64,000 nucleotides of DNA from Photobacterium iliopiscarium (GTDB lineage Bacteria; Pseudomonadota; Gammaproteobacteria; Enterobacterales; Vibrionaceae), in assembly GCF_003026395.1 (NCBI RefSeq), contig NZ_PYOO01000010.1, positions 1 to 64,000 on the forward strand, read 5' to 3'. Positions 1 through 64,000 of the stretch are shown here, piece after piece. The notes under the pieces are model-generated. The model did not search any database. It was not told the origin of the DNA and was given only the letters and a program-made list of their open reading frames with translations. A program made the translations under genes and the position numbers. Numbering within the stretch: the first letter of the stretch is position 1; every line of letters starts with the position of its first letter.

Positions 1-80
1 TACAACGTTGATAGGTCAGGTGTGTAAGTGCTGCGAGGCATTGAGCTAACTGATACTAATTGCCCGTGAGGCTTAACCAT
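1..80 (+). rRNA. rrl: 23S ribosomal RNA, 3' end (partial)
   Basis: The first ~80 bases match the conserved 3' end of gammaproteobacterial 23S rRNA, ending with the helix-closing stretch around ggcttaacc. The rest of the gene lies left of the window. The exact 3' terminus is estimated by comparison with E. coli. It is followed by a spacer, 5S, tRNA-Thr and another 5S, so this is the distal end of an rRNA operon. Confidence 0.93.
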
Positions 81-180
81 ACAACACCCAAGGGGTTTTT
101 CTTCTCTAAAGAGAAGAGACGGACTCTACAAACGCTTGAATGCGTGTTGAGAACAACTAGTCAGATTTTTCCCAGATTGC

Positions 181-206
181 TATTTATTGTCATAAGACAA
201 TAAATA
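181..206 (+). other. Perfect hairpin in the 23S-5S spacer
   Basis: An 11-bp perfect inverted repeat (tatttattgtc / gacaataaata) with a 4-nt loop lies 10 nt before the first 5S rRNA. It has no T-tract for termination and sits inside the rRNA transcript, so it is more likely a processing or folding element of the precursor than a terminator. The role is inferred. Confidence 0.5.
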
Positions 207-216
207 AAACAGAATT

Positions 217-336
217 TGCTTGGCGACCATAGCGTTATGGACCCACCTGATCCCATGCCGAACTCAGTAGTGAAACGTAATAGCGCCGATGGTAGTGTGG
301 GGTCTCCCCATGTGAGAGTAGGACATCGCCAGGCTT
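217..336 (+). rRNA. rrf: 5S ribosomal RNA, copy 1
   Basis: This ~119-nt stretch has the invariant 5S core (cccatgccgaactcag, gccgatggtagtgtgggg, gtgagagtagg). Its ends pair as helix I (cttggcga with tcgccagg). It lies about 137 nt after the 23S end and forms part of the same operon. Ends are set by homology and may be off by 1-2 nt. Confidence 0.96.
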
Positions 337-415
337 AAAATTTTCTTTCACTTTTTTAAAAGTGGAAATAAAAAGATTTAGAATTTGCACTTGCAGATTC
401 ATAACAGCTTTGTGT

Positions 416-491
416 GCTGGTATGGCTCAGTTGGTAGAGCGCACCCTTGGTAAGGGTGAGGTCCCCAGTTCGACTCTGGGTACTAGCACCA
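416..491 (+). tRNA. tRNA-Thr (anticodon GGT)
   Basis: This is a 76-nt cloverleaf. The acceptor stem is gctggta/tactagc, the D arm contains agttggta, and the anticodon stem caccc/gggtg encloses the loop ttggtaa with anticodon GGT. The T arm contains gttcgac, and the CCA end is encoded at 489-491. It lies between two 5S genes, as does tRNA-Thr in the distal part of E. coli rrnD, and is presumably cotranscribed with the rRNA. Confidence 0.96.
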
Positions 492-497
492 TTCATT

Positions 498-616
498 TTT
501 TTAGCAACCATAGCGCAGCGGTACCACCTGATCCCATGCCGAACTCAGAAGTGAAACGTTGTAGCGCCGATGGTAGTGTGGGGTCTCCCCATGTGAGAGT
601 AGGACATTGCTAAATA
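498..616 (+). rRNA. rrf: 5S ribosomal RNA, copy 2 (variant)
   Basis: This second 5S gene lies directly after tRNA-Thr. The central core is identical to copy 1, but helix I is changed on both sides (ttagcaa pairing with ttgctaa instead of ttggcga with tcgccag). An internal helix also differs (gcgcagcggta/cgttgta). Paired changes keep the fold, so the gene looks functional. It is followed at once by the operon terminator. Confidence 0.94.
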
Positions 617-624
617 CCTCTTTG

Positions 625-650
625 AAACCCAGCCATCGGTTGGGTTTTTT
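625..650 (+). terminator. rRNA operon terminator
   Basis: The inverted repeat aaaccca/tgggttt is followed by a run of six T, 9 nt after the second 5S. This is a typical rho-independent terminator ending the rRNA operon. Confidence 0.85.
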
Positions 651-792
651 CATTTCTAGCTTTTCAATGTTTTTATTCCCCCCTGATTATTCCTCATTAT
701 TTTTTATTTATTAAAATCACACCTCAATTTAATATCGATCGAGGTTATGGGATTTTACTTGCACCAATATTGTTTTTTCTATAGCTTTAACT

Positions 793-816
793 AGATATCT
801 AGACGGCTAAAGCTAT
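793..816 (+). promoter_or_regulatory. MetJ operator (tandem met boxes) of metA
   Basis: Two and a half tandem 8-mers (agatatct, agacggct, aaagctat) resemble the MetJ consensus AGACGTCT. They lie 24-47 nt before the metA start. MetJ-SAM binding here would repress homoserine succinylation when methionine is abundant. The call rests on the sequence match and on the position before a classic MetJ target. Confidence 0.7.
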
Positions 817-839
817 TTTGGGGTAAGGAGAAAACCAAA

Positions 840-1778
840 GTGCCAATTAAAATACCGGATCGTTTACCAGCAACAGATATTTTAAGAAGTGAGAATATCT
901 TTGTTATGACTGAAGCACGTGCTGCGAGTCAGGGTATTCGACCATTGAAAGTATTATTACTAAACTTGATGCCAAAGAAGATTGAGACTGAAACCCAGTT
1001 TTTACGCTTACTTTCTAATAGCCCATTACAAGTGGATGTTGAGTTATTACGGATTGATAACAGACCGACAAAAAATACTCCTCAGGAACATTTAGATACG
1101 TTTTATCGTCAATTTGAAATGGTGAAAGATCGTAATTTTGATGGGTTGATTGTGACGGGAGCGCCACTAGGGTTAGTGCAGTTTGAAGATGTACTGTATT
1201 GGGAAGAAATTCAGCTGATCATGAATTGGGCTAAGGATCATGTGACCTCAACATTATTTGTCTGTTGGGCTGCTCAAGCAGGATTGAAGTTGTTGTATGA
1301 TTTGCCTAAGCGTACACGTAAAGAAAAACTGTCTGGGGTTTATCATCATCGTATTCATGATTGCCATCACCCTGTGTTGCGTGGTTTTGATGATACCTTT
1401 TTTGCCCCCCATTCTCGTTATGCTGATTTTTCTGCAGATTATCTAAGTACGCATACTGACCTAGATATTTTAGCGACATCTGATCAAGCAGGGGTTTATT
1501 TAGCTGCGACTAAAGATAAGCGTAATGTCTTTGTTACGGGTCATCCTGAATATGATGTAGATACACTCCATCATGAATTTGTTCGTGATAGTGGGCAAGG
1601 GATGGAGCCAACGATTCCTGTAAATTACTATCCTAATGATGATGTTAATAGCGTACCTGTTGCGAGTTGGCGTAGTCATGGTCATTTACTTTTTAGTAAT
1701 TGGCTTAATTATTGTGTTTACCAACAGACACCTTATGATTTGGCGCATTTTTCAGAAGCCAGTTTTACCAAAGATTAA
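840..1778 (+). CDS. metA: Homoserine O-succinyltransferase MetA
   Basis: MetA transfers a succinyl group from succinyl-CoA to L-homoserine, the first committed step of methionine synthesis, in the cytoplasm. The 312-residue product aligns along its whole length with E. coli MetA, including [10 protein letters not shown], the catalytic Cys142 in [10 protein letters not shown] and the His/Glu pair in TGHPEYD near residue 235. Translation starts at a GTG, supported by taaggag 10 nt upstream. It is a single-gene unit: met boxes lie upstream and a bidirectional terminator follows, with the next gene convergent. Family members can be acetyl- or succinyl-transferases; succinyl is inferred from the enterobacterial-like sequence. 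Confidence 0.96.
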
Positions 1779-1779
1779 T

Positions 1780-1811
1780 AAAAAGGCCGGCTTAATTAGC
1801 TGGCCTTTTTA
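1780..1811. terminator. Bidirectional terminator between metA and the antiporter gene
   Basis: A GC-rich stem (aaaaaggccggc / gctggccttttt) has A and T tracts on either side. It lies between the convergent metA and antiporter genes and can act on both strands. Confidence 0.85.
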
Positions 1812-1833
1812 TTATTTATGCGTGAGGCAGAAA

Positions 1834-3117
1834 TTAATGTTTATTCTGTTTTTCCCATAGTTTGGCTTTTTCAATTAATGAGGTAATTGTTGAACCTTGA
1901 ATCAATATAGAGAAAACTACCACTGAATAAGTCATGACGAGGATTATTTCTCTAACATCAATGTCTTTGGCTGGAATAACGATCACTCCCGCAGGTACCG
2001 CCATGGCCATCGCCAGTGCTAAACCACCACGTAACCCCCCCCACGTTAGAATCTTAACTGACATTGGATTATATTGCCGGTAATGGCTAAAGCCAATATA
2101 AGGCAGTTTTACGCTTAAATAACGGCTTAGTAATACCAATGGAATTGCAATTGCCATTAATATCCAGTCCTCTTGGTGAAAACTGAATTCAAGCATGGTC
2201 ATACCAATAAGTAAGAATAATAGACCGTTTAGGAACTCATCAACTAATTCCCAGAAGTGATCAAGGTGCTCTTCACTTTCTTTTGAAAAGCCAATATAGC
2301 GCGTCCAGTTGCCGATCATAATGCCAGAGACAACCATGGCGAGTGGGCCTGATACATGGATAATTTCGGCAAAAGCATAACCAGCCGTTGGAATACCAAT
2401 GGTTAATAATAATTCCATTGAGTGGTCGTTAGTCGAGCAGATAAGGTAATGGAAGATTAAACCTAAAATGAAACCATAAACAATGCCGCCTATCGCTTCT
2501 TGTAAGAATAATTGGGTCACGCTTAAGACTGTTGGCGTTTGATTACCAAAAGCGACGGTAAATAGAGTCACGAAGATAACTAAACCAAAACCATCATTAA
2601 ATAATGACTCACCTTCGATTTGAGTCGAGATTCGGCGAGGGGCGTTCATCTTTTTAACAATAGCAAGTACGGCAATGGGGTCGGTTGGTGAGATCAGTGA
2701 GCCAAATAATAAACAGTAAATAAGATCAAGTTGGATCCCTAGTAACTGACAAATACTCCATAAGCTAAAGCCAATAAAAAAGGTTGAAAAGAGTGTGGAA
2801 CCTAAAGCTAAGGTAGTGATTTCCCATTTTTGCTCTTTGAGGTGTGGCAATTTAATACCAAGCCCACCTGCAAAGAGCAAAAATCCTAAAATCCCTTTTA
2901 ACAAAAAGTCTTCAAAGTTGATTTTTCCCATCTGGGTTGAAGCAATATCTTCAAGATGAAACCAGCCATTATGGCCTGCAAAAATAATAAGTAGCGATAA
3001 GATAAGAGAACCAGCCGTAATGGCGATGGTGGTTTGCATCTTACCTATCTTACTGTTTATAAAAGCTATAAGCATTGCTGCTGCAGCTAGGAAACAGAGG
3101 GTGTTGTAAACCGACAT
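1834..3117 (-). CDS. CPA1-family Na+(K+)/H+ antiporter (NhaP type)
   Basis: This inner-membrane cation/proton exchanger is probably for Na+ or K+ and pH homeostasis. The 427-residue product is mostly hydrophobic with about 12 predicted transmembrane segments. It carries the CPA1 signature around FGSLISPTDPIAVLAIVKK and EGESLFNDGFGLVIF; the acidic residues in these motifs are the ion-binding ones in the family. The start is supported by agagg about 8 nt upstream. There is no long cytoplasmic tail or TrkA-C domain, unlike NhaP2 (CvrA). It is transcribed alone, convergent with metA. Substrate preference cannot be read from sequence. Confidence 0.88.
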   Translation of the reverse strand: MSVYNTLCFLAAAAMLIAFINSKIGKMQTTIAITAGSLILSLLIIFAGHNGWFHLEDIASTQMGKINFEDFLLKGILGFLLFAGGLGIKLPHLKEQKWEITTLALGSTLFSTFFIGFSLWSICQLLGIQLDLIYCLLFGSLISPTDPIAVLAIVKKMNAPRRISTQIEGESLFNDGFGLVIFVTLFTVAFGNQTPTVLSVTQLFLQEAIGGIVYGFILGLIFHYLICSTNDHSMELLLTIGIPTAGYAFAEIIHVSGPLAMVVSGIMIGNWTRYIGFSKESEEHLDHFWELVDEFLNGLLFLLIGMTMLEFSFHQEDWILMAIAIPLVLLSRYLSVKLPYIGFSHYRQYNPMSVKILTWGGLRGGLALAMAMAVPAGVIVIPAKDIDVREIILVMTYSVVVFSILIQGSTITSLIEKAKLWEKQNKH

Positions 3118-3218
3118 GCAAAACCTCTAGATTAAATTATTGAGTAGATTTAATGGTTTGTGATAGTAAAACCATCAGTTAGTAATGGCTATTGTTAATT
3201 AACTTATTTTGCCATTGT

Positions 3219-3242
3219 ACATGTTTAGACGTCTAGATTCCT
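3219..3242 (+). promoter_or_regulatory. MetJ operator (met boxes) of metH
   Basis: A perfect met box AGACGTCT (3227-3234) is flanked in phase by acatgttt (3219-3226) and agattcct (3235-3242). It lies between the divergent antiporter and metH, 57 nt before the metH start. It implies MetJ repression of metH. Confidence 0.75.
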
Positions 3243-3298
3243 ATTTGAATTGTGATAGGATGTTATCAAGCTGTAATGGATTATAAGGATATAATGTA

Positions 3299-6200
3299 GT
3301 GTTAAAAGACAAGGATGTACTGCATAAGCGACTTGAACAGCAGATTTTGATCATTGATGGTGGCATGGGCACCATGATTCAAAGTTATAAGCTCGACGAG
3401 CAAGATTATCGAGGCCAACGATTTAGTGATTGGCATGCTGATCTTAAAGGTAATAATGATCTATTAGTTTTAACTCAGCCGCAATTAATTAAAGATATTC
3501 ATCTTGAGTACCTTGAAGCTGGCGCTGATATTTTAGAAACCAACACCTTTAACGCGACCACCATTGCAATGGCTGACTATGATATGGAAAGCCTCAGTGC
3601 CGACATTAATTTTGCCGCAGCAACGCTTGCTCGTGAGGCAGCAGATGAATGGACGGCACAAACCCCGAATAAACCCCGTTTTGTGGCTGGAGTTCTAGGA
3701 CCAACGAACCGTACCTGTTCTATTTCTCCTGATGTGAATGATCCTGGGTTTCGAAATGTCACTTTTGATGAGTTGGTAATTGCTTATAGCGAGTCTACCC
3801 TCGCGTTAATCAACGGTGGCGTCGATATTATTTTGATTGAAACCATTTTTGATACTCTGAATGCCAAAGCCTGTGCTTTTGCGGTTACGGGGGTTTTTGA
3901 AGAGCTTGGTTATGAGCTTCCTGTGATGATTTCAGGCACCATTACTGATGCCTCTGGGCGTACGCTTTCTGGTCAAACGACTGAAGCGTTCTATAATTCT
4001 TTGCGCCATGTAAAGCCGATTTCCTTTGGCTTAAATTGCGCCCTCGGCCCTGATGAATTACGCCAATATGTGGCTGAGCTATCGCGTATTTCTGAATGTG
4101 CAGTATCAGCCCACCCAAATGCCGGATTGCCTAACGCATTTGGTGAGTATGATCTTGAAGCCGATGAAATGGCTGAGCATATTAAAGAATGGGCGCAACA
4201 AGGCTTTTTAAATTTAGTTGGTGGATGTTGTGGTACTACTCCTGAACATATTCGACAGATGTATCAAGTTACCAAGAATATTAAACCTCGGGTGTTACCT
4301 GAAATTAAAGTTGCGTGTCGATTATCGGGGTTAGAACCGCTGACTATTGAAGCTGAAAGTTTATTTGTTAATGTTGGTGAGCGGACCAATGTCACCGGAT
4401 CTGCACGTTTTAAGCGTTTAATTAAAGATGAACTTTATGATGAAGCATTAGATGTTGCCCGTCAGCAAGTAGAATCGGGTGCGCAAATTATTGATATCAA
4501 CATGGATGAAGGCATGTTGGATGCGCAGGCTGCGATGGTGCGCTTTCTTAATTTGTGTGCAACAGAGCCAGATATTGCCAAAGTGCCAATCATGGTTGAT
4601 TCATCGAAGTGGGAAATTATTGAAGCTGGACTTAAATGTGTTCAGGGCAAACCGATTGTTAACTCTATTTCACTCAAAGAAGGCAAAGAGAACTTTATTG
4701 CGCAAGCTAAGTTGTTACGTCGTTATGGCGCAGCAGTGATTGTAATGGCATTTGATGAAGTGGGTCAGGCTGATACTCGCGAGCGTAAAATTGAAATATG
4801 TACTAATGCTTATCATATATTGGTCGATGAAGTAGGTTTTCCAGCGGAAGATATTATTTTCGATCCTAATATTTTTGCTATCGCCACTGGCATCGAAGAG
4901 CACAATAATTATGCGGTTGATTTTATTGAAGCGGTTGCTGATATTAAACGTACCTTACCCCATGCGATGATTTCTGGCGGCGTATCTAATGTGTCGTTTT
5001 CATTTCGAGGTAATAACCCTGTTCGAGAAGCGATCCATGCGGTGTTTCTATATTACTGCTTTAAAAATGGTATGGATATGGGGATCGTTAATGCGGGTCA
5101 GTTAGCGATTTATGATGATCTGTCTGATGAATTGCGTAACGCGGTTGAAGATGTAGTGCTTAATCGTCGTGATGATAGTACTGATCGCCTACTCGATATC
5201 GCCGCTAATTATCGTGATAGTGGTGCCGTTGAAGAAGATCGTACCCTGCAAGAGTGGCGCAGTTGGCCAGTTGAAAAACGGTTAGAACATGCACTTGTAA
5301 AAGGTATTACTGAGTTTATTGTCGAGGATACTGAGCTTGCACGAGTGAATGCGGATAAGCCATTAGAAGTGATTGAAGGTCCTTTGATGGCGGGAATGAA
5401 TGTCGTTGGTGACTTGTTTGGTGAAGGTAAGATGTTTTTACCTCAAGTCGTTAAATCTGCTCGTGTTATGAAACAAGCCGTTGCCCATTTAGAGCCGTAC
5501 ATTAATGCGGAAAAGCAAGCCGGATATACCAATGGTAAAATTTTATTAGCGACGGTAAAAGGTGATGTACACGATATTGGTAAGAATATTGTTGGAGTGG
5601 TACTGCAATGTAATAACTATGAAATTATTGATTTAGGTGTCATGGTTTCATGCGATAAAATTTTGCAGGTCGCTCAAGAGCAGAATGTCGATATTATTGG
5701 TTTGAGTGGTTTGATCACCCCTTCGCTTGATGAAATGGTATATGTCGCTAAAGAAATGCAGCGCCGAGGTTTTGAGGTGCCGTTACTGATTGGCGGAGCG
5801 ACTACCTCAAAAGCACATACCGCAGTAAAAATTGAACAAAATTATCAACAGCCAGTGGTGTATGTCTCTAATGCCTCGCGGGCGGTTGGCGTTTGCTCTG
5901 CGTTGTTATCTGAACAACAAAAACCTGCATTTGTAGAGCGCTTAGCCGCTGAATATGATGTTGTACGTGAACAACATGCGCGTAAAAAACCACGAACACC
6001 ACCAATCACACTTGATCAAGCTCGAGCGAATGCTGTCGCCCTTGATTGGGTTAATTACACGCCGCCAGCGCCTAAAAATGCTGGTGTGCATACCTTTACT
6101 GATTTTCCGGTTGCTAAATTACGTCAATATATCGATTGGACGCCATTTTTTATGACTTGGTCATTAAGTGGAAAATATCCAACCATTTTACGCCATGAAG

Positions 6201-6970
6201 TGGTGGGGGTTGAAGCAACTAAGTTGTTTGAAGATGCAAATCAGATCCTCGATGATATTGAACGCACAGGCATGATCAAAGCCAATGGCGTCTGTGGTTT
6301 ATTCCCTGCAAATAATATTGGTGATGATATTGAAGTTTACACGGATGAAACGCGCACAGAAGTATTAACGGTACTGCATGGTTTACGCCAACAAACCAAG
6401 AAACCCAAAGGTCCCAATTATTGTTTATCAGATTACATTGCCCCTAAAGGAAGTGGTAAAGCGGATTGGATTGGTGCGTTCGCCGTGACAGGTGGTATTG
6501 GTGAGTATGATATTGCTGATCAGTTTAAAGCGCAGGGTGATGATTATAACGCGATCATGGTTCAAGCGGTGGCGGATCGATTAGCAGAAGCGTTTGCTGA
6601 ATGTATGCACCAAATGGTACGTAAACAAATTTGGGGCTATGCAGTGGATGAAGATCTTAGTAATGATGATTTGATCCGTGAAAAGTATCAAGGTATTCGT
6701 CCTGCTCCTGGCTATGCGGCTTGCCCAGAGCATACTGAAAAAGGCGCTATTTGGCAGTTATTAAATGCTGAAGCCAATACAGGAATGGTGCTGACCGAGA
6801 GCTATGCAATGTGGCCGGGTGCTGCGGTATCCGGTTGGTATTTTTCACATCCAGATGCGCGTTATTTTGCGGTCGCGCAGATCCAACATGATCAATTGGA
6901 AAGTTATGCCGATCGTAAAGGTTGGGATTTAATTGAAGCTGAAAAGTGGTTAGGGCCTAATTTGTCATAA
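3299..6970 (+). CDS. metH: Cobalamin-dependent methionine synthase MetH
   Basis: MetH transfers the methyl group of 5-methyl-tetrahydrofolate to homocysteine through methylcobalamin. At 1223 residues it is the size of E. coli MetH (1227) and collinear with it. The homocysteine module (about 1-330) has zinc ligands in GLNCALG and GGCCGTT. The folate module (about 350-640) carries [12 protein letters not shown]. The B12 module (about 650-890) has the cobalt-ligating His758 in GDVHDIGKN and [11 protein letters not shown]. The C-terminal SAM-binding reactivation domain has [15 protein letters not shown]. The start is GTG after a weak aagga site. A met box upstream suggests MetJ control; a terminator follows. 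Confidence 0.98.
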
Positions 6971-6992
6971 AATTATTAGGTTAAAATAAATA

Positions 6993-7016
6993 AGGCGCAA
7001 ACGTTGCGCCTTTTTT
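6993..7016. terminator. Terminator between metH and lysC
   Basis: The stem ggcgcaa/ttgcgcc with a 3-nt loop is followed by six T on the + strand. On the - strand it is preceded by A/T-rich DNA and could also serve the convergent lysC. Confidence 0.85.
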
Positions 7017-7047
7017 GGGTCTTTTTTCTTGTTGGTGCTGATAGTGG

Positions 7048-8421
7048 TTATTCTAAAAGTTGCTGATGCAGTGTTGTTATGACAGATTTAGCATCGGCTT
7101 CATTGACTAAAAAACACAGATTATGCGGACTAGCACCATAACAAATAAGACGTAAATTATACGCATCAAGCGCGCCAAAGATATGCTTAGCGGAGCCTTT
7201 ACTGTCACTCATATGATTACCAATCAACGCCACTAACGACAAACCTTGTTCAATATCAACGCGACACAATTGGTTTAATTGTTCAACTGCGGCTAAGGGT
7301 AATGTCGGAGCACCGCTGCCAGTATCGGTTTGATCAAGGGTTAATGAAACACTGACTTCTGAGGTGGTAATTAAATCGACCGAGATTTTATGTTCTGCCA
7401 AAATACGAAATACTTCGGCTAAAAAACCATAAGCTTGAAACATATTGAGACTAGTTAAAGTCACCATGGTCTGATTTCCACGCAACGCTAATGCTCGAAA
7501 TAGTGGTGCTTGTTCAACGGTTTTTCTGATCCATGTTCCACCTTGTTGCGGTGCTATTGATGAGCCAATAAAGACGGGGATCTGATGGCGAATAGCTGGA
7601 ACCAGTGTTGATGGATGGAGGATCTTGGCACCAAAATTAGCCATTTCAGAGGCTTCACTAAAACTGATTTCTTTAATGGGTTTTGCTGCTGCGGTAATGC
7701 GAGGATCAGTGGTGTACATTCCCGGAACATCGGTCCAGATCTCTAGTGTGGTCGCATCAACCGCTTCTGCAATTAGTGCAGCACTATAATCACTTCCACC
7801 TCGGCCAAGAGTGGTGGTATTACCAAATTCATCACGACCTATAAAGCCTTGTGACACCGCAATTTGGGTATCGACGAGTGGCACCAAATATTGTTGAGCC
7901 AATTGACGAATAAGATCTGGCTGTGGAATAGCTTTACCAAACTGGGTGTCGGTACGCATTACATCACGAATATCAAATCGAATCGCAGCGGTATTCATCT
8001 CAACTAAAATTTGGTTAAAGAGGTAGGTTGATAATAGCTCGCCATGACTAACTAATTTATCCGTGAGTTGGGGGGATGATGCAATTGCTGCTTGTGCAGA
8101 AGCTGAGGCTATATCATCGAATAATGCGTAAATAGCATCACTGACCGTGTGTGGGTGCTGTAATTGATTCAGTATCTGTTGGTGAGTATCAGTTAATTGC
8201 TGTAAATGTTGCTGGCGTAGCGTGATATCACTAATGCCATTAGCTAAGGCGACCAGTAAATTAGTTACGCCTGAACAAGCACTTATTAGCACTATTTTGG
8301 TGTGTGGATTGGTAATAACAATATTTGCACTGCGGCACATTGCTGCATAGTCGGCAACACTGGTGCCACCAAATTTAGCCACAATTAATGGATTTGTTGT
8401 TGCGGTCGGAATCATGCTCAT
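7048..8421 (-). CDS. lysC: Lysine-sensitive aspartokinase LysC
   Basis: LysC phosphorylates L-aspartate, the entry step to lysine, threonine and methionine. The 457-residue product has the kinase domain with VAKFGGTSV at the N-terminus, SHGELLSTYLF, TLGRGGSDYSAALIAE and a WTDVPGMYTTDPR segment. Two C-terminal ACT domains follow (VTLTSLNM, LVALIGNHM), typical of feedback-regulated E. coli LysC (449 aa). The frame is open further upstream to 8580, but the ATG at 8421 has a good gggag site and matches the family start. The upstream extension overlaps an apparent riboswitch-like leader and is unlikely to be translated. The gene is monocistronic and convergent with metH. Confidence 0.95.
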   Translation of the reverse strand: MSMIPTATTNPLIVAKFGGTSVADYAAMCRSANIVITNPHTKIVLISACSGVTNLLVALANGISDITLRQQHLQQLTDTHQQILNQLQHPHTVSDAIYALFDDIASASAQAAIASSPQLTDKLVSHGELLSTYLFNQILVEMNTAAIRFDIRDVMRTDTQFGKAIPQPDLIRQLAQQYLVPLVDTQIAVSQGFIGRDEFGNTTTLGRGGSDYSAALIAEAVDATTLEIWTDVPGMYTTDPRITAAAKPIKEISFSEASEMANFGAKILHPSTLVPAIRHQIPVFIGSSIAPQQGGTWIRKTVEQAPLFRALALRGNQTMVTLTSLNMFQAYGFLAEVFRILAEHKISVDLITTSEVSVSLTLDQTDTGSGAPTLPLAAVEQLNQLCRVDIEQGLSLVALIGNHMSDSKGSAKHIFGALDAYNLRLICYGASPHNLCFLVNEADAKSVITTLHQQLLE

Positions 8422-8454
8422 TACGGTGTTCTCCCTTTTGTTGTCAATAGTGCA

Positions 8455-8535
8455 AGGTAGGCTTTTGCTTCGGAAGAATTCCCGACGTCCATTGTCGAGG
8501 AGGTAATAGGCAGTCACGCACCTCTTCTGTAGTGA
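8455..8535 (-). promoter_or_regulatory. lysC leader resembling a shortened lysine riboswitch (L-box)
   Basis: On the - strand the leader holds agaagaggtgcg (8517-8528), close to the agaagaggcgcg that opens the E. coli lysC riboswitch. Further down it holds ccgaagc (8467-8473), like the conserved gccgaag element. The distance between them, about 45 nt, is much shorter than in a full ~170-nt L-box. I do not see the later conserved elements or a clear P1 partner strand. It may be a reduced or decayed L-box, or a chance resemblance. Confidence 0.35.
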
Positions 8536-8740
8536 ATAATCACTGTTGTCATTGAATAGGAAATCGCCCTTAGTTGTCAATTGTTAAATGATTATTTATT
8601 TAAGGTTAATAAAAAGTATGTATTTGTGACGGGTTTTTGGGTTATTACTTGCGGCTTTTGTGTTGCTCTAATACTCTGTAGTGACCACTATCGTGCTATC
8701 ACCTTATTGATAATAATCATGATTTAATGGAGTTGAATCT

Positions 8741-9859
8741 ATGTCTATCACCAGTTTTATACCACCCCAAAGAACACTTATGGGACCGGGTCCTTCTGAT
8801 ATCTATCCGCAAGTATTACAAGCCCTAAGTCGGCCGACAATTGGCCATCTTGATCCATTGTTTATTAAAATGATGGATGAGCTTAAACAACTACTGCAAT
8901 ACGCTTTTCAAACTAAAAATACGTTTACGATCGCAGTATCAGCACCGGGCAGTGCTGGCATGGAAGCGTGTTTTGTTAATTTAGTTGAGGCGGGTGATAA
9001 GGTTTTAGTTTGCCGTAATGGTGTCTTTGGTGACCGCATGCGAGAGAACGTTGAACGTTGTGGTGGCATCGCAATCATGGTTGATAATGCATGGGGCGAG
9101 CCTGTATCTCCTGCTTTGGTTGAACAAGCATTACAGACCGACCCTGATATTAAAATTGTTGCCTTTGTACATGCAGAAACGTCAACGGGCGCGCTATCTG
9201 ATGCTAAAACTTTGGCTGAAATTGCGCGAAAGTATGACTGTTTAACCATTGTTGATGCCGTAACATCTTTAGGTGGCGTTCCTTTGCTGGTGGATGAATG
9301 GCAACTGGATGCGGTTTATTCGGGCAGTCAAAAATGCTTATCTTGTGTGCCAGGATTGTCTCCACTGACGTTTTCCGAGCAAGCCATTGCTAAAATTCAA
9401 CAACGTAAAACACCAGTCCAAAGTTGGTTTTTAGATCAAAGTTTAGTGCTGGGTTATTGGAGTGGTGAAGGTAAGCGTAGCTATCACCATACCGCGCCCG
9501 TCAATAGCTTATATGCATTACATGAAGCATTAGTGTTGTTACACAATGAAGGTTTAGAGCAAGCATGGCAGCGACATCACCGAGCGCATCTTGAATTAAA
9601 AACAGGACTTGAAGCGCTAGGGATTCAATTTCTGGTTGAAGAAGCGTATCGACTGCCACAGCTTAATGCGGTGTATATTCCTGAAGGTATCGATGATGCG
9701 GCGGTAAGATCGACCTTATTAGAACGCTATAATCTTGAGATTGGTGCGGGATTAGGTACACTCGCAGGTAAAGCATGGCGTATTGGGTTAATGGGCTATG
9801 CTGCGCGCAATGAAAACGTTGCTTTGTGTCTAAAAGCCCTTGAAAGCACGCTAAAATAA
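8741..9859 (+). CDS. Class V PLP-dependent aminotransferase (alanine-glyoxylate / serine-pyruvate type)
   Basis: This is a cytoplasmic pyridoxal-phosphate enzyme of 372 residues. It has the family opening LMGPGPSDIYPQVLQAL, GHLDP, the cofactor-binding SAPGSAGMEA, the aspartate in TIVDAVTSLGG and the Schiff-base lysine in SGSQKCLS (near residue 200). These fit alanine-glyoxylate or serine-glyoxylate aminotransferases. The exact amino donor and acceptor cannot be told from sequence; phosphonate transaminases are more distant relatives. The gene stands alone, divergent from lysC, with a start site behind ggagttg and a perfect hairpin after the stop. Confidence 0.88.
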   Translation: MSITSFIPPQRTLMGPGPSDIYPQVLQALSRPTIGHLDPLFIKMMDELKQLLQYAFQTKNTFTIAVSAPGSAGMEACFVNLVEAGDKVLVCRNGVFGDRMRENVERCGGIAIMVDNAWGEPVSPALVEQALQTDPDIKIVAFVHAETSTGALSDAKTLAEIARKYDCLTIVDAVTSLGGVPLLVDEWQLDAVYSGSQKCLSCVPGLSPLTFSEQAIAKIQQRKTPVQSWFLDQSLVLGYWSGEGKRSYHHTAPVNSLYALHEALVLLHNEGLEQAWQRHHRAHLELKTGLEALGIQFLVEEAYRLPQLNAVYIPEGIDDAAVRSTLLERYNLEIGAGLGTLAGKAWRIGLMGYAARNENVALCLKALESTLK

Positions 9860-9870
9860 ACCTGATATTT

Positions 9871-9902
9871 ACCATCAATGGTGATCGTTCACCATTGATG
9901 GT
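9871..9902. terminator. Perfect 14-bp hairpin between convergent genes
   Basis: accatcaatggtga and its exact complement enclose a 4-nt loop, 11 nt after the aminotransferase stop and 9 nt from the end of the convergent oligosaccharyltransferase gene. There is only a weak T-tract, so it may act as a bidirectional terminator or an RNA 3'-end stabiliser. Confidence 0.6.
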
Positions 9903-9911
9903 TATAGGTTA

Positions 9912-11654
9912 TTATTTTGCAGCAGAGACTGTCGCTGTTATTGCGTTAGAGGTCGTGATCCCCGGAAATAATTGTTGTGCTTCTGTCGCTACTTGCTCGG
10001 CTTGGGCTGTATTACCTTGATGAGAATAGGCTAAAATTAAATTTTGATATAGTGCAGGTCGCGGCCATGTTTGTGCTTTTTGATTTGCCCATAAAATATA
10101 ATCAGTCACTAATTGAGGTTTATCGGTGGCGATACCCACTTGTAATTGGGTGAGGTGCAAATCCCATTCAAAGCGATGTTGCCATGCCCATGGATTATTT
10201 ACTTTGACTAAATAATTGATATCAACTGGATGTGTTGTTTCAAACTTAGTCAGTAACCAACCTGAATATAAGGTGGTGATCATAAAACTGGTTATTATTA
10301 TTGGTAATGCGATGGCACTGGTTTTGAGCGCTAATATATATTGAGTTTGATAACGATGATATTTCGTTGTGAGGTTATCAACCCAAAAAATCAGAATAAT
10401 AAAAATAATCCAATGGGCAAAGGAGTGATAAAACGGGTATTCAAGTTGAGTATGTAACACTATCGGAAAAAATAATCCGACTAACGCTAACTGAGTACCA
10501 TTGGGGGCTTTTTTGATACTAACCAGTACGGCTAGCGCGGCTATTATTAGACCGAGTAACGGTACAATCCCTCCTTCTGCTGCTAAATAAAGCAGTTCAT
10601 TATGAGGGTGATCTAAACTTGCCACTCCCACTGGATATTGTGGATCTTGCTGATGCCATAGTGCGGTTTGAGTAATATAAGCAACTTCAAATTTTCCATA
10701 GCCATAACCTGTTAATGGCTTAGCGGTAAACATATCATAAGCTTGAGGCATAATGGTTGTACGTTGACTCTCAAGTGTCACTCGTGCTTTATGAGAAAAA
10801 GAACTGTCTGTTATTGTGTTAAATTGCCAAGCTAATGCTATTCCTAACAATAACATTAAGCCCCACATTCGCTGTTGGTATCTAGCGGAAAAATGGTAGA
10901 GGTAAGGCAGTATTAATAAAGAACCAACGCCAGCACCTAGCCAACCTGTACGTGAGTTAAGTACCACCAATAGCGGAATAGTCATAACGGGAACGGCTAA
11001 TACGATCAGATGCTGCCATGCCCATTTGCCGCGATAACGAGGTAAGCGAGCTAATAGGTAAGCGGCAATAACCAGTCCCGTGGCTAAGAAGCTCGCCATA
11101 ACATTCGGTTGTTGGAATATGCCGTAAGGACGGTTGGCAATGACGTCATAACCAAACTGGTTGTGTGTTGATAGCCCTAAAAACTGATACCAACCAAACG
11201 CTGCTTCGATCAACACTGCAATAGTGATAAACCATAATAGTCGTTGGCGTTGATTATGAGTAAAAACAAATTGTTGTAAGCTAATAAAAAATAGAAAACC
11301 AGCCCAAAGGGTGAGTAAACGGTTTAAAACGGCAAAGCTATCGGCATTAGTATAAAAGATGGGTAGTGAGAGTAAGACACAGCAGCTAAATAAAATGATC
11401 GTCATACGAGAATAGCGCCAGATTTTTTGACGACAAATTTCTAATAGACCACAACCAATAGCAAAGCTAAATGGAATCCAGGCACTGGCATTAAAAGACA
11501 GTTCAAGCCCTGAACCGCCAGGATTGTGCTGAAAATAATGCATAGCCACGATAAAAAACACGCCAATACTGGCTAAGAAAAAACGCACTAAAGGTAAAGG
11601 TGTAGAAATCCGTTTCTGTTCTAATTTCGTACCTTGAAGTTGTAACACTGTCAT
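9912..11654 (-). CDS. PglL-like O-oligosaccharyltransferase / O-antigen ligase family (Wzy_C)
   Basis: This polytopic inner-membrane protein of 580 residues has roughly a dozen predicted transmembrane helices. It has the ligase-family loop signature DHPHNELLYLAAEGG near residue 360 and a C-terminal periplasmic TPR-like tail (about residues 490-580). Such enzymes move lipid-linked glycans onto pilins or other proteins (PglL), or onto lipid A core (WaaL). The C-terminal extension and length favour the PglL type, and the MSHA pilins nearby are possible acceptors, which is inference. The frame opens at a TTG at 11696, but the ATG at 11654 with agga upstream is the better start. Confidence 0.8.
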   Translation of the reverse strand: MTVLQLQGTKLEQKRISTPLPLVRFFLASIGVFFIVAMHYFQHNPGGSGLELSFNASAWIPFSFAIGCGLLEICRQKIWRYSRMTIILFSCCVLLSLPIFYTNADSFAVLNRLLTLWAGFLFFISLQQFVFTHNQRQRLLWFITIAVLIEAAFGWYQFLGLSTHNQFGYDVIANRPYGIFQQPNVMASFLATGLVIAAYLLARLPRYRGKWAWQHLIVLAVPVMTIPLLVVLNSRTGWLGAGVGSLLILPYLYHFSARYQQRMWGLMLLLGIALAWQFNTITDSSFSHKARVTLESQRTTIMPQAYDMFTAKPLTGYGYGKFEVAYITQTALWHQQDPQYPVGVASLDHPHNELLYLAAEGGIVPLLGLIIAALAVLVSIKKAPNGTQLALVGLFFPIVLHTQLEYPFYHSFAHWIIFIILIFWVDNLTTKYHRYQTQYILALKTSAIALPIIITSFMITTLYSGWLLTKFETTHPVDINYLVKVNNPWAWQHRFEWDLHLTQLQVGIATDKPQLVTDYILWANQKAQTWPRPALYQNLILAYSHQGNTAQAEQVATEAQQLFPGITTSNAITATVSAAK

Positions 11655-11728
11655 GGTGAGTCCTGAGTAAAAAGCAAACAGGCTGACCAATGTCAACCTG
11701 CCTGATAGAGCATGATTACGCTTTACAA

Positions 11729-14557
11729 TTAGATGTTAAGTAGAGGTTTAAGAAACCTTGCGGTATGGGATCCTGCCACTAGTGCGACTTGCTCGGGAGT
11801 ACCTGTTGCGATAATTTCACCGCCACCATTACCGCCTTCAGGACCGAGATCAATTACCCAGTCAGCTGTTTTAATAACATCGAGATTATGCTCGATAACC
11901 ACAATGGTATTACCACGATCACGTAGCTTATGTAATACCGTTAGCAATTGTTGAATATCGTGGAAGTGTAAGCCTGTTGTCGGTTCATCTAAAATATACA
12001 AGGTTTTGCCTGTATCACGTTTAGATAATTCTTTAGCAAGTTTAACCCGTTGTGCTTCACCACCCGATAAGGTTGTCGCGGCTTGACCGAGACGAATATA
12101 CGATAAGCCGACATCGATTAATGTCTTCAATTTTCGCGCAATTGCTGGAACGGGTTCAAAAAATTGATGTGCATCTTCAACTGTGAGCTGTAACACTTCA
12201 TCAATACTTTTGCCTTTGTAACGTACCTCTAAGGTTTCACGATTATAGCGTTTACCTTTACACGCATCGCAGGGAACATAAACGTCAGGTAAAAAGTGCA
12301 TTTCAACTTTGATAACGCCATCACCTTGGCACGCTTCACAGCGCCCACCGCGAACATTAAAGCTAAAGCGACCCGGTTTATAACCACGAGAACGAGATTC
12401 TTGAGTACCCGCAAATAGCTCACGAATAGGCGTAAAAATACCCGTATAAGTGGCGGGGTTTGAACGTGGTGTGCGGCCAATCGGGCTTTGATCAATGTCG
12501 ATCACTTTATCAAAATGTTCTAAATTCTGAATTTCTTTATAAGGTGCAGGTGTACCCGTCGTCGCACCATTGAGCCGTTGGTGGGCGATCTTAAAGAAAG
12601 TATCATTGATCAATGTTGATTTACCCGATCCTGAAACACCCGTAATGCAGGTCAATAATCCAACAGGAATTTCGACATTAACATCTTTAAGGTTATTACC
12701 GCTAGCCCCTAAAAGTTTGACTGTTTTTGCAGGATCAAAAGGTATTCGTTGTGCTGGAATCGCGATTGATTTTTTACCGCTAAGATATTGACCAGTTAAC
12801 GATTTTTTTGATTTTAAAATATCTGTAATCGTGCCTTCTGCAATAATTTCACCACCATGTACACCTGCGCCAGGGCCGATATCAATCACATAGTCAGCGG
12901 CACGAATAGCATCTTCATCATGTTCTACAACAATCACGGTATTACCCAGATCACGTAAATGGATCAGGGTTTTAAGTAATCGTTCGTTGTCACGCTGGTG
13001 GAGACCAATTGAAGGTTCATCAAGTACATACATTACTCCCATTAAGCCCGCACCAATTTGGCTTGCGAGTCGAATACGCTGTGCTTCACCACCTGAAAGG
13101 GTATCGGCACTACGAGAAATACTTAAATAATTTAAGCCAACATTGATTAAGAAACTTAAACGTTGATTGATTTCTTTGAGTATTTTAGCGGCAATTTGAG
13201 CTCGTTGACCGGTTAATTCTAATTGATCAAAGAAAGTAAATGCGTCATTGATACTCATGTCGCAGATATGAGGAAGGTTAGTTTCACCAATAAAAACGTG
13301 GCGTGCTTCTTGACGTAATCGTGAACCATGGCAGCTTGCACAAGGTTTCGTCGATACAAATTTAGCCAGTTCTTCACGCACAGAGTTAGATTCTGTTTCG
13401 TGATAACGGCGTTCCATATTATTTAAAATACCTTCAAATGGATGCCGACGAACGGTAATGTCACCACGATCATTTATGTATTTAAATTCAATATCAGTGG
13501 TGCCAGATCCACTCAGGATCAAGGTTTGAATTTTTTTAGGTAAGGTATCGAAAGGTGCTTCAATATCAAAATTGAAATGTTCAGCTAATGATTTTAGCAT
13601 TTGGAAATAGTAAAAATTACGTTTATCCCAGCCGCGAATAGCACCACCGGCTAAACTGATCTCACCATTTTGGACCACGCGCTCAGGATCAAAATATTGT
13701 TGCACCCCTAAACCATCACAAGTGCCACAAGCTCCCGCGGGGTTATTAAACGAAAATAATCGTGGCTCAAGCTCTTGCATGCTATAGCCACAATGTGGGC
13801 AAGCAAAATTAGCGGAAAAGACCTGTTCTGGAGCATCGCCTGCTGTCATCGGGGCGATAATTACCGTACCACCAGAAAGCTCAAGTGCCGTTTCAAATGA
13901 TTCAGCTAAACGTAATTGTAGATCTTCTCGTACTTTAAACCGATCAACGACCACTTCAATGGTGTGTTTTTTATGTAGCTCTAATGTTGGAGGATCGGAG
14001 AGATCACACACTTCACCGTCAATACGCGCTCGAATATAACCTTGAGCGGCAAGGTTGGCGAGGGTTTTTACATGTTCGCCTTTGCGCTCTTTTACGATGG
14101 GAGCGAGTAACATTAGTTTGCTGCCTTCATCCATGGCGAGTACTTGATCGACCATTTGGCTAACGGTTTGGGCTGCAAGAGTAATATTATGGGTTGGGCA
14201 ACGAGGTTCACCTACGCGGGCATAGAGCAAGCGTAAATAGTCATAAATTTCAGTAATGGTACCGACGGTTGAGCGAGGGTTGTGTGATGTTGATTTTTGT
14301 TCAATCGAGATGGCGGGTGATAAGCCTTCAATATGATCAACATCCGGCTTTTCCATTAATGATAGAAATTGACGAGCATAAGCTGACAGTGATTCGACAT
14401 AGCGCCGTTGACCTTCGGCATATAAAGTATCAAATGCTAAAGATGATTTTCCCGAACCGGATAAGCCCGTGATAACAACGAGCTTGTCACGAGGAATGGA
14501 AATATTGATATTTTTGAGATTATGGGTGCGTGCACCCTGTACTTCGATGTAATCCAT
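11729..14557 (-). CDS. uvrA: UvrABC excinuclease subunit A
   Basis: UvrA finds helix-distorting lesions and loads UvrB in nucleotide excision repair. The ~942-residue product is collinear with E. coli UvrA. It has two ABC ATPase modules with Walker A motifs GLSGSGKSS and GVSGSGKST, two signature motifs ([24 protein letters not shown]) and Walker B segments [14 protein letters not shown] and [14 protein letters not shown]. Zinc-binding cysteine clusters occur at [15 protein letters not shown] and CEACQGDG. Upstream in-frame GTG (14566) and ATG (14563) codons exist; ATG 14557 matches the E. coli start. A LexA-type box 70 nt upstream suggests SOS induction. Confidence 0.98.
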
Positions 14558-14626
14558 ACCCATCACTATTGTTTTACTTAATTGTTAGTGAGTAGTATTT
14601 CATAGCCGCTTTTAATGAGCAAAAGA

Positions 14627-14646
14627 TACTGAATAAAAACACAGTA
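14627..14646 (-). promoter_or_regulatory. LexA (SOS) box of uvrA
   Basis: On the - strand the site reads TACTGTGTTTTTATTCAGTA. It shares both TACTG/CAGTA half sites and the spacing of the consensus TACTGTATATATATACAGTA. It lies 70 nt before uvrA and after the galU terminator, the right place to control uvrA. In E. coli uvrA and ssb share a LexA-controlled divergent promoter; here galU has come between them. Confidence 0.75.
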
Positions 14647-14652
14647 ACTCAA

Positions 14653-14685
14653 ATAAAAAAAATCCCGCTATAAAAAAGCGGGATT
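14653..14685 (-). terminator. galU terminator
   Basis: On the - strand the stem aatcccgct/agcgggatt is followed by a run of T (the A run at 14653-14660), just after the galU stop. Confidence 0.85.
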
Positions 14686-14704
14686 GTTTGAGTTTGGCGT
14701 TTAC

Positions 14705-15571
14705 TTACTTCTTGCTAGTTTGTTGCTTAGCGAGTGTAGAAGATTGGTCTTTCTTATAGATGTTTTCGTAGCAGTAGTTTGTTGCTTCAATGTAGCCATC
14801 AACACTACCACAGTCAAAACGCTTACCTTTAAATTTGAATGCTAGAACACAACCAGATTGTGCTTGTTTTAGTAGAGCATCAGTGATTTGGATCTCACCG
14901 CCTTTACCTGGTTCTGTTTCTTCGATGATATCAAAAATATCAGGTGTTAGAATGTAACGACCGATAATAGCAAGGTTGCTTGGTGCTGTACCTGGTTCTG
15001 GTTTCTCTACCATGTTATCAACACGGAATAGGTCATCACGAATCATTTGACCTGCGATCACACCGTATTTATGGGTATCTTCTTCTGGTACTTCTTCAAC
15101 TGCAACGATAGAACAACGGAATTGCTTGTAAAGCGCAGCCATTTGAGCCAATACGCCTTGCTCTTCATTTACACAAAGGTCATCGGCAAGTACTACTGCA
15201 AATGGTTCGTTACCGACTAATTCACGGCCCATAAGGATCGCGTGGCCAAGACCTTTCATTTCGCCTTGACGAATGTAAGTGAAGTGCGCTGAATCAATTA
15301 CGCGGCGGATATCAAATAAAAGATCTTCTTTGTTTGTGCCGCTGATTTGATGTTCTAGTTCGTAGTTTTTATCAAAGTGATCCATCAAGGTATTTTTACC
15401 ACGACCAGTAACGATGCACATACCGTTCATGCCTGCCTGGATCGCTTCCTCAACACCGTATTCAATCAATGGCTTGTTTACGACGGGCATCATTTCTTTT
15501 GGCATTGATTTTGTTGCTGGAAGAAAACGTGTACCGTAGCCTGCTGCTGGAAATAGACATTTCTTGATCAT
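14705..15571 (-). CDS. galU: UTP-glucose-1-phosphate uridylyltransferase GalU
   Basis: GalU makes UDP-glucose from glucose-1-phosphate and UTP for LPS, capsule and osmoprotectant synthesis. The 288-residue product (E. coli 302) has the nucleotidyltransferase opening KCLFPAAGYGTRFLPATKSMPKEM, VVNKPLIEYGVEEA, the metal site region VVLADDLC, the substrate loop VEKPEPG and GGEIQITDAL. The start has agga upstream. It is a single-gene unit between uvrA and a long AT-rich upstream region. Confidence 0.96.
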   Translation of the reverse strand: MIKKCLFPAAGYGTRFLPATKSMPKEMMPVVNKPLIEYGVEEAIQAGMNGMCIVTGRGKNTLMDHFDKNYELEHQISGTNKEDLLFDIRRVIDSAHFTYIRQGEMKGLGHAILMGRELVGNEPFAVVLADDLCVNEEQGVLAQMAALYKQFRCSIVAVEEVPEEDTHKYGVIAGQMIRDDLFRVDNMVEKPEPGTAPSNLAIIGRYILTPDIFDIIEETEPGKGGEIQITDALLKQAQSGCVLAFKFKGKRFDCGSVDGYIEATNYCYENIYKKDQSSTLAKQQTSKK

Positions 15572-16259
15572 AGTGTTTCCTAGATTTAATGTAATTGATA
15601 ATGTGTTGAGTGCAGATTGAAATCTATCCGCTAATTTCGTTGTTGAGAATTAACAAAAAAATAGTAGTTATTTTTTTGCGAACGCTAAAACAAATTGTGC
15701 ATAATGTTAGAGACTTTAAACAATAAATCAACTGAATATCAGTGTTGAACTCGCAAAAAATAATAATTATAAGATGTATAATCTTTAATTGTTAATGCCA
15801 GTAAGAATATTTATATTCAGGACGCTTTATTATTTATAAAGTTGCAACGTTATTTTTAGTATATTTAAGTCGTATTTATTTGTTTTTAATATAATCAAGT
15901 GAAACTCTAATGTTTTTATCAATAGATACATCATTTTTATTAAATAAAGTTAGTGGATATTTATATAATTAAAATTAATAGTATTTATTAGTGTATAACA
16001 GTTTATATTTTAAATTGTTTGAAGTGTCATAAAAATGACAGTTTTGGCATTCAAATTGTTCTGATGTGATATTTTCATAGAAATTAGATATCTTTTTGTT
16101 ATTATTTATATTGTGATCAATATAAACAATTGCGCCACGATACATACTTTGGCGCTATGCCTTGACCTTGCTGACATGATAAACTGTGTGATTGAGTATA
16201 AACTTTCACTAAGCGGCTATTGATACCCAAAACCGTCGCTATCAGCTTTGGAGTGAACT
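15572..16259. other. 688-nt intergenic region between galU and ssb
   Basis: This divergent, very AT-rich spacer should hold the promoters of galU and ssb. I see a short palindrome tgtcat-aaaa-atgaca (16025-16040) and ttgcgcca...tggcgc (16130-16155), but no ORF, no RNA gene and no clear LexA box next to ssb. Confidence 0.6.
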
Positions 16260-16835
16260 ATGGCCAGTCGTGGCGTAAATAAAGTTATTCTAATCGGTAA
16301 CTTAGGAAATGATCCAGAAATTCGTTACATGCCTAGCGGTGGTGCAGTAGCTAACATTACTATTGCAACCTCTGAGTCTTGGCGTGATAAATCTACCGGT
16401 GAACAACGTGAAAAAACAGAGTGGCACCGTGTAGCATTATTTGGAAAATTAGCAGAAGTTGCTGGTGAATACCTACGTAAAGGTTCACAAGTGTACATCG
16501 AAGGCCAATTACAAACACGTAAATGGCAAAACCAGCAAGGCCAAGATCAATACACTACTGAAGTTGTTGTTCAAGGTTTTAACGGCGTAATGCAAATGTT
16601 AGGTGGCCGTAATGGTGGCCAAGGTGCGCCAATGGGTGGTCAACAACAACAGCAGAATCAAGGTAACTGGGGTCAACCTCAGCAACCGGTTGCTGCACCA
16701 CAGCAAAATTATGCACCGCAACAACCACAGCAACAGCAACAGCAACAATCGACACCACAACAGTCGGCTCCACAACAGCCACAGCAGCAATATAATGAAC
16801 CACCAATGGATTTTGACGACGATATTCCTTTTTGA
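16260..16835 (+). CDS. ssb: Single-stranded DNA-binding protein SSB
   Basis: SSB coats single-stranded DNA in replication, recombination and repair as a homotetramer. The 191-residue product has an N-terminal OB fold (about 1-110) beginning [20 protein letters not shown] long disordered linker rich in Gln, Pro and Gly (about 115-180) follows. The acidic tip DFDDDIPF is the docking peptide for partner enzymes. The linker accounts for the cag/caa-rich low-complexity DNA at 16640-16790. No terminator is visible right after the gene; the nearest matching one is beyond the island, at 28192. Confidence 0.97.
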
Positions 16836-16955
16836 CAGTTACCAAAGAGTGGTTTTTGTTAAATATTGCATATAAATCACTTTAAAACAATCTGTTATAA
16901 AAAAGTTTACATTAATTGTTGTTATTTTTGTGAACTTTTTTTATAGTTGTTTTTA

Positions 16956-16974
16956 GGTTATAGGTTACCTTGAA
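16956..16974 (+). repeat. Left terminal inverted repeat of the island
   Basis: GGTTATAGGTTACCTTGAA, reading inward. The reverse complement recurs at 28111-28128 with one base missing. It contains the sub-repeat ggttat/ggttac. It lies 121 nt after the ssb stop codon and 212 nt before the first recombinase gene. Confidence 0.7.
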
Positions 16975-17080
16975 TTATTGTAATGTTTATTGATGGGTAA
17001 TATCTTTGATAATTTAATATTTAATTTAAATTATCGACATGAAAGTGATGTCTTAATATTTTTTGTGATTTATTAAATAA

Positions 17081-17125
17081 TTGTTTATTTATATTTGATT
17101 TGATTATTAGTTAATAAATAAACAA
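17081..17125 (+). repeat. 12-bp inverted repeat upstream of the recombinase operon
   Basis: ttgtttatttat (17081-17092) and ataaataaacaa (17114-17125) are exact complements separated by 21 nt, ending 60 nt before the first recombinase start. This is the expected place for an operator or recombinase accessory site. The function is unknown, and the AT-rich sequence raises the odds of chance occurrence. Confidence 0.45.
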
Positions 17126-17185
17126 GATTTTTGATAGGTTCTTAGATTTGGTTTTACAATGTTCTATCTCTAGGGAATAAAGAGA

Positions 17186-18493
17186 ATGAAGATAAAAAAA
17201 TTTCTAATGTCAGATGGTGAGGCGTATGCAATTTTACTTGATGATAGTGGAGTTCCAATTCCTTATCCCAATTTGTTCGTAACAATAAATCATCGTAATA
17301 AGTCTGATGCAAGTAACACATGTTATTCCGTATTTGAACATATCCGATATCTTTATGAAATTTGTAGTTTTCTCAATATCGATATTGTTCAACGATGTAT
17401 TACTGGAGATTTTTTATCAAAGCAAGAAATGGAATCTCTCGTTAAGTGGGCTAAGCGCACAGTGAAGACATTTCGAGAGCATGTGGCTAGGCAAAAATCA
17501 GGAAATATTGTTTCGTTTACACCCAAGATGAAAAAACTGGAAACAGTAAGGGCGGTTATCGTTATTGATCATGACGGAGATATCTCACCAGCCACTGCTT
17601 ATAACCGTTTGACCACTTTTGCTGAATATATTGGGTGGCTTGAAGAAGTGTTATTTCCATCAAAAGATACAACTGCTGAACAATTGTTGAAGTCTCTTCG
17701 TCCCCAAAAATTCAGTAAGGCAGACGAGACGGAAAATATGGATGAGAATTATAAATCTTTGACTCCCCATCAAATCTTAAGGGTACTGGATGTTATTCGT
17801 CCAGATTCATCCGATAATCCATGGAAAAACGAATCATTACGCTATCGAAACCAACTCATCATCAATATGCTAGGAGCGATAGGCTTCCGACGAGGCGAAT
17901 TACTTAAAGTTCGACCAAGGGATGTTAAAAACCACCCTAAAAACGGGCGGCGCTATGTCACGATCCGCTCAAAGGTAGATTTAGATGACACCCGCTTGGA
18001 TAGACCTGAAGCGAAAACTTTGGGACGGCATGTGCCCATGGATAAGCGCCTGAGCGAGATGTACGACAATTACTTAATACACCACCGAAGTAATGCCAAT
18101 GGTGCCGAGTTCATCCCTTATTTGTTTGTCACTCATAACCACCGCACCTCAACCAACCAAGCACTTTCTACTGCTGCTGTTAATAAAATATGCCGTGAAA
18201 TATCGGAAGTCGTTGGCTTTAGGGTACATCCGCACGCATTCCGTCACTCTTGGAATGACAAGTTTAGTAAACATGCCGATAAACGTATTGCAGAAGGCAA
18301 AGTGTCTGAAGCTAAATCCGAAAGTGACCGTCAGAAATTAATGGGCTGGCATGAAGGTTCAAAAATGGCGCAAGAGTACAGCAAGCGTCATGATGACAAG
18401 CGTGCTTTTGAAGTTGGTATGGAACTACAAGAAGAAGAAAGCACCTTAATTAACGGGGTTGTCGGTGCTTACGATGAAGAAATTGACCAATAA
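17186..18493 (+). CDS. Tyrosine recombinase 1 of the island
   Basis: This is a site-specific DNA recombinase of 435 residues with a complete catalytic set in the C-terminal half. Arg236 lies in GFRRGELLKVRPRDV, His350-x-x-Arg353-His354 in HPHAFRHSW, Trp388-His389 in MGWHEGS, and the likely nucleophile Tyr398 in AQEYSKRH. The N-terminal ~190 residues would be the core-binding region. It is the first gene of a four-gene operon and lies just inside the left repeat. The next gene follows after 16 nt and a strong Shine-Dalgarno site. By position it may correspond to the recombinase of Gamma-Mobile-Trio modules (GmtY), but I cannot confirm the family. Confidence 0.88.
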   Translation: MKIKKFLMSDGEAYAILLDDSGVPIPYPNLFVTINHRNKSDASNTCYSVFEHIRYLYEICSFLNIDIVQRCITGDFLSKQEMESLVKWAKRTVKTFREHVARQKSGNIVSFTPKMKKLETVRAVIVIDHDGDISPATAYNRLTTFAEYIGWLEEVLFPSKDTTAEQLLKSLRPQKFSKADETENMDENYKSLTPHQILRVLDVIRPDSSDNPWKNESLRYRNQLIINMLGAIGFRRGELLKVRPRDVKNHPKNGRRYVTIRSKVDLDDTRLDRPEAKTLGRHVPMDKRLSEMYDNYLIHHRSNANGAEFIPYLFVTHNHRTSTNQALSTAAVNKICREISEVVGFRVHPHAFRHSWNDKFSKHADKRIAEGKVSEAKSESDRQKLMGWHEGSKMAQEYSKRHDDKRAFEVGMELQEEESTLINGVVGAYDEEIDQ

Positions 18494-18509
18494 TGGAGGT
18501 AATAGGTCT

Positions 18510-20051
18510 GTGCCTATTCAGCATTTAGAGCAACAAGGCAAGGTGACACTTGCTATTTCCCACAACGGATTTGAGTTTGATTATCTTCAAGATAAGTGGG
18601 TGTTAAATCGCAATGTCACTATTAATCTAGCGTTTTTGAAACAGTTTAAAGATATAGTTGCGGAAGATGTTCGTGATACATTGGTATATTTTTCTGAAAA
18701 CAATTCAGCTCCTCATGTGCGTAATTTAACTGATAATTTAAAATTGTATTTGAGCCTTAGTAAGGCTGATAACTTTTCAGAGTTAGGTTTTCTTACTTTT
18801 AAAGGGAGCTTACTTAAAAAGGATGAATATAAGCTCTCTGTGGTGAGAGGGTTTATTCGGCAGATGCGATATTTGGGGCTTAATGGCAACATTAATGAAG
18901 CTGTTTACAAGCTAACTGATCAGTGGCGCTTATCGAGTAATGAAAAAGGTGTTGCAGTTTTATCTCTCGACCCTGAAATAGGCCCATTTAGTTCGATTGA
19001 GTTTGAAGCTATTGGGCTTAATGCTGCCCACAAATATGCTGAGGGGGATCTCTCTACAGAACGCTACGCCGTTTTGTTATTGTTTAAGGCCACAGGACGA
19101 CGTACCGAACAAATAGCCTCACTAAAAGTCAGAGACTTCTCTCTTACCAGTAAATTCACTGGCAACCCAACTTATGTGGTTAATATACCGAGGATTAAGC
19201 AGCGTGGTGGTCGTTTTCGTACCCAGTTCAAACCTTTTGGTTTAGTGAAATCTGTTGGGCAAGTCATCGAGCAGCACATAAAAGAATCCATTGCAGATGT
19301 GGAAGCTCAGTTAGAGCGTAAGTTGACACCTGTGGAGCAAAGTGAATTACCGTTGTTTGTGGGCAGCAATGAAATCGACACCATGAAAACTTTGTCTGGC
19401 GAAGACTTCCTTGATTTCCTTAAATCTGAACTTTCACATATTTCAAGTTCAGCACTTAGCGGAAGGCTTGTTACTGCAACAAGTAAGCTTAAAGTGGTTT
19501 CTGAGCGTACTGGTGAACTCATTCACGTTAATCCATATCGCTTTCGATACACGCTAGGCACCCGTGCTGCCATTGAAGGTGCGGGGACACTCACCATTGC
19601 TAGGCTTCTGGATCATTCGGATACCCAAAATGTAGATGTGTATGTCGCTAATGTTCCAGAGTTCGCAATTGAAATATCTAAGATTATGAATCAGCCTTTG
19701 GCTCGTTATGCTGCCACTTTTGCTGGAAAGCTAGTGAAGGATGAGGACGAGGCAAACGAGGAAAACGCAGGTGCGACCCGTATACCGTTACGGGAAAAAG
19801 ATTGTGATGTTGGGTCGTGTGGAACAAGTGCCTTTTGCCAAGATTATGCCCCTATTGCATGTTATTTATGTCCAAAGTTTAGACCGTGGGCTAATGCACC
19901 ACATCACCTTGTTTTGCAATGGTTAATGGAAGAGCGTGAGCGATTAAAAGCAGACACCGATGATGATATGGTAGTCGTAACTATTAATGACCGTGCAATT
20001 GTTGCGGTGTGTCAAGTAATCAAGCTGTGTCAGGAGCAAAATAATGTCTAA
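18510..20051 (+). CDS. Tyrosine recombinase 2 of the island, with C-terminal Cys cluster
   Basis: This protein of 513 residues is related to phage-type integrases. The Arg box is at ATGRRTEQIASL (Arg198). The His-x-x-Arg motif is replaced by YRFRYT (Tyr343, Arg346). His369 lies in LLDHSDTQ and the nucleophile is probably Tyr378. A C-terminal extension has at least five cysteines (about residues 432-454), likely a zinc site. The frame opens at TTG 18459, but ggaggt at 18495-18500 decides for GTG 18510. The stop overlaps the next start by 8 nt (atgtctaa). The YRFRYT variant seems to be a family trait rather than decay. Confidence 0.82.
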   Translation: MPIQHLEQQGKVTLAISHNGFEFDYLQDKWVLNRNVTINLAFLKQFKDIVAEDVRDTLVYFSENNSAPHVRNLTDNLKLYLSLSKADNFSELGFLTFKGSLLKKDEYKLSVVRGFIRQMRYLGLNGNINEAVYKLTDQWRLSSNEKGVAVLSLDPEIGPFSSIEFEAIGLNAAHKYAEGDLSTERYAVLLLFKATGRRTEQIASLKVRDFSLTSKFTGNPTYVVNIPRIKQRGGRFRTQFKPFGLVKSVGQVIEQHIKESIADVEAQLERKLTPVEQSELPLFVGSNEIDTMKTLSGEDFLDFLKSELSHISSSALSGRLVTATSKLKVVSERTGELIHVNPYRFRYTLGTRAAIEGAGTLTIARLLDHSDTQNVDVYVANVPEFAIEISKIMNQPLARYAATFAGKLVKDEDEANEENAGATRIPLREKDCDVGSCGTSAFCQDYAPIACYLCPKFRPWANAPHHLVLQWLMEERERLKADTDDDMVVVTINDRAIVAVCQVIKLCQEQNNV

Positions 20052-22296
20052 TGTTTTTACATTTACTCCTCAGCACGAGCTGGAGCATAAAAAAAACCTG
20101 CAAGAATTCATTGAGCTATCTCGTCATCTGCCGCCACTAAATGATAAGTACGACTACGACAGCAACTACTGGTCGGGTGTGGGGAATTTCACCAATTTTG
20201 GTGTGTCCAATCAGGATCGCGATCCTACTAATGTCTTTGATGCATCACTACTTCCGTTTGCCAAAGCATATGTTGTCTACGGCAAGAGTACTAAAGCTGG
20301 ATTAGGCGTGAAGTTTTATGCATTGAAAGCAATAAACACGGCATGTGTTAAACAATATGGCTCTGTAAACATTACCAAATTAACTATTGGTGACTTCGAT
20401 CAGGCTGCACAAATTGCTAGGGAATCGATTGGTGCGGGGGCTGCATACCAAGCAGGTCGAGGACTTAAAAATCTGCTGAAGTTTTTGATCGAAAATAAAA
20501 TGGTGACTCCGTTCACTTGGAAAAGTCCAATCAAGAAGCCCGCAGACAATGCAACGGGCGATAAGGCAGACGAACATAGACAAAAGAAAATGCCTGATGA
20601 GAATTCTCTCATGGCACTCGCCAAAATATCTGCTGCTAAAACCCAAGATTTAAGTCCTCGGGATATCTTTACTACATCAACAATGACTTTGTTGTTTAGT
20701 GCGCCTGCCCGTGTCTCTGAGCCTTTGTATTTACGTGCTGACTGCTTGCATCTAGAGAAAATGAAAGCCAATCGAGCAATGGAATTAGGGCTGGCGAAAG
20801 AGGATATTGAGCTGCTTTTGCAAAAGCAACGTAGTGACGATGCACCTTCAAGGTTCAACTATGATGATGAAATCACGCTTAAGGGACTTCGTTGGTATTC
20901 TGGTAAGGGTTATGGGCATGAAAATAAATGGTTGCCAACGGTCATGATTGATTCTGTTACGACTGCGGTTGAGCGGCTTGAGGCGCAATCTGCCGATGCT
21001 CGTGCTTTTGCGAAAATGTTGGAAGAATCGCCTGACTTTCCTCGCCATCCTCTTTGTCCTGATGTGCCTGAAGAACAATTATTAACAAAGAACGAAGTTG
21101 CTCTGGCGTTGGGGCTAGATATATCCGTGTATGAAAAGGGTAAAAAACTTAATGGTGCTGTTAATCAACTTTTAAAGCGTAAGGGGATAGAGCGCAAAGA
21201 CTATGTGGTGAGCTTGCGAGATTTGAACAAAATTGTTCGCAGCGAGTTGCCTGAGGGCTTCCCATTTATCCCCTTTAAAAAGGGTGAAGGTAAGGTAAAA
21301 CTCAAATGGTCTGATGCATTGTACGCAGGGTTCGCAAACGCATTAGGAGCACAGAAAGTTACGTGTCACACCGAGTTGGCGATGCCAACCATCAATACGT
21401 TAAATGAAGATTTAGCGCCCACCAAGAAAAAGAACAAGAAAACGGGAGAGCTTGCTACTGGAGTTCCATCTGTATTTCAGCGTTGGGGGTATGGCGATTT
21501 ATCCTTAACCTCACATCAGTTGCGACACATGCTAGATACCATGGCTGCGGTAAATGGTATGGATGGGGAAATGCGAGCGAAGTGGGCGCAACGTTCTGAT
21601 CCGAAGCACAATCGTTACTATAACCATACGACTCCTGAAGAGTACGGTGCGGACTTCATCGAAGATCGTGAAAACGAACTTGCCACGCAAGAGCAAGCAC
21701 CTAGCACGCAAATTCAAATACAGGTTGCCACTCCTCGAACGGTTCAAGAGTTAAACACCAAGGCGTCCCTGACGGCCCACACGACCGAGTTTGGTATGTG
21801 TGTGACTTCGTATTTAAGCGAACCCTGCACCAAGTACAGGGATTGCGTTAACTGTAATGAGCATGTTTGTACCAAGGGTGATGATGGCAAATGCGAGCGT
21901 ATACGGCATCGACTGGCTCGTGAACAAAAACTCCTGAAGCAAGATAAAAAAGCGGTTGATGATGGTGTTCAGGGGGCTGAACAATGGTATCAGCGTAGAA
22001 AACTAACAACAGAGCGCTGTGAGCAACTGCTGGAAATGATGGAAGACCCAAATATCGAAGATGGTGCCTTGATCAAGCTTGCCAATGTCGAAGATGTGAC
22101 TCAACTGGATAGAGCATTGGAAGCTAATGGCAAAAAGCGTTTGCCTGAAATCGTCAATTTCAAACGTGTTCAATCTGTTTCGGTCGAGGCGCTTATCGGA
22201 AAAGCGGACGTCGAGTTACCTGAAATGGATGATAGTGTTTTTGATGACCTAGATGATTTGGATGAGCTTGATTACATGATGGAGGAAGAAGGTTAA
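20044..22296 (+). CDS. Large tyrosine recombinase 3 of the island, with Cys-rich C-terminus
   Basis: This 750-residue protein is much longer than ordinary integrases. Recombinase features are Arg223 in SAPARVSEPLYLRADC, the HQLRH motif (His491, Arg494, His495) and Tyr525/526 in NRYYNHTTPEEY. A region with six or more cysteines follows (about 586-617), likely zinc-binding, and then an acidic C-terminus. It is coupled to the preceding gene by an 8-nt overlap and to the next by a TAATG overlap. The size and position fit the GmtZ-type integrase of Gamma-Mobile-Trio modules or a Tn554 TnpB-like protein; I could not test this. Confidence 0.8.
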   Translation: MSNVFTFTPQHELEHKKNLQEFIELSRHLPPLNDKYDYDSNYWSGVGNFTNFGVSNQDRDPTNVFDASLLPFAKAYVVYGKSTKAGLGVKFYALKAINTACVKQYGSVNITKLTIGDFDQAAQIARESIGAGAAYQAGRGLKNLLKFLIENKMVTPFTWKSPIKKPADNATGDKADEHRQKKMPDENSLMALAKISAAKTQDLSPRDIFTTSTMTLLFSAPARVSEPLYLRADCLHLEKMKANRAMELGLAKEDIELLLQKQRSDDAPSRFNYDDEITLKGLRWYSGKGYGHENKWLPTVMIDSVTTAVERLEAQSADARAFAKMLEESPDFPRHPLCPDVPEEQLLTKNEVALALGLDISVYEKGKKLNGAVNQLLKRKGIERKDYVVSLRDLNKIVRSELPEGFPFIPFKKGEGKVKLKWSDALYAGFANALGAQKVTCHTELAMPTINTLNEDLAPTKKKNKKTGELATGVPSVFQRWGYGDLSLTSHQLRHMLDTMAAVNGMDGEMRAKWAQRSDPKHNRYYNHTTPEEYGADFIEDRENELATQEQAPSTQIQIQVATPRTVQELNTKASLTAHTTEFGMCVTSYLSEPCTKYRDCVNCNEHVCTKGDDGKCERIRHRLAREQKLLKQDKKAVDDGVQGAEQWYQRRKLTTERCEQLLEMMEDPNIEDGALIKLANVEDVTQLDRALEANGKKRLPEIVNFKRVQSVSVEALIGKADVELPEMDDSVFDDLDDLDELDYMMEEEG

Positions 22297-22703
22297 TGGC
22301 TAAGCATTTGACTGATAAAGATATATCAAACGTTGTTGAAGTTTTGGATGATTGGCCGACTGACTCCAAGCTTTCATGGGATAGGCTTGTTGAGGCCGTT
22401 GAACATGAATATAAGTTCAAGACAACACGGCAGACATTGCAAAAACAGAACAGGATCAAGACTGCGTTTCAGGAAGTAAAGTCGCTTGTATCGGGTAAGG
22501 TGCCTTCAAATAAGCCGAAATTGCCACCAAGCCTGAAAGTAGCCGCTGAGCGATTAGAGAAGCAGCAACGAGAAATCGAGCGATTGAAGCGAGAGAATCA
22601 GCAATTATTAGAGCAGTTTCAGGTGTGGCTTTACAACGCGTATCGTCATGGAGTAACGATTGATCAGATGAATGAGTCACTTCCTACAAAGGACAATCAG
22701 TAA
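22296..22703 (+). CDS. Small coiled-coil protein of the recombinase module (GmtX / TnpC-like)
   Basis: This 135-residue basic protein has an N-terminal part that could be helical DNA-binding (about 1-60). A heptad-like stretch follows (about residues 80-110, rich in Leu, Glu, Lys, Arg), then a conserved-looking tail with WLYNAYRHG and NESLPTKDNQ. Its start overlaps the stop of recombinase 3 (TAATG). A small coiled-coil partner after tandem tyrosine recombinases is also seen in Tn554 (TnpC) and in the Gamma-Mobile-Trio (GmtX). It probably assists target or end recognition; this is inferred from context only. Confidence 0.7.
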   Translation: MAKHLTDKDISNVVEVLDDWPTDSKLSWDRLVEAVEHEYKFKTTRQTLQKQNRIKTAFQEVKSLVSGKVPSNKPKLPPSLKVAAERLEKQQREIERLKRENQQLLEQFQVWLYNAYRHGVTIDQMNESLPTKDNQ

Positions 22704-22789
22704 ATAAGTTAGTTTGTGACGGAAGCACACTTCGTAGTTTTGTAAATAGTTAATATAATGCAACTGTTTACTACCTTTAAGGAATTTTA

Positions 22790-23353
22790 ATGACATACAA
22801 AAATGGTAACTATGCCGCATTCTACGTAGCGGAACCTTTCGATCAAGGCTCATTGGGTGCTAATGCAATTAAAGACTTCGTTTACTATAACATGCTTAAA
22901 ATGTGGAAAGGCAAAGATGCGACATTTCCTTTTAATGACTCGCACCAAAAAAATTATAACGTTCGAGATGGTAGTGATTGGGAGCTTACTTTAAAGCCAC
23001 GACTTCGGGAAAGATTAAGAAATTCGAAAAACGTAATATTGTTCTTGAGTGAAAGAACACAAAACTCAAGAGCTGTCCGTGAAGAGATGGATTATGGTAT
23101 TAACACGTTGGGTTTGCCTATTATTGTTGTCTATCCTGACTATGATAGTAAAGCTAGTCTCTTAGTAAATAATAATTTAAAACAGAGTGTTAAAGCTCTT
23201 TGGGGGAAAGTGCCTATTCTTCGAGATTCTATGCATAAAGTTCCTACAGTGCACGTTCCTATGGACAAGAATTTAATCTCATCAGCTTTGAACTCTAAAG
23301 ATTTTATGGTCGGAACATCAATTGATCCTGACGTATATATTTATCGGTTGTGA
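22790..23353 (+). CDS. thsB: Thoeris TIR-domain protein ThsB
   Basis: This is a 187-residue TIR-like protein with the ThsB-type opening YAAFYVAEPFD. It has a central WELTLKPRLRERLRNSKNVI segment, the strand VILFLSERT and the helix REEMDYGI, whose glutamates at 98/99 are the candidates for the NADase catalytic residue. The strand GLPIIVVYPD follows. In Thoeris, ThsB senses infection and turns NAD+ into a signal nucleotide; in type II systems with a macro-domain partner the signal is reported to be histidine-ADP-ribose. It starts behind aaggaatttta, 86 nt after the recombinase module, and overlaps the partner gene by 4 nt. Confidence 0.75.
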   Translation: MTYKNGNYAAFYVAEPFDQGSLGANAIKDFVYYNMLKMWKGKDATFPFNDSHQKNYNVRDGSDWELTLKPRLRERLRNSKNVILFLSERTQNSRAVREEMDYGINTLGLPIIVVYPDYDSKASLLVNNNLKQSVKALWGKVPILRDSMHKVPTVHVPMDKNLISSALNSKDFMVGTSIDPDVYIYRL

Positions 23354-24213
23354 GTGTAAATAGTAGAGGTGCAAATTTGAGTAAGGTTTCTTTTTTTGAT
23401 CGGCGAGTACTGAAATTGTACTCTGTCTACATATCTGTTATCGCTAGTATTTTTACGATAGTACTTGCATTTTTTACTTTGGACTCTAATCAAAAGTCAA
23501 CCTATGGGCTTATATTCCTTGGAGCATCCATAGTTATTTATATTTGGATCTGGTTTCGGGCAAATGATTTGAAGTCTATTGAGGTAGATATTGAAGGTAC
23601 TAAAGTTATTGTTAAAGAGGGTGACATCTTCAATGAGGATGGCCTAAAAGCGATTGCTTTCAATGAGTATTTCGATACATTGGTTGATGATAAAATTGTT
23701 GCAAAAAGAACGCTTAATGGACTATTTATAAACAAATTTTTTCTTGAGTCCACTGCGAGCTTGGATCAGTTTATCGAAGATTACTTTCAAAATGATGATG
23801 TAGAAGTAAATGAAAATCCAGCAAGGAAATCAGGTAAAACGAAAAAATACGATGCAGGAACTATCTGTGTTTATGAAGATTTTTTGCTTACAGCTTTTGC
23901 AAAGTTTGATGAACAGAATAGAGCCATACTCACTATGCCAGAGTACATCGAGTTCTTAATAAAATTTTGGGATCAAGTTAACAGAGTCTATGCACAGAAG
24001 AGTGTAGCTGTACCGATTTTTGGTTCTGGCATTACCCGAATTAAAGAGCATAAAAATATACAAGACGAAGATCTGTTGAAAATCATGCTGTGGACTTTTA
24101 GGATTAGTGAAATGAGATTTAAGCATCCAGCAAAGCTTACGATTGTTATCCATAAAGATAAGATAGATACTATCAATCTTTTTGAGATAAAGCACTCTAA
24201 CAATGGATTATAG
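23350..24213 (+). CDS. thsA: Thoeris effector ThsA, type II (two transmembrane helices plus macro domain)
   Basis: The 287-residue product starts with two hydrophobic helices (about 24-43 and 51-69). The ThsA-type macro domain follows: GDIF at 91-94, AIAFNEYFDT at 101-110, and AVPIFGSGI later, which would bind the nucleotide signal. Family knowledge says such effectors act at the membrane after ligand binding and stop growth of infected cells. The frame begins at GTG 23350, overlapping the thsB stop (GTGA). A TTG at 23377 with agaggt six bases upstream is an alternative start. A strong terminator lies 140 nt downstream, so thsB-thsA is a closed two-gene unit. Confidence 0.75.
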   Translation: MSVNSRGANLSKVSFFDRRVLKLYSVYISVIASIFTIVLAFFTLDSNQKSTYGLIFLGASIVIYIWIWFRANDLKSIEVDIEGTKVIVKEGDIFNEDGLKAIAFNEYFDTLVDDKIVAKRTLNGLFINKFFLESTASLDQFIEDYFQNDDVEVNENPARKSGKTKKYDAGTICVYEDFLLTAFAKFDEQNRAILTMPEYIEFLIKFWDQVNRVYAQKSVAVPIFGSGITRIKEHKNIQDEDLLKIMLWTFRISEMRFKHPAKLTIVIHKDKIDTINLFEIKHSNNGL

Positions 24214-24352
24214 ATTAGCTTTAAATCTTCATTTTTGTAACGTTTGAATCATCTGTGGATAAAAGTTAATGATAATCGTAACTTTTAAGCTAGGTTTTGT
24301 TTTTATAGTATTGATTTATAGGTCTTTAATCTTGATCGTGGAGTGTGTTAAT

Positions 24353-24385
24353 CGGCTATCTATTGAAAGAGATAGCCGTTTTTTT
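24353..24385 (+). terminator. Terminator of the Thoeris unit
   Basis: The perfect 9-bp stem cggctatct/agatagccg with an 8-nt loop is followed by seven T. Confidence 0.88.
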
Positions 24386-24423
24386 ATTGCAAATATTAGA
24401 ATATTTTCTCTTACACATTCACC

Positions 24424-24705
24424 TTAACTTTTGATGTCAAAATTAGTTCGAAGTAACATTGTAGATTGATAGAAAGTAGCTTTGCTATCACAGAAAACGT
24501 CTCGGAAATCCTCACAAGATTCAGCAATAAATATTATCCGTAAATTCTCAATAGTTCGGACTGTTAATCGGGTACGTAGCCAACCTGCAAAGTTTGAATC
24601 CTTTAATGCATCAATACCGTAAAACCAGATCCATGTAGAATATTCATTTTCTTCAATAACTTTATTTAGAACTTCTGATGTTCTGAAATGAGCTATAAGC
24701 GGCAT
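24424..24705 (-). CDS. Doubtful 93-residue protein in the island
   Basis: This small ORF lies opposite to all other island genes, in the gap between two operons, without overlap. The composition is protein-like, with aromatic- and Leu/Ile-rich stretches (STWIWFYGIDAL, NLRIIFIAESCEDF). It has no clear Shine-Dalgarno site and no family that I recognise. It could be a real small gene, the 3' remnant of a longer decayed cargo gene, or a chance ORF. Confidence 0.3.
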   Translation of the reverse strand: MPLIAHFRTSEVLNKVIEENEYSTWIWFYGIDALKDSNFAGWLRTRLTVRTIENLRIIFIAESCEDFRDVFCDSKATFYQSTMLLRTNFDIKS

Positions 24706-24840
24706 CAGAGTAAATAAGATAATTCTGATTTTCGAATGCGCAAGTTAATGGTGCATCTGTGTGCATTACATCATTGCTGCTTAATGCATGTACCTATAAA
24801 ATGACTGTATAACTATCAAGTAATTACGGATAAATGTTAA

Positions 24841-25878
24841 ATGGGCGGCGAAACTAAGAATATAGATGAAATGGCTCAGCTAATTTCAGATAAAATTTTT
24901 ACTGAGTTGAAATGGAAATGGAATTCAGAGTATACAGATATTAATTGGGATTGTTGCGATAGAGCACATGCTAGAAAGACACATCCTACTGATCTTGTAT
25001 TCTCGTATGTTGACCCATATACAGAACTAACTCAGTACATTCAGACAGATCTTAAGTCTTATAAGAAAGAATCGATTAGTACACAGAAAGTAGGTACAGC
25101 GATCAAAAGTCTTGCTATGCAAGTTAAGTGCGCTCGTGATAGTACTGAATGGGCAGATTATTATCGTGAAGGTGAAACTAAATACGGGCTTCATGGGATG
25201 CTGTTTATCTACAATAATGATGATAGATATGATGACGATTTGTTGGAAAAGATTGACTCAAATGCTATGCGTGACTTTGCCCTACCAAGAGACTCGACAC
25301 TAAACATCTATTCACCTCGTTTGATCCGCTTCCTAATGACTGTTGTTGAAAATATCAAAGAACGTAGAAACATAGAAGAAGATGAATCAGGATCAAATGT
25401 TTGGAAGATGATACCGAAGCGCAACAAATGTGGATTCTACTATCCTGATAAGCATAATAAGTGCTCATCTGACTCAGTGAAGCATCCTGCAACAAATGAA
25501 ATGGTCACTTCTGGTATGTTGTTGTATTCGTATGAACATCCAATTCATAAAAAGAAAGTGCTGAACATTTACTGGGATGAAGATATTATTTCAGACAATT
25601 ACTTTATCTATTTATTCGAATATATCTTTAATTATCAAATGCTTAATATGTTCGAAAAGGTCTATATCATTACTCCTTTTTCAGGGAAAGCTCCAGTGTA
25701 TTTCAATACTGCTCAGCGTTTGTATCGTGCGCAGTATGCTGTTACTGAAACACAACGTGATAAGTTGGAAAGAATTGAACTGATCGGCATGGATACGATT
25801 AAGACATCACTTTTCCCACTTCCTATTATTCTTGAAGGTGCTTGGCGTAATTTAGTCAAAGGGACTGCAAATGCTTAA
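24841..25878 (+). CDS. Uncharacterised protein with PD-(D/E)XK-like nuclease signature (operon gene 1)
   Basis: This 345-residue protein has no name that I recognise. The N-terminal part has HPTDLVF (Asp51), then IQTDLKSY with Asp70-Leu-Lys72 about 20 residues on. This is the spacing and (D/E)xK pattern of PD-(D/E)XK nucleases, followed by a helix (IKSLAMQVKCAR). The middle holds cysteines and histidines (about 195-220), and the C-terminal half is mixed alpha/beta (LNIYWDED, VYIITPFSG). It opens a three-gene operon inside a defence-carrying island, so a nuclease role in anti-phage immunity is plausible. That is inference from motif and context. The ribosome site is weak. Confidence 0.7.
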   Translation: MGGETKNIDEMAQLISDKIFTELKWKWNSEYTDINWDCCDRAHARKTHPTDLVFSYVDPYTELTQYIQTDLKSYKKESISTQKVGTAIKSLAMQVKCARDSTEWADYYREGETKYGLHGMLFIYNNDDRYDDDLLEKIDSNAMRDFALPRDSTLNIYSPRLIRFLMTVVENIKERRNIEEDESGSNVWKMIPKRNKCGFYYPDKHNKCSSDSVKHPATNEMVTSGMLLYSYEHPIHKKKVLNIYWDEDIISDNYFIYLFEYIFNYQMLNMFEKVYIITPFSGKAPVYFNTAQRLYRAQYAVTETQRDKLERIELIGMDTIKTSLFPLPIILEGAWRNLVKGTANA

Positions 25879-27073
25879 GTTTAAATCGACAATTTTCTCT
25901 GATGAAAATGATATCTATATCGCGTTGCAATCTAATAAAGCGAAACTTTCAGAAAACGCTTTACGTAAGTTAGTCTTTAAACGTGGAATAATTTATCCAA
26001 TATCATTGGATCGTGATGAATTGATTGGACACATATCAGACTTGCCGTTTTCATATTCACACTTAACAGAATTGACTAATCGTCTAACACCAAAGATTAA
26101 CCGTGATCAGTACTCAGTCAAACGTATTGCTGGTAAGTTCGACCTTTCTACCCTAAATGACGTTGTAGAAAAGGTAAAAGAAGGTCGCCCACGTTTTGTC
26201 GGTGCTGAATACATAACACCTTCACGTTCAATCCAATCATTCTATGTAGAAATTGACTACACAGAATTTGATTTTGGTCGCGGTAAGTACCAACAGAAGA
26301 AGCGACATGGTGGATACATTCAATTCTTAGAAAAGAAAAACTATATCTCAATTCAGTACACATACACAAAGCGTATTAAAGAAATACTGAATGATATTAT
26401 TAAGATGTATCGCGATACTGTTAACAAAGATTTCATAGTACAAGATGTTGATTTGTCAGCAGTACTAGATGCAGATTTAAGAAATCAGTTTATGCTTAGA
26501 TTGTATGATACGGTCAAGCCTCTTAAGTTCTTAGAACTGGAAAAGGTTCGTGTCAGTAAGGTGTATTCAATTCTTGATCCTTCATTACAAGGTGCAAGTG
26601 AAGCTTGTGCAAGTTTAGATGAAGATGTATTGGAAGATGATTTAGACAGTGATCTACTTGATGGTGATAGTGATGCTGCATCTGATGAACTTAAAGATGA
26701 ACGTGAATGCAGTATCTATAATGCTCAGTTTGATGGTCAATTACTGCATGACGCAGATGAAGTCACAGAATTCTGTAATAATAACTTCTACCGAAGTCGC
26801 ATCAAATGGTCATCTAAGGCATTGTCATTAAAAGACAAACCGATAGTAACATTTGAACTTACTTTTGATGATAAGCATCAAGCAAAAGATTTAAAATTCA
26901 GAATTATTGGTAAAGAGGCAGTTGATGGTAAAGGCGGCAAAGAGCCTGTGGATGGTGCTGACTTTAATATCATTATTCGTGAACTTGAAGATGCAATATT
27001 TAAGTCATTGGATGATGTTCTTGCATTGTATGAAGGTAGTTCAACTGATCAAAAGGAAGTAAGTAATGCTTAA
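25871..27073 (+). CDS. Uncharacterised 400-residue protein (operon gene 2)
   Basis: No family is recognised. The protein has a basic N-terminal half with strand-like segments (SFYVEIDYTEFDFG, YIQFLEKKNYISIQYTY). A strongly acidic linker (about 255-285, rich in Asp and Glu) follows, then a C-terminal alpha/beta region (PIVTFELTFDD). No transmembrane helix is seen. It starts by an 8-nt overlap with gene 1 (atgcttaa), so the two are translationally coupled and probably made in fixed ratio, as parts of one complex. It could be a recognition or regulatory partner of the gene 1 product; this is a guess. Confidence 0.72.
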   Translation: MLKFKSTIFSDENDIYIALQSNKAKLSENALRKLVFKRGIIYPISLDRDELIGHISDLPFSYSHLTELTNRLTPKINRDQYSVKRIAGKFDLSTLNDVVEKVKEGRPRFVGAEYITPSRSIQSFYVEIDYTEFDFGRGKYQQKKRHGGYIQFLEKKNYISIQYTYTKRIKEILNDIIKMYRDTVNKDFIVQDVDLSAVLDADLRNQFMLRLYDTVKPLKFLELEKVRVSKVYSILDPSLQGASEACASLDEDVLEDDLDSDLLDGDSDAASDELKDERECSIYNAQFDGQLLHDADEVTEFCNNNFYRSRIKWSSKALSLKDKPIVTFELTFDDKHQAKDLKFRIIGKEAVDGKGGKEPVDGADFNIIIRELEDAIFKSLDDVLALYEGSSTDQKEVSNA

Positions 27074-27719
27074 AGTTAAACTGTATCAATCAGGAATACA
27101 TGTAAACAAAGGTGACTTCTATGACCGCTTGAGTCAGAACTTATATTCTGATGATGAAGGTTTTGGATTTGAACTGCTTGATGACAGTGATGACAACTTT
27201 ATTATGCAGTTTATTGAACGTGTAATAAGTAAGCAAGAATTTGAACTACCAGATGGTGAAGTTTCTGAAATAGAAACTGTTTCCTATATCAAAGTGAAGT
27301 TTGGTGTTCGCTTCGGAACTAAACATGCATTGTATGTGATAAATCCACCACGTAGCATGAAATACCCATTTGAAATGATACGAACGCTGTTTGGTTCAGA
27401 TAGCGGGTTAAAACCCGTGGAACTTGATTTGAAGAAGTTATTGGATGTATTTGATATTAAGTATGACCACGTAATAAAATCTATGTCGTTGTCTAATATC
27501 CAGTGCGATCCTAATACTGTTGCTAAGACAAAGATCGCTAGCTCTAAAGACCTGAATCCGTTCTATCTGAAAAATTACAGCGAAACGCCTGCCGTAATTG
27601 ATACTGTTCACATGGTCGTGAATGGCATAGACATTGAATTGTCTCGAACAGGACGTTTCCGTATTCATAAAGATAATCTACAGACTTTCATTCTAATGCT
27701 TGACCATTCGTTTCAGTAA
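27066..27719 (+). CDS. Uncharacterised 217-residue protein (operon gene 3)
   Basis: No family is recognised. The protein is soluble and mixed alpha/beta, with an acidic N-terminal part (about 28-48) and several strand-like stretches (IKVKFGVRFGTKHALYVINPP, IDTVHMVVNGIDIEL). Like gene 2 it starts MLK inside an atgcttaa overlap with its predecessor. It is the last gene, followed 11 nt later by a terminator, so the three genes form one closed unit. Confidence 0.72.
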   Translation: MLKVKLYQSGIHVNKGDFYDRLSQNLYSDDEGFGFELLDDSDDNFIMQFIERVISKQEFELPDGEVSEIETVSYIKVKFGVRFGTKHALYVINPPRSMKYPFEMIRTLFGSDSGLKPVELDLKKLLDVFDIKYDHVIKSMSLSNIQCDPNTVAKTKIASSKDLNPFYLKNYSETPAVIDTVHMVVNGIDIELSRTGRFRIHKDNLQTFILMLDHSFQ

Positions 27720-27729
27720 AGCCTTTAAG

Positions 27730-27756
27730 CCGTTAGAAATCAATCTGACGGTTTTT
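27730..27756 (+). terminator. Terminator of the three-gene operon
   Basis: The stem ccgttaga/tctgacgg (one G-T pair) has a 6-nt loop and is followed by five T, just after the stop of operon gene 3. Confidence 0.82.
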
Positions 27757-27787
27757 CATTCTAGGCCATAGGCTGTATTTTTGTATT

Positions 27788-27817
27788 AACGCAAATATCA
27801 GGATCAGATCTTGCGTT
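27788..27817 (+). repeat. Inverted repeat in the right part of the island
   Basis: aacgcaa (27788-27794) and ttgcgtt (27811-27817) are exact complements with 16 nt between them, followed by two T. It could be a second weak terminator or part of a small RNA; no further evidence is seen. Confidence 0.35.
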
Positions 27818-28110
27818 TTGTCTGTCGGCTTTTTCTATCCCTGAGATAATTCATGAAGTACTTATTTACGATTCAATGAAACTCATTTATGACCAGAATT
27901 GTGTTACGTTTTTATCTTTTCGAAATATAACAAGACCGTTAATAATTGAAAAGTTTTTGTGTGTTATAACTAAAAATGTCTCTTTTATTGAATGTTATAA
28001 GCAGTGATTTTGTAAAGTTTAAGAGATTAAAAGAAACAAACTTAACGTAATTCTTTACTTTTTTGTTGGTTGTCCTTTTATTAACAATTACTTATATCTT
28101 GTTTTTTTTG

Positions 28111-28128
28111 TTCAAGGTAACCATAACC
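28111..28128 (-). repeat. Right terminal inverted repeat of the island
   Basis: Read inward on the - strand it is GGTTATGGTTACCTTGAA. This equals the left repeat apart from one missing A. Twelve bases (ggttaccttgaa) are uninterrupted identity. The flanking sequences outside the two repeats are unrelated. Confidence 0.7.
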
Positions 28129-28191
28129 GTTCTAGGACTGGTATACGTTAAAGTGTGAGAATAAGCACTAATACAAACAGAATTAAATACT

Positions 28192-28218
28192 AACCCAGTA
28201 TATTTACTGGGTTTTTTT
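28192..28218 (+). terminator. Terminator just outside the island, probably that of ssb
   Basis: The stem aacccagta/tactgggtt with a 4-nt loop and seven T lies 63 nt beyond the right repeat, with no gene of its own upstream on the + strand. ssb lacks a terminator before the left repeat, so this is likely the original ssb terminator displaced by the insertion. Confidence 0.85.
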
Positions 28219-28285
28219 GTGTTAAAAATATCTGACCTAAGCTAAACTATGCCTCTTTTTGTTACTTATTGATATTGTTATCTTT

Positions 28286-29749
28286 ATGAAGTATTTAGAT
28301 GTCGTTATTACATTATTATTATCTATATTACTTACTATTGGGGTTGGATATGAAAATAGAATGATGATAGCAGGTGGGTGTTTGTTTTTAGCACTGATCT
28401 TTCTGTCATCTAAATGGTGGTTAAAATGGCTGTTTATATTTCCAACTGGATTGGTGGCGGTATTATACTTTTATTCGGGTTATATTTATGGGCAACCTAA
28501 TATAGGTATTGTTGCATCGTTATTTGAAACAAATAAACGCGAAACTATTGAATTTTTATTAGCTATTCCAAGAAATGTTCAAATATTAAATGCTATTTTA
28601 TTTGTTGCATTTAGTTATTATTTAATACGAGTTAAATTTGTTTTTAAATGGCATAAAACAGTATGTCTATTTGGTTTTTTTTGTTTTTGTTTTTCGTCTT
28701 TAAATTTATTTATATATCATTCTTATACCAGTATTAACCACTATGTTGCTCAAATGAATACGTTGAAAAATAGTATTCATCAAAGCGCAAATTGGCATAT
28801 TTTAAAGAATAAACCGAGGTATAAAACTTATGTTCTCATCATTGGTGAAAGTATGCGTAAGGATTATATGTCAAGTTATGGCTATCCGATTAATAGCACG
28901 CCTTTTTTAACAACAACACCGGGAATATTGGTCAATGGTTATCTTTCTACTGCCTCTCATACTGCGGTGTCATTACCTCGAACATTAGCTATCAGTCATG
29001 GCCTAGATTTACACCCTGCAAATAATATTATCACCTTAGCCAATGTGGCTAAAATGAAAACGATATGGTTATCAAATCAAGGGTTTATTGGTCAGTATGA
29101 CACGGCTGTTTCAGCAATAGCTGTTCATGCTTCAGAACGGAAATTTTTGAAAAAAGGTAATTTTCTTACCAATAATACCAGTGATTATGCATTATTACCG
29201 TTATTTAAACAGGCATTAGCACAGCCCTATAATGGTTCAAAATTAATTGTGTTGCATATTATGGGGTCCCATGAGAATTTTTGTGATCGCATAAAAAAAG
29301 ATATTTATAATTTTAAAGATAAAGATTTATCTTGTTATTTATCAACATATAACCAAACTGATACTATTATTAAAACAATAGTTAATGATTTAAAAGCAAC
29401 CCAAGATAGTTATTCATTAATGTATTTTTCTGATCATGGTTTAAATAATGTCAGTACTATCAAAGGAAAGACACAATTAGTGCATGGTGATTTATATAAA
29501 CAAGATTATGAAGTGCCACTAATTGAAATTGCCAGTGATATTCACCAGCATACAATGTTGAATAAGCAAATTAGTGCTTTTGATTTTATGTCGATTTTCT
29601 CAAATTGGATTGGTGTTAAAACAGCACAATTACCCTCATTGAATGTTTATCAATTGCCACAAAATAAAAAGATTCAAGTATTAAACGGTAATCAGATGGT
29701 GCTATTTAAATCATTAAAAAATGATCCAGATGAAATAATTCATCGTTAA
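28286..29749 (+). CDS. Phosphoethanolamine transferase-like membrane sulfatase (EptA/CptA family)
   Basis: This inner-membrane enzyme of 487 residues has about five N-terminal transmembrane helices (to ~residue 150) and a periplasmic sulfatase-fold domain. Catalytic features are the metal-binding Glu in LIIGESMRKDYMSSYGY, the likely nucleophilic Thr in SHTAVSLPRTL, and SDHG in YFSDHGLNN, with a further His in LVHGD. Family members add phosphoethanolamine to lipid A, LPS core or other glycans. The target here is unknown, and polymyxin resistance should not be assumed. The frame opens at TTG 28259; ATG 28286 is preferred, without a clear ribosome site. It stands alone beside the island. Confidence 0.82.
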   Translation: MKYLDVVITLLLSILLTIGVGYENRMMIAGGCLFLALIFLSSKWWLKWLFIFPTGLVAVLYFYSGYIYGQPNIGIVASLFETNKRETIEFLLAIPRNVQILNAILFVAFSYYLIRVKFVFKWHKTVCLFGFFCFCFSSLNLFIYHSYTSINHYVAQMNTLKNSIHQSANWHILKNKPRYKTYVLIIGESMRKDYMSSYGYPINSTPFLTTTPGILVNGYLSTASHTAVSLPRTLAISHGLDLHPANNIITLANVAKMKTIWLSNQGFIGQYDTAVSAIAVHASERKFLKKGNFLTNNTSDYALLPLFKQALAQPYNGSKLIVLHIMGSHENFCDRIKKDIYNFKDKDLSCYLSTYNQTDTIIKTIVNDLKATQDSYSLMYFSDHGLNNVSTIKGKTQLVHGDLYKQDYEVPLIEIASDIHQHTMLNKQISAFDFMSIFSNWIGVKTAQLPSLNVYQLPQNKKIQVLNGNQMVLFKSLKNDPDEIIHR

Positions 29750-29784
29750 ACATAACAATAAAAGCAGGTTATTTGGAAATGTGA

Positions 29785-30678
29785 TCAATAAACAGGTTCC
29801 ATTGTGGCTGCTTTTTGTTTGATAAAATCGATAAATAATTTCGTTTTAACATGATGATAATTTAGTTTTGGGTAGTATGCGTATATGGCATTAATTGGCT
29901 GCTTTAATGTTGGTAGTACGGGTACTAACAAACCATTGTCTAATTCACGTTTTATTGTTTGACTGCTGGTTAAAATTAACCCCATTCCAGCAACAGCTCC
30001 AGCAACGAGCGCTTCCGGATTAGTGGTAATAAAATTGCCTTGTAATAAAAGCCGTTGATTATGCTCAAATATATGATCTTGTTGGTGATTTTGTTCACCA
30101 AATAGCAGGTAATTATGTTGGCATAGTTGTTCTGGCGTCGTGATTTGAGGATTATTTTCAAGGTATGAGGGCGCAGCATAAAAGCCATTACTGTAGCTAA
30201 GTAATTTGGTGGCGATATAGCTAGAGGAGTTAAATTCAGTGATCTCTCGACTAATGAAAACATCGAGGTTTAGATCCGGTAATTGTCCAGGCGTTACCGT
30301 ATGGAGCTCAATTTTTATGTTGGGATAACTGTGGCTAAATTCAGCCAGATAGCTCACCAGTAAACGGCTTCCGGTTGCAAGTGGTGCACCTAAACGTAAG
30401 ATACCCCCTATTTCACTATTGGTTGCCGTTGTTTCTGCTAGCATTTGTTGCCAATCATTAACTAACAAAGCACTACGTTGATAAAACAATTGACCTGCTT
30501 CTGTTACGGTTAAATGGCGAGTGGTTCGCTTTAACAGTTGTACGCCCAGCTGTTTTTCTAACCAAGATAATCGCTTTGATAACGCCGAACTGGAGGTGTT
30601 GAGTTTGTTTGCGGCTTGCGCTAATGAACCTTGCTCAACCACGGTAATAAAACTATTGGCACAGGTGATCCAATCCAT
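29785..30678 (-). CDS. LysR-family transcriptional regulator
   Basis: The 297-residue product has an N-terminal winged helix-turn-helix (about 1-60; FITVVEQGSLAQAANKLNTSSSALSKRLSWLEKQLG) and a C-terminal periplasmic-binding-protein-like effector domain. The start is supported by aagga. Its inducer and targets are unknown. It is convergent with the sulfatase gene and divergent from csrD, and no obvious metabolic partner lies beside it. Confidence 0.92.
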   Translation of the reverse strand: MDWITCANSFITVVEQGSLAQAANKLNTSSSALSKRLSWLEKQLGVQLLKRTTRHLTVTEAGQLFYQRSALLVNDWQQMLAETTATNSEIGGILRLGAPLATGSRLLVSYLAEFSHSYPNIKIELHTVTPGQLPDLNLDVFISREITEFNSSSYIATKLLSYSNGFYAAPSYLENNPQITTPEQLCQHNYLLFGEQNHQQDHIFEHNQRLLLQGNFITTNPEALVAGAVAGMGLILTSSQTIKRELDNGLLVPVLPTLKQPINAIYAYYPKLNYHHVKTKLFIDFIKQKAATMEPVY

Positions 30679-30811
30679 AAATGTATTATTCCTTTATTAC
30701 AATATTAATAATCGATTAACAGGTCTAATGTAGCGTATGCTAAGCAAGGAAAAAATGATTAACATCGTTTAATGATTACCTATTTAATGGCATATGTGAA
30801 GTAAGGATGCT

Positions 30812-32746
30812 ATGAGAAAAGCCTCAAGGATGAAGTTAACAAATCGCTTAGTTGCCTTTGTTACCATGATCGTGATTTGCGCGATTTTAGTAATTTTTAT
30901 TGGTGGAGCGTTGAGTTTTCGTAAACTCGGCCAAGATTCATTAGCACATTATCTTGATGGGGTAGTGACGGTTATTGATCAAGAGTTAGCGGACCCTCAA
31001 GGTGCTCAAGCCTTACCTCGTTGGCTACCGACATTATTGCAAGCCAGTAATGTGGTGACATTAACTATTAATGACAGCAAGAAGCAATTGTTTGATTTTA
31101 AAGGTCGCCAAATTGTTTCTGATCCTAATGTTATTTACCATCATCAATATCAATTGCCATTACACCCCGGTTATCAAGTCACGATTGCGGCAATTCCTCT
31201 TTATAGTGAATTTACCTATTCTTTAGGCGCAATGTCTTCAATTTCATTAGCGATGTTGATTGTCGCTTTAGGGTTAATGCGTGGTGTTCATTGGTTGCGT
31301 ACTCAACTCCATGGCTCTGAATTATTAGAAGAGCGTGGACGGATGATTTTGGCTGGTCGTGTTGATCAATATGCTGAAGGCGATGATTATGAATGGCCAG
31401 CAACGGCAAGTTTGGCACTCGATCAATTAATTAGTGAACTTAAAGATGCCCGCCAAGAGCGAAGTCGATTTGATACTTTTATTCGTACCCATACTTTTTT
31501 AGATCAATTAACGGGTACTGCGAATAGGGTGTTATTTGATAGTCGATTGCAATCGATGGTGCAAGATCAAGATAGCCACGGTGCTGTTGTTTTATTGCGT
31601 TTAAGTGACTGGGACGAAATGTGTGCTCAGCAAGGAAGAGGTATTGCTGATGAGTTGTTACAAGACATTAGTGTGATCCTCTCTAATTTCATTCAGCGTT
31701 TTCCTGATACCGTCCTTGCGCGATATTTTGACGCTGAGTTTGCAATTCTTATTCCACAGCAACCCGCCAAAGAAATTAAAATATTTACCCATCAATTATT
31801 AAATGCGGTTGAGCGTTTATCGCCGCCAGCACCAATGGAAAAAGACAATTGGTGTCATATTGGGGTGACATATTTTCATGGTGGCGATCGCCGTGGACGG
31901 ATTATGGATGAAGTTGATACTGCTTTACGTAGTTCGCAACTACAAGGTGCAAACAGCTGGAACAGTTTTAATAAAGAACATCAGTGGGATAAATCACGCG
32001 GTAATGTGCGCTGGCGAACATTGATAGATAAAACCTTAACTCAAGGTGGACCATTGCTATATCAACAGCCGATTATTATGGCTGAAAATGAACAGTTAAT
32101 GAGTTATGCCTTATTGGCTCGCATTCAAGATGATAATGGCGATATTATCAAAGCGTCTCATTTTATGTCGGCAATAGAACAAGTGGGTTATTCAGTGCGC
32201 TTTGATCGGGCGGTTATTACGCAAACCCTATTGTTACTCAAACAGCAACCGGCAGACAATAGTTATGCGGTTAACATTACCACCATCAGTTTACGTGACA
32301 AAAAATTCGTCAAATGGCTGCGAGATGAATTACTTCAATTACCACGTCCGGTGTTAAATCGATTATTAATCGAAGTATCAGAAAGTATGTTAGTTAAACA
32401 TCTTGATGCGATTCGACCTGTATTACGGGTATTAACAGGTCTTGGCTGTAAACTTGTTGTTTCACAAGCAGGAAGAACAATAGTTAGCACTTACTATATT
32501 AAAGATATTAAAGCGGATTATATTAAATTACACCGTGGTTTAGTGCGAGATATTCATCAGCGCCAAGAAAATCAATTATTTGTGCGAAGTATGCTCGGAG
32601 CCTGTGCCAACAGTGATGCAAAAGTGATTGCGGTTGGGGTTGAAACGAATAAAGAATGGCGAGTATTACAACAGCTCGGTGTGGTTGCTGCACAAGGACG
32701 TCTTTTTGTTGCTGAGAAACCGATTTTCACGAAGAATAACGCTTAA
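30812..32746 (+). CDS. csrD: RNase E specificity factor CsrD / MSHA biogenesis protein MshH
   Basis: This 644-residue inner-membrane protein has a TM helix at about 12-35, a periplasmic segment and a second TM at about 140-160. A HAMP-like linker, a degenerate GGDEF domain (RYFDAEF in place of GGDEF) and a degenerate EAL domain (no ExL motif: YALLARI) follow. Family knowledge: CsrD promotes RNase E decay of the CsrB/C small RNAs and does not make or break c-di-GMP. In vibrios the same gene is called mshH and opens the MSHA locus, as here. The start follows taagga. Confidence 0.9.
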   Translation: MRKASRMKLTNRLVAFVTMIVICAILVIFIGGALSFRKLGQDSLAHYLDGVVTVIDQELADPQGAQALPRWLPTLLQASNVVTLTINDSKKQLFDFKGRQIVSDPNVIYHHQYQLPLHPGYQVTIAAIPLYSEFTYSLGAMSSISLAMLIVALGLMRGVHWLRTQLHGSELLEERGRMILAGRVDQYAEGDDYEWPATASLALDQLISELKDARQERSRFDTFIRTHTFLDQLTGTANRVLFDSRLQSMVQDQDSHGAVVLLRLSDWDEMCAQQGRGIADELLQDISVILSNFIQRFPDTVLARYFDAEFAILIPQQPAKEIKIFTHQLLNAVERLSPPAPMEKDNWCHIGVTYFHGGDRRGRIMDEVDTALRSSQLQGANSWNSFNKEHQWDKSRGNVRWRTLIDKTLTQGGPLLYQQPIIMAENEQLMSYALLARIQDDNGDIIKASHFMSAIEQVGYSVRFDRAVITQTLLLLKQQPADNSYAVNITTISLRDKKFVKWLRDELLQLPRPVLNRLLIEVSESMLVKHLDAIRPVLRVLTGLGCKLVVSQAGRTIVSTYYIKDIKADYIKLHRGLVRDIHQRQENQLFVRSMLGACANSDAKVIAVGVETNKEWRVLQQLGVVAAQGRLFVAEKPIFTKNNA

Positions 32747-32892
32747 AAGGAATGGTTGTTAATTAGTTAATGTTAAAGTTATCATTTAAAGTGATGCAGG
32801 TCAGACATTTAATACATTAATATTGTGAAGTGATCACTCTTTACCTAAAGTGCGGGCTGTTATTTGGCTCTAACTTTCGGCTTACTTCTATC

Positions 32893-34362
32893 ATGACTCT
32901 GCATGTACTCTCTTCGCTTTTTTTACGTAAAAAAAACGTATTAAATGTGGCTTTGGCTTTATTTTCTGATGCGGTTGTTTTAGTGGCTGATAATGAAGCC
33001 GATATCATTATTGATTCAGTGCCAATTGAATCAATAATTGAGTGGCAGAGTGCCATTGAAATTTTAATCACTAAACATCAATTAACTGGCAGTCAAATAG
33101 TGATTGTTTTAGGGCGTGGTTTATACCAAAGCTTATTGATTGATAAACCTAATTTAAGTGATGATGAATTAGTCTTAGCCTTACCTTATTTAGTTAAAGA
33201 TTTAGTCAATGAGTCACCAGATGATATTGTTGCTGATGGTTTTAACAGTTTAAATAATGATCGGATTCAAGTCTTTGTTACTGCGCGTCAACAAGTTAAT
33301 CAAATTGTTTTAGCTTGCCAAGCGGTGGGTTGCAGTATTAGCTGTATGACGGTGGAAAGCGTTGTTTGGTGTGAATTTACGGCACCAAACCTTAGCCAAT
33401 TAGTCGTACATCGTTATGGTAATGGCAATCTACAATTAACCGCATTTAGTCAGCATAAACTTTTTTTTCAACGTCAATTACGAGGCTTTGATGCGCCGTT
33501 GGTTACGGCATCTAATTCAGATGTTCAAGTATTACAACTTGATAATTTGGCGTTAGAACTTCAGCGATCATTGGATTTTCTGAGTGCACAATTACGTAAT
33601 AATCCGATTAGTCAGTTATTAATTAGTTGTGACAATGATAATAACCAACAATTGGCAGTGGCATTAAATGAACGTTTAAATGTGGTAGTTCAAGCGGTTG
33701 AACCATCATTGACCTTATTAACCTCAACGGGAAGACGTATTGCTTGGGCTGGACTTAAGCACAGTTTTTCATCTTCAATTAATTTCTATTCACAATTTCT
33801 GCAACCTAAACGTCAATGGTTAACGCTTAATAATATGCTGATCGGTTGGTTAGCGCTGATGTTAGTGATTGGCTTAACAAGTGCTGTATTTAGTTTTAAG
33901 TCACATCAATTAACGCCCGCATTTATATCGAATAAGGCGCAACTAACAACCGTGCAACACCAATTAATGTTAACCCAAAAAGAAGTGCAATTGCATGTTG
34001 TTAGTCCGATAAAACAGCAATATCTGAGCGCTTTAAAACAAGCGGTTACGGCTAAGCAAGCGACGTTAAAAGCCGTTGCGAATCATGATGTCAGTTTGAT
34101 GGTCGGTTATGGCCAAGTATTAACGCAATTAGCTGATGCTGCTTTAGATAATATCGCTATTGAACGTATTTCAATTTCAGGTACCGCAATGGATTTAAAG
34201 GGTGTTGCTCGCACGCCAGAGGCTGTTCCTCAATGGTTAGGGACATTTAATCATTATTCAACGTTAGCTCAACGCCGATTTCAGTTACTTAATATTGGTA
34301 GAAATAAGCACAACCAAGTTACCTTCACCTTGCAAGCTCAACGCATACAAGAGGCGCTTTGA
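32893..34362 (+). CDS. mshI: MSHA biogenesis protein MshI
   Basis: MshI is the PilM/PilN-like inner-membrane platform protein of the MSHA type IV pilus. The ~489-residue product has an actin-like (PilM-type) N-terminal part and a transmembrane helix near residues 310-330 (MLIGWLALMLVIGLTSAVF). A coiled-coil periplasmic tail follows. The frame opens at GTG 32830; ATG 32893 gives the expected short lead before the basic LFLRKKN segment, but this choice is not certain. It overlaps mshJ by one base (TGATG). Confidence 0.85.
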   Translation: MTLHVLSSLFLRKKNVLNVALALFSDAVVLVADNEADIIIDSVPIESIIEWQSAIEILITKHQLTGSQIVIVLGRGLYQSLLIDKPNLSDDELVLALPYLVKDLVNESPDDIVADGFNSLNNDRIQVFVTARQQVNQIVLACQAVGCSISCMTVESVVWCEFTAPNLSQLVVHRYGNGNLQLTAFSQHKLFFQRQLRGFDAPLVTASNSDVQVLQLDNLALELQRSLDFLSAQLRNNPISQLLISCDNDNNQQLAVALNERLNVVVQAVEPSLTLLTSTGRRIAWAGLKHSFSSSINFYSQFLQPKRQWLTLNNMLIGWLALMLVIGLTSAVFSFKSHQLTPAFISNKAQLTTVQHQLMLTQKEVQLHVVSPIKQQYLSALKQAVTAKQATLKAVANHDVSLMVGYGQVLTQLADAALDNIAIERISISGTAMDLKGVARTPEAVPQWLGTFNHYSTLAQRRFQLLNIGRNKHNQVTFTLQAQRIQEAL

Positions 34363-35000
34363 TGAAGATTATCTGGTGTGAATGGCAACAACGATTCAGT
34401 GGGTTATCATCACGAGAACAATGGCTGATTGCGATTTCTGGTTGGATAGCGATTATCTTAATTGGGGTGTTTATGGTACTTGAGCCGCAATGGATTCTAT
34501 TGCAAAACCAGACCAATACTATCGATGTTGCGGCCAAAAATATTATTACTGTTGAACATGATATTCAGCGGTTACAGCAAAAATTGGCGCAAAGTCCTAA
34601 TAAAAAAATTGATACTCAAATCACTTCATTGACTCACAAAAACGCCCAATTGGAACAACAGTTACAACAGACGATAGGGCGGTTAGTTTCTCCTACCCAG
34701 ATGTCTTATCTATTGGAACAAGTATTACAGCATAGCCAAGACTTACGTTTACAAACAATAGTGTCATTACCTGCGATACCGTTGATGAATGGTAATGAGC
34801 AAGGTTATTTTTTGCATCCATTACGAATGACATTTGAAGGTAAATATTTCGATGTTATTCGTTATTTAACCCAGATTGAAGCGTTACCCGTAAAGTATTA
34901 TTGGCGTAATTTAAACTATCAAGTGACGCAATATCCATGGGCTAACATTGAGCTTGAACTTTACACCTTAGGTGAAAGTAAGGATTTTATTGGTGGGTAA
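34362..35000 (+). CDS. mshJ: MSHA biogenesis protein MshJ
   Basis: This 212-residue PilO-like protein has one N-terminal transmembrane helix (about 22-42), a coiled-coil stretch (about 55-105) and a periplasmic ferredoxin-like domain. It acts with MshI in the inner-membrane alignment complex of the pilus. ATG 34362 overlaps the mshI stop. Confidence 0.85.
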   Translation: MKIIWCEWQQRFSGLSSREQWLIAISGWIAIILIGVFMVLEPQWILLQNQTNTIDVAAKNIITVEHDIQRLQQKLAQSPNKKIDTQITSLTHKNAQLEQQLQQTIGRLVSPTQMSYLLEQVLQHSQDLRLQTIVSLPAIPLMNGNEQGYFLHPLRMTFEGKYFDVIRYLTQIEALPVKYYWRNLNYQVTQYPWANIELELYTLGESKDFIGG

Positions 35001-35313
35001 ATATACAGTAACAGGGTGTGTTATTAGCTGTTTATTTTATGGCGTAAATGTCAATGCACAGCAAGACCCAACTCGACCATTGGAATGGCATTCACAAGGA
35101 TCATCATTAACCCTCTCTCGCTCTTCATTACCCCAGTTACAAAGTGTTATTTGTGAACAGCAATGCCGAGCCATTTTAAGTGGTCAAACCGTGGCGGTTG
35201 GCAGTTATATAACAGGCTATCGAGTCAGTCGAATTAATGCCAGTTCAGTGATATTAACCCGTAATAAAAAACAGTGGCAATTGTCGCTATTTAGCACCGA
35301 CATTAAGCAGTGA
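34993..35313 (+). CDS. mshK: MSHA biogenesis protein MshK
   Basis: This small periplasmic PilP-like protein of ~106 residues has a signal peptide (hydrophobic to about residue 22) followed by DPTRPL, which typifies MshK. It should link the inner-membrane complex to the secretin MshL. The start is uncertain: GTG 34993 with aagga 8 nt upstream is favoured over GTG 34972 and TTG 34990. It overlaps the mshJ end. Confidence 0.8.
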   Translation: MGKYTVTGCVISCLFYGVNVNAQQDPTRPLEWHSQGSSLTLSRSSLPQLQSVICEQQCRAILSGQTVAVGSYITGYRVSRINASSVILTRNKKQWQLSLFSTDIKQ

Positions 35314-35327
35314 AGGGATATAAAAAT

Positions 35328-36977
35328 ATGCAACGAATCATACTTGGTGTGGTTATCACTTCATTAATGGGGTGCTCTACCCAAATGGGGCACCAAGCTC
35401 CAGTTGCTATACAACAAACACTTAACCAAGCAGCTAATGATGCCGCCAGTCGACCACTGCTTGCATTACCTGACGCGGTCAATGCTGATTTAATGCCCGC
35501 ACTCGATACCGATCAAGTGCTGCCTACGCATGCATTAGAAAAACGATTTCGAGTGAATGCCCGTAATGTCGATGCCAACGTATTCTTTTCGAGTTTAGTG
35601 CAAGGCACACCATTTAATATAGTGATCCATCCGAGTGTAAGTGGCTTGATTAGCTTACAGTTAAAAGATGTCACGTTAGATGAAGTGTTGAATGTTATTG
35701 ATGATGTTTATGGGTATAGCATTACCCGCAAAGGCAATATTATTCAGGTGTTTCCTGCCACATTACGTACCGATATTATTCCCGTCGATTATTTACAGCT
35801 TCAGCGTCAGGGGGTGTCATTAACCTCAATTACGACTGGTTCAATAGCCAATGAAAACAATACTAATTCAAACGTAGATGTCGACAATAACGATGCCATC
35901 TTAAATCAAGATCTTAGTACCACTACCGGTGGAACGACCATAAAAACCACCTCTGAAAGTGATTTTTGGCAACAGTTAGAAAAAGTTGTGCGCGGTATGA
36001 TTGGTCATGGTGATGGCCGAAATGTCATGGTATCCCCACAGGCTGGATTGATTTCTGTGCGTGCTTTTCCCAATGAATTACGTGAAGTAAAACAATTTTT
36101 GGGTATTTCACAACAACGTTTAATTCGACAAGTGGTACTTGAAGCCAAGATCATGGAAGTCACGTTAAATGACAGTTATCAGCAAGGGATTAATTGGCAA
36201 AATATCAGTCGCAGTATTGGCGGAACCAATATTGTGATTGGTTCAACGCCTATCGTTGATGCCTCGGCCATTGCCGCATTACCGGGCGGTAATGCGATTT
36301 CAAATCTGCTAGGTGGCCAAACTAATATTACGATCAGTGATGGTAACTTTACCTCAGTATTAAGTTTTCTTGAAACCCAAGGGGATCTTAATGTGCTATC
36401 AAGCCCACGAGTAACCGCGGCAAATAATCAAAAGGCAGTGATTAAAGTGGGTGGTGATGAATATTTTGTTACCAATGTATCAAGCAGTAATGTTTCTGGT
36501 GATAACAGTACTGCGGCGCCTGATATTGAATTAACGCCCTTTTTCTCAGGGATTTCATTAGATGTCACCCCTCAAATAGATGATCAAGGTGGTGTGTTAT
36601 TGCATGTTCATCCGGCGGTGGTTGATATTAAAAACGAGATCAAAGCGGTCGATCTTGGCGCTAAATTTGGGGTTTATAAATTGCCACTAGCCAAAAGTAC
36701 TATTCGTGAATCTGATTCAATTATTCATGCTCGTAGTGGCGATGTGGTCGTGATTGGTGGCTTGATGAAAACGGCAATGACGGATCAAGTTTCAAAAGTA
36801 CCACTATTAGGTGACATTCCGTTGGTGGGTAATTTGTTTCGTAATATCAATAAAGTGAAGCAAAAAACAGAGTTGGTTATTTTATTAAAACCAACCGTCG
36901 TCAGCGATCAAACATGGCAGCAAGAGATCGAACGTTCGCGATCATTGGTTAATGAATGGTTTCCAGAAGATAAGTAA
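35328..36977 (+). CDS. mshL: MSHA secretin MshL
   Basis: This is the outer-membrane secretin channel for the pilus. The 549-residue lipoprotein has a lipobox (SLMGCS), an N-terminal secretin/TonB short domain (about 70-140) and a Ser/Thr/Asn-rich linker near 175-215. The C-terminal secretin domain has VLSSPRVTAANNQKAVIKVG and VPLLGDIPLVGNLFR. ATG 35328 has gaaggga upstream and gives the signal peptide directly; an in-frame GTG at 35310 is less likely. Confidence 0.93.
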   Translation: MQRIILGVVITSLMGCSTQMGHQAPVAIQQTLNQAANDAASRPLLALPDAVNADLMPALDTDQVLPTHALEKRFRVNARNVDANVFFSSLVQGTPFNIVIHPSVSGLISLQLKDVTLDEVLNVIDDVYGYSITRKGNIIQVFPATLRTDIIPVDYLQLQRQGVSLTSITTGSIANENNTNSNVDVDNNDAILNQDLSTTTGGTTIKTTSESDFWQQLEKVVRGMIGHGDGRNVMVSPQAGLISVRAFPNELREVKQFLGISQQRLIRQVVLEAKIMEVTLNDSYQQGINWQNISRSIGGTNIVIGSTPIVDASAIAALPGGNAISNLLGGQTNITISDGNFTSVLSFLETQGDLNVLSSPRVTAANNQKAVIKVGGDEYFVTNVSSSNVSGDNSTAAPDIELTPFFSGISLDVTPQIDDQGGVLLHVHPAVVDIKNEIKAVDLGAKFGVYKLPLAKSTIRESDSIIHARSGDVVVIGGLMKTAMTDQVSKVPLLGDIPLVGNLFRNINKVKQKTELVILLKPTVVSDQTWQQEIERSRSLVNEWFPEDK

Positions 36978-36980
36978 CCT

Positions 36981-37829
36981 ATGTATTTATCACATTTTGG
37001 CTTTCATTCAGCGCCGTTTTCACTTACCCCCAATACGGCATTATTCCATGCATTGCCGAGCCATCTAACCGCCATTGATACCCTATTAGCGGGGTTGGCA
37101 ATGGGTGAGGGCATTATGCAGTTATCTGGAGAAGTGGGGACGGGGAAAACCCTTATTTGTCGTATGTTGATCAACCGATTACCACCACAATATGATTTAG
37201 TGTATTTACCGACGCCCGCTCAATGTGGAATGACGTTACAAGTAGCACTAGCCTCTGAATTAGGGCTTAAATTTGGCGGTGATCGCCATCGACTTACGAT
37301 TGATATACATGATCAATTATTGCGGCGTAAAGCCAATGGTCATGCGGTAGTGGTGGTTATTGATGAAGCACAGGCATTAACTGATGATGCATTAGAAATG
37401 ATCCGTTTATTAGGCAACCTTGAAACAGAATCAAATAAACTACTCCATATTGTCTTAATTGGTCAGCCTGAATTAGATCAACGTTTAGCCCGTTATCAAT
37501 TACGCCAATTGCAGCAACGAATTACGTTACGGGCGACGTTATTGCCATTAAATGAGGCTGAAGCGGTGGCTTATATCGATCATCGATTGTCATTGTCAGG
37601 TTGTTGTTCAGGGTTATTTTCTATCGCCCAATCTCGAGCGATTTGGTTTGCGAGTGGTGGTATTCCAAGGTTGATTAATCAATTAGCACACAAAGCATTA
37701 TTAGTGGCTTATAGCCAACAACGCCATTCTCTTTGTCGACAAGATATTCATATAGCGATTGCTGATACTGTTGCCGCGCGCCAATCAAGTTGCATGTGGT
37801 GGCGCTGGCTCGGGTGGAAATATTTATGA
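36981..37829 (+). CDS. mshM: MSHA biogenesis ATPase MshM (ExeA-like)
   Basis: This 282-residue AAA ATPase is related to GspA/ExeA. It has the typical opening YLSHFGFHSAPFSLTPN, Walker A GEVGTGKTLICR (near residue 50), Walker B VVVIDEAQAL and a sensor segment GQPELDQRL. It probably helps place or assemble the secretin. It starts 4 nt after mshL and overlaps mshN by ATGA. Confidence 0.92.
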   Translation: MYLSHFGFHSAPFSLTPNTALFHALPSHLTAIDTLLAGLAMGEGIMQLSGEVGTGKTLICRMLINRLPPQYDLVYLPTPAQCGMTLQVALASELGLKFGGDRHRLTIDIHDQLLRRKANGHAVVVVIDEAQALTDDALEMIRLLGNLETESNKLLHIVLIGQPELDQRLARYQLRQLQQRITLRATLLPLNEAEAVAYIDHRLSLSGCCSGLFSIAQSRAIWFASGGIPRLINQLAHKALLVAYSQQRHSLCRQDIHIAIADTVAARQSSCMWWRWLGWKYL

Positions 37830-38983
37830 GTGAGTTAAACCGTCGTTTGAGTGCTTTGGCACAACAATCTCATGATGCGACACCAGTGTTACAGGCAGCG
37901 ACAATCAAACCGTTACCCAATAAACGTGGTCGCTATGGAATGGCTATTCTTTTAATGGCGGTTATTCTGTTATTCGCTGGGGGCGTTATTCATTGGCTGC
38001 GAGTTACTGTTACGCCAGTGATTACCCCTTTGTTTTTACCTGTCGCTGCTGTGCCTGTGGTATCGACTTTACCGACGATACCGACACCAATAAAAAAACA
38101 AGCCTCGAATAAACCAGAGTTATCAATACCAGAGCTGATTTCACAAGAGGCAGTAAGATCACCGTCGCCAATGTCAGTGGATGCCGAATCAATGCTGTTG
38201 GCTGCAATGCCAGTTGCTGAGCCAGCGCTTGATACTCTTGATATTAAACAAGAGCTCGCAAGTTCCTATGAACAAGGTTATGACAGTGGTTATCAACAAG
38301 CATTCGTTGAACAACAATCAACAATCACCGCCTCGCCAAAGATCGAGGTCGTGGTATCGCCTAAACCTGTAGTCAGTCGATTATCGATTGAAACGGTGGC
38401 ATTAACACCGATACAGCTAGCAATGGTTGAATATAACAATGCTGAAAAAGTATTACGCCAAGCCAATAGTCGTCAAGCAATTGTGCATCTTGAAGCGGCA
38501 CTGAAGTATCGTCCTGAGTGGGTTATTGCTCGCCAAAAATTAGCGGCACTATATTATGGACGCGGTGATAATCGCCAAGCTGTAGCAATGTTGCAGCAAG
38601 GATTACAACGTCAACCTCACAGTACCGAATTACGCTTAACTTTAGCTAAATTATTGGTTAATGAGCAACAACCCCAAACAGCATTAACGGTATTGGAACA
38701 AGCTCAAGTTGTTGATTCAGTATCTTTTTTAGCGATGCGAGCCGCTTTGGCTCAGCAGTTGCAAAAGACCGCTTTAGCGCTTAGCAGTTACCAACAATTA
38801 GTTTTACATGATGCGACAGATGGACGCTGGTGGTTAGGGCTTGCAATTGCACAAGAGCGAAGCCAGCAATTTACGGCAGCGTTGACCTCTTATCGTCAAG
38901 GGGCTGTTCATGGTGGTCTTTCTGTCGCCTCACAACAATTTATCCAACAACGAATCATGGCATTACAAACTAAAAGGCACTAA
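37826..38983 (+). CDS. mshN: MSHA biogenesis protein MshN (TPR)
   Basis: This 385-residue membrane-anchored protein has one transmembrane helix (about 38-58), a Pro/Glu-rich linker and C-terminal tetratricopeptide repeats (about 205-385, e.g. AIVHLEAALKYRPEW, AVAMLQQGLQRQPHS). It is thought to help assemble the pilus machine. The ATG at 37826 overlaps the mshM stop (ATGA); an upstream in-frame start at 37790 is not needed. Confidence 0.9.
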   Translation: MSELNRRLSALAQQSHDATPVLQAATIKPLPNKRGRYGMAILLMAVILLFAGGVIHWLRVTVTPVITPLFLPVAAVPVVSTLPTIPTPIKKQASNKPELSIPELISQEAVRSPSPMSVDAESMLLAAMPVAEPALDTLDIKQELASSYEQGYDSGYQQAFVEQQSTITASPKIEVVVSPKPVVSRLSIETVALTPIQLAMVEYNNAEKVLRQANSRQAIVHLEAALKYRPEWVIARQKLAALYYGRGDNRQAVAMLQQGLQRQPHSTELRLTLAKLLVNEQQPQTALTVLEQAQVVDSVSFLAMRAALAQQLQKTALALSSYQQLVLHDATDGRWWLGLAIAQERSQQFTAALTSYRQGAVHGGLSVASQQFIQQRIMALQTKRH

Positions 38984-38986
38984 CAG

Positions 38987-40702
38987 ATGCAAATACGCTT
39001 ACGTAAACGGTTAGGTGATTTGTTGGTTGATGATCATATTATTGCGCAGCAACAATTAGACCAAGCCCTTCAGCAACAGCAACTCACTGGGCGTAAATTA
39101 GGTGATACCTTGATTGGTATGGGGTTTCTTAGTGAACAACAAATGTTGCAGTTTTTAGCCCGTCAGTTAGATATTCCGTTGGTCGATTTAACACGGATCG
39201 TTATCGATAGTGATGTCGTGAATTTATTATCTGAAGTGCATGCGCGACGTTTACGTGCATTGGTGATTGGTCGTTGTGGCGATGTGTTACGTCTTGCGAT
39301 GAGTGATCCCGCTGATCTTGCAATGCAAGAAGCCTTACTTAACCAATTACAACAGTATCAGGTTGAGTTTGTTATCGTGCCTGAACGACAGTTAATTGTT
39401 GCTTTTGATCGTTATTATCGTCGTACCAAAGAAATTGCATCGTTTGCTGAACAGCTAAATGCAGAGCATCAAACTCAAACTCATTATGGGTTTGGATTTG
39501 ATGATAGTGACAATGATGAAATGACGGTGGTTAAGCTGATCAATTCTTTATTTAAAGATGCGCTACAAGTGGGGGCATCAGATATTCATATTGAGCCGGA
39601 TGAGGACGTGCTTCGAATTCGGCAGCGGATCGATGGTATTTTGCATGAAACATTACTTAACGAGAATAGTGTTGCTGCGGCATTAGTATTACGACTGAAA
39701 TTAATGAGTGGGCTTGATATATCAGAAAAACGTTTACCTCAAGATGGGCGTTTTAATATTAAAGTTCGCGATCACTCGATTGATATTCGTCTCTCAACAA
39801 TGCCGGTGCAATACGGTGAATCGGTAGTGATGCGATTACTTGATCAATCTGCTGGGATTCTCGATTTAGATCATATTGGTATGCCCGATGATCTTCTGTT
39901 ACGGCTTCGGCGGCAGTTAAAGCGTCCGCATGGCATGATTTTAGTTACCGGGCCGACAGGATCAGGAAAAACGACAACTTTATACGGTGCGCTTAATGAG
40001 CTTAATAAACCGGGGAAAAAATTAATTACTGTGGAAGATCCGGTTGAATATCGGCTGTCGCGCGTTAATCAAGTGCAAGTGAATAATAAGATTGGATTAA
40101 CTTTTTCATCTATTTTACGGACTTTTTTACGCCAAGATCCTGATGTGATTTTAGTGGGTGAAATGCGCGATCAAGAAACAGTAGAAATTGGTTTACGTGC
40201 GGCATTAACCGGCCATTTAGTACTCTCGACTTTACACACCAATAATGCGATTGATAGTGCGTTGCGAATGATAGATATGCAGGCACCAGGATACCTCGTC
40301 GCGAGTGCAGTAAGAGCGGTTTTAGCACAACGCTTAGTACGCCGTGTCTGTCCAGACTGTGCACAAATTGCAGTTTTGGAAGACGAGAAAAAAAGTTGGT
40401 TACAAGCACGTGGTTTTGATGAGCAATCGCGTCACTTTAGCTTAGGTTTAGGCTGTCAAAGTTGTAATTTTACCGGTTACAAAGGCCGTATTGGGGTGTT
40501 TGAATTATTAGAAATTGACCAACCGATGATGGATGCATTACGTAATAATAATGCGGTTTTGTTTAGTCAAATAGCACGACAGAGTGCAGGTTATAAACCA
40601 TTAGTTGAGTCAGCTTTAGCTTTAGCTTGCGCGGGTATCACTAGTTTAGATGAAGTAATGATATTAGCGGAAGGGGATTTTTATGATGGTTATATTGGGT
40701 GA
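38987..40702 (+). CDS. mshE: MSHA extension ATPase MshE
   Basis: This is the cytoplasmic GspE/PilB-type motor that drives pilus extension. In the 571 residues, two N-terminal MshEN motifs (RLGDLLVDDHIIAQQQLDQA and KLGDTLIGMGFLSEQQMLQF) match the known c-di-GMP-binding pattern. Walker A GPTGSGKTTTLYG lies near 325, followed by a Walker B-type VGEMRDQETVEIGLRAALTG. A zinc knuckle has CPDC and CQSC. Pilus activity is thus likely tied to c-di-GMP. Confidence 0.96.
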   Translation: MQIRLRKRLGDLLVDDHIIAQQQLDQALQQQQLTGRKLGDTLIGMGFLSEQQMLQFLARQLDIPLVDLTRIVIDSDVVNLLSEVHARRLRALVIGRCGDVLRLAMSDPADLAMQEALLNQLQQYQVEFVIVPERQLIVAFDRYYRRTKEIASFAEQLNAEHQTQTHYGFGFDDSDNDEMTVVKLINSLFKDALQVGASDIHIEPDEDVLRIRQRIDGILHETLLNENSVAAALVLRLKLMSGLDISEKRLPQDGRFNIKVRDHSIDIRLSTMPVQYGESVVMRLLDQSAGILDLDHIGMPDDLLLRLRRQLKRPHGMILVTGPTGSGKTTTLYGALNELNKPGKKLITVEDPVEYRLSRVNQVQVNNKIGLTFSSILRTFLRQDPDVILVGEMRDQETVEIGLRAALTGHLVLSTLHTNNAIDSALRMIDMQAPGYLVASAVRAVLAQRLVRRVCPDCAQIAVLEDEKKSWLQARGFDEQSRHFSLGLGCQSCNFTGYKGRIGVFELLEIDQPMMDALRNNNAVLFSQIARQSAGYKPLVESALALACAGITSLDEVMILAEGDFYDGYIG

Positions 40703-40709
40703 TATATAA

Positions 40710-41930
40710 ATGAAACGATTTAATTATCGTGGTCGTGGTGCTCAGGGGACGATTTTACGTGGACAGGTCGAAGCTTTAACCCAATCTGCGGCAACCGATC
40801 AATTATTACGCCAAGGAATTATTCCGTTAGAAATTAAACTGGCAACACATCATCGTCCATCATTAACACTTGATGGATTATGGCAACGACCGTTACCCAT
40901 TGAGGTTCTAGTGATTTTCTGTCGCCAGCTCTATAGCTTAACCAAAGCGGGAGTACCATTGTTACGTGCATTTAAAGGGTTAGAGCAAAGTGCCAGTCAT
41001 TTATTATTACGCTCAACCTTGGCTGAAGTGACAACTGAACTGACAAATGGTCATTCGCTGTCTGCGGCAATGCAGCAACATCCACGGGTATTTTCTGATT
41101 TATTTGTGTCGATGATCCATGTTGGTGAAAATACCGGACGGTTAGATCAAACCCTATTGCAGTTGGCGAATTACTATCAACAAGAAATGGATACTCGGCG
41201 CCAGATTAAATCTGCAATCCGCTATCCGATGTTTGTCATGATTGCGATTGGGCTGGCAATGATCGTGTTAAATACTCAGGTTATTCCGCAATTTGCAGGT
41301 ATGTTTGCTCGGTTTGGGGTTGATTTACCGTGGCCGACTCAAGTACTGATCTCGACCTCAAACCTATTTGTTTATTATTGGCCATTGATGGTTATTGGCA
41401 TTGGCGCAATGTGGGTTGGTGTGCGTCTGTGGCGTAATACACCCCAAGGACAGCAGCGGTGGGATTTGTGGCGATTAAAAATACCGATTATCGGAAGTAT
41501 TATTAATCGTGCTTTGATGGCACGTTTTTCTCGTACTTTTGCGCTAATGATACGCGCTGGAGTACCGTTAAATCAGGCTTTAAAAATGGCAGCAGAAGCA
41601 TTAGATAATCGCTTTTTAGAGCAGAGATTATTAGACATGAAATTAGGTATTGAAAGTGGCAGTAGTATTGCAACAACCGCAGCCAATACTGATATTTTTA
41701 CTCCACTGGTGCTACAGATGATTGCGGTTGGCGAAGAGACCGGACAGATTGACGAACTATTATTAGATGCCGCTGATTTTTATGATCGTGAAGTTGATTA
41801 TGATTTAGCCACTTTAACCGCACGTATTGAGCCGTTGTTATTGGTGGTGGTATCAGCCATGGTGCTATTACTTGCCCTTGGTATCTTTTTACCAATGTGG
41901 GGAATGTTAGATGTGGCTAATGCTGGATAA
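40710..41930 (+). CDS. mshG: MSHA inner-membrane platform protein MshG
   Basis: This 406-residue GspF/PilC-family protein has two repeated cytoplasmic helical domains and three or more transmembrane helices (about 165-190, 215-240, 375-400). Motifs include FCRQLYSLTKAGVPLLRA and RFSRTFALMIRAGVPLNQALKMAAEAL. It couples MshE to the growing pilus. No mshF follows, unlike in V. cholerae. Confidence 0.94.
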   Translation: MKRFNYRGRGAQGTILRGQVEALTQSAATDQLLRQGIIPLEIKLATHHRPSLTLDGLWQRPLPIEVLVIFCRQLYSLTKAGVPLLRAFKGLEQSASHLLLRSTLAEVTTELTNGHSLSAAMQQHPRVFSDLFVSMIHVGENTGRLDQTLLQLANYYQQEMDTRRQIKSAIRYPMFVMIAIGLAMIVLNTQVIPQFAGMFARFGVDLPWPTQVLISTSNLFVYYWPLMVIGIGAMWVGVRLWRNTPQGQQRWDLWRLKIPIIGSIINRALMARFSRTFALMIRAGVPLNQALKMAAEALDNRFLEQRLLDMKLGIESGSSIATTAANTDIFTPLVLQMIAVGEETGQIDELLLDAADFYDREVDYDLATLTARIEPLLLVVVSAMVLLLALGIFLPMWGMLDVANAG

Positions 41931-42515
41931 AATGAAATAAACCACGGCTTTTTAATATAGTAATATAATTGATTGAAATATTAATTTGATATTAACAATA
42001 ATATTAATTGTTAATTCCGATTATTTGACGTTATATCAATATTGATATCCTAATAAAGAATAATATTTATATTAATTGGTATTTTTTGTGAGTTATTAAT
42101 TTCTTACAAATAATAAATTGAAATATTTTAACGGAATGCGAGAATAATAGCGTATTTTTGCAATGATTTATATTATTATAAATCAATACATTTAATGCAG
42201 TTAAACACTGTTCATTGATTGCATTAGTTATTGTTATTTAATTATTAATTAATGATTGTCACGTTGTTATTTATGAATGTGAACGCATCAAAAAACGCTA
42301 TTGTAATTATATAGTGGTTATTTTTACGGTTATTCTTTTTGGTTGAGCATAATTGAATCTTGATCATTAGTTAAAAAATTAATGAAAATAAAACTATTAA
42401 TTATATCTAACATTTATCGCTTGAATGCAATTAATGTGATGGTAAGACATTCGTTTACTTACATACCGACTCAAGGTCGAGCTGAAGTGAATATACACAG
42501 GGAAAGGATTAAGTT
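41931..42515 (+). other. 585-nt AT-rich region upstream of mshA
   Basis: There is no ORF or RNA gene here. In V. cholerae mshF and mshB occupy this place between mshG and mshA. It must carry the promoter of the pilin operon. I see a CRP-like half site (aatgtgat, 42433-42440) but no convincing full operator, and aaagga 10 nt before mshA. Confidence 0.6.
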
Positions 42516-42989
42516 ATGAAACGTCAAAACGGTTTTACATTAATTGAACTCGTGGTTGTAATTGTTATTTTGGGCATTTTAGCGGTTACTGCGGCACCTA
42601 AGTTTTTAAACCTGCAAGATGATGCGCGTGCGTCATCACTGCAAGGCTTAAAAGGTGCGATTGAAGGCGCTGCAGGTATTACTTACGGTAAGGCTGCTAT
42701 TCAGGGTGTTGAGAGTGTATCTACAGCCGATACTACTTTTGATGGTATCGAGATTATTTATGGTTACCCAACAGCAACATCGGCAGCATTAGCAGCAGCT
42801 GTGACTGGTCTTGCAGATGATTGGAAAGTGGTTGCTGCTCCAACGGGTGGTAAAATTAAATATACTTATAAAAGTAACGATGCAACTGATACATGTATCG
42901 TGACTTACACTCAAGCAACAAGTCCATCAGTCGCTGCTTCTACTTCGATTACATATGGTCCAGGCTGTACTGAACCAGCAAAATCATAA
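42516..42989 (+). CDS. mshA: MSHA major pilin MshA
   Basis: This is the structural type IV pilin for surface attachment. The 157-residue prepilin has a six-residue leader ending in Gly6, the N-methylated Phe7 (QNG-FTLIELVVVIVILGIL) and an N-terminal helix ending in LQDDARAS. There are two C-terminal cysteines about 23 residues apart (CIVTYTQ, GPGC), as in V. cholerae MshA. Match to the vibrio pilin along the helix and the QATS segment makes this mshA rather than mshB. A strong ribosome site and a hairpin after the gene fit high expression. Confidence 0.93.
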   Translation: MKRQNGFTLIELVVVIVILGILAVTAAPKFLNLQDDARASSLQGLKGAIEGAAGITYGKAAIQGVESVSTADTTFDGIEIIYGYPTATSAALAAAVTGLADDWKVVAAPTGGKIKYTYKSNDATDTCIVTYTQATSPSVAASTSITYGPGCTEPAKS

Positions 42990-43011
42990 TTAATATTTAG
43001 CGCTCTTTAGC

Positions 43012-43038
43012 GATGCTATTTTTATTTGAAATAGCATC
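43012..43038 (+). other. Hairpin between mshA and mshC
   Basis: A 10-bp perfect stem (gatgctattt/aaatagcatc) with a 7-nt loop and no following T-run lies 22 nt after mshA. It could stabilise the mshA message or partly stop transcription, giving more pilin than minor pilins. Confidence 0.55.
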
Positions 43039-43067
43039 ACTAAATAATTCTCACAAAAGGTTAGGCT

Positions 43068-43526
43068 GTGGCGCGACAACAGGGGTTCACCTTAATTGAA
43101 TTAGTGATGGTGATTATTGTATTAGCGATTATTTCCGTCACTGCCGCTAGCCGCTACGCTTCTAAGTCAAGTTTTAGCGCTGAGCTAATACGTGATCAAG
43201 CAATGTCTATTGCGCGTCAAATTCAAATTGGCGCCATGCAGCAACAACAGTTAGCGTGTACGACATTAACAATCACCGATGCGTTATTTGGCTGTGCGAC
43301 GCGACAAAATTCCACCAATTATCTTACGACAGCAAACGATCAGGTTACGATCACCCCGAACTATTTTCTTGGTTTTAATTTACTCGGTCAGCCATTTAAT
43401 CCACAAGGTGAGCGTCAGTGTATGACGGGATCAGGTTGTGAGATCACCTTTACAGCGAGTAATAATAATCAGGCGAAAATGTGTATTAATCCGCAAGGCT
43501 ACATTCATAGTGGGGCGTGTGTATGA
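43068..43526 (+). CDS. mshC: MSHA minor pilin MshC
   Basis: This 152-residue pseudopilin starts at GTG behind aaaagg, with a short leader (MARQQG) and GFTLIELVMVIIVLAI. Cysteines near the end (CMTGSGCE, MCINPQ, GACV) suggest disulfides. It is probably part of the pilus tip complex with MshD, O and P. It overlaps mshD by ATGA. Confidence 0.9.
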   Translation: MARQQGFTLIELVMVIIVLAIISVTAASRYASKSSFSAELIRDQAMSIARQIQIGAMQQQQLACTTLTITDALFGCATRQNSTNYLTTANDQVTITPNYFLGFNLLGQPFNPQGERQCMTGSGCEITFTASNNNQAKMCINPQGYIHSGACV

Positions 43527-44128
43527 AGTGTTGTTATGGTCAAGTTCAACGTGGATTTACACTGATTGAAATGATCATCACATTGGTTATTTTTGCTGTT
43601 GCGATGGTTGTTTTAAGCCGATTTTTATTTCCACAAATGACTCTATCAGCTCAGCCGCATTATCAAGCGCGTGCTGCGGCATTAGCTAATGCGATGATGA
43701 CGGAAATTCTCGCGCGTAAGTTTGATGTTAATAGTGATGATAATGGTGAGCAAATTCGTTGTGATGACACTCAAAACTTACAAGGTCAGGCGATTGATAA
43801 CCCGTGTGCGCTAACTCTAGCCTCAAGCACTGATCGACAGCAATTCGTTACGGTTGATGATTATATTGGTTGCTGGCAGGGCAAAGCTGCGGAGTGTGAC
43901 GACGGTAATGGGCGTGCATTAAGTAACGCTATGGGTGACTTGATTGCTGCGGATTACAGCCATTTTACGGTGACGGTGACTGTTTTTTACGATAACCACT
44001 TAACCAATACACTCGATTCAGATCTCGCTATCACGGCCATTCCGCACAATTATAAGCGTATCAATATGGTGGTTGATAGTGGTCGTTATGGCCGTTATCA
44101 GTTTGCGGCTTATCGAGGTAATTATTAA
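43523..44128 (+). CDS. mshD: MSHA minor pilin MshD
   Basis: This 201-residue pseudopilin has the leader MKCCYGQVQRG and the N-terminal helix FTLIEMIITLVIFAVAMVVL. ATG 43523 overlaps the mshC stop and is better than the in-frame GTG at 43517. It shares its stop with the mshO start (TAATG). Confidence 0.9.
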   Translation: MKCCYGQVQRGFTLIEMIITLVIFAVAMVVLSRFLFPQMTLSAQPHYQARAAALANAMMTEILARKFDVNSDDNGEQIRCDDTQNLQGQAIDNPCALTLASSTDRQQFVTVDDYIGCWQGKAAECDDGNGRALSNAMGDLIAADYSHFTVTVTVFYDNHLTNTLDSDLAITAIPHNYKRINMVVDSGRYGRYQFAAYRGNY

Positions 44129-44895
44129 TGCAATCAAGGCGATTACAAGGATTTACTTTAATTGAATTAGTGATGGTAATGGTGGTGATGGCATTTATAA
44201 CTATCGGTATCGGTCGCTTTGTCAGTTTGGGTGCTGAAGGCTATTTATACACTCGTGATCGAGAACAATTACAATCTCAGGCACGATTTGCGGTTGAACG
44301 AATAACGCGTGAATTACGAGATGCAGTGCCCAACAGTCTTGAGGTGACAAATGATGAAAAAGGGCATTGTTTAGCTTTTCGACCTATTCAATACAGCGGT
44401 GATTATGTTAATCCAAGCTTAACTCATATTGATGTAATTTCAGGGTTTCTTACTCAGACCGTAGCTCCACTATTTGAAACCAATATGATGGTAGTGATTA
44501 ACCCGCATAAACCTCAAGATTTTGATGTTCTTAGTGATCAAGTCGCCAAAGTAACGGCAATAAATAAAGGAACAGCCGCTAATCAGTGGCTGTTTGAACT
44601 TGATGGTCAATATAGTTTTAGCAGTGGATCATTGGCATTGCGCTTTTATACCTATACTCAAAGCGTTAAATTTTGTCTTGAAAATAATAGTCTCACCCGC
44701 ACCACCATTCATCATTCTGGCAGTGAATCTCAGCCAATATTACTGGCCCAATATATTGATACCAATATGTCTTATTTTGAATTGGATAATGCAGCTCTTG
44801 CGCGTAATGCATTAGTTGCTTGGCAATTAACTTTTATCCGTAATGGTGAATCGAGTCGTTATAACCATACCGTACAGGTGATGAATGCGCCGTAG
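44128..44895 (+). CDS. mshO: MSHA minor pilin MshO
   Basis: This 255-residue pseudopilin of the GspJ/PilW type has the prepilin peptidase site QGFTLIELVMVMVVMAF and a long C-terminal beta-rich domain. It lies in a run of overlapping minor pilin genes and overlaps mshP by 11 nt. Confidence 0.9.
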   Translation: MQSRRLQGFTLIELVMVMVVMAFITIGIGRFVSLGAEGYLYTRDREQLQSQARFAVERITRELRDAVPNSLEVTNDEKGHCLAFRPIQYSGDYVNPSLTHIDVISGFLTQTVAPLFETNMMVVINPHKPQDFDVLSDQVAKVTAINKGTAANQWLFELDGQYSFSSGSLALRFYTYTQSVKFCLENNSLTRTTIHHSGSESQPILLAQYIDTNMSYFELDNAALARNALVAWQLTFIRNGESSRYNHTVQVMNAP

Positions 44896-45304
44896 ATCCT
44901 CATTAGCCTCACAAACTGGCAGTGCTTTGGTGGTGGCGATTTTTATTATTACAGTAATGTCGATGATGGCAGCTGCGATGATCAAAATTAATGCTTCTCA
45001 AGCGGTCACGACAACTCAAGAAATATTGGGTACTCGCGCATGGTTTGCTGCTCATAGCGGGATTGAAATTAGTTTAAATAAATTGTTTCCGATTGGGGAT
45101 CCGCTGCAAATGTTAACCTGTAAGGACATTCCTACCCAAATCTCGCTGGTGGATTTTAATGGCTGTAGTGTCACTATTGAGTGTAAGCAACATAGCGTTG
45201 AGCCTATGCGTCGAATTCAATTACGCAGTATAGGTCGTTGTGGTAATGGTCAATATCAAGTTGCTCGCCAACAACAAGTGTGGGTGAAGGGATTAGCGCA
45301 ATGA
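44885..45304 (+). CDS. mshP: MSHA minor pilin/accessory protein MshP
   Basis: This 139-residue PilX-like protein has a hydrophobic N-terminal helix (GSALVVAIFIITVMSMMAAAM) without a canonical GFTLIE site and four or more cysteines. It is likely a tip-complex or assembly factor. It overlaps mshQ by ATGA. Confidence 0.88.
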   Translation: MRRRSSLASQTGSALVVAIFIITVMSMMAAAMIKINASQAVTTTQEILGTRAWFAAHSGIEISLNKLFPIGDPLQMLTCKDIPTQISLVDFNGCSVTIECKQHSVEPMRRIQLRSIGRCGNGQYQVARQQQVWVKGLAQ

Positions 45305-48300
45305 AAGTTGTTTTAAAAATAGTAATGCGGTTATTGTCTATTTTGCCGGTGATGTTTACTCTTCATGCCATAGCACAGACTAATCTTAATCAGTCTCAAG
45401 CGTTAACATTCCCACCGACTCAAAATTTTTGTGAATATTTTCCGCAATTGGCACAGTCCCATTCAAAAGGGAGATTAGATGGTCAATTAATCAGGATGGG
45501 GTTTCAATATCCCTATTTTAAATCTGACAACAATAAAAAATACCAGTTAGGTTTTAATCATTTTATTGATCAAGGGGGAGATAGAGATAAATCATGCCAA
45601 AACCTATCGAGTCAATGGGCGTGTGAAATGGATTCGAGCTTGATAGTAAGATCCAAACAAATGCCAATAATGCCTACTTATAATAATATTCCGTTGGGTG
45701 ATATTGTATGTAGTGCTCCAGAATTAGAGCAATATCGCGATCAATGTATTGAGAGTTATGGCAGTAATAATATTTTAATGTTACCGCCAGGGAATTATTT
45801 AAAAGTTGAATTAGGCTCAAATACCAAAACCCAATTACAAGGCGGTATCTATAAAATAAAACAATTATTGGTGATGCAAGGCGCCAATATTACGGTAGCT
45901 AACGGTCAGCAAGCCATTATTTATGTTGAACAAGCAGCATTGAGTGGCAATATCAATAAGCGCGGATCACCTGATAACCTCTATATATTTGGTACCAATA
46001 ATGATGCGGATTCTTTTGTTTCTGATGTTGAAATAAAAGCCTCAATTAACTTATCCAGTACGGTTGAGATGGTGGGTTATTTGTATTCTGCCGGCAATAT
46101 TAATATCTCTGCAAATTATGGTAATAAGGTGGATATTGCCGATCGGCCTCAAACATTACGTGGCGCAGTAACGGCGCGTAATTTACGAATTGATACCGAC
46201 AGTAATATTTGGGCGGGGGGATCTTGTGTGCAAGAGAAAGAATATGATTTGATTATTACCCCTGAAAAAGCACAGATATTAAGTTGTGATCGTTTACCGG
46301 TAACGTTTAATGTTCATCAAAAAAATAATCACCAGATAGACACGACGTATAACGGTAATATTGTCGTATCGACGAGTTTAAGTAAGCCCACTCTTGCCTA
46401 TTGGTTTACGTCTAAAAATAACAATACTAACTTCAATGATGCTTCACAACCTATTGAAGTAAAAGTAATAAATGGCGTTGCTAGGTTATGGTTAAAAAGT
46501 AAAAACCATATTGGAAATATTAATGTTAGTGGGGTTTTACGGCAAAATACGAGCGTATTAGCGACGGCTACAGGGCAATATACTGTTGTACCTTTTAAGT
46601 TTGAAATAAGCCATGATCCTTTACTCATGATCGCCAATAAACCGCATGATATTACTATTACGGCAATGGCATGTGCTGACGATCAAAACAGTAATACGGT
46701 CGCGACAGGCTACAGTGGCACTAGAACATTATCATTGGAAACTCAATTTATAGCACCCGCGACTCAAGCTAATAGCAAGGTTGAATTACGTGCGATGCAG
46801 CAACAATCTTGGTCAATGGATGAGGCTCAATTAATTTTTGAAAATGGGATAGCGAAGGGGCAATTAAGGTATTCAGATGCAGGTAAAGTCGTGCTGAATA
46901 TTATCGATCGTGATTGTAATAGTGATCGTGGTTGTGACATTGGATCACCTCTAAGATTTCAAGCGGATGATTGGACTCAATTAGATGGCTCGGTGGTGAT
47001 TCACTCTCGACCTTGGACATTTGCGATGTGCCCTCAAGCTAACGATAGTTTTACTGGGACGGCGAGTGGTGGTGATGGTTTAGTTGCCGCAGGAGAAGCT
47101 TTTGTGGTGCGGGCTAAGCCATTGCAATGGCAGACGGGTGATAAGATAAATAATGATATTGATGTTACCAATAACAATTACTGCCAACGTCCAATTACGC
47201 CCAATTTTTTTGCTAACGACGCGCCAGTTGCAACAGTGACAGCTCAAATAATAGGTATTGCGACGCCAAAAAACGGCGATCAAGGTGAGCTGAGTGGGCG
47301 TACTCATCAGAAAAATAATCAATATCATGACAATACTGCGCTGTTGTTTACGGATTTACGTTGGAGTGAAGTGGGAAGCGTGAAGCTAGCCATGACTTCC
47401 TCGAATTATCTCGGTATGGCAATAAATTCGAGTCAGCGCGCGATTGGGCGTTTTTATCCGAAACAGTTTGTCATTAAATACAGTGCAATTATCAATGCCC
47501 ATACTGAATCATCGCCGTTCACTTATATGGATCAAATATTCACCGTCAATGCGATCATTGAGGCGCAAAATGTTACTGGTGGATCGACATTGAATTACGG
47601 TGAATTTGCTCCGCAATTAAAAGAAACATTACAATTGTCGGCGGTCGACCTTAATGCCGAAACGGGTTTGAATGATCTCAGTTTACGGCTTGATCAATCC
47701 CATTTAGATGATGGTTGGCAGCGCGATTGGCAACAGGCACAACTGACCCTAAGTGAACGTCAATTAACGTTTAAGCGTTTACCTAAATCAGGCAATAATG
47801 TGGGCACTATAATGACGACTGCTGATGGTCCATTTAAGGTTGGGTTAGGTTTATCTGTCGAGCCTCGATCTCAGTGCTCAAGGCTAGGTTGTACTGATTT
47901 TGCGAACAAACCGCTATCATTGCAGCGCTATAACCAACCACTCGTGTTAACTGCACCATTTAACGGTGAGGTTGATAGTCGTTATGGACGGATGGTGTTA
48001 GACGATGTCAGTGGCGTATTTGATCAGCCGTTAATGATGCCGCTAAAAGTTGAATATTGGAATGGCGATCAATTTGCGATTAATTCTGATGACAGTCGCT
48101 CACACTTTAATAGTCAATTATCATGTAAGCAGATAATCTATGATACCTTAAAGCCGCATGATAAAGCTCATCTCATGGCAACGAGCGGTGATGTAGTTGA
48201 CGGTAAAAGTTATGCGTTACAGGTATTGCCAGGTGTGGCAGAAAATGAACCATATTTAAAACAACAATGGCGGTTTTGGCTACGAATAGCATCACTGCCT

Positions 48301-48474
48301 GCGAGTAATATTGGTTGCACTGAGAATGAAACGGTTAATCAGCCATGGCTAACATTTAACTGGCGAGGTGTTGGTGATGAGGATCCATCAGGGCTGGCGA
48401 CCTTTGGTAGCTATCGTGGTAATGATCGAATCATTTATCGCGCTGAAAAAGGTCTCAATCAACCCATCAAGTAA
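45301..48474 (+). CDS. mshQ: MSHA biogenesis protein MshQ
   Basis: This 1057-residue secreted protein has a signal peptide ending near residue 26 (LHAIAQ). It consists largely of beta-rich domains without membrane segments and with scattered Cys pairs. It is the last gene of the pilin operon. The homologous vibrio protein is needed for MSHA function, and its size and place suggest a tip adhesin or a scaffold on the minor pilins; the exact role is not established. ATG 45301 fits the signal peptide; an in-frame GTG at 45280 would add seven residues. Confidence 0.87.
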   Translation: MKVVLKIVMRLLSILPVMFTLHAIAQTNLNQSQALTFPPTQNFCEYFPQLAQSHSKGRLDGQLIRMGFQYPYFKSDNNKKYQLGFNHFIDQGGDRDKSCQNLSSQWACEMDSSLIVRSKQMPIMPTYNNIPLGDIVCSAPELEQYRDQCIESYGSNNILMLPPGNYLKVELGSNTKTQLQGGIYKIKQLLVMQGANITVANGQQAIIYVEQAALSGNINKRGSPDNLYIFGTNNDADSFVSDVEIKASINLSSTVEMVGYLYSAGNINISANYGNKVDIADRPQTLRGAVTARNLRIDTDSNIWAGGSCVQEKEYDLIITPEKAQILSCDRLPVTFNVHQKNNHQIDTTYNGNIVVSTSLSKPTLAYWFTSKNNNTNFNDASQPIEVKVINGVARLWLKSKNHIGNINVSGVLRQNTSVLATATGQYTVVPFKFEISHDPLLMIANKPHDITITAMACADDQNSNTVATGYSGTRTLSLETQFIAPATQANSKVELRAMQQQSWSMDEAQLIFENGIAKGQLRYSDAGKVVLNIIDRDCNSDRGCDIGSPLRFQADDWTQLDGSVVIHSRPWTFAMCPQANDSFTGTASGGDGLVAAGEAFVVRAKPLQWQTGDKINNDIDVTNNNYCQRPITPNFFANDAPVATVTAQIIGIATPKNGDQGELSGRTHQKNNQYHDNTALLFTDLRWSEVGSVKLAMTSSNYLGMAINSSQRAIGRFYPKQFVIKYSAIINAHTESSPFTYMDQIFTVNAIIEAQNVTGGSTLNYGEFAPQLKETLQLSAVDLNAETGLNDLSLRLDQSHLDDGWQRDWQQAQLTLSERQLTFKRLPKSGNNVGTIMTTADGPFKVGLGLSVEPRSQCSRLGCTDFANKPLSLQRYNQPLVLTAPFNGEVDSRYGRMVLDDVSGVFDQPLMMPLKVEYWNGDQFAINSDDSRSHFNSQLSCKQIIYDTLKPHDKAHLMATSGDVVDGKSYALQVLPGVAENEPYLKQQWRFWLRIASLPASNIGCTENETVNQPWLTFNWRGVGDEDPSGLATFGSYRGNDRIIYRAEKGLNQPIK

Positions 48475-48580
48475 ATAAATTGCGTGTCTAGACGTAGTTT
48501 CGCGATCCATATCTTGTTTCACTAAGGTGCACTTGATACATTGAGCGCAATTTACGATTTTTTAACGCTTGCAGGAATAG

Positions 48581-49633
<1,053 letters not shown>

Positions 49634-49673
49634 TACCATCATAGGATCCTAATTAAACAGGTTATAGTGTTAT

Positions 49674-50657
49674 ATGAAACCTATATTTGGCAGAGGTCCA
49701 TCTCTGCAATTGCGCCTGTTTCTTGCCATATTATTATCGGCTAGCTTAATGCTAGCCGATAGTCGTCTTGGTGCTTTTGCCAATATTCGTTATTTATTGA
49801 ATTCGGCGGTTGCACCGCTGCAATATGCTGCCAATTTACCTCGTGAAATGTTAGATGTTTTGCGTGGGCAATTCAGTTCTCATCAACGACTATTGACTGA
49901 AAATAAAGCATTAAAACGTGATTTATTAGTCATGAAAAGTAATGTGTTATTACTCGATCAATTACAGCAAGAAAACCAGCGTTTAAGAGATTTACTCGGC
50001 TCTCCATTTGTGCGTGATGAACGTAAAATGGTGGCAGAGGTCATGGCAGTTGATTCTGATCCTTATAGTTATCAAGTGATGATAAATAAAGGTCGTGTCG
50101 ACGGTGTTTATGAAGGCCAGCCTGTGATCAATGATAAAGGTATTGTCGGCCAAGTCTCTTATGTCGGTGCGCATAATAGCCGCGTGTTATTGCTCATTGA
50201 TCCTACCAATGCGATTCCAGTACAGGTTGTACGTAATGACATTCGTGTTATTGCTACTGGTGGTGGGCGTAATCATCAGATTTTATTAGAACATGTACCC
50301 AGCAGCACTGATATTAAAAAGGGTGATCTACTGGTGAGTTCTGGTCTTGGTGGACGTTATCCTGAAGGTTATCCCGTGGCGCGTGTAACATCATTTACGT
50401 TTGATAATAAACGCCCATTTGCACAAATTACGGCGAAGACAACGGTACAATTTGATCGCTTGCGTTATCTATTATTGGTATGGCCAACAGATCGATCAAA
50501 AATGAAACATCAAACGGCTGTTGCCGCTGAGAGCGCACCAATAGCACCCGCAGTGACACCCGTAAATGCAGCCGCTCCAGTGACACTGACGACACCGGCT
50601 GTAAACCCAATAGATTCGACGGTTCCAGCGCCAAGGAAGGTAAATAATGCCAACTAA
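49674..50657 (+). CDS. mreC: Cell-shape protein MreC
   Basis: This 327-residue bitopic protein has one transmembrane helix (about 12-30), a coiled coil (about 65-105), a periplasmic double beta-barrel domain (about 115-275) and an Ala/Pro/Thr-rich C-terminal tail. It activates the elongasome with MreD, RodA and PBP2. Its end overlaps mreD by 11 nt. Confidence 0.96.
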   Translation: MKPIFGRGPSLQLRLFLAILLSASLMLADSRLGAFANIRYLLNSAVAPLQYAANLPREMLDVLRGQFSSHQRLLTENKALKRDLLVMKSNVLLLDQLQQENQRLRDLLGSPFVRDERKMVAEVMAVDSDPYSYQVMINKGRVDGVYEGQPVINDKGIVGQVSYVGAHNSRVLLLIDPTNAIPVQVVRNDIRVIATGGGRNHQILLEHVPSSTDIKKGDLLVSSGLGGRYPEGYPVARVTSFTFDNKRPFAQITAKTTVQFDRLRYLLLVWPTDRSKMKHQTAVAAESAPIAPAVTPVNAAAPVTLTTPAVNPIDSTVPAPRKVNNAN

Positions 50658-51135
50658 TAAAGCACATGGTCGAATTTGGATTTGGTTGTCATTTCTCTTA
50701 GCATTAGTGTTACAAGCCGTGCCATGGCCGGGAGAATTAGAACCTTTTCGGCCGTCATGGGTCGTGCTTGTGACGTGTTATTGGGTGTTAGCATTGCCGC
50801 ATCGCGTTAATGTTGGTACTGCGCTAGTCGTCGGTCTACTGTGGGATTTAACTTTAGGTTCAACGCTGGGTGTACGCGGCTTAATGTTGTCAGTGATTGC
50901 TTATATTATTGCGCTTAATTTTAGAGTCTTGCGTAATCTATCATTATGGCAGCAAGCAATTGTGATAGCGTTATTGTCATTGGCGGCTAAGTTAATTGAA
51001 TTCTGGGCGGAATATTTAGTATCAAATATTAGTTTTTATCCACAGCAATTCTTTGCCGTGTTATTAAACTTTATATTGTGGCCGTGGTTATTCTTATTAT
51101 TACGCCGAATTCGACGTAAATTCGCTATTCGTTAG
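50647..51135 (+). CDS. mreD: Rod-shape protein MreD
   Basis: This 162-residue integral membrane protein has five or six transmembrane helices and starts within the 3' end of mreC, indicating coupling. It partners MreC in the elongasome. A GC-rich hairpin follows. Confidence 0.93.
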   Translation: MPTNKAHGRIWIWLSFLLALVLQAVPWPGELEPFRPSWVVLVTCYWVLALPHRVNVGTALVVGLLWDLTLGSTLGVRGLMLSVIAYIIALNFRVLRNLSLWQQAIVIALLSLAAKLIEFWAEYLVSNISFYPQQFFAVLLNFILWPWLFLLLRRIRRKFAIR

Positions 51136-51152
51136 TTATTATTAATATTATA

Positions 51153-51175
51153 GGGGGAGCCAATTGGTATCCCCC
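51153..51175 (+). terminator. Hairpin after mreD
   Basis: The stem ggggga/tccccc with an inner palindrome ccaattgg is followed by a broken T-rich stretch. It may end or attenuate the mreBCD transcript before maf. Confidence 0.6.
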
Positions 51176-51242
51176 TTTGCTCTTTTGGCGCAATTATTTA
51201 ACAATTATTGCTGATCAACGTATTATTTAAAAAAGGATAATT

Positions 51243-51815
51243 ATGATGTCTATTCAACTTTATCTTGCCTCTGGTTCGCCACGTCGAATGGAGCTTTTAA
51301 CCCAACTTGGTTATAACTTTGAACGCATAATGGTAGATGTTGAAGAATGTCATCAAGCTCAAGAAACGGCAGCCCAATATGTTCAACGCTTATCGCGTGA
51401 TAAAGCGTTTGCTGGTGTAAAAGCAGCGAATAATGACATTCCAGTACTGGGGGCTGATACTATTGTTGTAGTAGATCAACAAATTCTAGAAAAACCAGTC
51501 GATTTTGAAGATGCTGCGCGTATGCTGAGGTTATTATCAGGGCGGCAACATCAAGTGATGACCGCTGTTACTTTAGCAACATCATCACACAGCCAAACCT
51601 GTTTAGTTACCACCCAAGTGTGGTTTAAAACTTTGTCCGATAACGATATTAAAAAATACTGGCAAAGTGGTGAACCGCAAGACAAAGCCGGAAGTTATGG
51701 CATTCAAGGCATAGGTGGCAAATTTGTTACCCGTATAGACGGCAGCTATTACGCTGTGATGGGGTTACCGTTAGTGGAAACCGACATCATGGTACAAGAT
51801 TTTTTAAAGTTATAA
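51243..51815 (+). CDS. maf: Maf-family nucleotide pyrophosphatase (YhdE-type)
   Basis: This 190-residue house-cleaning enzyme hydrolyses non-canonical or methylated nucleoside triphosphates (dTTP/UTP-type in YhdE). Motifs include [14 protein letters not shown] at the N-terminus, [36 protein letters not shown] and [14 protein letters not shown]. The two ATG codons at 51243 and 51246 are both possible. The gene precedes rng by 12 nt, as in enterobacteria. Confidence 0.95.
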
Positions 51816-51827
51816 GTAGAGGCAACC

Positions 51828-53297
51828 ATGGGCACTGAGCTGCTAATAAATGTGACGCCGAGTGAAACACGTGTCGCAATGATTGAGGGGGGTGTTTTGC
51901 AAGAGATTCACATTGAACGTGAATCAAAGCGAGGCATCGTCGGCAATATTTACAAAGGACGTGTTAGTCGTGTTTTACCGGGAATGCAGGCTGCATTTGT
52001 TGATATCGGTTTAGATAAAGCGGCTTTTTTACATGCATCAGACATTGTCCCGCACACTGAATGTGTGGCGGAGAATGAAAAAAAACAATTTAAAGTGCGC
52101 GATATCTCAGAGTTGGTTCGTCAAGGCCAAGATATCGTCGTCCAAGTAGTTAAAGATCCTTTAGGTACTAAAGGGGCGCGTTTAACTACCGATATTACGC
52201 TACCATCGCGTTATTTAGTGTTTATGCCTGGCGCAAGTCATGTTGGCGTATCACAACGTATTGCGTGTGAAAAAGAGCGTGATCGATTGAAAAAAGCGGT
52301 ATCACAACATTGTGATCATCTTGGTGGGTTTATTATTCGTACCGCCGCAGAAGGTGCAGATCCTGATGAAGTGGCACAAGATGCGGCATTCCTTAAACAT
52401 TTATGGCGTAAGGTCATTGAGCGCCGTGCGAAATACAAGCCACGTTCAATGCTATATGGTGAGCTTGGACTAGCGCAGCGTATTTTACGTGATTTTGTTG
52501 GGACTGAAATTAACCATATTCAGGTCGATTCGCGAGTGGCGTTTGATAAACTCAAAGAATTTACTGATGAGTTTGTACCTGAAGTTACCGAAAATATTGA
52601 ATATTATTCTGGTGATCAGCCTATTTTCGATCTTTACGATACAGAAGCTGAAATCCAACGTTCACTTGATCGTAAAGTTGAAATGAAGTCAGGTGGTTAT
52701 TTAATTATTGATCAGACTGAAGCTATGACCACCGTTGATATTAATACAGGTGCGTTTGTTGGTCGTCGTAATCTTGATGAAACCATTTTTAATACTAATA
52801 TTGAAGCGACTAAAGCCATTGCCCGCCAATTACGATTACGTAATTTAGGTGGTATTATTATTATCGATTTTATTGATATGGCTTTAGAAGAACACCAACG
52901 TCGCGTATTACAAGCGCTAGAACAAGCATTGTCATTTGATAGGGTGAAAACCAATATCAATGGCTTTACGCAGTTGGGGTTAGTTGAAATGACCCGTAAG
53001 CGTACCCGTGAAAGTATTGAACATGTATTGTGTAATACCTGTTCGTCTTGTGAAGGTCGCGGTACCGTTAAAACGGTAGAAAGCGTGTGTTACGAAATTC
53101 TACGTGAAATCACTCGAGTTAACCGTGCTTATGATGCTGATCGATTTGTGGTTTATGTCTCATCCGTTGTCGGTGATGCTTTAGCTGGGGATGAATATCA
53201 TGCACTTGCTGAGCTTGAAGTGTTTATTGGTAAACAAGTAAAAATCAAACCTGAGCCGCTTTATACTCAAGAGCAGTTTGATGTAGTAATGATGTAA
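51828..53297 (+). CDS. rng: Ribonuclease G
   Basis: This 489-residue endoribonuclease processes the 16S rRNA 5' end. It is collinear with E. coli RNase G. It has an S1 domain (about 40-125), the catalytic DNase-I-like domain with metal ligands in TVDINTGAFVG and IIIIDFIDM, and the zinc-link CNTCSSC. It lacks the long C-terminal scaffold of RNase E. Confidence 0.97.
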   Translation: MGTELLINVTPSETRVAMIEGGVLQEIHIERESKRGIVGNIYKGRVSRVLPGMQAAFVDIGLDKAAFLHASDIVPHTECVAENEKKQFKVRDISELVRQGQDIVVQVVKDPLGTKGARLTTDITLPSRYLVFMPGASHVGVSQRIACEKERDRLKKAVSQHCDHLGGFIIRTAAEGADPDEVAQDAAFLKHLWRKVIERRAKYKPRSMLYGELGLAQRILRDFVGTEINHIQVDSRVAFDKLKEFTDEFVPEVTENIEYYSGDQPIFDLYDTEAEIQRSLDRKVEMKSGGYLIIDQTEAMTTVDINTGAFVGRRNLDETIFNTNIEATKAIARQLRLRNLGGIIIIDFIDMALEEHQRRVLQALEQALSFDRVKTNINGFTQLGLVEMTRKRTRESIEHVLCNTCSSCEGRGTVKTVESVCYEILREITRVNRAYDADRFVVYVSSVVGDALAGDEYHALAELEVFIGKQVKIKPEPLYTQEQFDVVMM

Positions 53298-53317
53298 GAT
53301 CTCATGAGGAAGTAATA

Positions 53318-56300
53318 GTGCCGAAAATACTCGTACGCCTTGTACGTGGTGGGTTATGGTTGATAGTGATTATATCGTTATTATTAGCATCATTAGTCAC
53401 TAGCCTAAGGTTACTGCTTCCTCATCTTAATGATTACCGCCAACCCATCGTGCAGTGGGCGTCACAACAGGCGGGGGTTTCGTTACAATTAACCGATATT
53501 GAAGGGCGCTGGCAAGCTGCTGGCCCTGCTGTAACATTAACCGGAATTACGGTTGCCGCTCAACCACATTCTCAGCCATTAGCCAACATTGGTCAGGTGT
53601 CAGTTTATTTTGATATTTGGCAGTCAGTTTTACATTTACGGCCTATTTTTAAGCATGTTGCGATTGATCGAATTAATATTGATCTCACTACAATAAAACC
53701 ATCTTCATCGTCGACTAATGTTGCCGATGTCAGCTTAGCTCAGCGTTTAGAACAGTTGTTTTTTACACGCTTGGGGCAGTTCCAACTCCTCGATTCATCG
53801 GTATCTTTTATTTCGCCTTCCGGTACGCAACAACAACTGAATATTAAACAACTTGATTGGGCCAATATTGATGGTCGACATCTGGCGCAAGGCAGTATTA
53901 ATTTTGCCAATACAGATTTAGGGCAATTAGCTGTTAAAGCCAATATGTCAGAACAAGGTGGGCTTGATAGTCTGTCTGGTACGTTATATATCAAAGGTAA
54001 ACATGTTTCGGTAACACCATGGTTGAATAAACAATTGGCTGGGGTGGCGAATATCACCAATAGTGAAATTGGCGTTGAAGCATGGTTGAGCTTAAAAAAA
54101 GGTCAGATTACCAGTGGTAAAGCGCAAGTTGATAACAGCATTATTGATTGGCAAGCTGGAAAGCAACAGCATCAGATTAAAATTAAACAGGGGCTGGTGG
54201 CGTTAAGACCGATTCGATTGGCTGATGGGTCTCGAACATGGCGGATTGATACTGAAAAATTTGCTATTTCTACTGATGATGTAGCCTGGCCCACGTTTGA
54301 TATTGCGGGACAATTACGTTTTGATGACCATGACCAATTAAAGCAATGGAAATTAGCACTAAGTAACATTGCCTTACAGCGGTTGTTGCCATTAATTAAT
54401 TTTTTACCGCCAACGAATGAATTAGTCAATGCGGTTCAGCACCTTAAACCGAGTGGATTATTGACCCATATTCGAGTGGCGGGTGAGCCCAATAAAGTGC
54501 CGCGTTTTTCATTTAAGGTGCAACAACTGAGTGTTAAGCCGTGGCAATGGGTTCCAGGTATTAATCATTTAAATGCCACCATTGTTGGTGATGGTCAACA
54601 AGGAAAAGTGACGCTTAATGTCGCGACAGATAGTTTTGCTTATGAGCGTGTATTTAGTCAGCCTTTAAAAATAAACCAAGCTCAGGTGCAGGCGTATTGG
54701 CACCGTGATGGACACCAAACAACGTTATGGAGCGATCAGTTGGCAGTAGCCACACCAGATTTAACCTTTGCCGGACAAGTTCGCGTTGATATACCAACCA
54801 TCGGTTCGCCATGGCTATCGTTATTTGGTGAAGCCAATGTTATTGATGCTGGCCAAACTTGGCGTTATTTACCTCGTCCAGCGTTGGGTGATCGCCTCGC
54901 TGATTATTTAGCGACGGCCATTAAAGGCGGAAAAGTTAAATCGGCGCGTATTTTATGGTATGGCGCACTTAATGATTTTCCTTATCAGCATCATGATGGA
55001 GTGTTCCAAGCTTTTGTACCATTAACACAGGCGAAGTTTAGCTTTGATCCGGCATGGCCTTTATTACGTGATTTACAGCTTAATTTGTTATTTGAAAATG
55101 ACAAAATGTACCTTGATGCTAATCATGTCAAAACTTTAGGTGCGCGTAGCTCAAAAGTGGTTGGTGAGGCTGACTTAGCACCCCACGGACGGCTTAAGCT
55201 CGCCATCGATCTTGCGGCTACTGGGCCTCAAGTTCAGCAATATATGCTTAACAGTCCATTGGCAAGCTCGGTGGGAAGTGCCTTGAAGACCATCGATGTT
55301 GCAGGAGCTGTTACTGCCAAGCTTAATTTGGATATTCCGTTTGATGGCAGTAATGTTGATGCTAGCGGTAAGGTGTATTTTAAACATAATCCGATCACAT
55401 TAAAGACCCCTCATTTAGCGATTGAAAACGTTAATGGTAGTTTGAGTTTTAATAACAGTGAGATTAAAGCCACAGGATTAACTGGTTTGTTATATCAACA
55501 GCCCATTAAGTTTGGATTTGATGGTAATAACGTTAAAAAAGCAGCTGATTATAAAGTGAATGTCAATGTTGGTGGGCAATGGCAACTTGCTAAATTAAAA
55601 GATTATTTACCGTTGGTAGTATTGAACAATATAACGGGTAGTAGTAATTGGAAAGCTTTGGTTGGGGTTGATATTAAGCCTCAAGGTTTTAACTATAATG
55701 TCGGTGTTACGGTGCCTTTGGTTAATGTGAGTAGTCAGCTACCTTACCCATTACAACAAGCCAAACACACCCGTTCAGCTCTGACGGTGAAGGTTAATGG
55801 TGATAAGCGTCAATTAGAAGTACAAGCTGATTTACCAAATGTTGCTTATCAAGCTCAGGTGTCATTGTTGGCTACTGTGCCTAAAATTACTGCGAGTAAT
55901 CTTTCTATCGGTGGTAAAAAGTTATTAACATCACCATGGCAAGGTCAATTAGTGCGTATTAATAGTCGTCAGTTTAATGCGGATCAATGGCTGACGGTGG
56001 TGAAACAATTCGATAGCAATAATATTGGATCATCAACAATGACAACGGGGAATGTCCCTGCGTTTTCATTACCATTACCAACGCGAGTGATGGCAAAGGT
56101 CGGTCAATTAACCTTAGGCGGTCTTGAATGGCATCAACTGGATGCGATTGCAACGCGTGGGCGAGGATGGTCGATTAAGTTAGCGTCACAAGAAGCGAAT
56201 GGTTATATCTCATGGATTAAAAATCAGCCATTAAACGTTATTTTGAAATCGTTACACCTTAATTTACCGCAATTTAATCAGCAACCTCCAGCGGAATTAT

Positions 56301-57208
56301 TAAGCCCTATCTTAACGGCAAAACCACAATCAACGGTAGTTACCGCGAATGATAGCAGCATCATGGCTGCCATACCTGCAATAGATTTATCGATTGCTGA
56401 TGCTTGGTTACAAGGCTACCGGTTGGGATCTGTTACCGCGAATATAATTAAGCATAACCAGCAATTACAATTACAGCAGTTTAAGATTCAATCGGGAAAT
56501 GTAAAATTAACGGCTTCGGGTGATTGGAGCATACGCCAACATCATAATCAGACTAAACTTGATGCTGTTATTAGTGGCACTAACAGTACCGATTTACTTG
56601 ATCGGTTTGGCATTTCCGGTGGTGTACAGGATGCGCCATTTAATACTCATGTCATCGTTAACTGGCAAGGTACGCCTTGGGGTATTGATCGTACTACATT
56701 AAATGGTACGGTGAAGACGGACATTGGTAAAGGTATCGTCAGTGGTGTCGGTGGCGCAGGACGCCTCTTAGGTTTATTTAGTCTTGATTCAATTATTCGA
56801 AAAATGAAACTCGATTTTTCAGGGGTATTTGATAATGGTTTAGCCTTTAATTATATTCGGGGTAACGGCACCATTAAAGACGGTATTTTTGATAGCGATA
56901 ATATTAAGATGCAAGCGTTAGCGGGTGATATGTATATCAACGGTAAAGTGAACCTGATTGATGAAAAAGTGAATGCTAACGTTAAGTTTATTCCTGATTT
57001 TACCTCCGGATTACCCGTGATGACGGCCTTTGCTGTTGCACCACAAGTTGCGTTATATGTGTTTGCAATATCAACCGTGTTATCGCCAGTATTAGATGTT
57101 ATCACCCAAGTGAATTATCAAGTGACCGGACCTATCGCCTCACCGAAAGTTATCGAACGTTCTCGGTTGGAAGGCGAATATAAGGTACCTGAGAGTAATA
57201 GTTTTTAA
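53318..57208 (+). CDS. yhdP: AsmA-like envelope protein YhdP
   Basis: This 1296-residue protein has one N-terminal transmembrane helix (about 10-32) and a very long periplasmic beta-rich domain of the AsmA/TamB-like (bridge-like lipid transfer) class. In E. coli YhdP moves phospholipids to the outer membrane together with TamB and YdbH. The C-terminal part with GRLLGLFSLDSI and VNYQVTGPIASPKV is typical. It starts at GTG behind gaggaag, 20 nt after rng. Confidence 0.92.
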   Translation: MPKILVRLVRGGLWLIVIISLLLASLVTSLRLLLPHLNDYRQPIVQWASQQAGVSLQLTDIEGRWQAAGPAVTLTGITVAAQPHSQPLANIGQVSVYFDIWQSVLHLRPIFKHVAIDRINIDLTTIKPSSSSTNVADVSLAQRLEQLFFTRLGQFQLLDSSVSFISPSGTQQQLNIKQLDWANIDGRHLAQGSINFANTDLGQLAVKANMSEQGGLDSLSGTLYIKGKHVSVTPWLNKQLAGVANITNSEIGVEAWLSLKKGQITSGKAQVDNSIIDWQAGKQQHQIKIKQGLVALRPIRLADGSRTWRIDTEKFAISTDDVAWPTFDIAGQLRFDDHDQLKQWKLALSNIALQRLLPLINFLPPTNELVNAVQHLKPSGLLTHIRVAGEPNKVPRFSFKVQQLSVKPWQWVPGINHLNATIVGDGQQGKVTLNVATDSFAYERVFSQPLKINQAQVQAYWHRDGHQTTLWSDQLAVATPDLTFAGQVRVDIPTIGSPWLSLFGEANVIDAGQTWRYLPRPALGDRLADYLATAIKGGKVKSARILWYGALNDFPYQHHDGVFQAFVPLTQAKFSFDPAWPLLRDLQLNLLFENDKMYLDANHVKTLGARSSKVVGEADLAPHGRLKLAIDLAATGPQVQQYMLNSPLASSVGSALKTIDVAGAVTAKLNLDIPFDGSNVDASGKVYFKHNPITLKTPHLAIENVNGSLSFNNSEIKATGLTGLLYQQPIKFGFDGNNVKKAADYKVNVNVGGQWQLAKLKDYLPLVVLNNITGSSNWKALVGVDIKPQGFNYNVGVTVPLVNVSSQLPYPLQQAKHTRSALTVKVNGDKRQLEVQADLPNVAYQAQVSLLATVPKITASNLSIGGKKLLTSPWQGQLVRINSRQFNADQWLTVVKQFDSNNIGSSTMTTGNVPAFSLPLPTRVMAKVGQLTLGGLEWHQLDAIATRGRGWSIKLASQEANGYISWIKNQPLNVILKSLHLNLPQFNQQPPAELLSPILTAKPQSTVVTANDSSIMAAIPAIDLSIADAWLQGYRLGSVTANIIKHNQQLQLQQFKIQSGNVKLTASGDWSIRQHHNQTKLDAVISGTNSTDLLDRFGISGGVQDAPFNTHVIVNWQGTPWGIDRTTLNGTVKTDIGKGIVSGVGGAGRLLGLFSLDSIIRKMKLDFSGVFDNGLAFNYIRGNGTIKDGIFDSDNIKMQALAGDMYINGKVNLIDEKVNANVKFIPDFTSGLPVMTAFAVAPQVALYVFAISTVLSPVLDVITQVNYQVTGPIASPKVIERSRLEGEYKVPESNSF

Positions 57209-57308
57209 GCGTAAGCGCTTTTAAGAACAAGCGTGCTTAAATTGTGCTTGTTACGAGCGCGGAGACGTTTGATATATCTGATGTATTTAATCGTTCAGGG
57301 AAATTGCC

Positions 57309-58130
57309 ATGACTAAAATTGGTGTAGTACAAATGAATTCAGGCACTGATCCTGAGCGTAACCTGAGCCAGCTAAAAAAGTTTTTGCAAGGGTTACAACT
57401 ACAAGGGGCTAAATTAGTTTTGACCCCTGAAAATAGTATCGTTTTTGGCAGTAAAGCCGATTATCAACGTTGGGCTGAGCCATTAGGTAATGGGCCATTA
57501 CAACAACAATTATCTCAATTTGCACAACAATTAGGCATTTGGTTATTGATTGGTTCGATGCCAATCTTACAAGCGGATGGTCGTATTACCACCACGGCGG
57601 TGTTATTTGATGATCAAGGTAAACTTCATGGTCATTATAATAAAATGCACATGTTTGATGTTAATGTTGCGGATAAGCATCAGAGTTACCGAGAATCTGA
57701 TACCTTTGAAGCGGGCAATGACATAAAAGTGATTGATACACCTTTTGGTAAACTCGGATTATCAATTTGTTATGATATTCGTTTTCCTCAGCTTTACGGT
57801 GAGTTACGCCAGCAAGGTGCTGATATTATTGTTATTCCAGCAGCCTTTACCAAATTAACAGGGCGTGCTCATTGGGAAATATTAGTTCGAGCACGTGCCA
57901 TTGAAACCCAGTGTTGGGTTGTTGCCGCTGCGCAATGGGGCGAGCATAATGAAACGCGAGAAACATGGGGGCACTCAATGATTGTTGATCCATGGGGACA
58001 AGTGATTGCCAGCCAACAACAAGGAACGGGTGTTCTGACAGCAAATGTTGATTTACAATTAACCCATAAGATCCGTACCAATATGCCAGTGGCTGATCAT
58101 GCCCGATTGGTGTTCAGTCATATTCAATAA
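57309..58130 (+). CDS. Carbon-nitrogen hydrolase (nitrilase family; probable deaminated-glutathione or omega-amidase)
   Basis: The 273-residue cytoplasmic amidase has the Glu-Lys-Cys triad of the nitrilase superfamily: Glu41 in LTPENS, Lys in YNKMHMFDV and Cys in [14 protein letters not shown]. It resembles Nit1/Nit2-like proteins that remove deaminated glutathione or alpha-ketoglutaramate. Sequence alone does not choose between them. It lies between yhdP and tldD as in other vibrios. Confidence 0.88.
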
Positions 58131-58144
58131 TTAAGAGCAAATTA

Positions 58145-59593
58145 ATGACCCTTAACACTGTAGAAAGTACCATGCTAGACCAATCTGGTCTTGGTCGTGA
58201 TGAATTGCATAAGATCCTTGGCTTAATTGCTACTCGTGATGTTGATTATGCTGATATATATTTCCAGTCATGCTGGCATGAGTCGTTAGTTTTAGAAGAC
58301 AGTATCATTAAAGACGGCTCGTTTAATATTGATCGCGGTGTCGGTGTTCGTGCTGTTGCGGGTGAGAAAACGGGTTTTGCTTACTCCGATCAAATTAATT
58401 TATTAGCACTGACTCAAAGTGCAAAAGCGGCGCGCGGAATTGTGCGTCAAGGCGGTAATGGTAAAGTACAAACTTTTGCGCCGATGGCATCGTCAGGTAT
58501 TTATTCACCGATTAATCCATTAGGCAGCTTTGATAAATACCAAAAGATTGCCTTACTTGAAGAAATCGATTGTTATATTCGCACTAAAGAGCCGTTGGTT
58601 ACTGAAGTATCCGCCAGCATTAATGGTGTCTACGAAGAAGTATTAGTCGCGGCATTAGATGGCACTTATGCGGCAGATATTCGTCCATTGGTACGATTAT
58701 CGGTAACAGTATTAGTTGAGAAAGGTGATAAGCGTGAGCGTGGTAGTGCGGGTGGCGGTGGTCGTTATGGTTACGAAACCTTTTTAACGGAAGATTCTAC
58801 CGGTAAAAGCCAAGCGATCTTTTTTGCTGATGAAGCGATTCGTCAAGCATTAGTGAACCTTGAAGCGGATGCTGCTCCTGCGGGCACAATGCCGATTGTA
58901 TTAGGTGCAGGTTGGCCTGGCGTTTTATTGCATGAAGCTGTTGGTCACGGTTTAGAAGGTGATTTTAACCGTAAAGGTTCATCAATGTTTGCCGGTCAAA
59001 TGGGACAGCAAGTGACATCACCGTTATGTACCATTGTTGATGATGGTACGTTAGTTAACCGTCGAGGTTCAATTAACATTGATGATGAAGGTACACCAGG
59101 ACAACATAATGTACTGGTTGAAGGCGGCAAGCTTAAAGGCTATATGCAAGATAAGTTGAACGCGCGTCTAATGGGCGTTGCTCCAACAGGTAATGGTCGT
59201 CGTGAATCGTATGCCCATTTACCTATGCCGCGCATGACCAATACGTACATGTTACCGGGTGAGCATACACCTGAAGAAATTATTGCCAGTGTTAAAAATG
59301 GTATTTACGCGCCAAACTTTGGTGGTGGACAGGTCGACATTACTTCCGGTAAGTTCGTCTTCTCAGCCTCAGAAGCGTATTTAATTGAAAACGGTAAAGT
59401 AACCCGTCCAATTAAAGGTGCGACCTTAATTGGTAGTGGTATTGAAGCCATGCAGCAAGTCTCTATGGTCGGTAATGACCTTGATATTGACCGTGGGGTT
59501 GGTGTGTGTGGTAAAGCGGGCCAGAGCGTGCCTGTGGGTGTTGGTCAGCCAACATTGAAAATTGATTCAATGACCGTTGGTGGTACTGAATAA
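58145..59593 (+). CDS. tldD: Metalloprotease TldD
   Basis: TldD is the catalytic subunit of the TldD/E (PmbA) heterodimer, which cleaves unfolded peptides (for example microcin precursors and the CcdA antitoxin). In 482 residues the zinc motif [11 protein letters not shown] is present (near residue 263). ATG 58145 is 14 nt after the nit stop. The partner pmbA is at 60348, separated by the opposite darP gene. Confidence 0.96.
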
Positions 59594-59654
59594 TTTTTTA
59601 TTGCGACATGGTTTGAAATAAAAAGCCATGGTGTTGAATAAAAGTAATAAATAA

Positions 59655-59684
59655 AATGCCAGCAGAGATGCTGGCATTTTTTGT
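59655..59684. terminator. Bidirectional terminator between tldD and darP
   Basis: The perfect stem aatgccagc/gctggcatt with a 6-nt loop is flanked by A and T tracts. Confidence 0.88.
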
Positions 59685-59708
59685 TCGTATGTACATTAAT
59701 CGAAGCGA

Positions 59709-60233
59709 TTAATCAGCAAGGTAAAGAGATTTCAAATATTGAAAAATCTCACGGTTGGCCTTGCCTGGTTTTTCCTGCGCCTTTTCTTTTGCTGCTTGAC
59801 GCATCAATTGGCGTAGGTGTTGGCGATCAGCATCAGGATGATCAACCAAAATAGCATTTAGCATGCTGTCACCATTCTCAACTAGCTTGTCACGTTTAAT
59901 TTCAAGCTTTTTAAGGGCAACTGTGTGCTGGGAGTGCTTATTATTTAATTTGTCGAGTGCGGCTTGAATTGGATCGAGATCCATATGACGCATCTGTTTA
60001 CCAATAAACTGCAATTGACGACGACGCGCTTCTTTACTAAAGCGTTGGGCGTCTTTAATTGCGGCCATCATTTCTTCATCTAATGGCACTTTTGCAAGAG
60101 CGTTAGGCGTTAGTTCAACTAACGCTTCGCCAATTTTTTGCAACTCTTCCATGTCGCGTTTCATCTCAGACTTACTTACCCAGATGATTTCTTCTTCTTC
60201 ATCCCAAGGGGCTTTTTTATTTTTACGGCTCAT
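59709..60233 (-). CDS. darP: Ribosome-associated protein DarP (YjgA, DUF615)
   Basis: This ~174-residue, highly charged helical protein assists late assembly of the 50S subunit at the peptidyl-transferase centre. It shows the family segments [20 protein letters not shown] and RREIFQYLK-like ending ([13 protein letters not shown]). The frame opens at GTG 60245; ATG 60233 ([15 protein letters not shown]) matches the usual start. It is divergent from pmbA. Confidence 0.93.
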
Positions 60234-60347
60234 AAATGGGCTCACTTATTGTATCAATAGTTCTATTTTATCAGTTTAATAACGATTTTGGGCGTAAATT
60301 ACATTATTCTATAACTAATAAGCTAAACCCTAACCTTAAGTGATTGT

Positions 60348-61691
60348 ATGGACGTAAGAGAACAGGTTGCTCATCAGCGTGTTGAACTTGAAGCCGCAGT
60401 AGCAAAAGCGCTTGAAGTCGCTGGTAAACAGGCTGATGCAGCCGAAGTAGCCATTAACAAAACAACAGGTATCAGTGTTTCTACTCGCATGTGTGAAGTA
60501 GAAAATGTTGAATTTAATAGCGATGGTGCACTGGGTATTACTGTGTATCGCGGTCACCGTAAAGGTAGTGCTTCAACTTCTGATTTAAGTGAAGCAGCCA
60601 TTGCACAAACGGTTGCTGCGGCTTTAGATATTGCCAATTACACCTCAGAAGATCCGTTTGCAGGCCCAGGCCCTGCGGAACTGATGGCGCGTAATATTCC
60701 TGATTTAGACTTATTTCACCCTGATGAGCCTGAACCCGATCGTGCTGCGGCGATTGCCATTGCAGCAGAAGAAGCTGCACTTGCTTTTGATCCGCGCGTA
60801 AAACAAAGTGATGGTGCGAGTTACGACAGTCACTATGGTGTGCGTGTTTACGGGAATAGCCATGGCATGTTAGCCAGTTATGCTTCTAGTCGTCATAGCA
60901 TCAGTTGCTGTGTGATTAGTGAAGGTAAAGACGGCAATATGGAGCGTGATTATAGCTATACCACTTCACGCTTAGCGTCTGACATGTGGACGCCTGAACG
61001 CGTGGGCCGTCATGCAGCAGAGCGTACTGTTAGCCGTATTGATCCACAAAAACTGACAACACGTGAAGCGCCAGTAATGTTTGCCGCGGATGTTGCAACC
61101 GGACTGTTTGGTCATTTAGTGATGGGGATCAGCGGCGCTAATTTATACCGTAAATCGTCATTCTTACTTGATAAGTTGGGTGAGCAGATTTTCCCTGAGT
61201 GGTTAAATATCAGTGAGCGTCCTCATATTCTACGCGGTATGGCAAGTACACCGTTTGATAGCGAAGGGTTAGCGACCTATGATCGTGAGATCATCACTGG
61301 CGGTGCACTGCAAACGTATCTATTAACCAGCTATGCGGCGCGTAAAATGAAGATGCAACCAACAGGTCATGCTGGTGGTATTCACAACTGGATCGTGTCA
61401 TCAACCGGTGAAAACTTTGAGCAAATGCTGAAGAAGATGGATCGTGGTTTGCTGGTGACTGAATTGATGGGTCAAGGGGTTAACATTATCACGGGTGACT
61501 ATTCTCGTGGTGCGGCTGGCTTCTGGGTTGAGAATGGTCAAATTCAATACCCTGTCTCTGAAATTACCATTGCAGGTAATCTTAAAGATATGATGCAAAA
61601 CATCGTCGCAATTGGTAGTGATACTGAGATGCGCAGTCAGATCCTAACTGGCTCAATGTTATTAGATTCAATGAAAATAGCTGGTGAATAA
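60348..61691 (+). CDS. pmbA: Metalloprotease partner PmbA (TldE)
   Basis: This 447-residue subunit pairs with TldD. It is homologous to TldD but lacks the HExxxH zinc motif, as is normal for TldE. Segments typical of the family are [14 protein letters not shown], [15 protein letters not shown] ([13 protein letters not shown]) and [16 protein letters not shown] strong terminator follows. Confidence 0.95.
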
Positions 61692-61721
61692 TATTATTCA
61701 AACCAATCAGTTAGTTTGAAT

Positions 61722-61759
61722 AAAAAAGCCCGAATCAAGTTATTGATTCGGGCTTTTTT
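61722..61759. terminator. Bidirectional terminator between pmbA and mgtE
   Basis: The long stem aaaaaagcccgaatca/tgattcgggctttttt with a short loop lies between convergent genes. Confidence 0.92.
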
Positions 61760-61780
61760 GATTAATCATTTGGCTACGAG

Positions 61781-63142
61781 TTAAGGTGTAATAAATATTG
61801 TTGCTAGGCCTAAGAACACCATTAAACCAACAATGTCAGTACAGGTGGTGAGTGCCATTCCGCCCGCTAAGGCTGGGTCAATCTTGAGTTTTTTAAGTCC
61901 AATTGGAATTAATACTCCAGCGACACCCGCAATAAACAGGTTAGCTAACATCGCTCCTGCCATAATCACACTAAGTATCAAGCTGCCTTTCCAAACAAAG
62001 ACCACCAAACCGATAATTAATGCCCAAACCACACCGTTAATTAAACCGACGCGAGCTTCTTTACTGAGTAGCCAACGGGTGTTGGTGTCACCGATATGAC
62101 CAACAGCAAGACCTCGAATAACCAAGGCAACCGTTTGATTACCCGCAACGCCACCCATTGAGGGAACGATAGTCATTAATACAGCAACGGTCGCCATCTG
62201 TTGTAAAGTGTGTTCAAACATATTGGAAACAGATGCGGCTGCTAATGCCGTTAGTACATTGACACCAAGCCAAATACTTCGACTTTTAGCTGATTTTAAG
62301 ACTGGCGCAAAAGTATCTTCGTCATCATCCATACCCGCCATGGACATCATTGAGTGCTCCGCTTCTTCACGGATCAAGTCAACCACGTCATCGATAGTAA
62401 TACGACCTAATAAATGGTTATTCACATCAACAACTGGAGCTGATAACCAATTTCGACGTTCAAAAAGGTTAGCAATTTCACTGTCAGCCATATCCACCGC
62501 AATCGCTTCATCAGCATCTTGCATAACATCTTTAATTTCAATGTCAGGTTGCGTAGTGATCAAGGTTGAAAGTGATAGATGACCAATTAATATTTGATTT
62601 TTATCAACAACATATAACGAATCGGTTGCTTCTGGTAACTCACCACGCATGCGTAAATAACGTAATACTACATCCGCCGTTACGTCACCACGGATGGTGA
62701 TAAAATCGGTACTCATCATTCCACCGGCAGTATCTTCCGGATAAGCTAATGCTTCCTCGATTCTATGCCTATCGGTGGTATCGATTTGTGCTAATACTTC
62801 TTGGTAACGCTCATCAGAGAGGCTACGCAATACGTATGCAACGTCATCACTTTCCATCCCCTCGGTAACGGCTGCCAGTTTTTCTGGTTCCATTTGCGAG
62901 ACGATGCCATCTTTTACATCTTCAGAAAGCTCATCAAGGATCTCACCTTGTTCCTCTGGATCCGTCAATTGCCATAAGACTTGACGTTCTTTTGGTGGTG
63001 ACGCTTCTAACAGGTGAGCAATATCCTCCGGCTCCATATCTTGGAGTAACCGGCGAACATGGACAAACATGCCATTTTCAAGGGCTTTGTTAACTTCTTG
63101 GAGTGTGTGATGGGTTTGATCTTGTTCTAATACATCCGCCAT
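61781..63142 (-). CDS. mgtE: Magnesium transporter MgtE
   Basis: This 453-residue dimeric Mg2+ channel has an N-terminal MgtE_N superhelical domain (about 20-130), two CBS domains (about 135-260) that sense Mg2+, and five transmembrane helices at the C-terminus. It carries the family motif VPSMGGVAGNQTVALVIRGLA. A GTG at 63157 also opens the frame; ATG 63142 is favoured. It lies downstream of the rapZ-ptsO genes on the same strand, 283 nt away. Confidence 0.95.
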   Translation of the reverse strand: MADVLEQDQTHHTLQEVNKALENGMFVHVRRLLQDMEPEDIAHLLEASPPKERQVLWQLTDPEEQGEILDELSEDVKDGIVSQMEPEKLAAVTEGMESDDVAYVLRSLSDERYQEVLAQIDTTDRHRIEEALAYPEDTAGGMMSTDFITIRGDVTADVVLRYLRMRGELPEATDSLYVVDKNQILIGHLSLSTLITTQPDIEIKDVMQDADEAIAVDMADSEIANLFERRNWLSAPVVDVNNHLLGRITIDDVVDLIREEAEHSMMSMAGMDDDEDTFAPVLKSAKSRSIWLGVNVLTALAAASVSNMFEHTLQQMATVAVLMTIVPSMGGVAGNQTVALVIRGLAVGHIGDTNTRWLLSKEARVGLINGVVWALIIGLVVFVWKGSLILSVIMAGAMLANLFIAGVAGVLIPIGLKKLKIDPALAGGMALTTCTDIVGLMVFLGLATIFITP

Positions 63143-63425
63143 AGGTATTAGGCCCACTTATATTTGATGGCGCAATAAGCTGAATTTTAACGTAATCAGT
63201 GAGTCTTTGTCTTGTGCTGATTACTATTTTATTAGCTTATAAACTGATGAAGTATTGGCAATATGTATGATTATAATCGCGAGATATCTACATTTTATGC
63301 ATTTTCTCTGCTAATAACAGCTAACTAGCACATTTGATGGCAAAGTATTACGTGTTAAATAATTATTAATATCAACCATAAAAGAAGGTTTCTAACTGAT
63401 CATTTGCTGCTAGTAATATTGGCGA

Positions 63426-63698
63426 TTAATTTTCTTCATCAAACCCAGCTTCAATTAAGTTTGAAATGGCGATTAATGCAGGTTTTGCATCTTGGCCGTC
63501 AGCGCTAACCATGATTTTTTGACCTTGGGCTGAATCTAGCATTAGTAAGCCCATGACACTATCAGCAGTAGCGCTGTTATCACCATTAGTAATGGTAATT
63601 ATCGCCGTAAAACTTTGTGCTAATTCAACTAACTTTATTGCCGCTCGGGCATGAAGCCCGAGACGATTGCGAATAAATAATTCGCGGCTAATGGTCAT
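63426..63698 (-). CDS. ptsO: Nitrogen-PTS phosphocarrier protein NPr
   Basis: This 90-residue HPr-like protein has the active-site histidine in [10 protein letters not shown] (His16) and the regulatory-site region [13 protein letters not shown]. It relays phosphate from PtsP to PtsN. Its start overlaps the rapZ stop (ATGA), confirming the classic rapZ-ptsO order. Confidence 0.96.
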
Positions 63699-64000
63699 TT
63701 ATGATTTTCCAAAGTACGGTGACGTATCTGTACTTGTTGACCTTGTTGGGTAAAATAATCAGCCAGTTGTTGAGCAATATACACTGAGCGGTGTTGACCA
63801 CCGGTACAGCCAATCGCAACCGTGACATAGCTGCGATTATTTTTCTCTAGCATCGGTAGCCATGTTTCAAGGAAATTACGCAATTGATAATTGAGTTTAT
63901 TGACTTCGGCATGCGCGGCTAAGAAATCTTTAACGGGTTGATCAAGGCCTGTTAAAGATTTAAGTTCTGGTACCCAATGCGGATTAGGTAAAAAACGGAC
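63695..64000 (-). CDS. rapZ: RNase adapter protein RapZ, C-terminal part (cut by window end)
   Basis: The last 101 codons of rapZ are present; the gene continues past position 64000. The visible part shows [21 protein letters not shown], then the RNA-binding C-terminal motif [19 protein letters not shown] and the basic end [10 protein letters not shown]. RapZ guides RNase E to the small RNA GlmZ in control of glucosamine-6-phosphate synthesis. An internal ATG at 63883 is not the true start. Confidence 0.95.

Follow-up and report, generated by a model that had tools for sequence, protein, structure and literature searches.

The stretch of DNA analyzed here (the window) comprises 64,000 nucleotides from Photobacterium iliopiscarium. 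Three genes, referred to as hp1, hp2 and hp3, lie on its plus strand at positions 24841–25878, 25871–27073 and 27066–27719, and encode products of 345, 400 and 217 aa, respectively, with the open reading frames bearing out the coordinates and sizes given in the original prediction. Consecutive genes are coupled by 8-nt overlaps, as had also been noted, and the same octamer, ATGCTTAA, forms both the hp1/hp2 (25871–25878, plus strand) and the hp2/hp3 (27066–27073, plus strand) overlap. A consensus scan placed terminator-like hairpins on the plus strand 3' of thsA (24353–24378) and 3' of hp3 (27727–27754). Terminators flanking the trio are plausible, but constitute weak evidence because the scan returned five such sites within 22300–28400, compared to a shuffle mean of 2.8 (sd 1.8). 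Of the proposed terminator on each side of the trio, both sites were thus present; however, the upstream one lies 462 nt from the start of hp1, and a 93-aa minus-strand ORF is located within this gap.

Upstream of the trio, and in the arrangement originally described, a Thoeris system is encoded on the plus strand by thsB (TIR; 22790–23353; PF08937, 4.5e-26; PADLOC ThsB, 7.2e-75) and thsA (Macro domain; 23350–24213; PF20016, 2.1e-61; PADLOC ThsA, 2.5e-116). Both sets of genes reside in an element (16829–28127, about 11.3 kb) inserted at the 3' end of ssb. Its ends, which are imperfectly inverted, were placed near 16829 and 28127 by empty sites in three close relatives: in one of them (L218), the matches to window positions 16825 and 28127 end with a single base separating them, and the other two (L216 and L217) also carry no insert. 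The existence of an island was therefore confirmed. Its carrier genes (17186–22703, plus strand) comprise two tyrosine recombinase genes, located at 17186 and 18459; next come the genes at 20044 and 22296, whose products measure 750 and 135 aa, respectively. The first recombinase matched PF00589 with 5.1e-9 and the second with 4.5e-6 (27.0 bits, cut-off 27.1), the latter also matching NF041502 (1.7e-175); the product of the 750-aa gene stayed below the PF00589 cut-off (0.048) and is recombinase-like by eye. The earlier assignment of the carrier to the GMT (gamma-mobile-trio) islands was rejected, as the first recombinase scored 24.9 bits against the NCBIfam GmtY model, whose cut-off is 340. 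The trio is best read as cargo adjacent to Thoeris within a putative integrative element of the recombinase-trio type.

The products of hp1, hp2 and hp3 were matched by the Hp1 (E 4e-42), Hp2 (E 8.7e-12) and Hp3 (E 8.1e-12) profiles of the 3HP system (PDLC03004–03006; PADLOC version 2.0.0) and by no other profile in PADLOC, the three matches being adjacent, on one strand and in the expected order. Further, the hp1 and hp3 products matched PHROG 7059 (4.8e-86) and PHROG 5850 (3.4e-35), respectively, whereas Pfam and NCBIfam yielded nothing above cut-off for any of the three. The earlier statement that the second and third products match no family was hence correct at the cut-offs of Pfam and NCBIfam, but is contradicted by PADLOC and PHROGs.

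3HP, named Rst_3HP in DefenseFinder, corresponds to a three-gene system at the P2 gpQ-gpA hotspot of E. coli that is active against P1 (Rousset et al. 2022, PMC9122126); that report describes protection against P1 by the cloned E. coli system, and notes the absence of clear domain predictions for it. Three of the related trios that we collected (L002, L009 and L214) sit at this hotspot. The E. coli trio L009 (333, 359 and 227 aa at full length) fitted the PADLOC Hp1, Hp2 and Hp3 models end to end (792, 820 and 520 bits), and was tied to the Rousset system by hotspot and profile fit. In addition, a copy of the trio in a Vibrio phage record carries Rst_3HP__Hp1/2/3 notes, and its Hp1 aligned with the window Hp1 at 28% identity. 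Homology places the window operon within 3HP (Rst_3HP), an anti-phage system already described, as one of its divergent members; this supports the anti-phage role that had been proposed for the operon. The trio had also been put forward as a candidate new system; this part was overturned, since the PADLOC search matched all three genes to a defence system that is already named and experimentally supported.

Relatives were surveyed among genomes (best 80 of 101 loci) and among viral sequences (best 80 of 96 loci), collected by pattern-seeded searches that hence provide no estimate of prevalence. One match per Hp1–Hp3 profile, in the same order, was found in 149 of these 160 loci, in line with the expectation that the three genes are conserved together elsewhere. 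Among the remaining 11, nine lacked a partner and lay at the edge of a contig or no more than 330 nt from it, and two (L040 and L064) had a split gene. The 149 include one locus with about 1.3 kb between Hp2 and Hp3 (L148) and two with a weak Hp3 match (L041 and L124; 1e-8 each). For alignments A4–A6, from which the split-gene and contig-end loci were omitted, 81 of the 149 were selected greedily (one per 85% Hp1 identity) and joined with the window, giving 82 rows. L013, in which the Hp1 frame is broken, was left out of every alignment, and L009, a near copy of L002, was left out of A1–A3, where L002 is included. Across the 81 representatives, all Hp1–Hp2 junctions fell between -23 and +12 nt with script-chosen starts, and the identity matrices of the trio proteins correlated at 0.91, 0.77 and 0.79, compared to maxima of 0.08 to 0.11 over 999 permutations. 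The trio is linked and co-diverging, and is conserved as one unit. Scanning viral contigs with Hp3 by itself returned eight stretches, with no relative among them.

The PD-(D/E)XK motif originally noticed in the first product was strengthened by both conservation and modelling. E4, D51, D70 and K72 were invariant in all 82 Hp1 rows, most of which are only 25–45% identical to the window Hp1 (window codons: Asp51, 24991–24993; Asp70, 25048–25050; Lys72, 25054–25056). Since 55 of the 81 rows were found independently of the DLKSY pattern, and equally many independently of the D51 pattern, this invariance was not created by the search. In the AF2 model (pLDDT 87.3), the N-domain (about 1–159) is predicted to adopt a PD-(D/E)XK nuclease fold, with the D-X(n)-(D/E)-X-K motif placed on core strands (47–57 and 64–74), and the C-domain (about 160–320) is Rpb5-jaw/Cap4-like. 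The alpha-beta core of the model resembles known PD-(D/E)XK members, with middling fold scores. Foldseek, listed up to E 10, gave 344 matches in the PDB and 657 among viral models, none of them at E <= 0.001; its best match was the Hachiman nuclease HamA (E 1.8e-3, prob 0.90). The VIA scores were 7.0 for FokI, 6.6 for Nt.BspD6I, 5.8 for both SduA and Card1 and 5.6 for HamA. RefSeq labels the E. coli Hp1 as a PD-(D/E)XK nuclease domain-containing protein; none of the Pfam nuclease families was matched by Hp1. The scattered Pfam matches of Hp1, such as 5-hmdU DNA kinase 2 in 3 of 82 members, were taken as noise. Profile searches against solved structures were unproductive with Hp1, Hp2 and Hp3.

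The AF2 model of Hp2 (pLDDT 86.9) comprises a helical N-domain (2–72) and an RdgC/Iml3/CENP-N-like body (about 77–392). The very acidic linker previously reported for one of the products is present in Hp2 at about residues 246–281, in a loop (about 239–283) modelled at low confidence. RdgC (11.3 and 10.9) and Iml3 (8.9, 8.7 and 8.4, the last being 6qld chain L) occupied VIA ranks 1–5, in rows covering 76–380 and barely including the N-terminal helical domain. The first four Foldseek ranks were held by CENP-N or kinetochore-complex chain N (prob 1.00, E 1.7e-4 to 5.3e-4), and rank 6 by lambda RexA. The Hp2 body is therefore predicted to have the RdgC/RexA/CENP-L-N fold. At the sequence level, hhalign scored the Hp2 body (loop columns dropped) against RdgC at 22.6, which none of 60 column shuffles reached; unrelated families, of which only eight served as the control, reached 21.1 against RdgC. 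Separately, DUF4518 was matched by 10 of 82 Hp2 members (best 1.5e-5, Pfam). RdgC, RexA, Iml3 and Chl4 have been grouped as one DNA-binding fold (PMC11077077, PMC4080450), within which RdgC and RexA are reported to form homodimers and Iml3 to pair with Chl4 as a heterodimer (PMC11077077); CENP-N is described as contacting DNA through its helical domain plus CLN-HD (PMC5777823).

For Hp3, a weak, colinear hhalign match to RdgC was obtained over 197 columns (Prob 2.45%, score 22.3). None of 60 shuffles reached this score, yet the control with eight unrelated families nearly equalled it. CENP-L was matched in Pfam by one of 82 Hp3 members (E 0.0074), amid scattered other families. One phage record labels Hp3 an RdgC-like exonuclease; this was not accepted as established, given hhalign probabilities of 0.6–2.5% and the near-equal control. 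Neither were Hp2 and Hp3 retained as sequence-detectable paralogues: their score of 16.6 was reached by 2 of 60 shuffles, and an unrelated family scored 27.2 against Hp2.

Overall, we consider it reasonably probable that the window 3HP, carried as cargo beside Thoeris on the recombinase-trio element, is a nuclease combined with a DNA clamp that destroys foreign DNA. On the basis of its model, Hp2 would form a clamp gripping or encircling DNA, probably paired with Hp3 by analogy with CENP-N and CENP-L, or with RdgC and itself. Hp1 would join the Hp2–Hp3 clamp and, given a metal ion, its putative PD-(D/E)XK site would cut the clamped DNA, thereby destroying the DNA of incoming phages or mobile elements. 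The earlier proposal that the trio may act as one DNA-targeting complex is kept as an inference, now in more specific form.

Abortive infection is the strongest alternative, and we regard it as possible, if clearly less likely: once infection is sensed, the Hp1 nuclease would be turned against host DNA (or RNA), and the cell would die before phage release. Card1, Can2, Cdn1, Cap4 and Avs3 are signal- or target-triggered defence effectors, and chains of all five are among the fold matches of Hp1. Cell suicide was also suggested for another system at the same hotspot in the report of Rousset et al. (PMC9122126). However, the trio yielded no match to a sensor or signal-producing family, and the modelled DNA-binding-clamp appearance of Hp2 would better suit direct DNA targeting.

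It is rather improbable that Hp1 does not cut DNA and has a structural or RNA-directed role, with the RdgC/RexA-like proteins of the trio serving as DNA-binding regulators that block the recombination, replication or lytic switch of phages. RdgC is described as lowering RecA activity and RexA as biasing the lambda switch (PMC11077077), and the nuclease likeness of Hp1 consists of a motif and middling fold scores; nevertheless, the invariance of E4, D51, D70 and K72 across such divergent rows is hard to explain without catalysis. A role in mobile-element upkeep instead of defence, for example by keeping out a rival plasmid or prophage, seems more unlikely still. Homologues were found on P2-like and filamentous phages, plasmids and viral contigs as well as on the window element, which would fit such a role, but the protection against P1 attributed to the cloned E. 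coli member (PMC9122126) speaks for defence; the two roles are compatible. Finally, there is a negligible chance that the trio is a truly novel defence system, so far without a name and without relation to known ones, as the empty Pfam and NCBIfam searches are outweighed by the ordered PADLOC Hp1–Hp3 matches, the alignment with the Rst_3HP-annotated record and the fit of the E. coli trio, which rule it out.

With regard to the mechanism of 3HP, no paper on the topic was found in the literature collection searched, judged by titles and abstract openings, and the nuclease-plus-clamp model makes the system experimentally tractable. A more speculative proposal, which we hold to be doubtful, is that 3HP is a prokaryotic counterpart of CENP-N:CENP-L, in which Hp2 (with helical domain and clamp body) and Hp3 (with only a clamp body) would pair into a heterodimeric clamp that loads the PD-(D/E)XK nuclease onto foreign DNA, the kinetochore pair and this clamp descending from a shared DNA-gripping ancestor fold. 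If true, a nuclease-armed branch would be added to the RdgC/RexA/Iml3-Chl4 fold group, phage defence would be tied to kinetochore origins, and components of chromosome segregation and of phage defence would be cousins. Taken alone, the window is of smaller value, providing a divergent 3HP member that adjoins Thoeris and is carried by another type of mobile element.

Compared with Hachiman, the window Hp1 carries an additional C-domain, lacks a sequence match to HamA and has a low TM-score (0.20), and the trio has no HamB, the Hachiman helicase, with no helicase family among its three products in Pfam, PADLOC and NCBIfam. Hp2 bears no convincing sequence similarity to the RdgC/RexA/Iml3-Chl4 group, from which it is also set apart by its acidic loop and its link to a nuclease gene. 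The carrier element resembles SE/GInt elements in its left end, where overlapping recombinase genes are accompanied by a small fourth gene, in its single-site insertion and in its imperfect inverted ends. In a comparison of gene arrangement, its order and overlaps fit the intA-tfp-intB-srap arrangement of SE, its second gene measuring 530 aa against a Tfp limit of 550 aa (PMC10214605). The window operon agrees with 3HP in its three genes, in their order, strand and coupling and, approximately, in their sizes, and matches all three profiles. Relative to the 3HP trio of the P2-like phage L002, identity is 32% for Hp1, 18% for Hp2 and 21% for Hp3, and the window Hp2 is longer than that of E. coli 3HP (400 vs. 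359 aa) and has the acidic loop. Whereas 3HP of the L002 type is carried by a P2-like phage, the window 3HP lies next to Thoeris on a recombinase-trio element.

The three same-strand, overlapping open reading frames (ORFs) of the original prediction, Hp1 (24841-25878), Hp2 (25871-27073) and Hp3 (27066-27719), were present on the forward strand of the window, where both junctions consisted of the octamer ATGCTTAA, which contains the start of the next gene and the stop of the preceding one. They had been put forward as a candidate new system; however, all three products carry PADLOC names, with PADLOC-DB profile matches in gene order to Hp1 (4e-42), Hp2 (8.7e-12) and Hp3 (8.1e-12). The PADLOC search thus upheld the assignment to a defence system, but one that was already named. 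Nor are Hp2 and Hp3 without a family, as had been thought, since they match PADLOC Hp2 and Hp3 and also PHROGs 6531 and 5850 (Hp1 falls in 7059; all three families are of unknown function). An E. coli trio, which in P2-like prophages is flanked by the genes for the portal protein and the replication endonuclease, fitted the same PADLOC models over the full length (792, 820 and 520 bits). A passage of Rousset et al. (PMC9122126) describes a three-gene anti-P1 system from a P2 hotspot of E. coli, and Rst_3HP is the name used in the DefenseFinder paper (PMC9090908), part of which presents it as mostly prophage-borne. The equation of PADLOC Hp1-Hp3 with DefenseFinder Rst_3HP and with the Rousset clone rests on the shared names, the locus and a Vibrio phage record whose own copy is annotated Rst_3HP__Hp1/2/3. 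The window trio is a divergent new member of this known system, 3HP.

The distribution of the trio was also analyzed. By profile search, Hp1 was detected in one genome, the window's own, out of a class-wide sample of 369, and in four of 52 genomes of the genus, one match being a short fragment, while tblastn with Hp1 gave matches in 8 of 50,697 phage and 23 of 72,556 plasmid records. Among 5,426 E. coli genomes, 18 contained sequence closely similar to the E. coli trio, with at least 80% of the trio covered in 17. Related loci (160) comprised the best 80 of 101 genome relatives, whose record titles include Verrucomicrobia, Acidobacteriaceae, cyanobacteria and Desulfobacterales, and the best 80 of 96 viral relatives. 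As regards conservation of the neighbourhood, 149 of them had one match per profile in the order Hp1-Hp2-Hp3; a partner was missing in nine, all at a contig end or within 330 nt of one, and a gene was in two pieces in two. Among 81 representatives, with gene starts picked by script, Hp1-Hp2 junctions ranged from a 23 nt overlap to a 12 nt gap (81/81) and Hp2-Hp3 junctions from a 41 nt overlap to a 20 nt gap (80/81). The identity matrices of Hp1, Hp2 and Hp3 covaried (r 0.91, 0.77 and 0.79; maxima of 999 permutations, 0.08-0.11). Judged from these sequence comparisons, the trio behaves as a single unit in movement and divergence. Two Pseudomonas phages of about 13 kb, filed under the filamentous Tubulavirales (L003, OR621021.1; L005, OR621024.1), each carry a complete 3HP trio.

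Homology and linkage of the trio, a nuclease motif in Hp1 and predicted folds of Hp1 and Hp2 were shown. As to mechanism, Hp2, together with Hp3, may form a DNA clamp that would bring Hp1 to foreign DNA, which Hp1 would cut. Such a clamp would be compatible with an RdgC-like ring or a CENP-N:L-like pair, and with a nuclease gene that is partnerless only near contig ends in the 160 loci. By eye, the Hp3 sequence suggests two alpha-beta units resembling those of Hp2. Alignment of Hp3 to the RdgC profile spanned 197 columns from residue 1, with a Prob of 2.45% and a score barely above those of unrelated families, and a single phage annotation labels its own Hp3 RdgC-like. Pfam DUF4518 matched 10 of 82 Hp2 members (best, 1.5e-5). 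Counted against a clamp with a nuclease were the middling Hp1 scores, the low TM-scores of both predicted models (Hp1 and Hp2) and RexA, for which a passage of PMC11077077 reports that DNA binding and exclusion are not coupled. The main rival is abortive infection through the same Hp1 nuclease. A clamp-plus-nuclease mechanism for 3HP was not found in the literature searched, mostly open-access and largely at title or passage level.

Upstream of the trio, the predicted Thoeris system was clear by both Pfam and PADLOC (ThsB and ThsA). A terminator had been proposed on each side of the trio, and terminator-like hairpins, as consensus matches only, do lie 3' of ThsA (24353-24378) and 3' of the Hp3 gene (27727-27754), but the first is separated from the trio by a minus-strand ORF of 93 aa (24424-24705). 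This ORF had no Pfam match and is possibly a gene remnant; among 72,556 plasmid records, three (from Proteus, Providencia and Photobacterium) contained unannotated stretches with 34-37% identity to it.

The three nearest relatives detected within the genus (L216-L218), whose left flank is approximately 85-91% identical to the window, represent empty sites, in which ssb directly adjoins the sequence located to the right of the trio in the window. Because these loci lack the insert and the matches of L218 to window positions 16825 and 28127 end one base apart, the insertion can be placed from about 16829 to 28127 (11.3 kb). It lies at the extreme 3' end of ssb, whose last codons, encoding the DDDIPF tail, are kept (D-I-P-F-stop on the left side). 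The island had been described as bounded by inverted repeats; an insertion with inverted GTTACC common to both ends, by eye, was indeed observed, but the left arm of the 12-bp exact inverted repeat (16963-16974/28111-28122) lies approximately 130 bp inward of the apparent left end, as though it were a subterminal copy of the element's right-end site. To the right of the insertion, a 496-aa ORF (28259-29749) resembles, by eye, a sulfatase-type membrane protein, and DNA matching this region adjoins ssb in the three loci without insert.

A GMT island, the carrier type originally put forward, was not supported, as the first carrier recombinase did not reach the cut-off of the NCBIfam GmtY model. 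The left end of the carrier holds two tyrosine recombinase genes, a putative third, recognized by eye (PF00589, 0.048, under the cut-off), and a 135-aa gene. Similar recombinases occurred near a 3HP trio in two of the 172 other loci compared (L002-L173): L084 has parts of two carrier genes, and L069 (Photobacterium kishitanii, 1-9819) has homologues of all four (26-32%) just upstream of its trio, so that this kind of carrier and 3HP cargo have been paired more than once. Going by its left-end gene set, we would call the carrier SE/GInt-like: its recombinase genes and 135-aa gene recall the SE and GInt elements, as part of PMC10214605 presents them.
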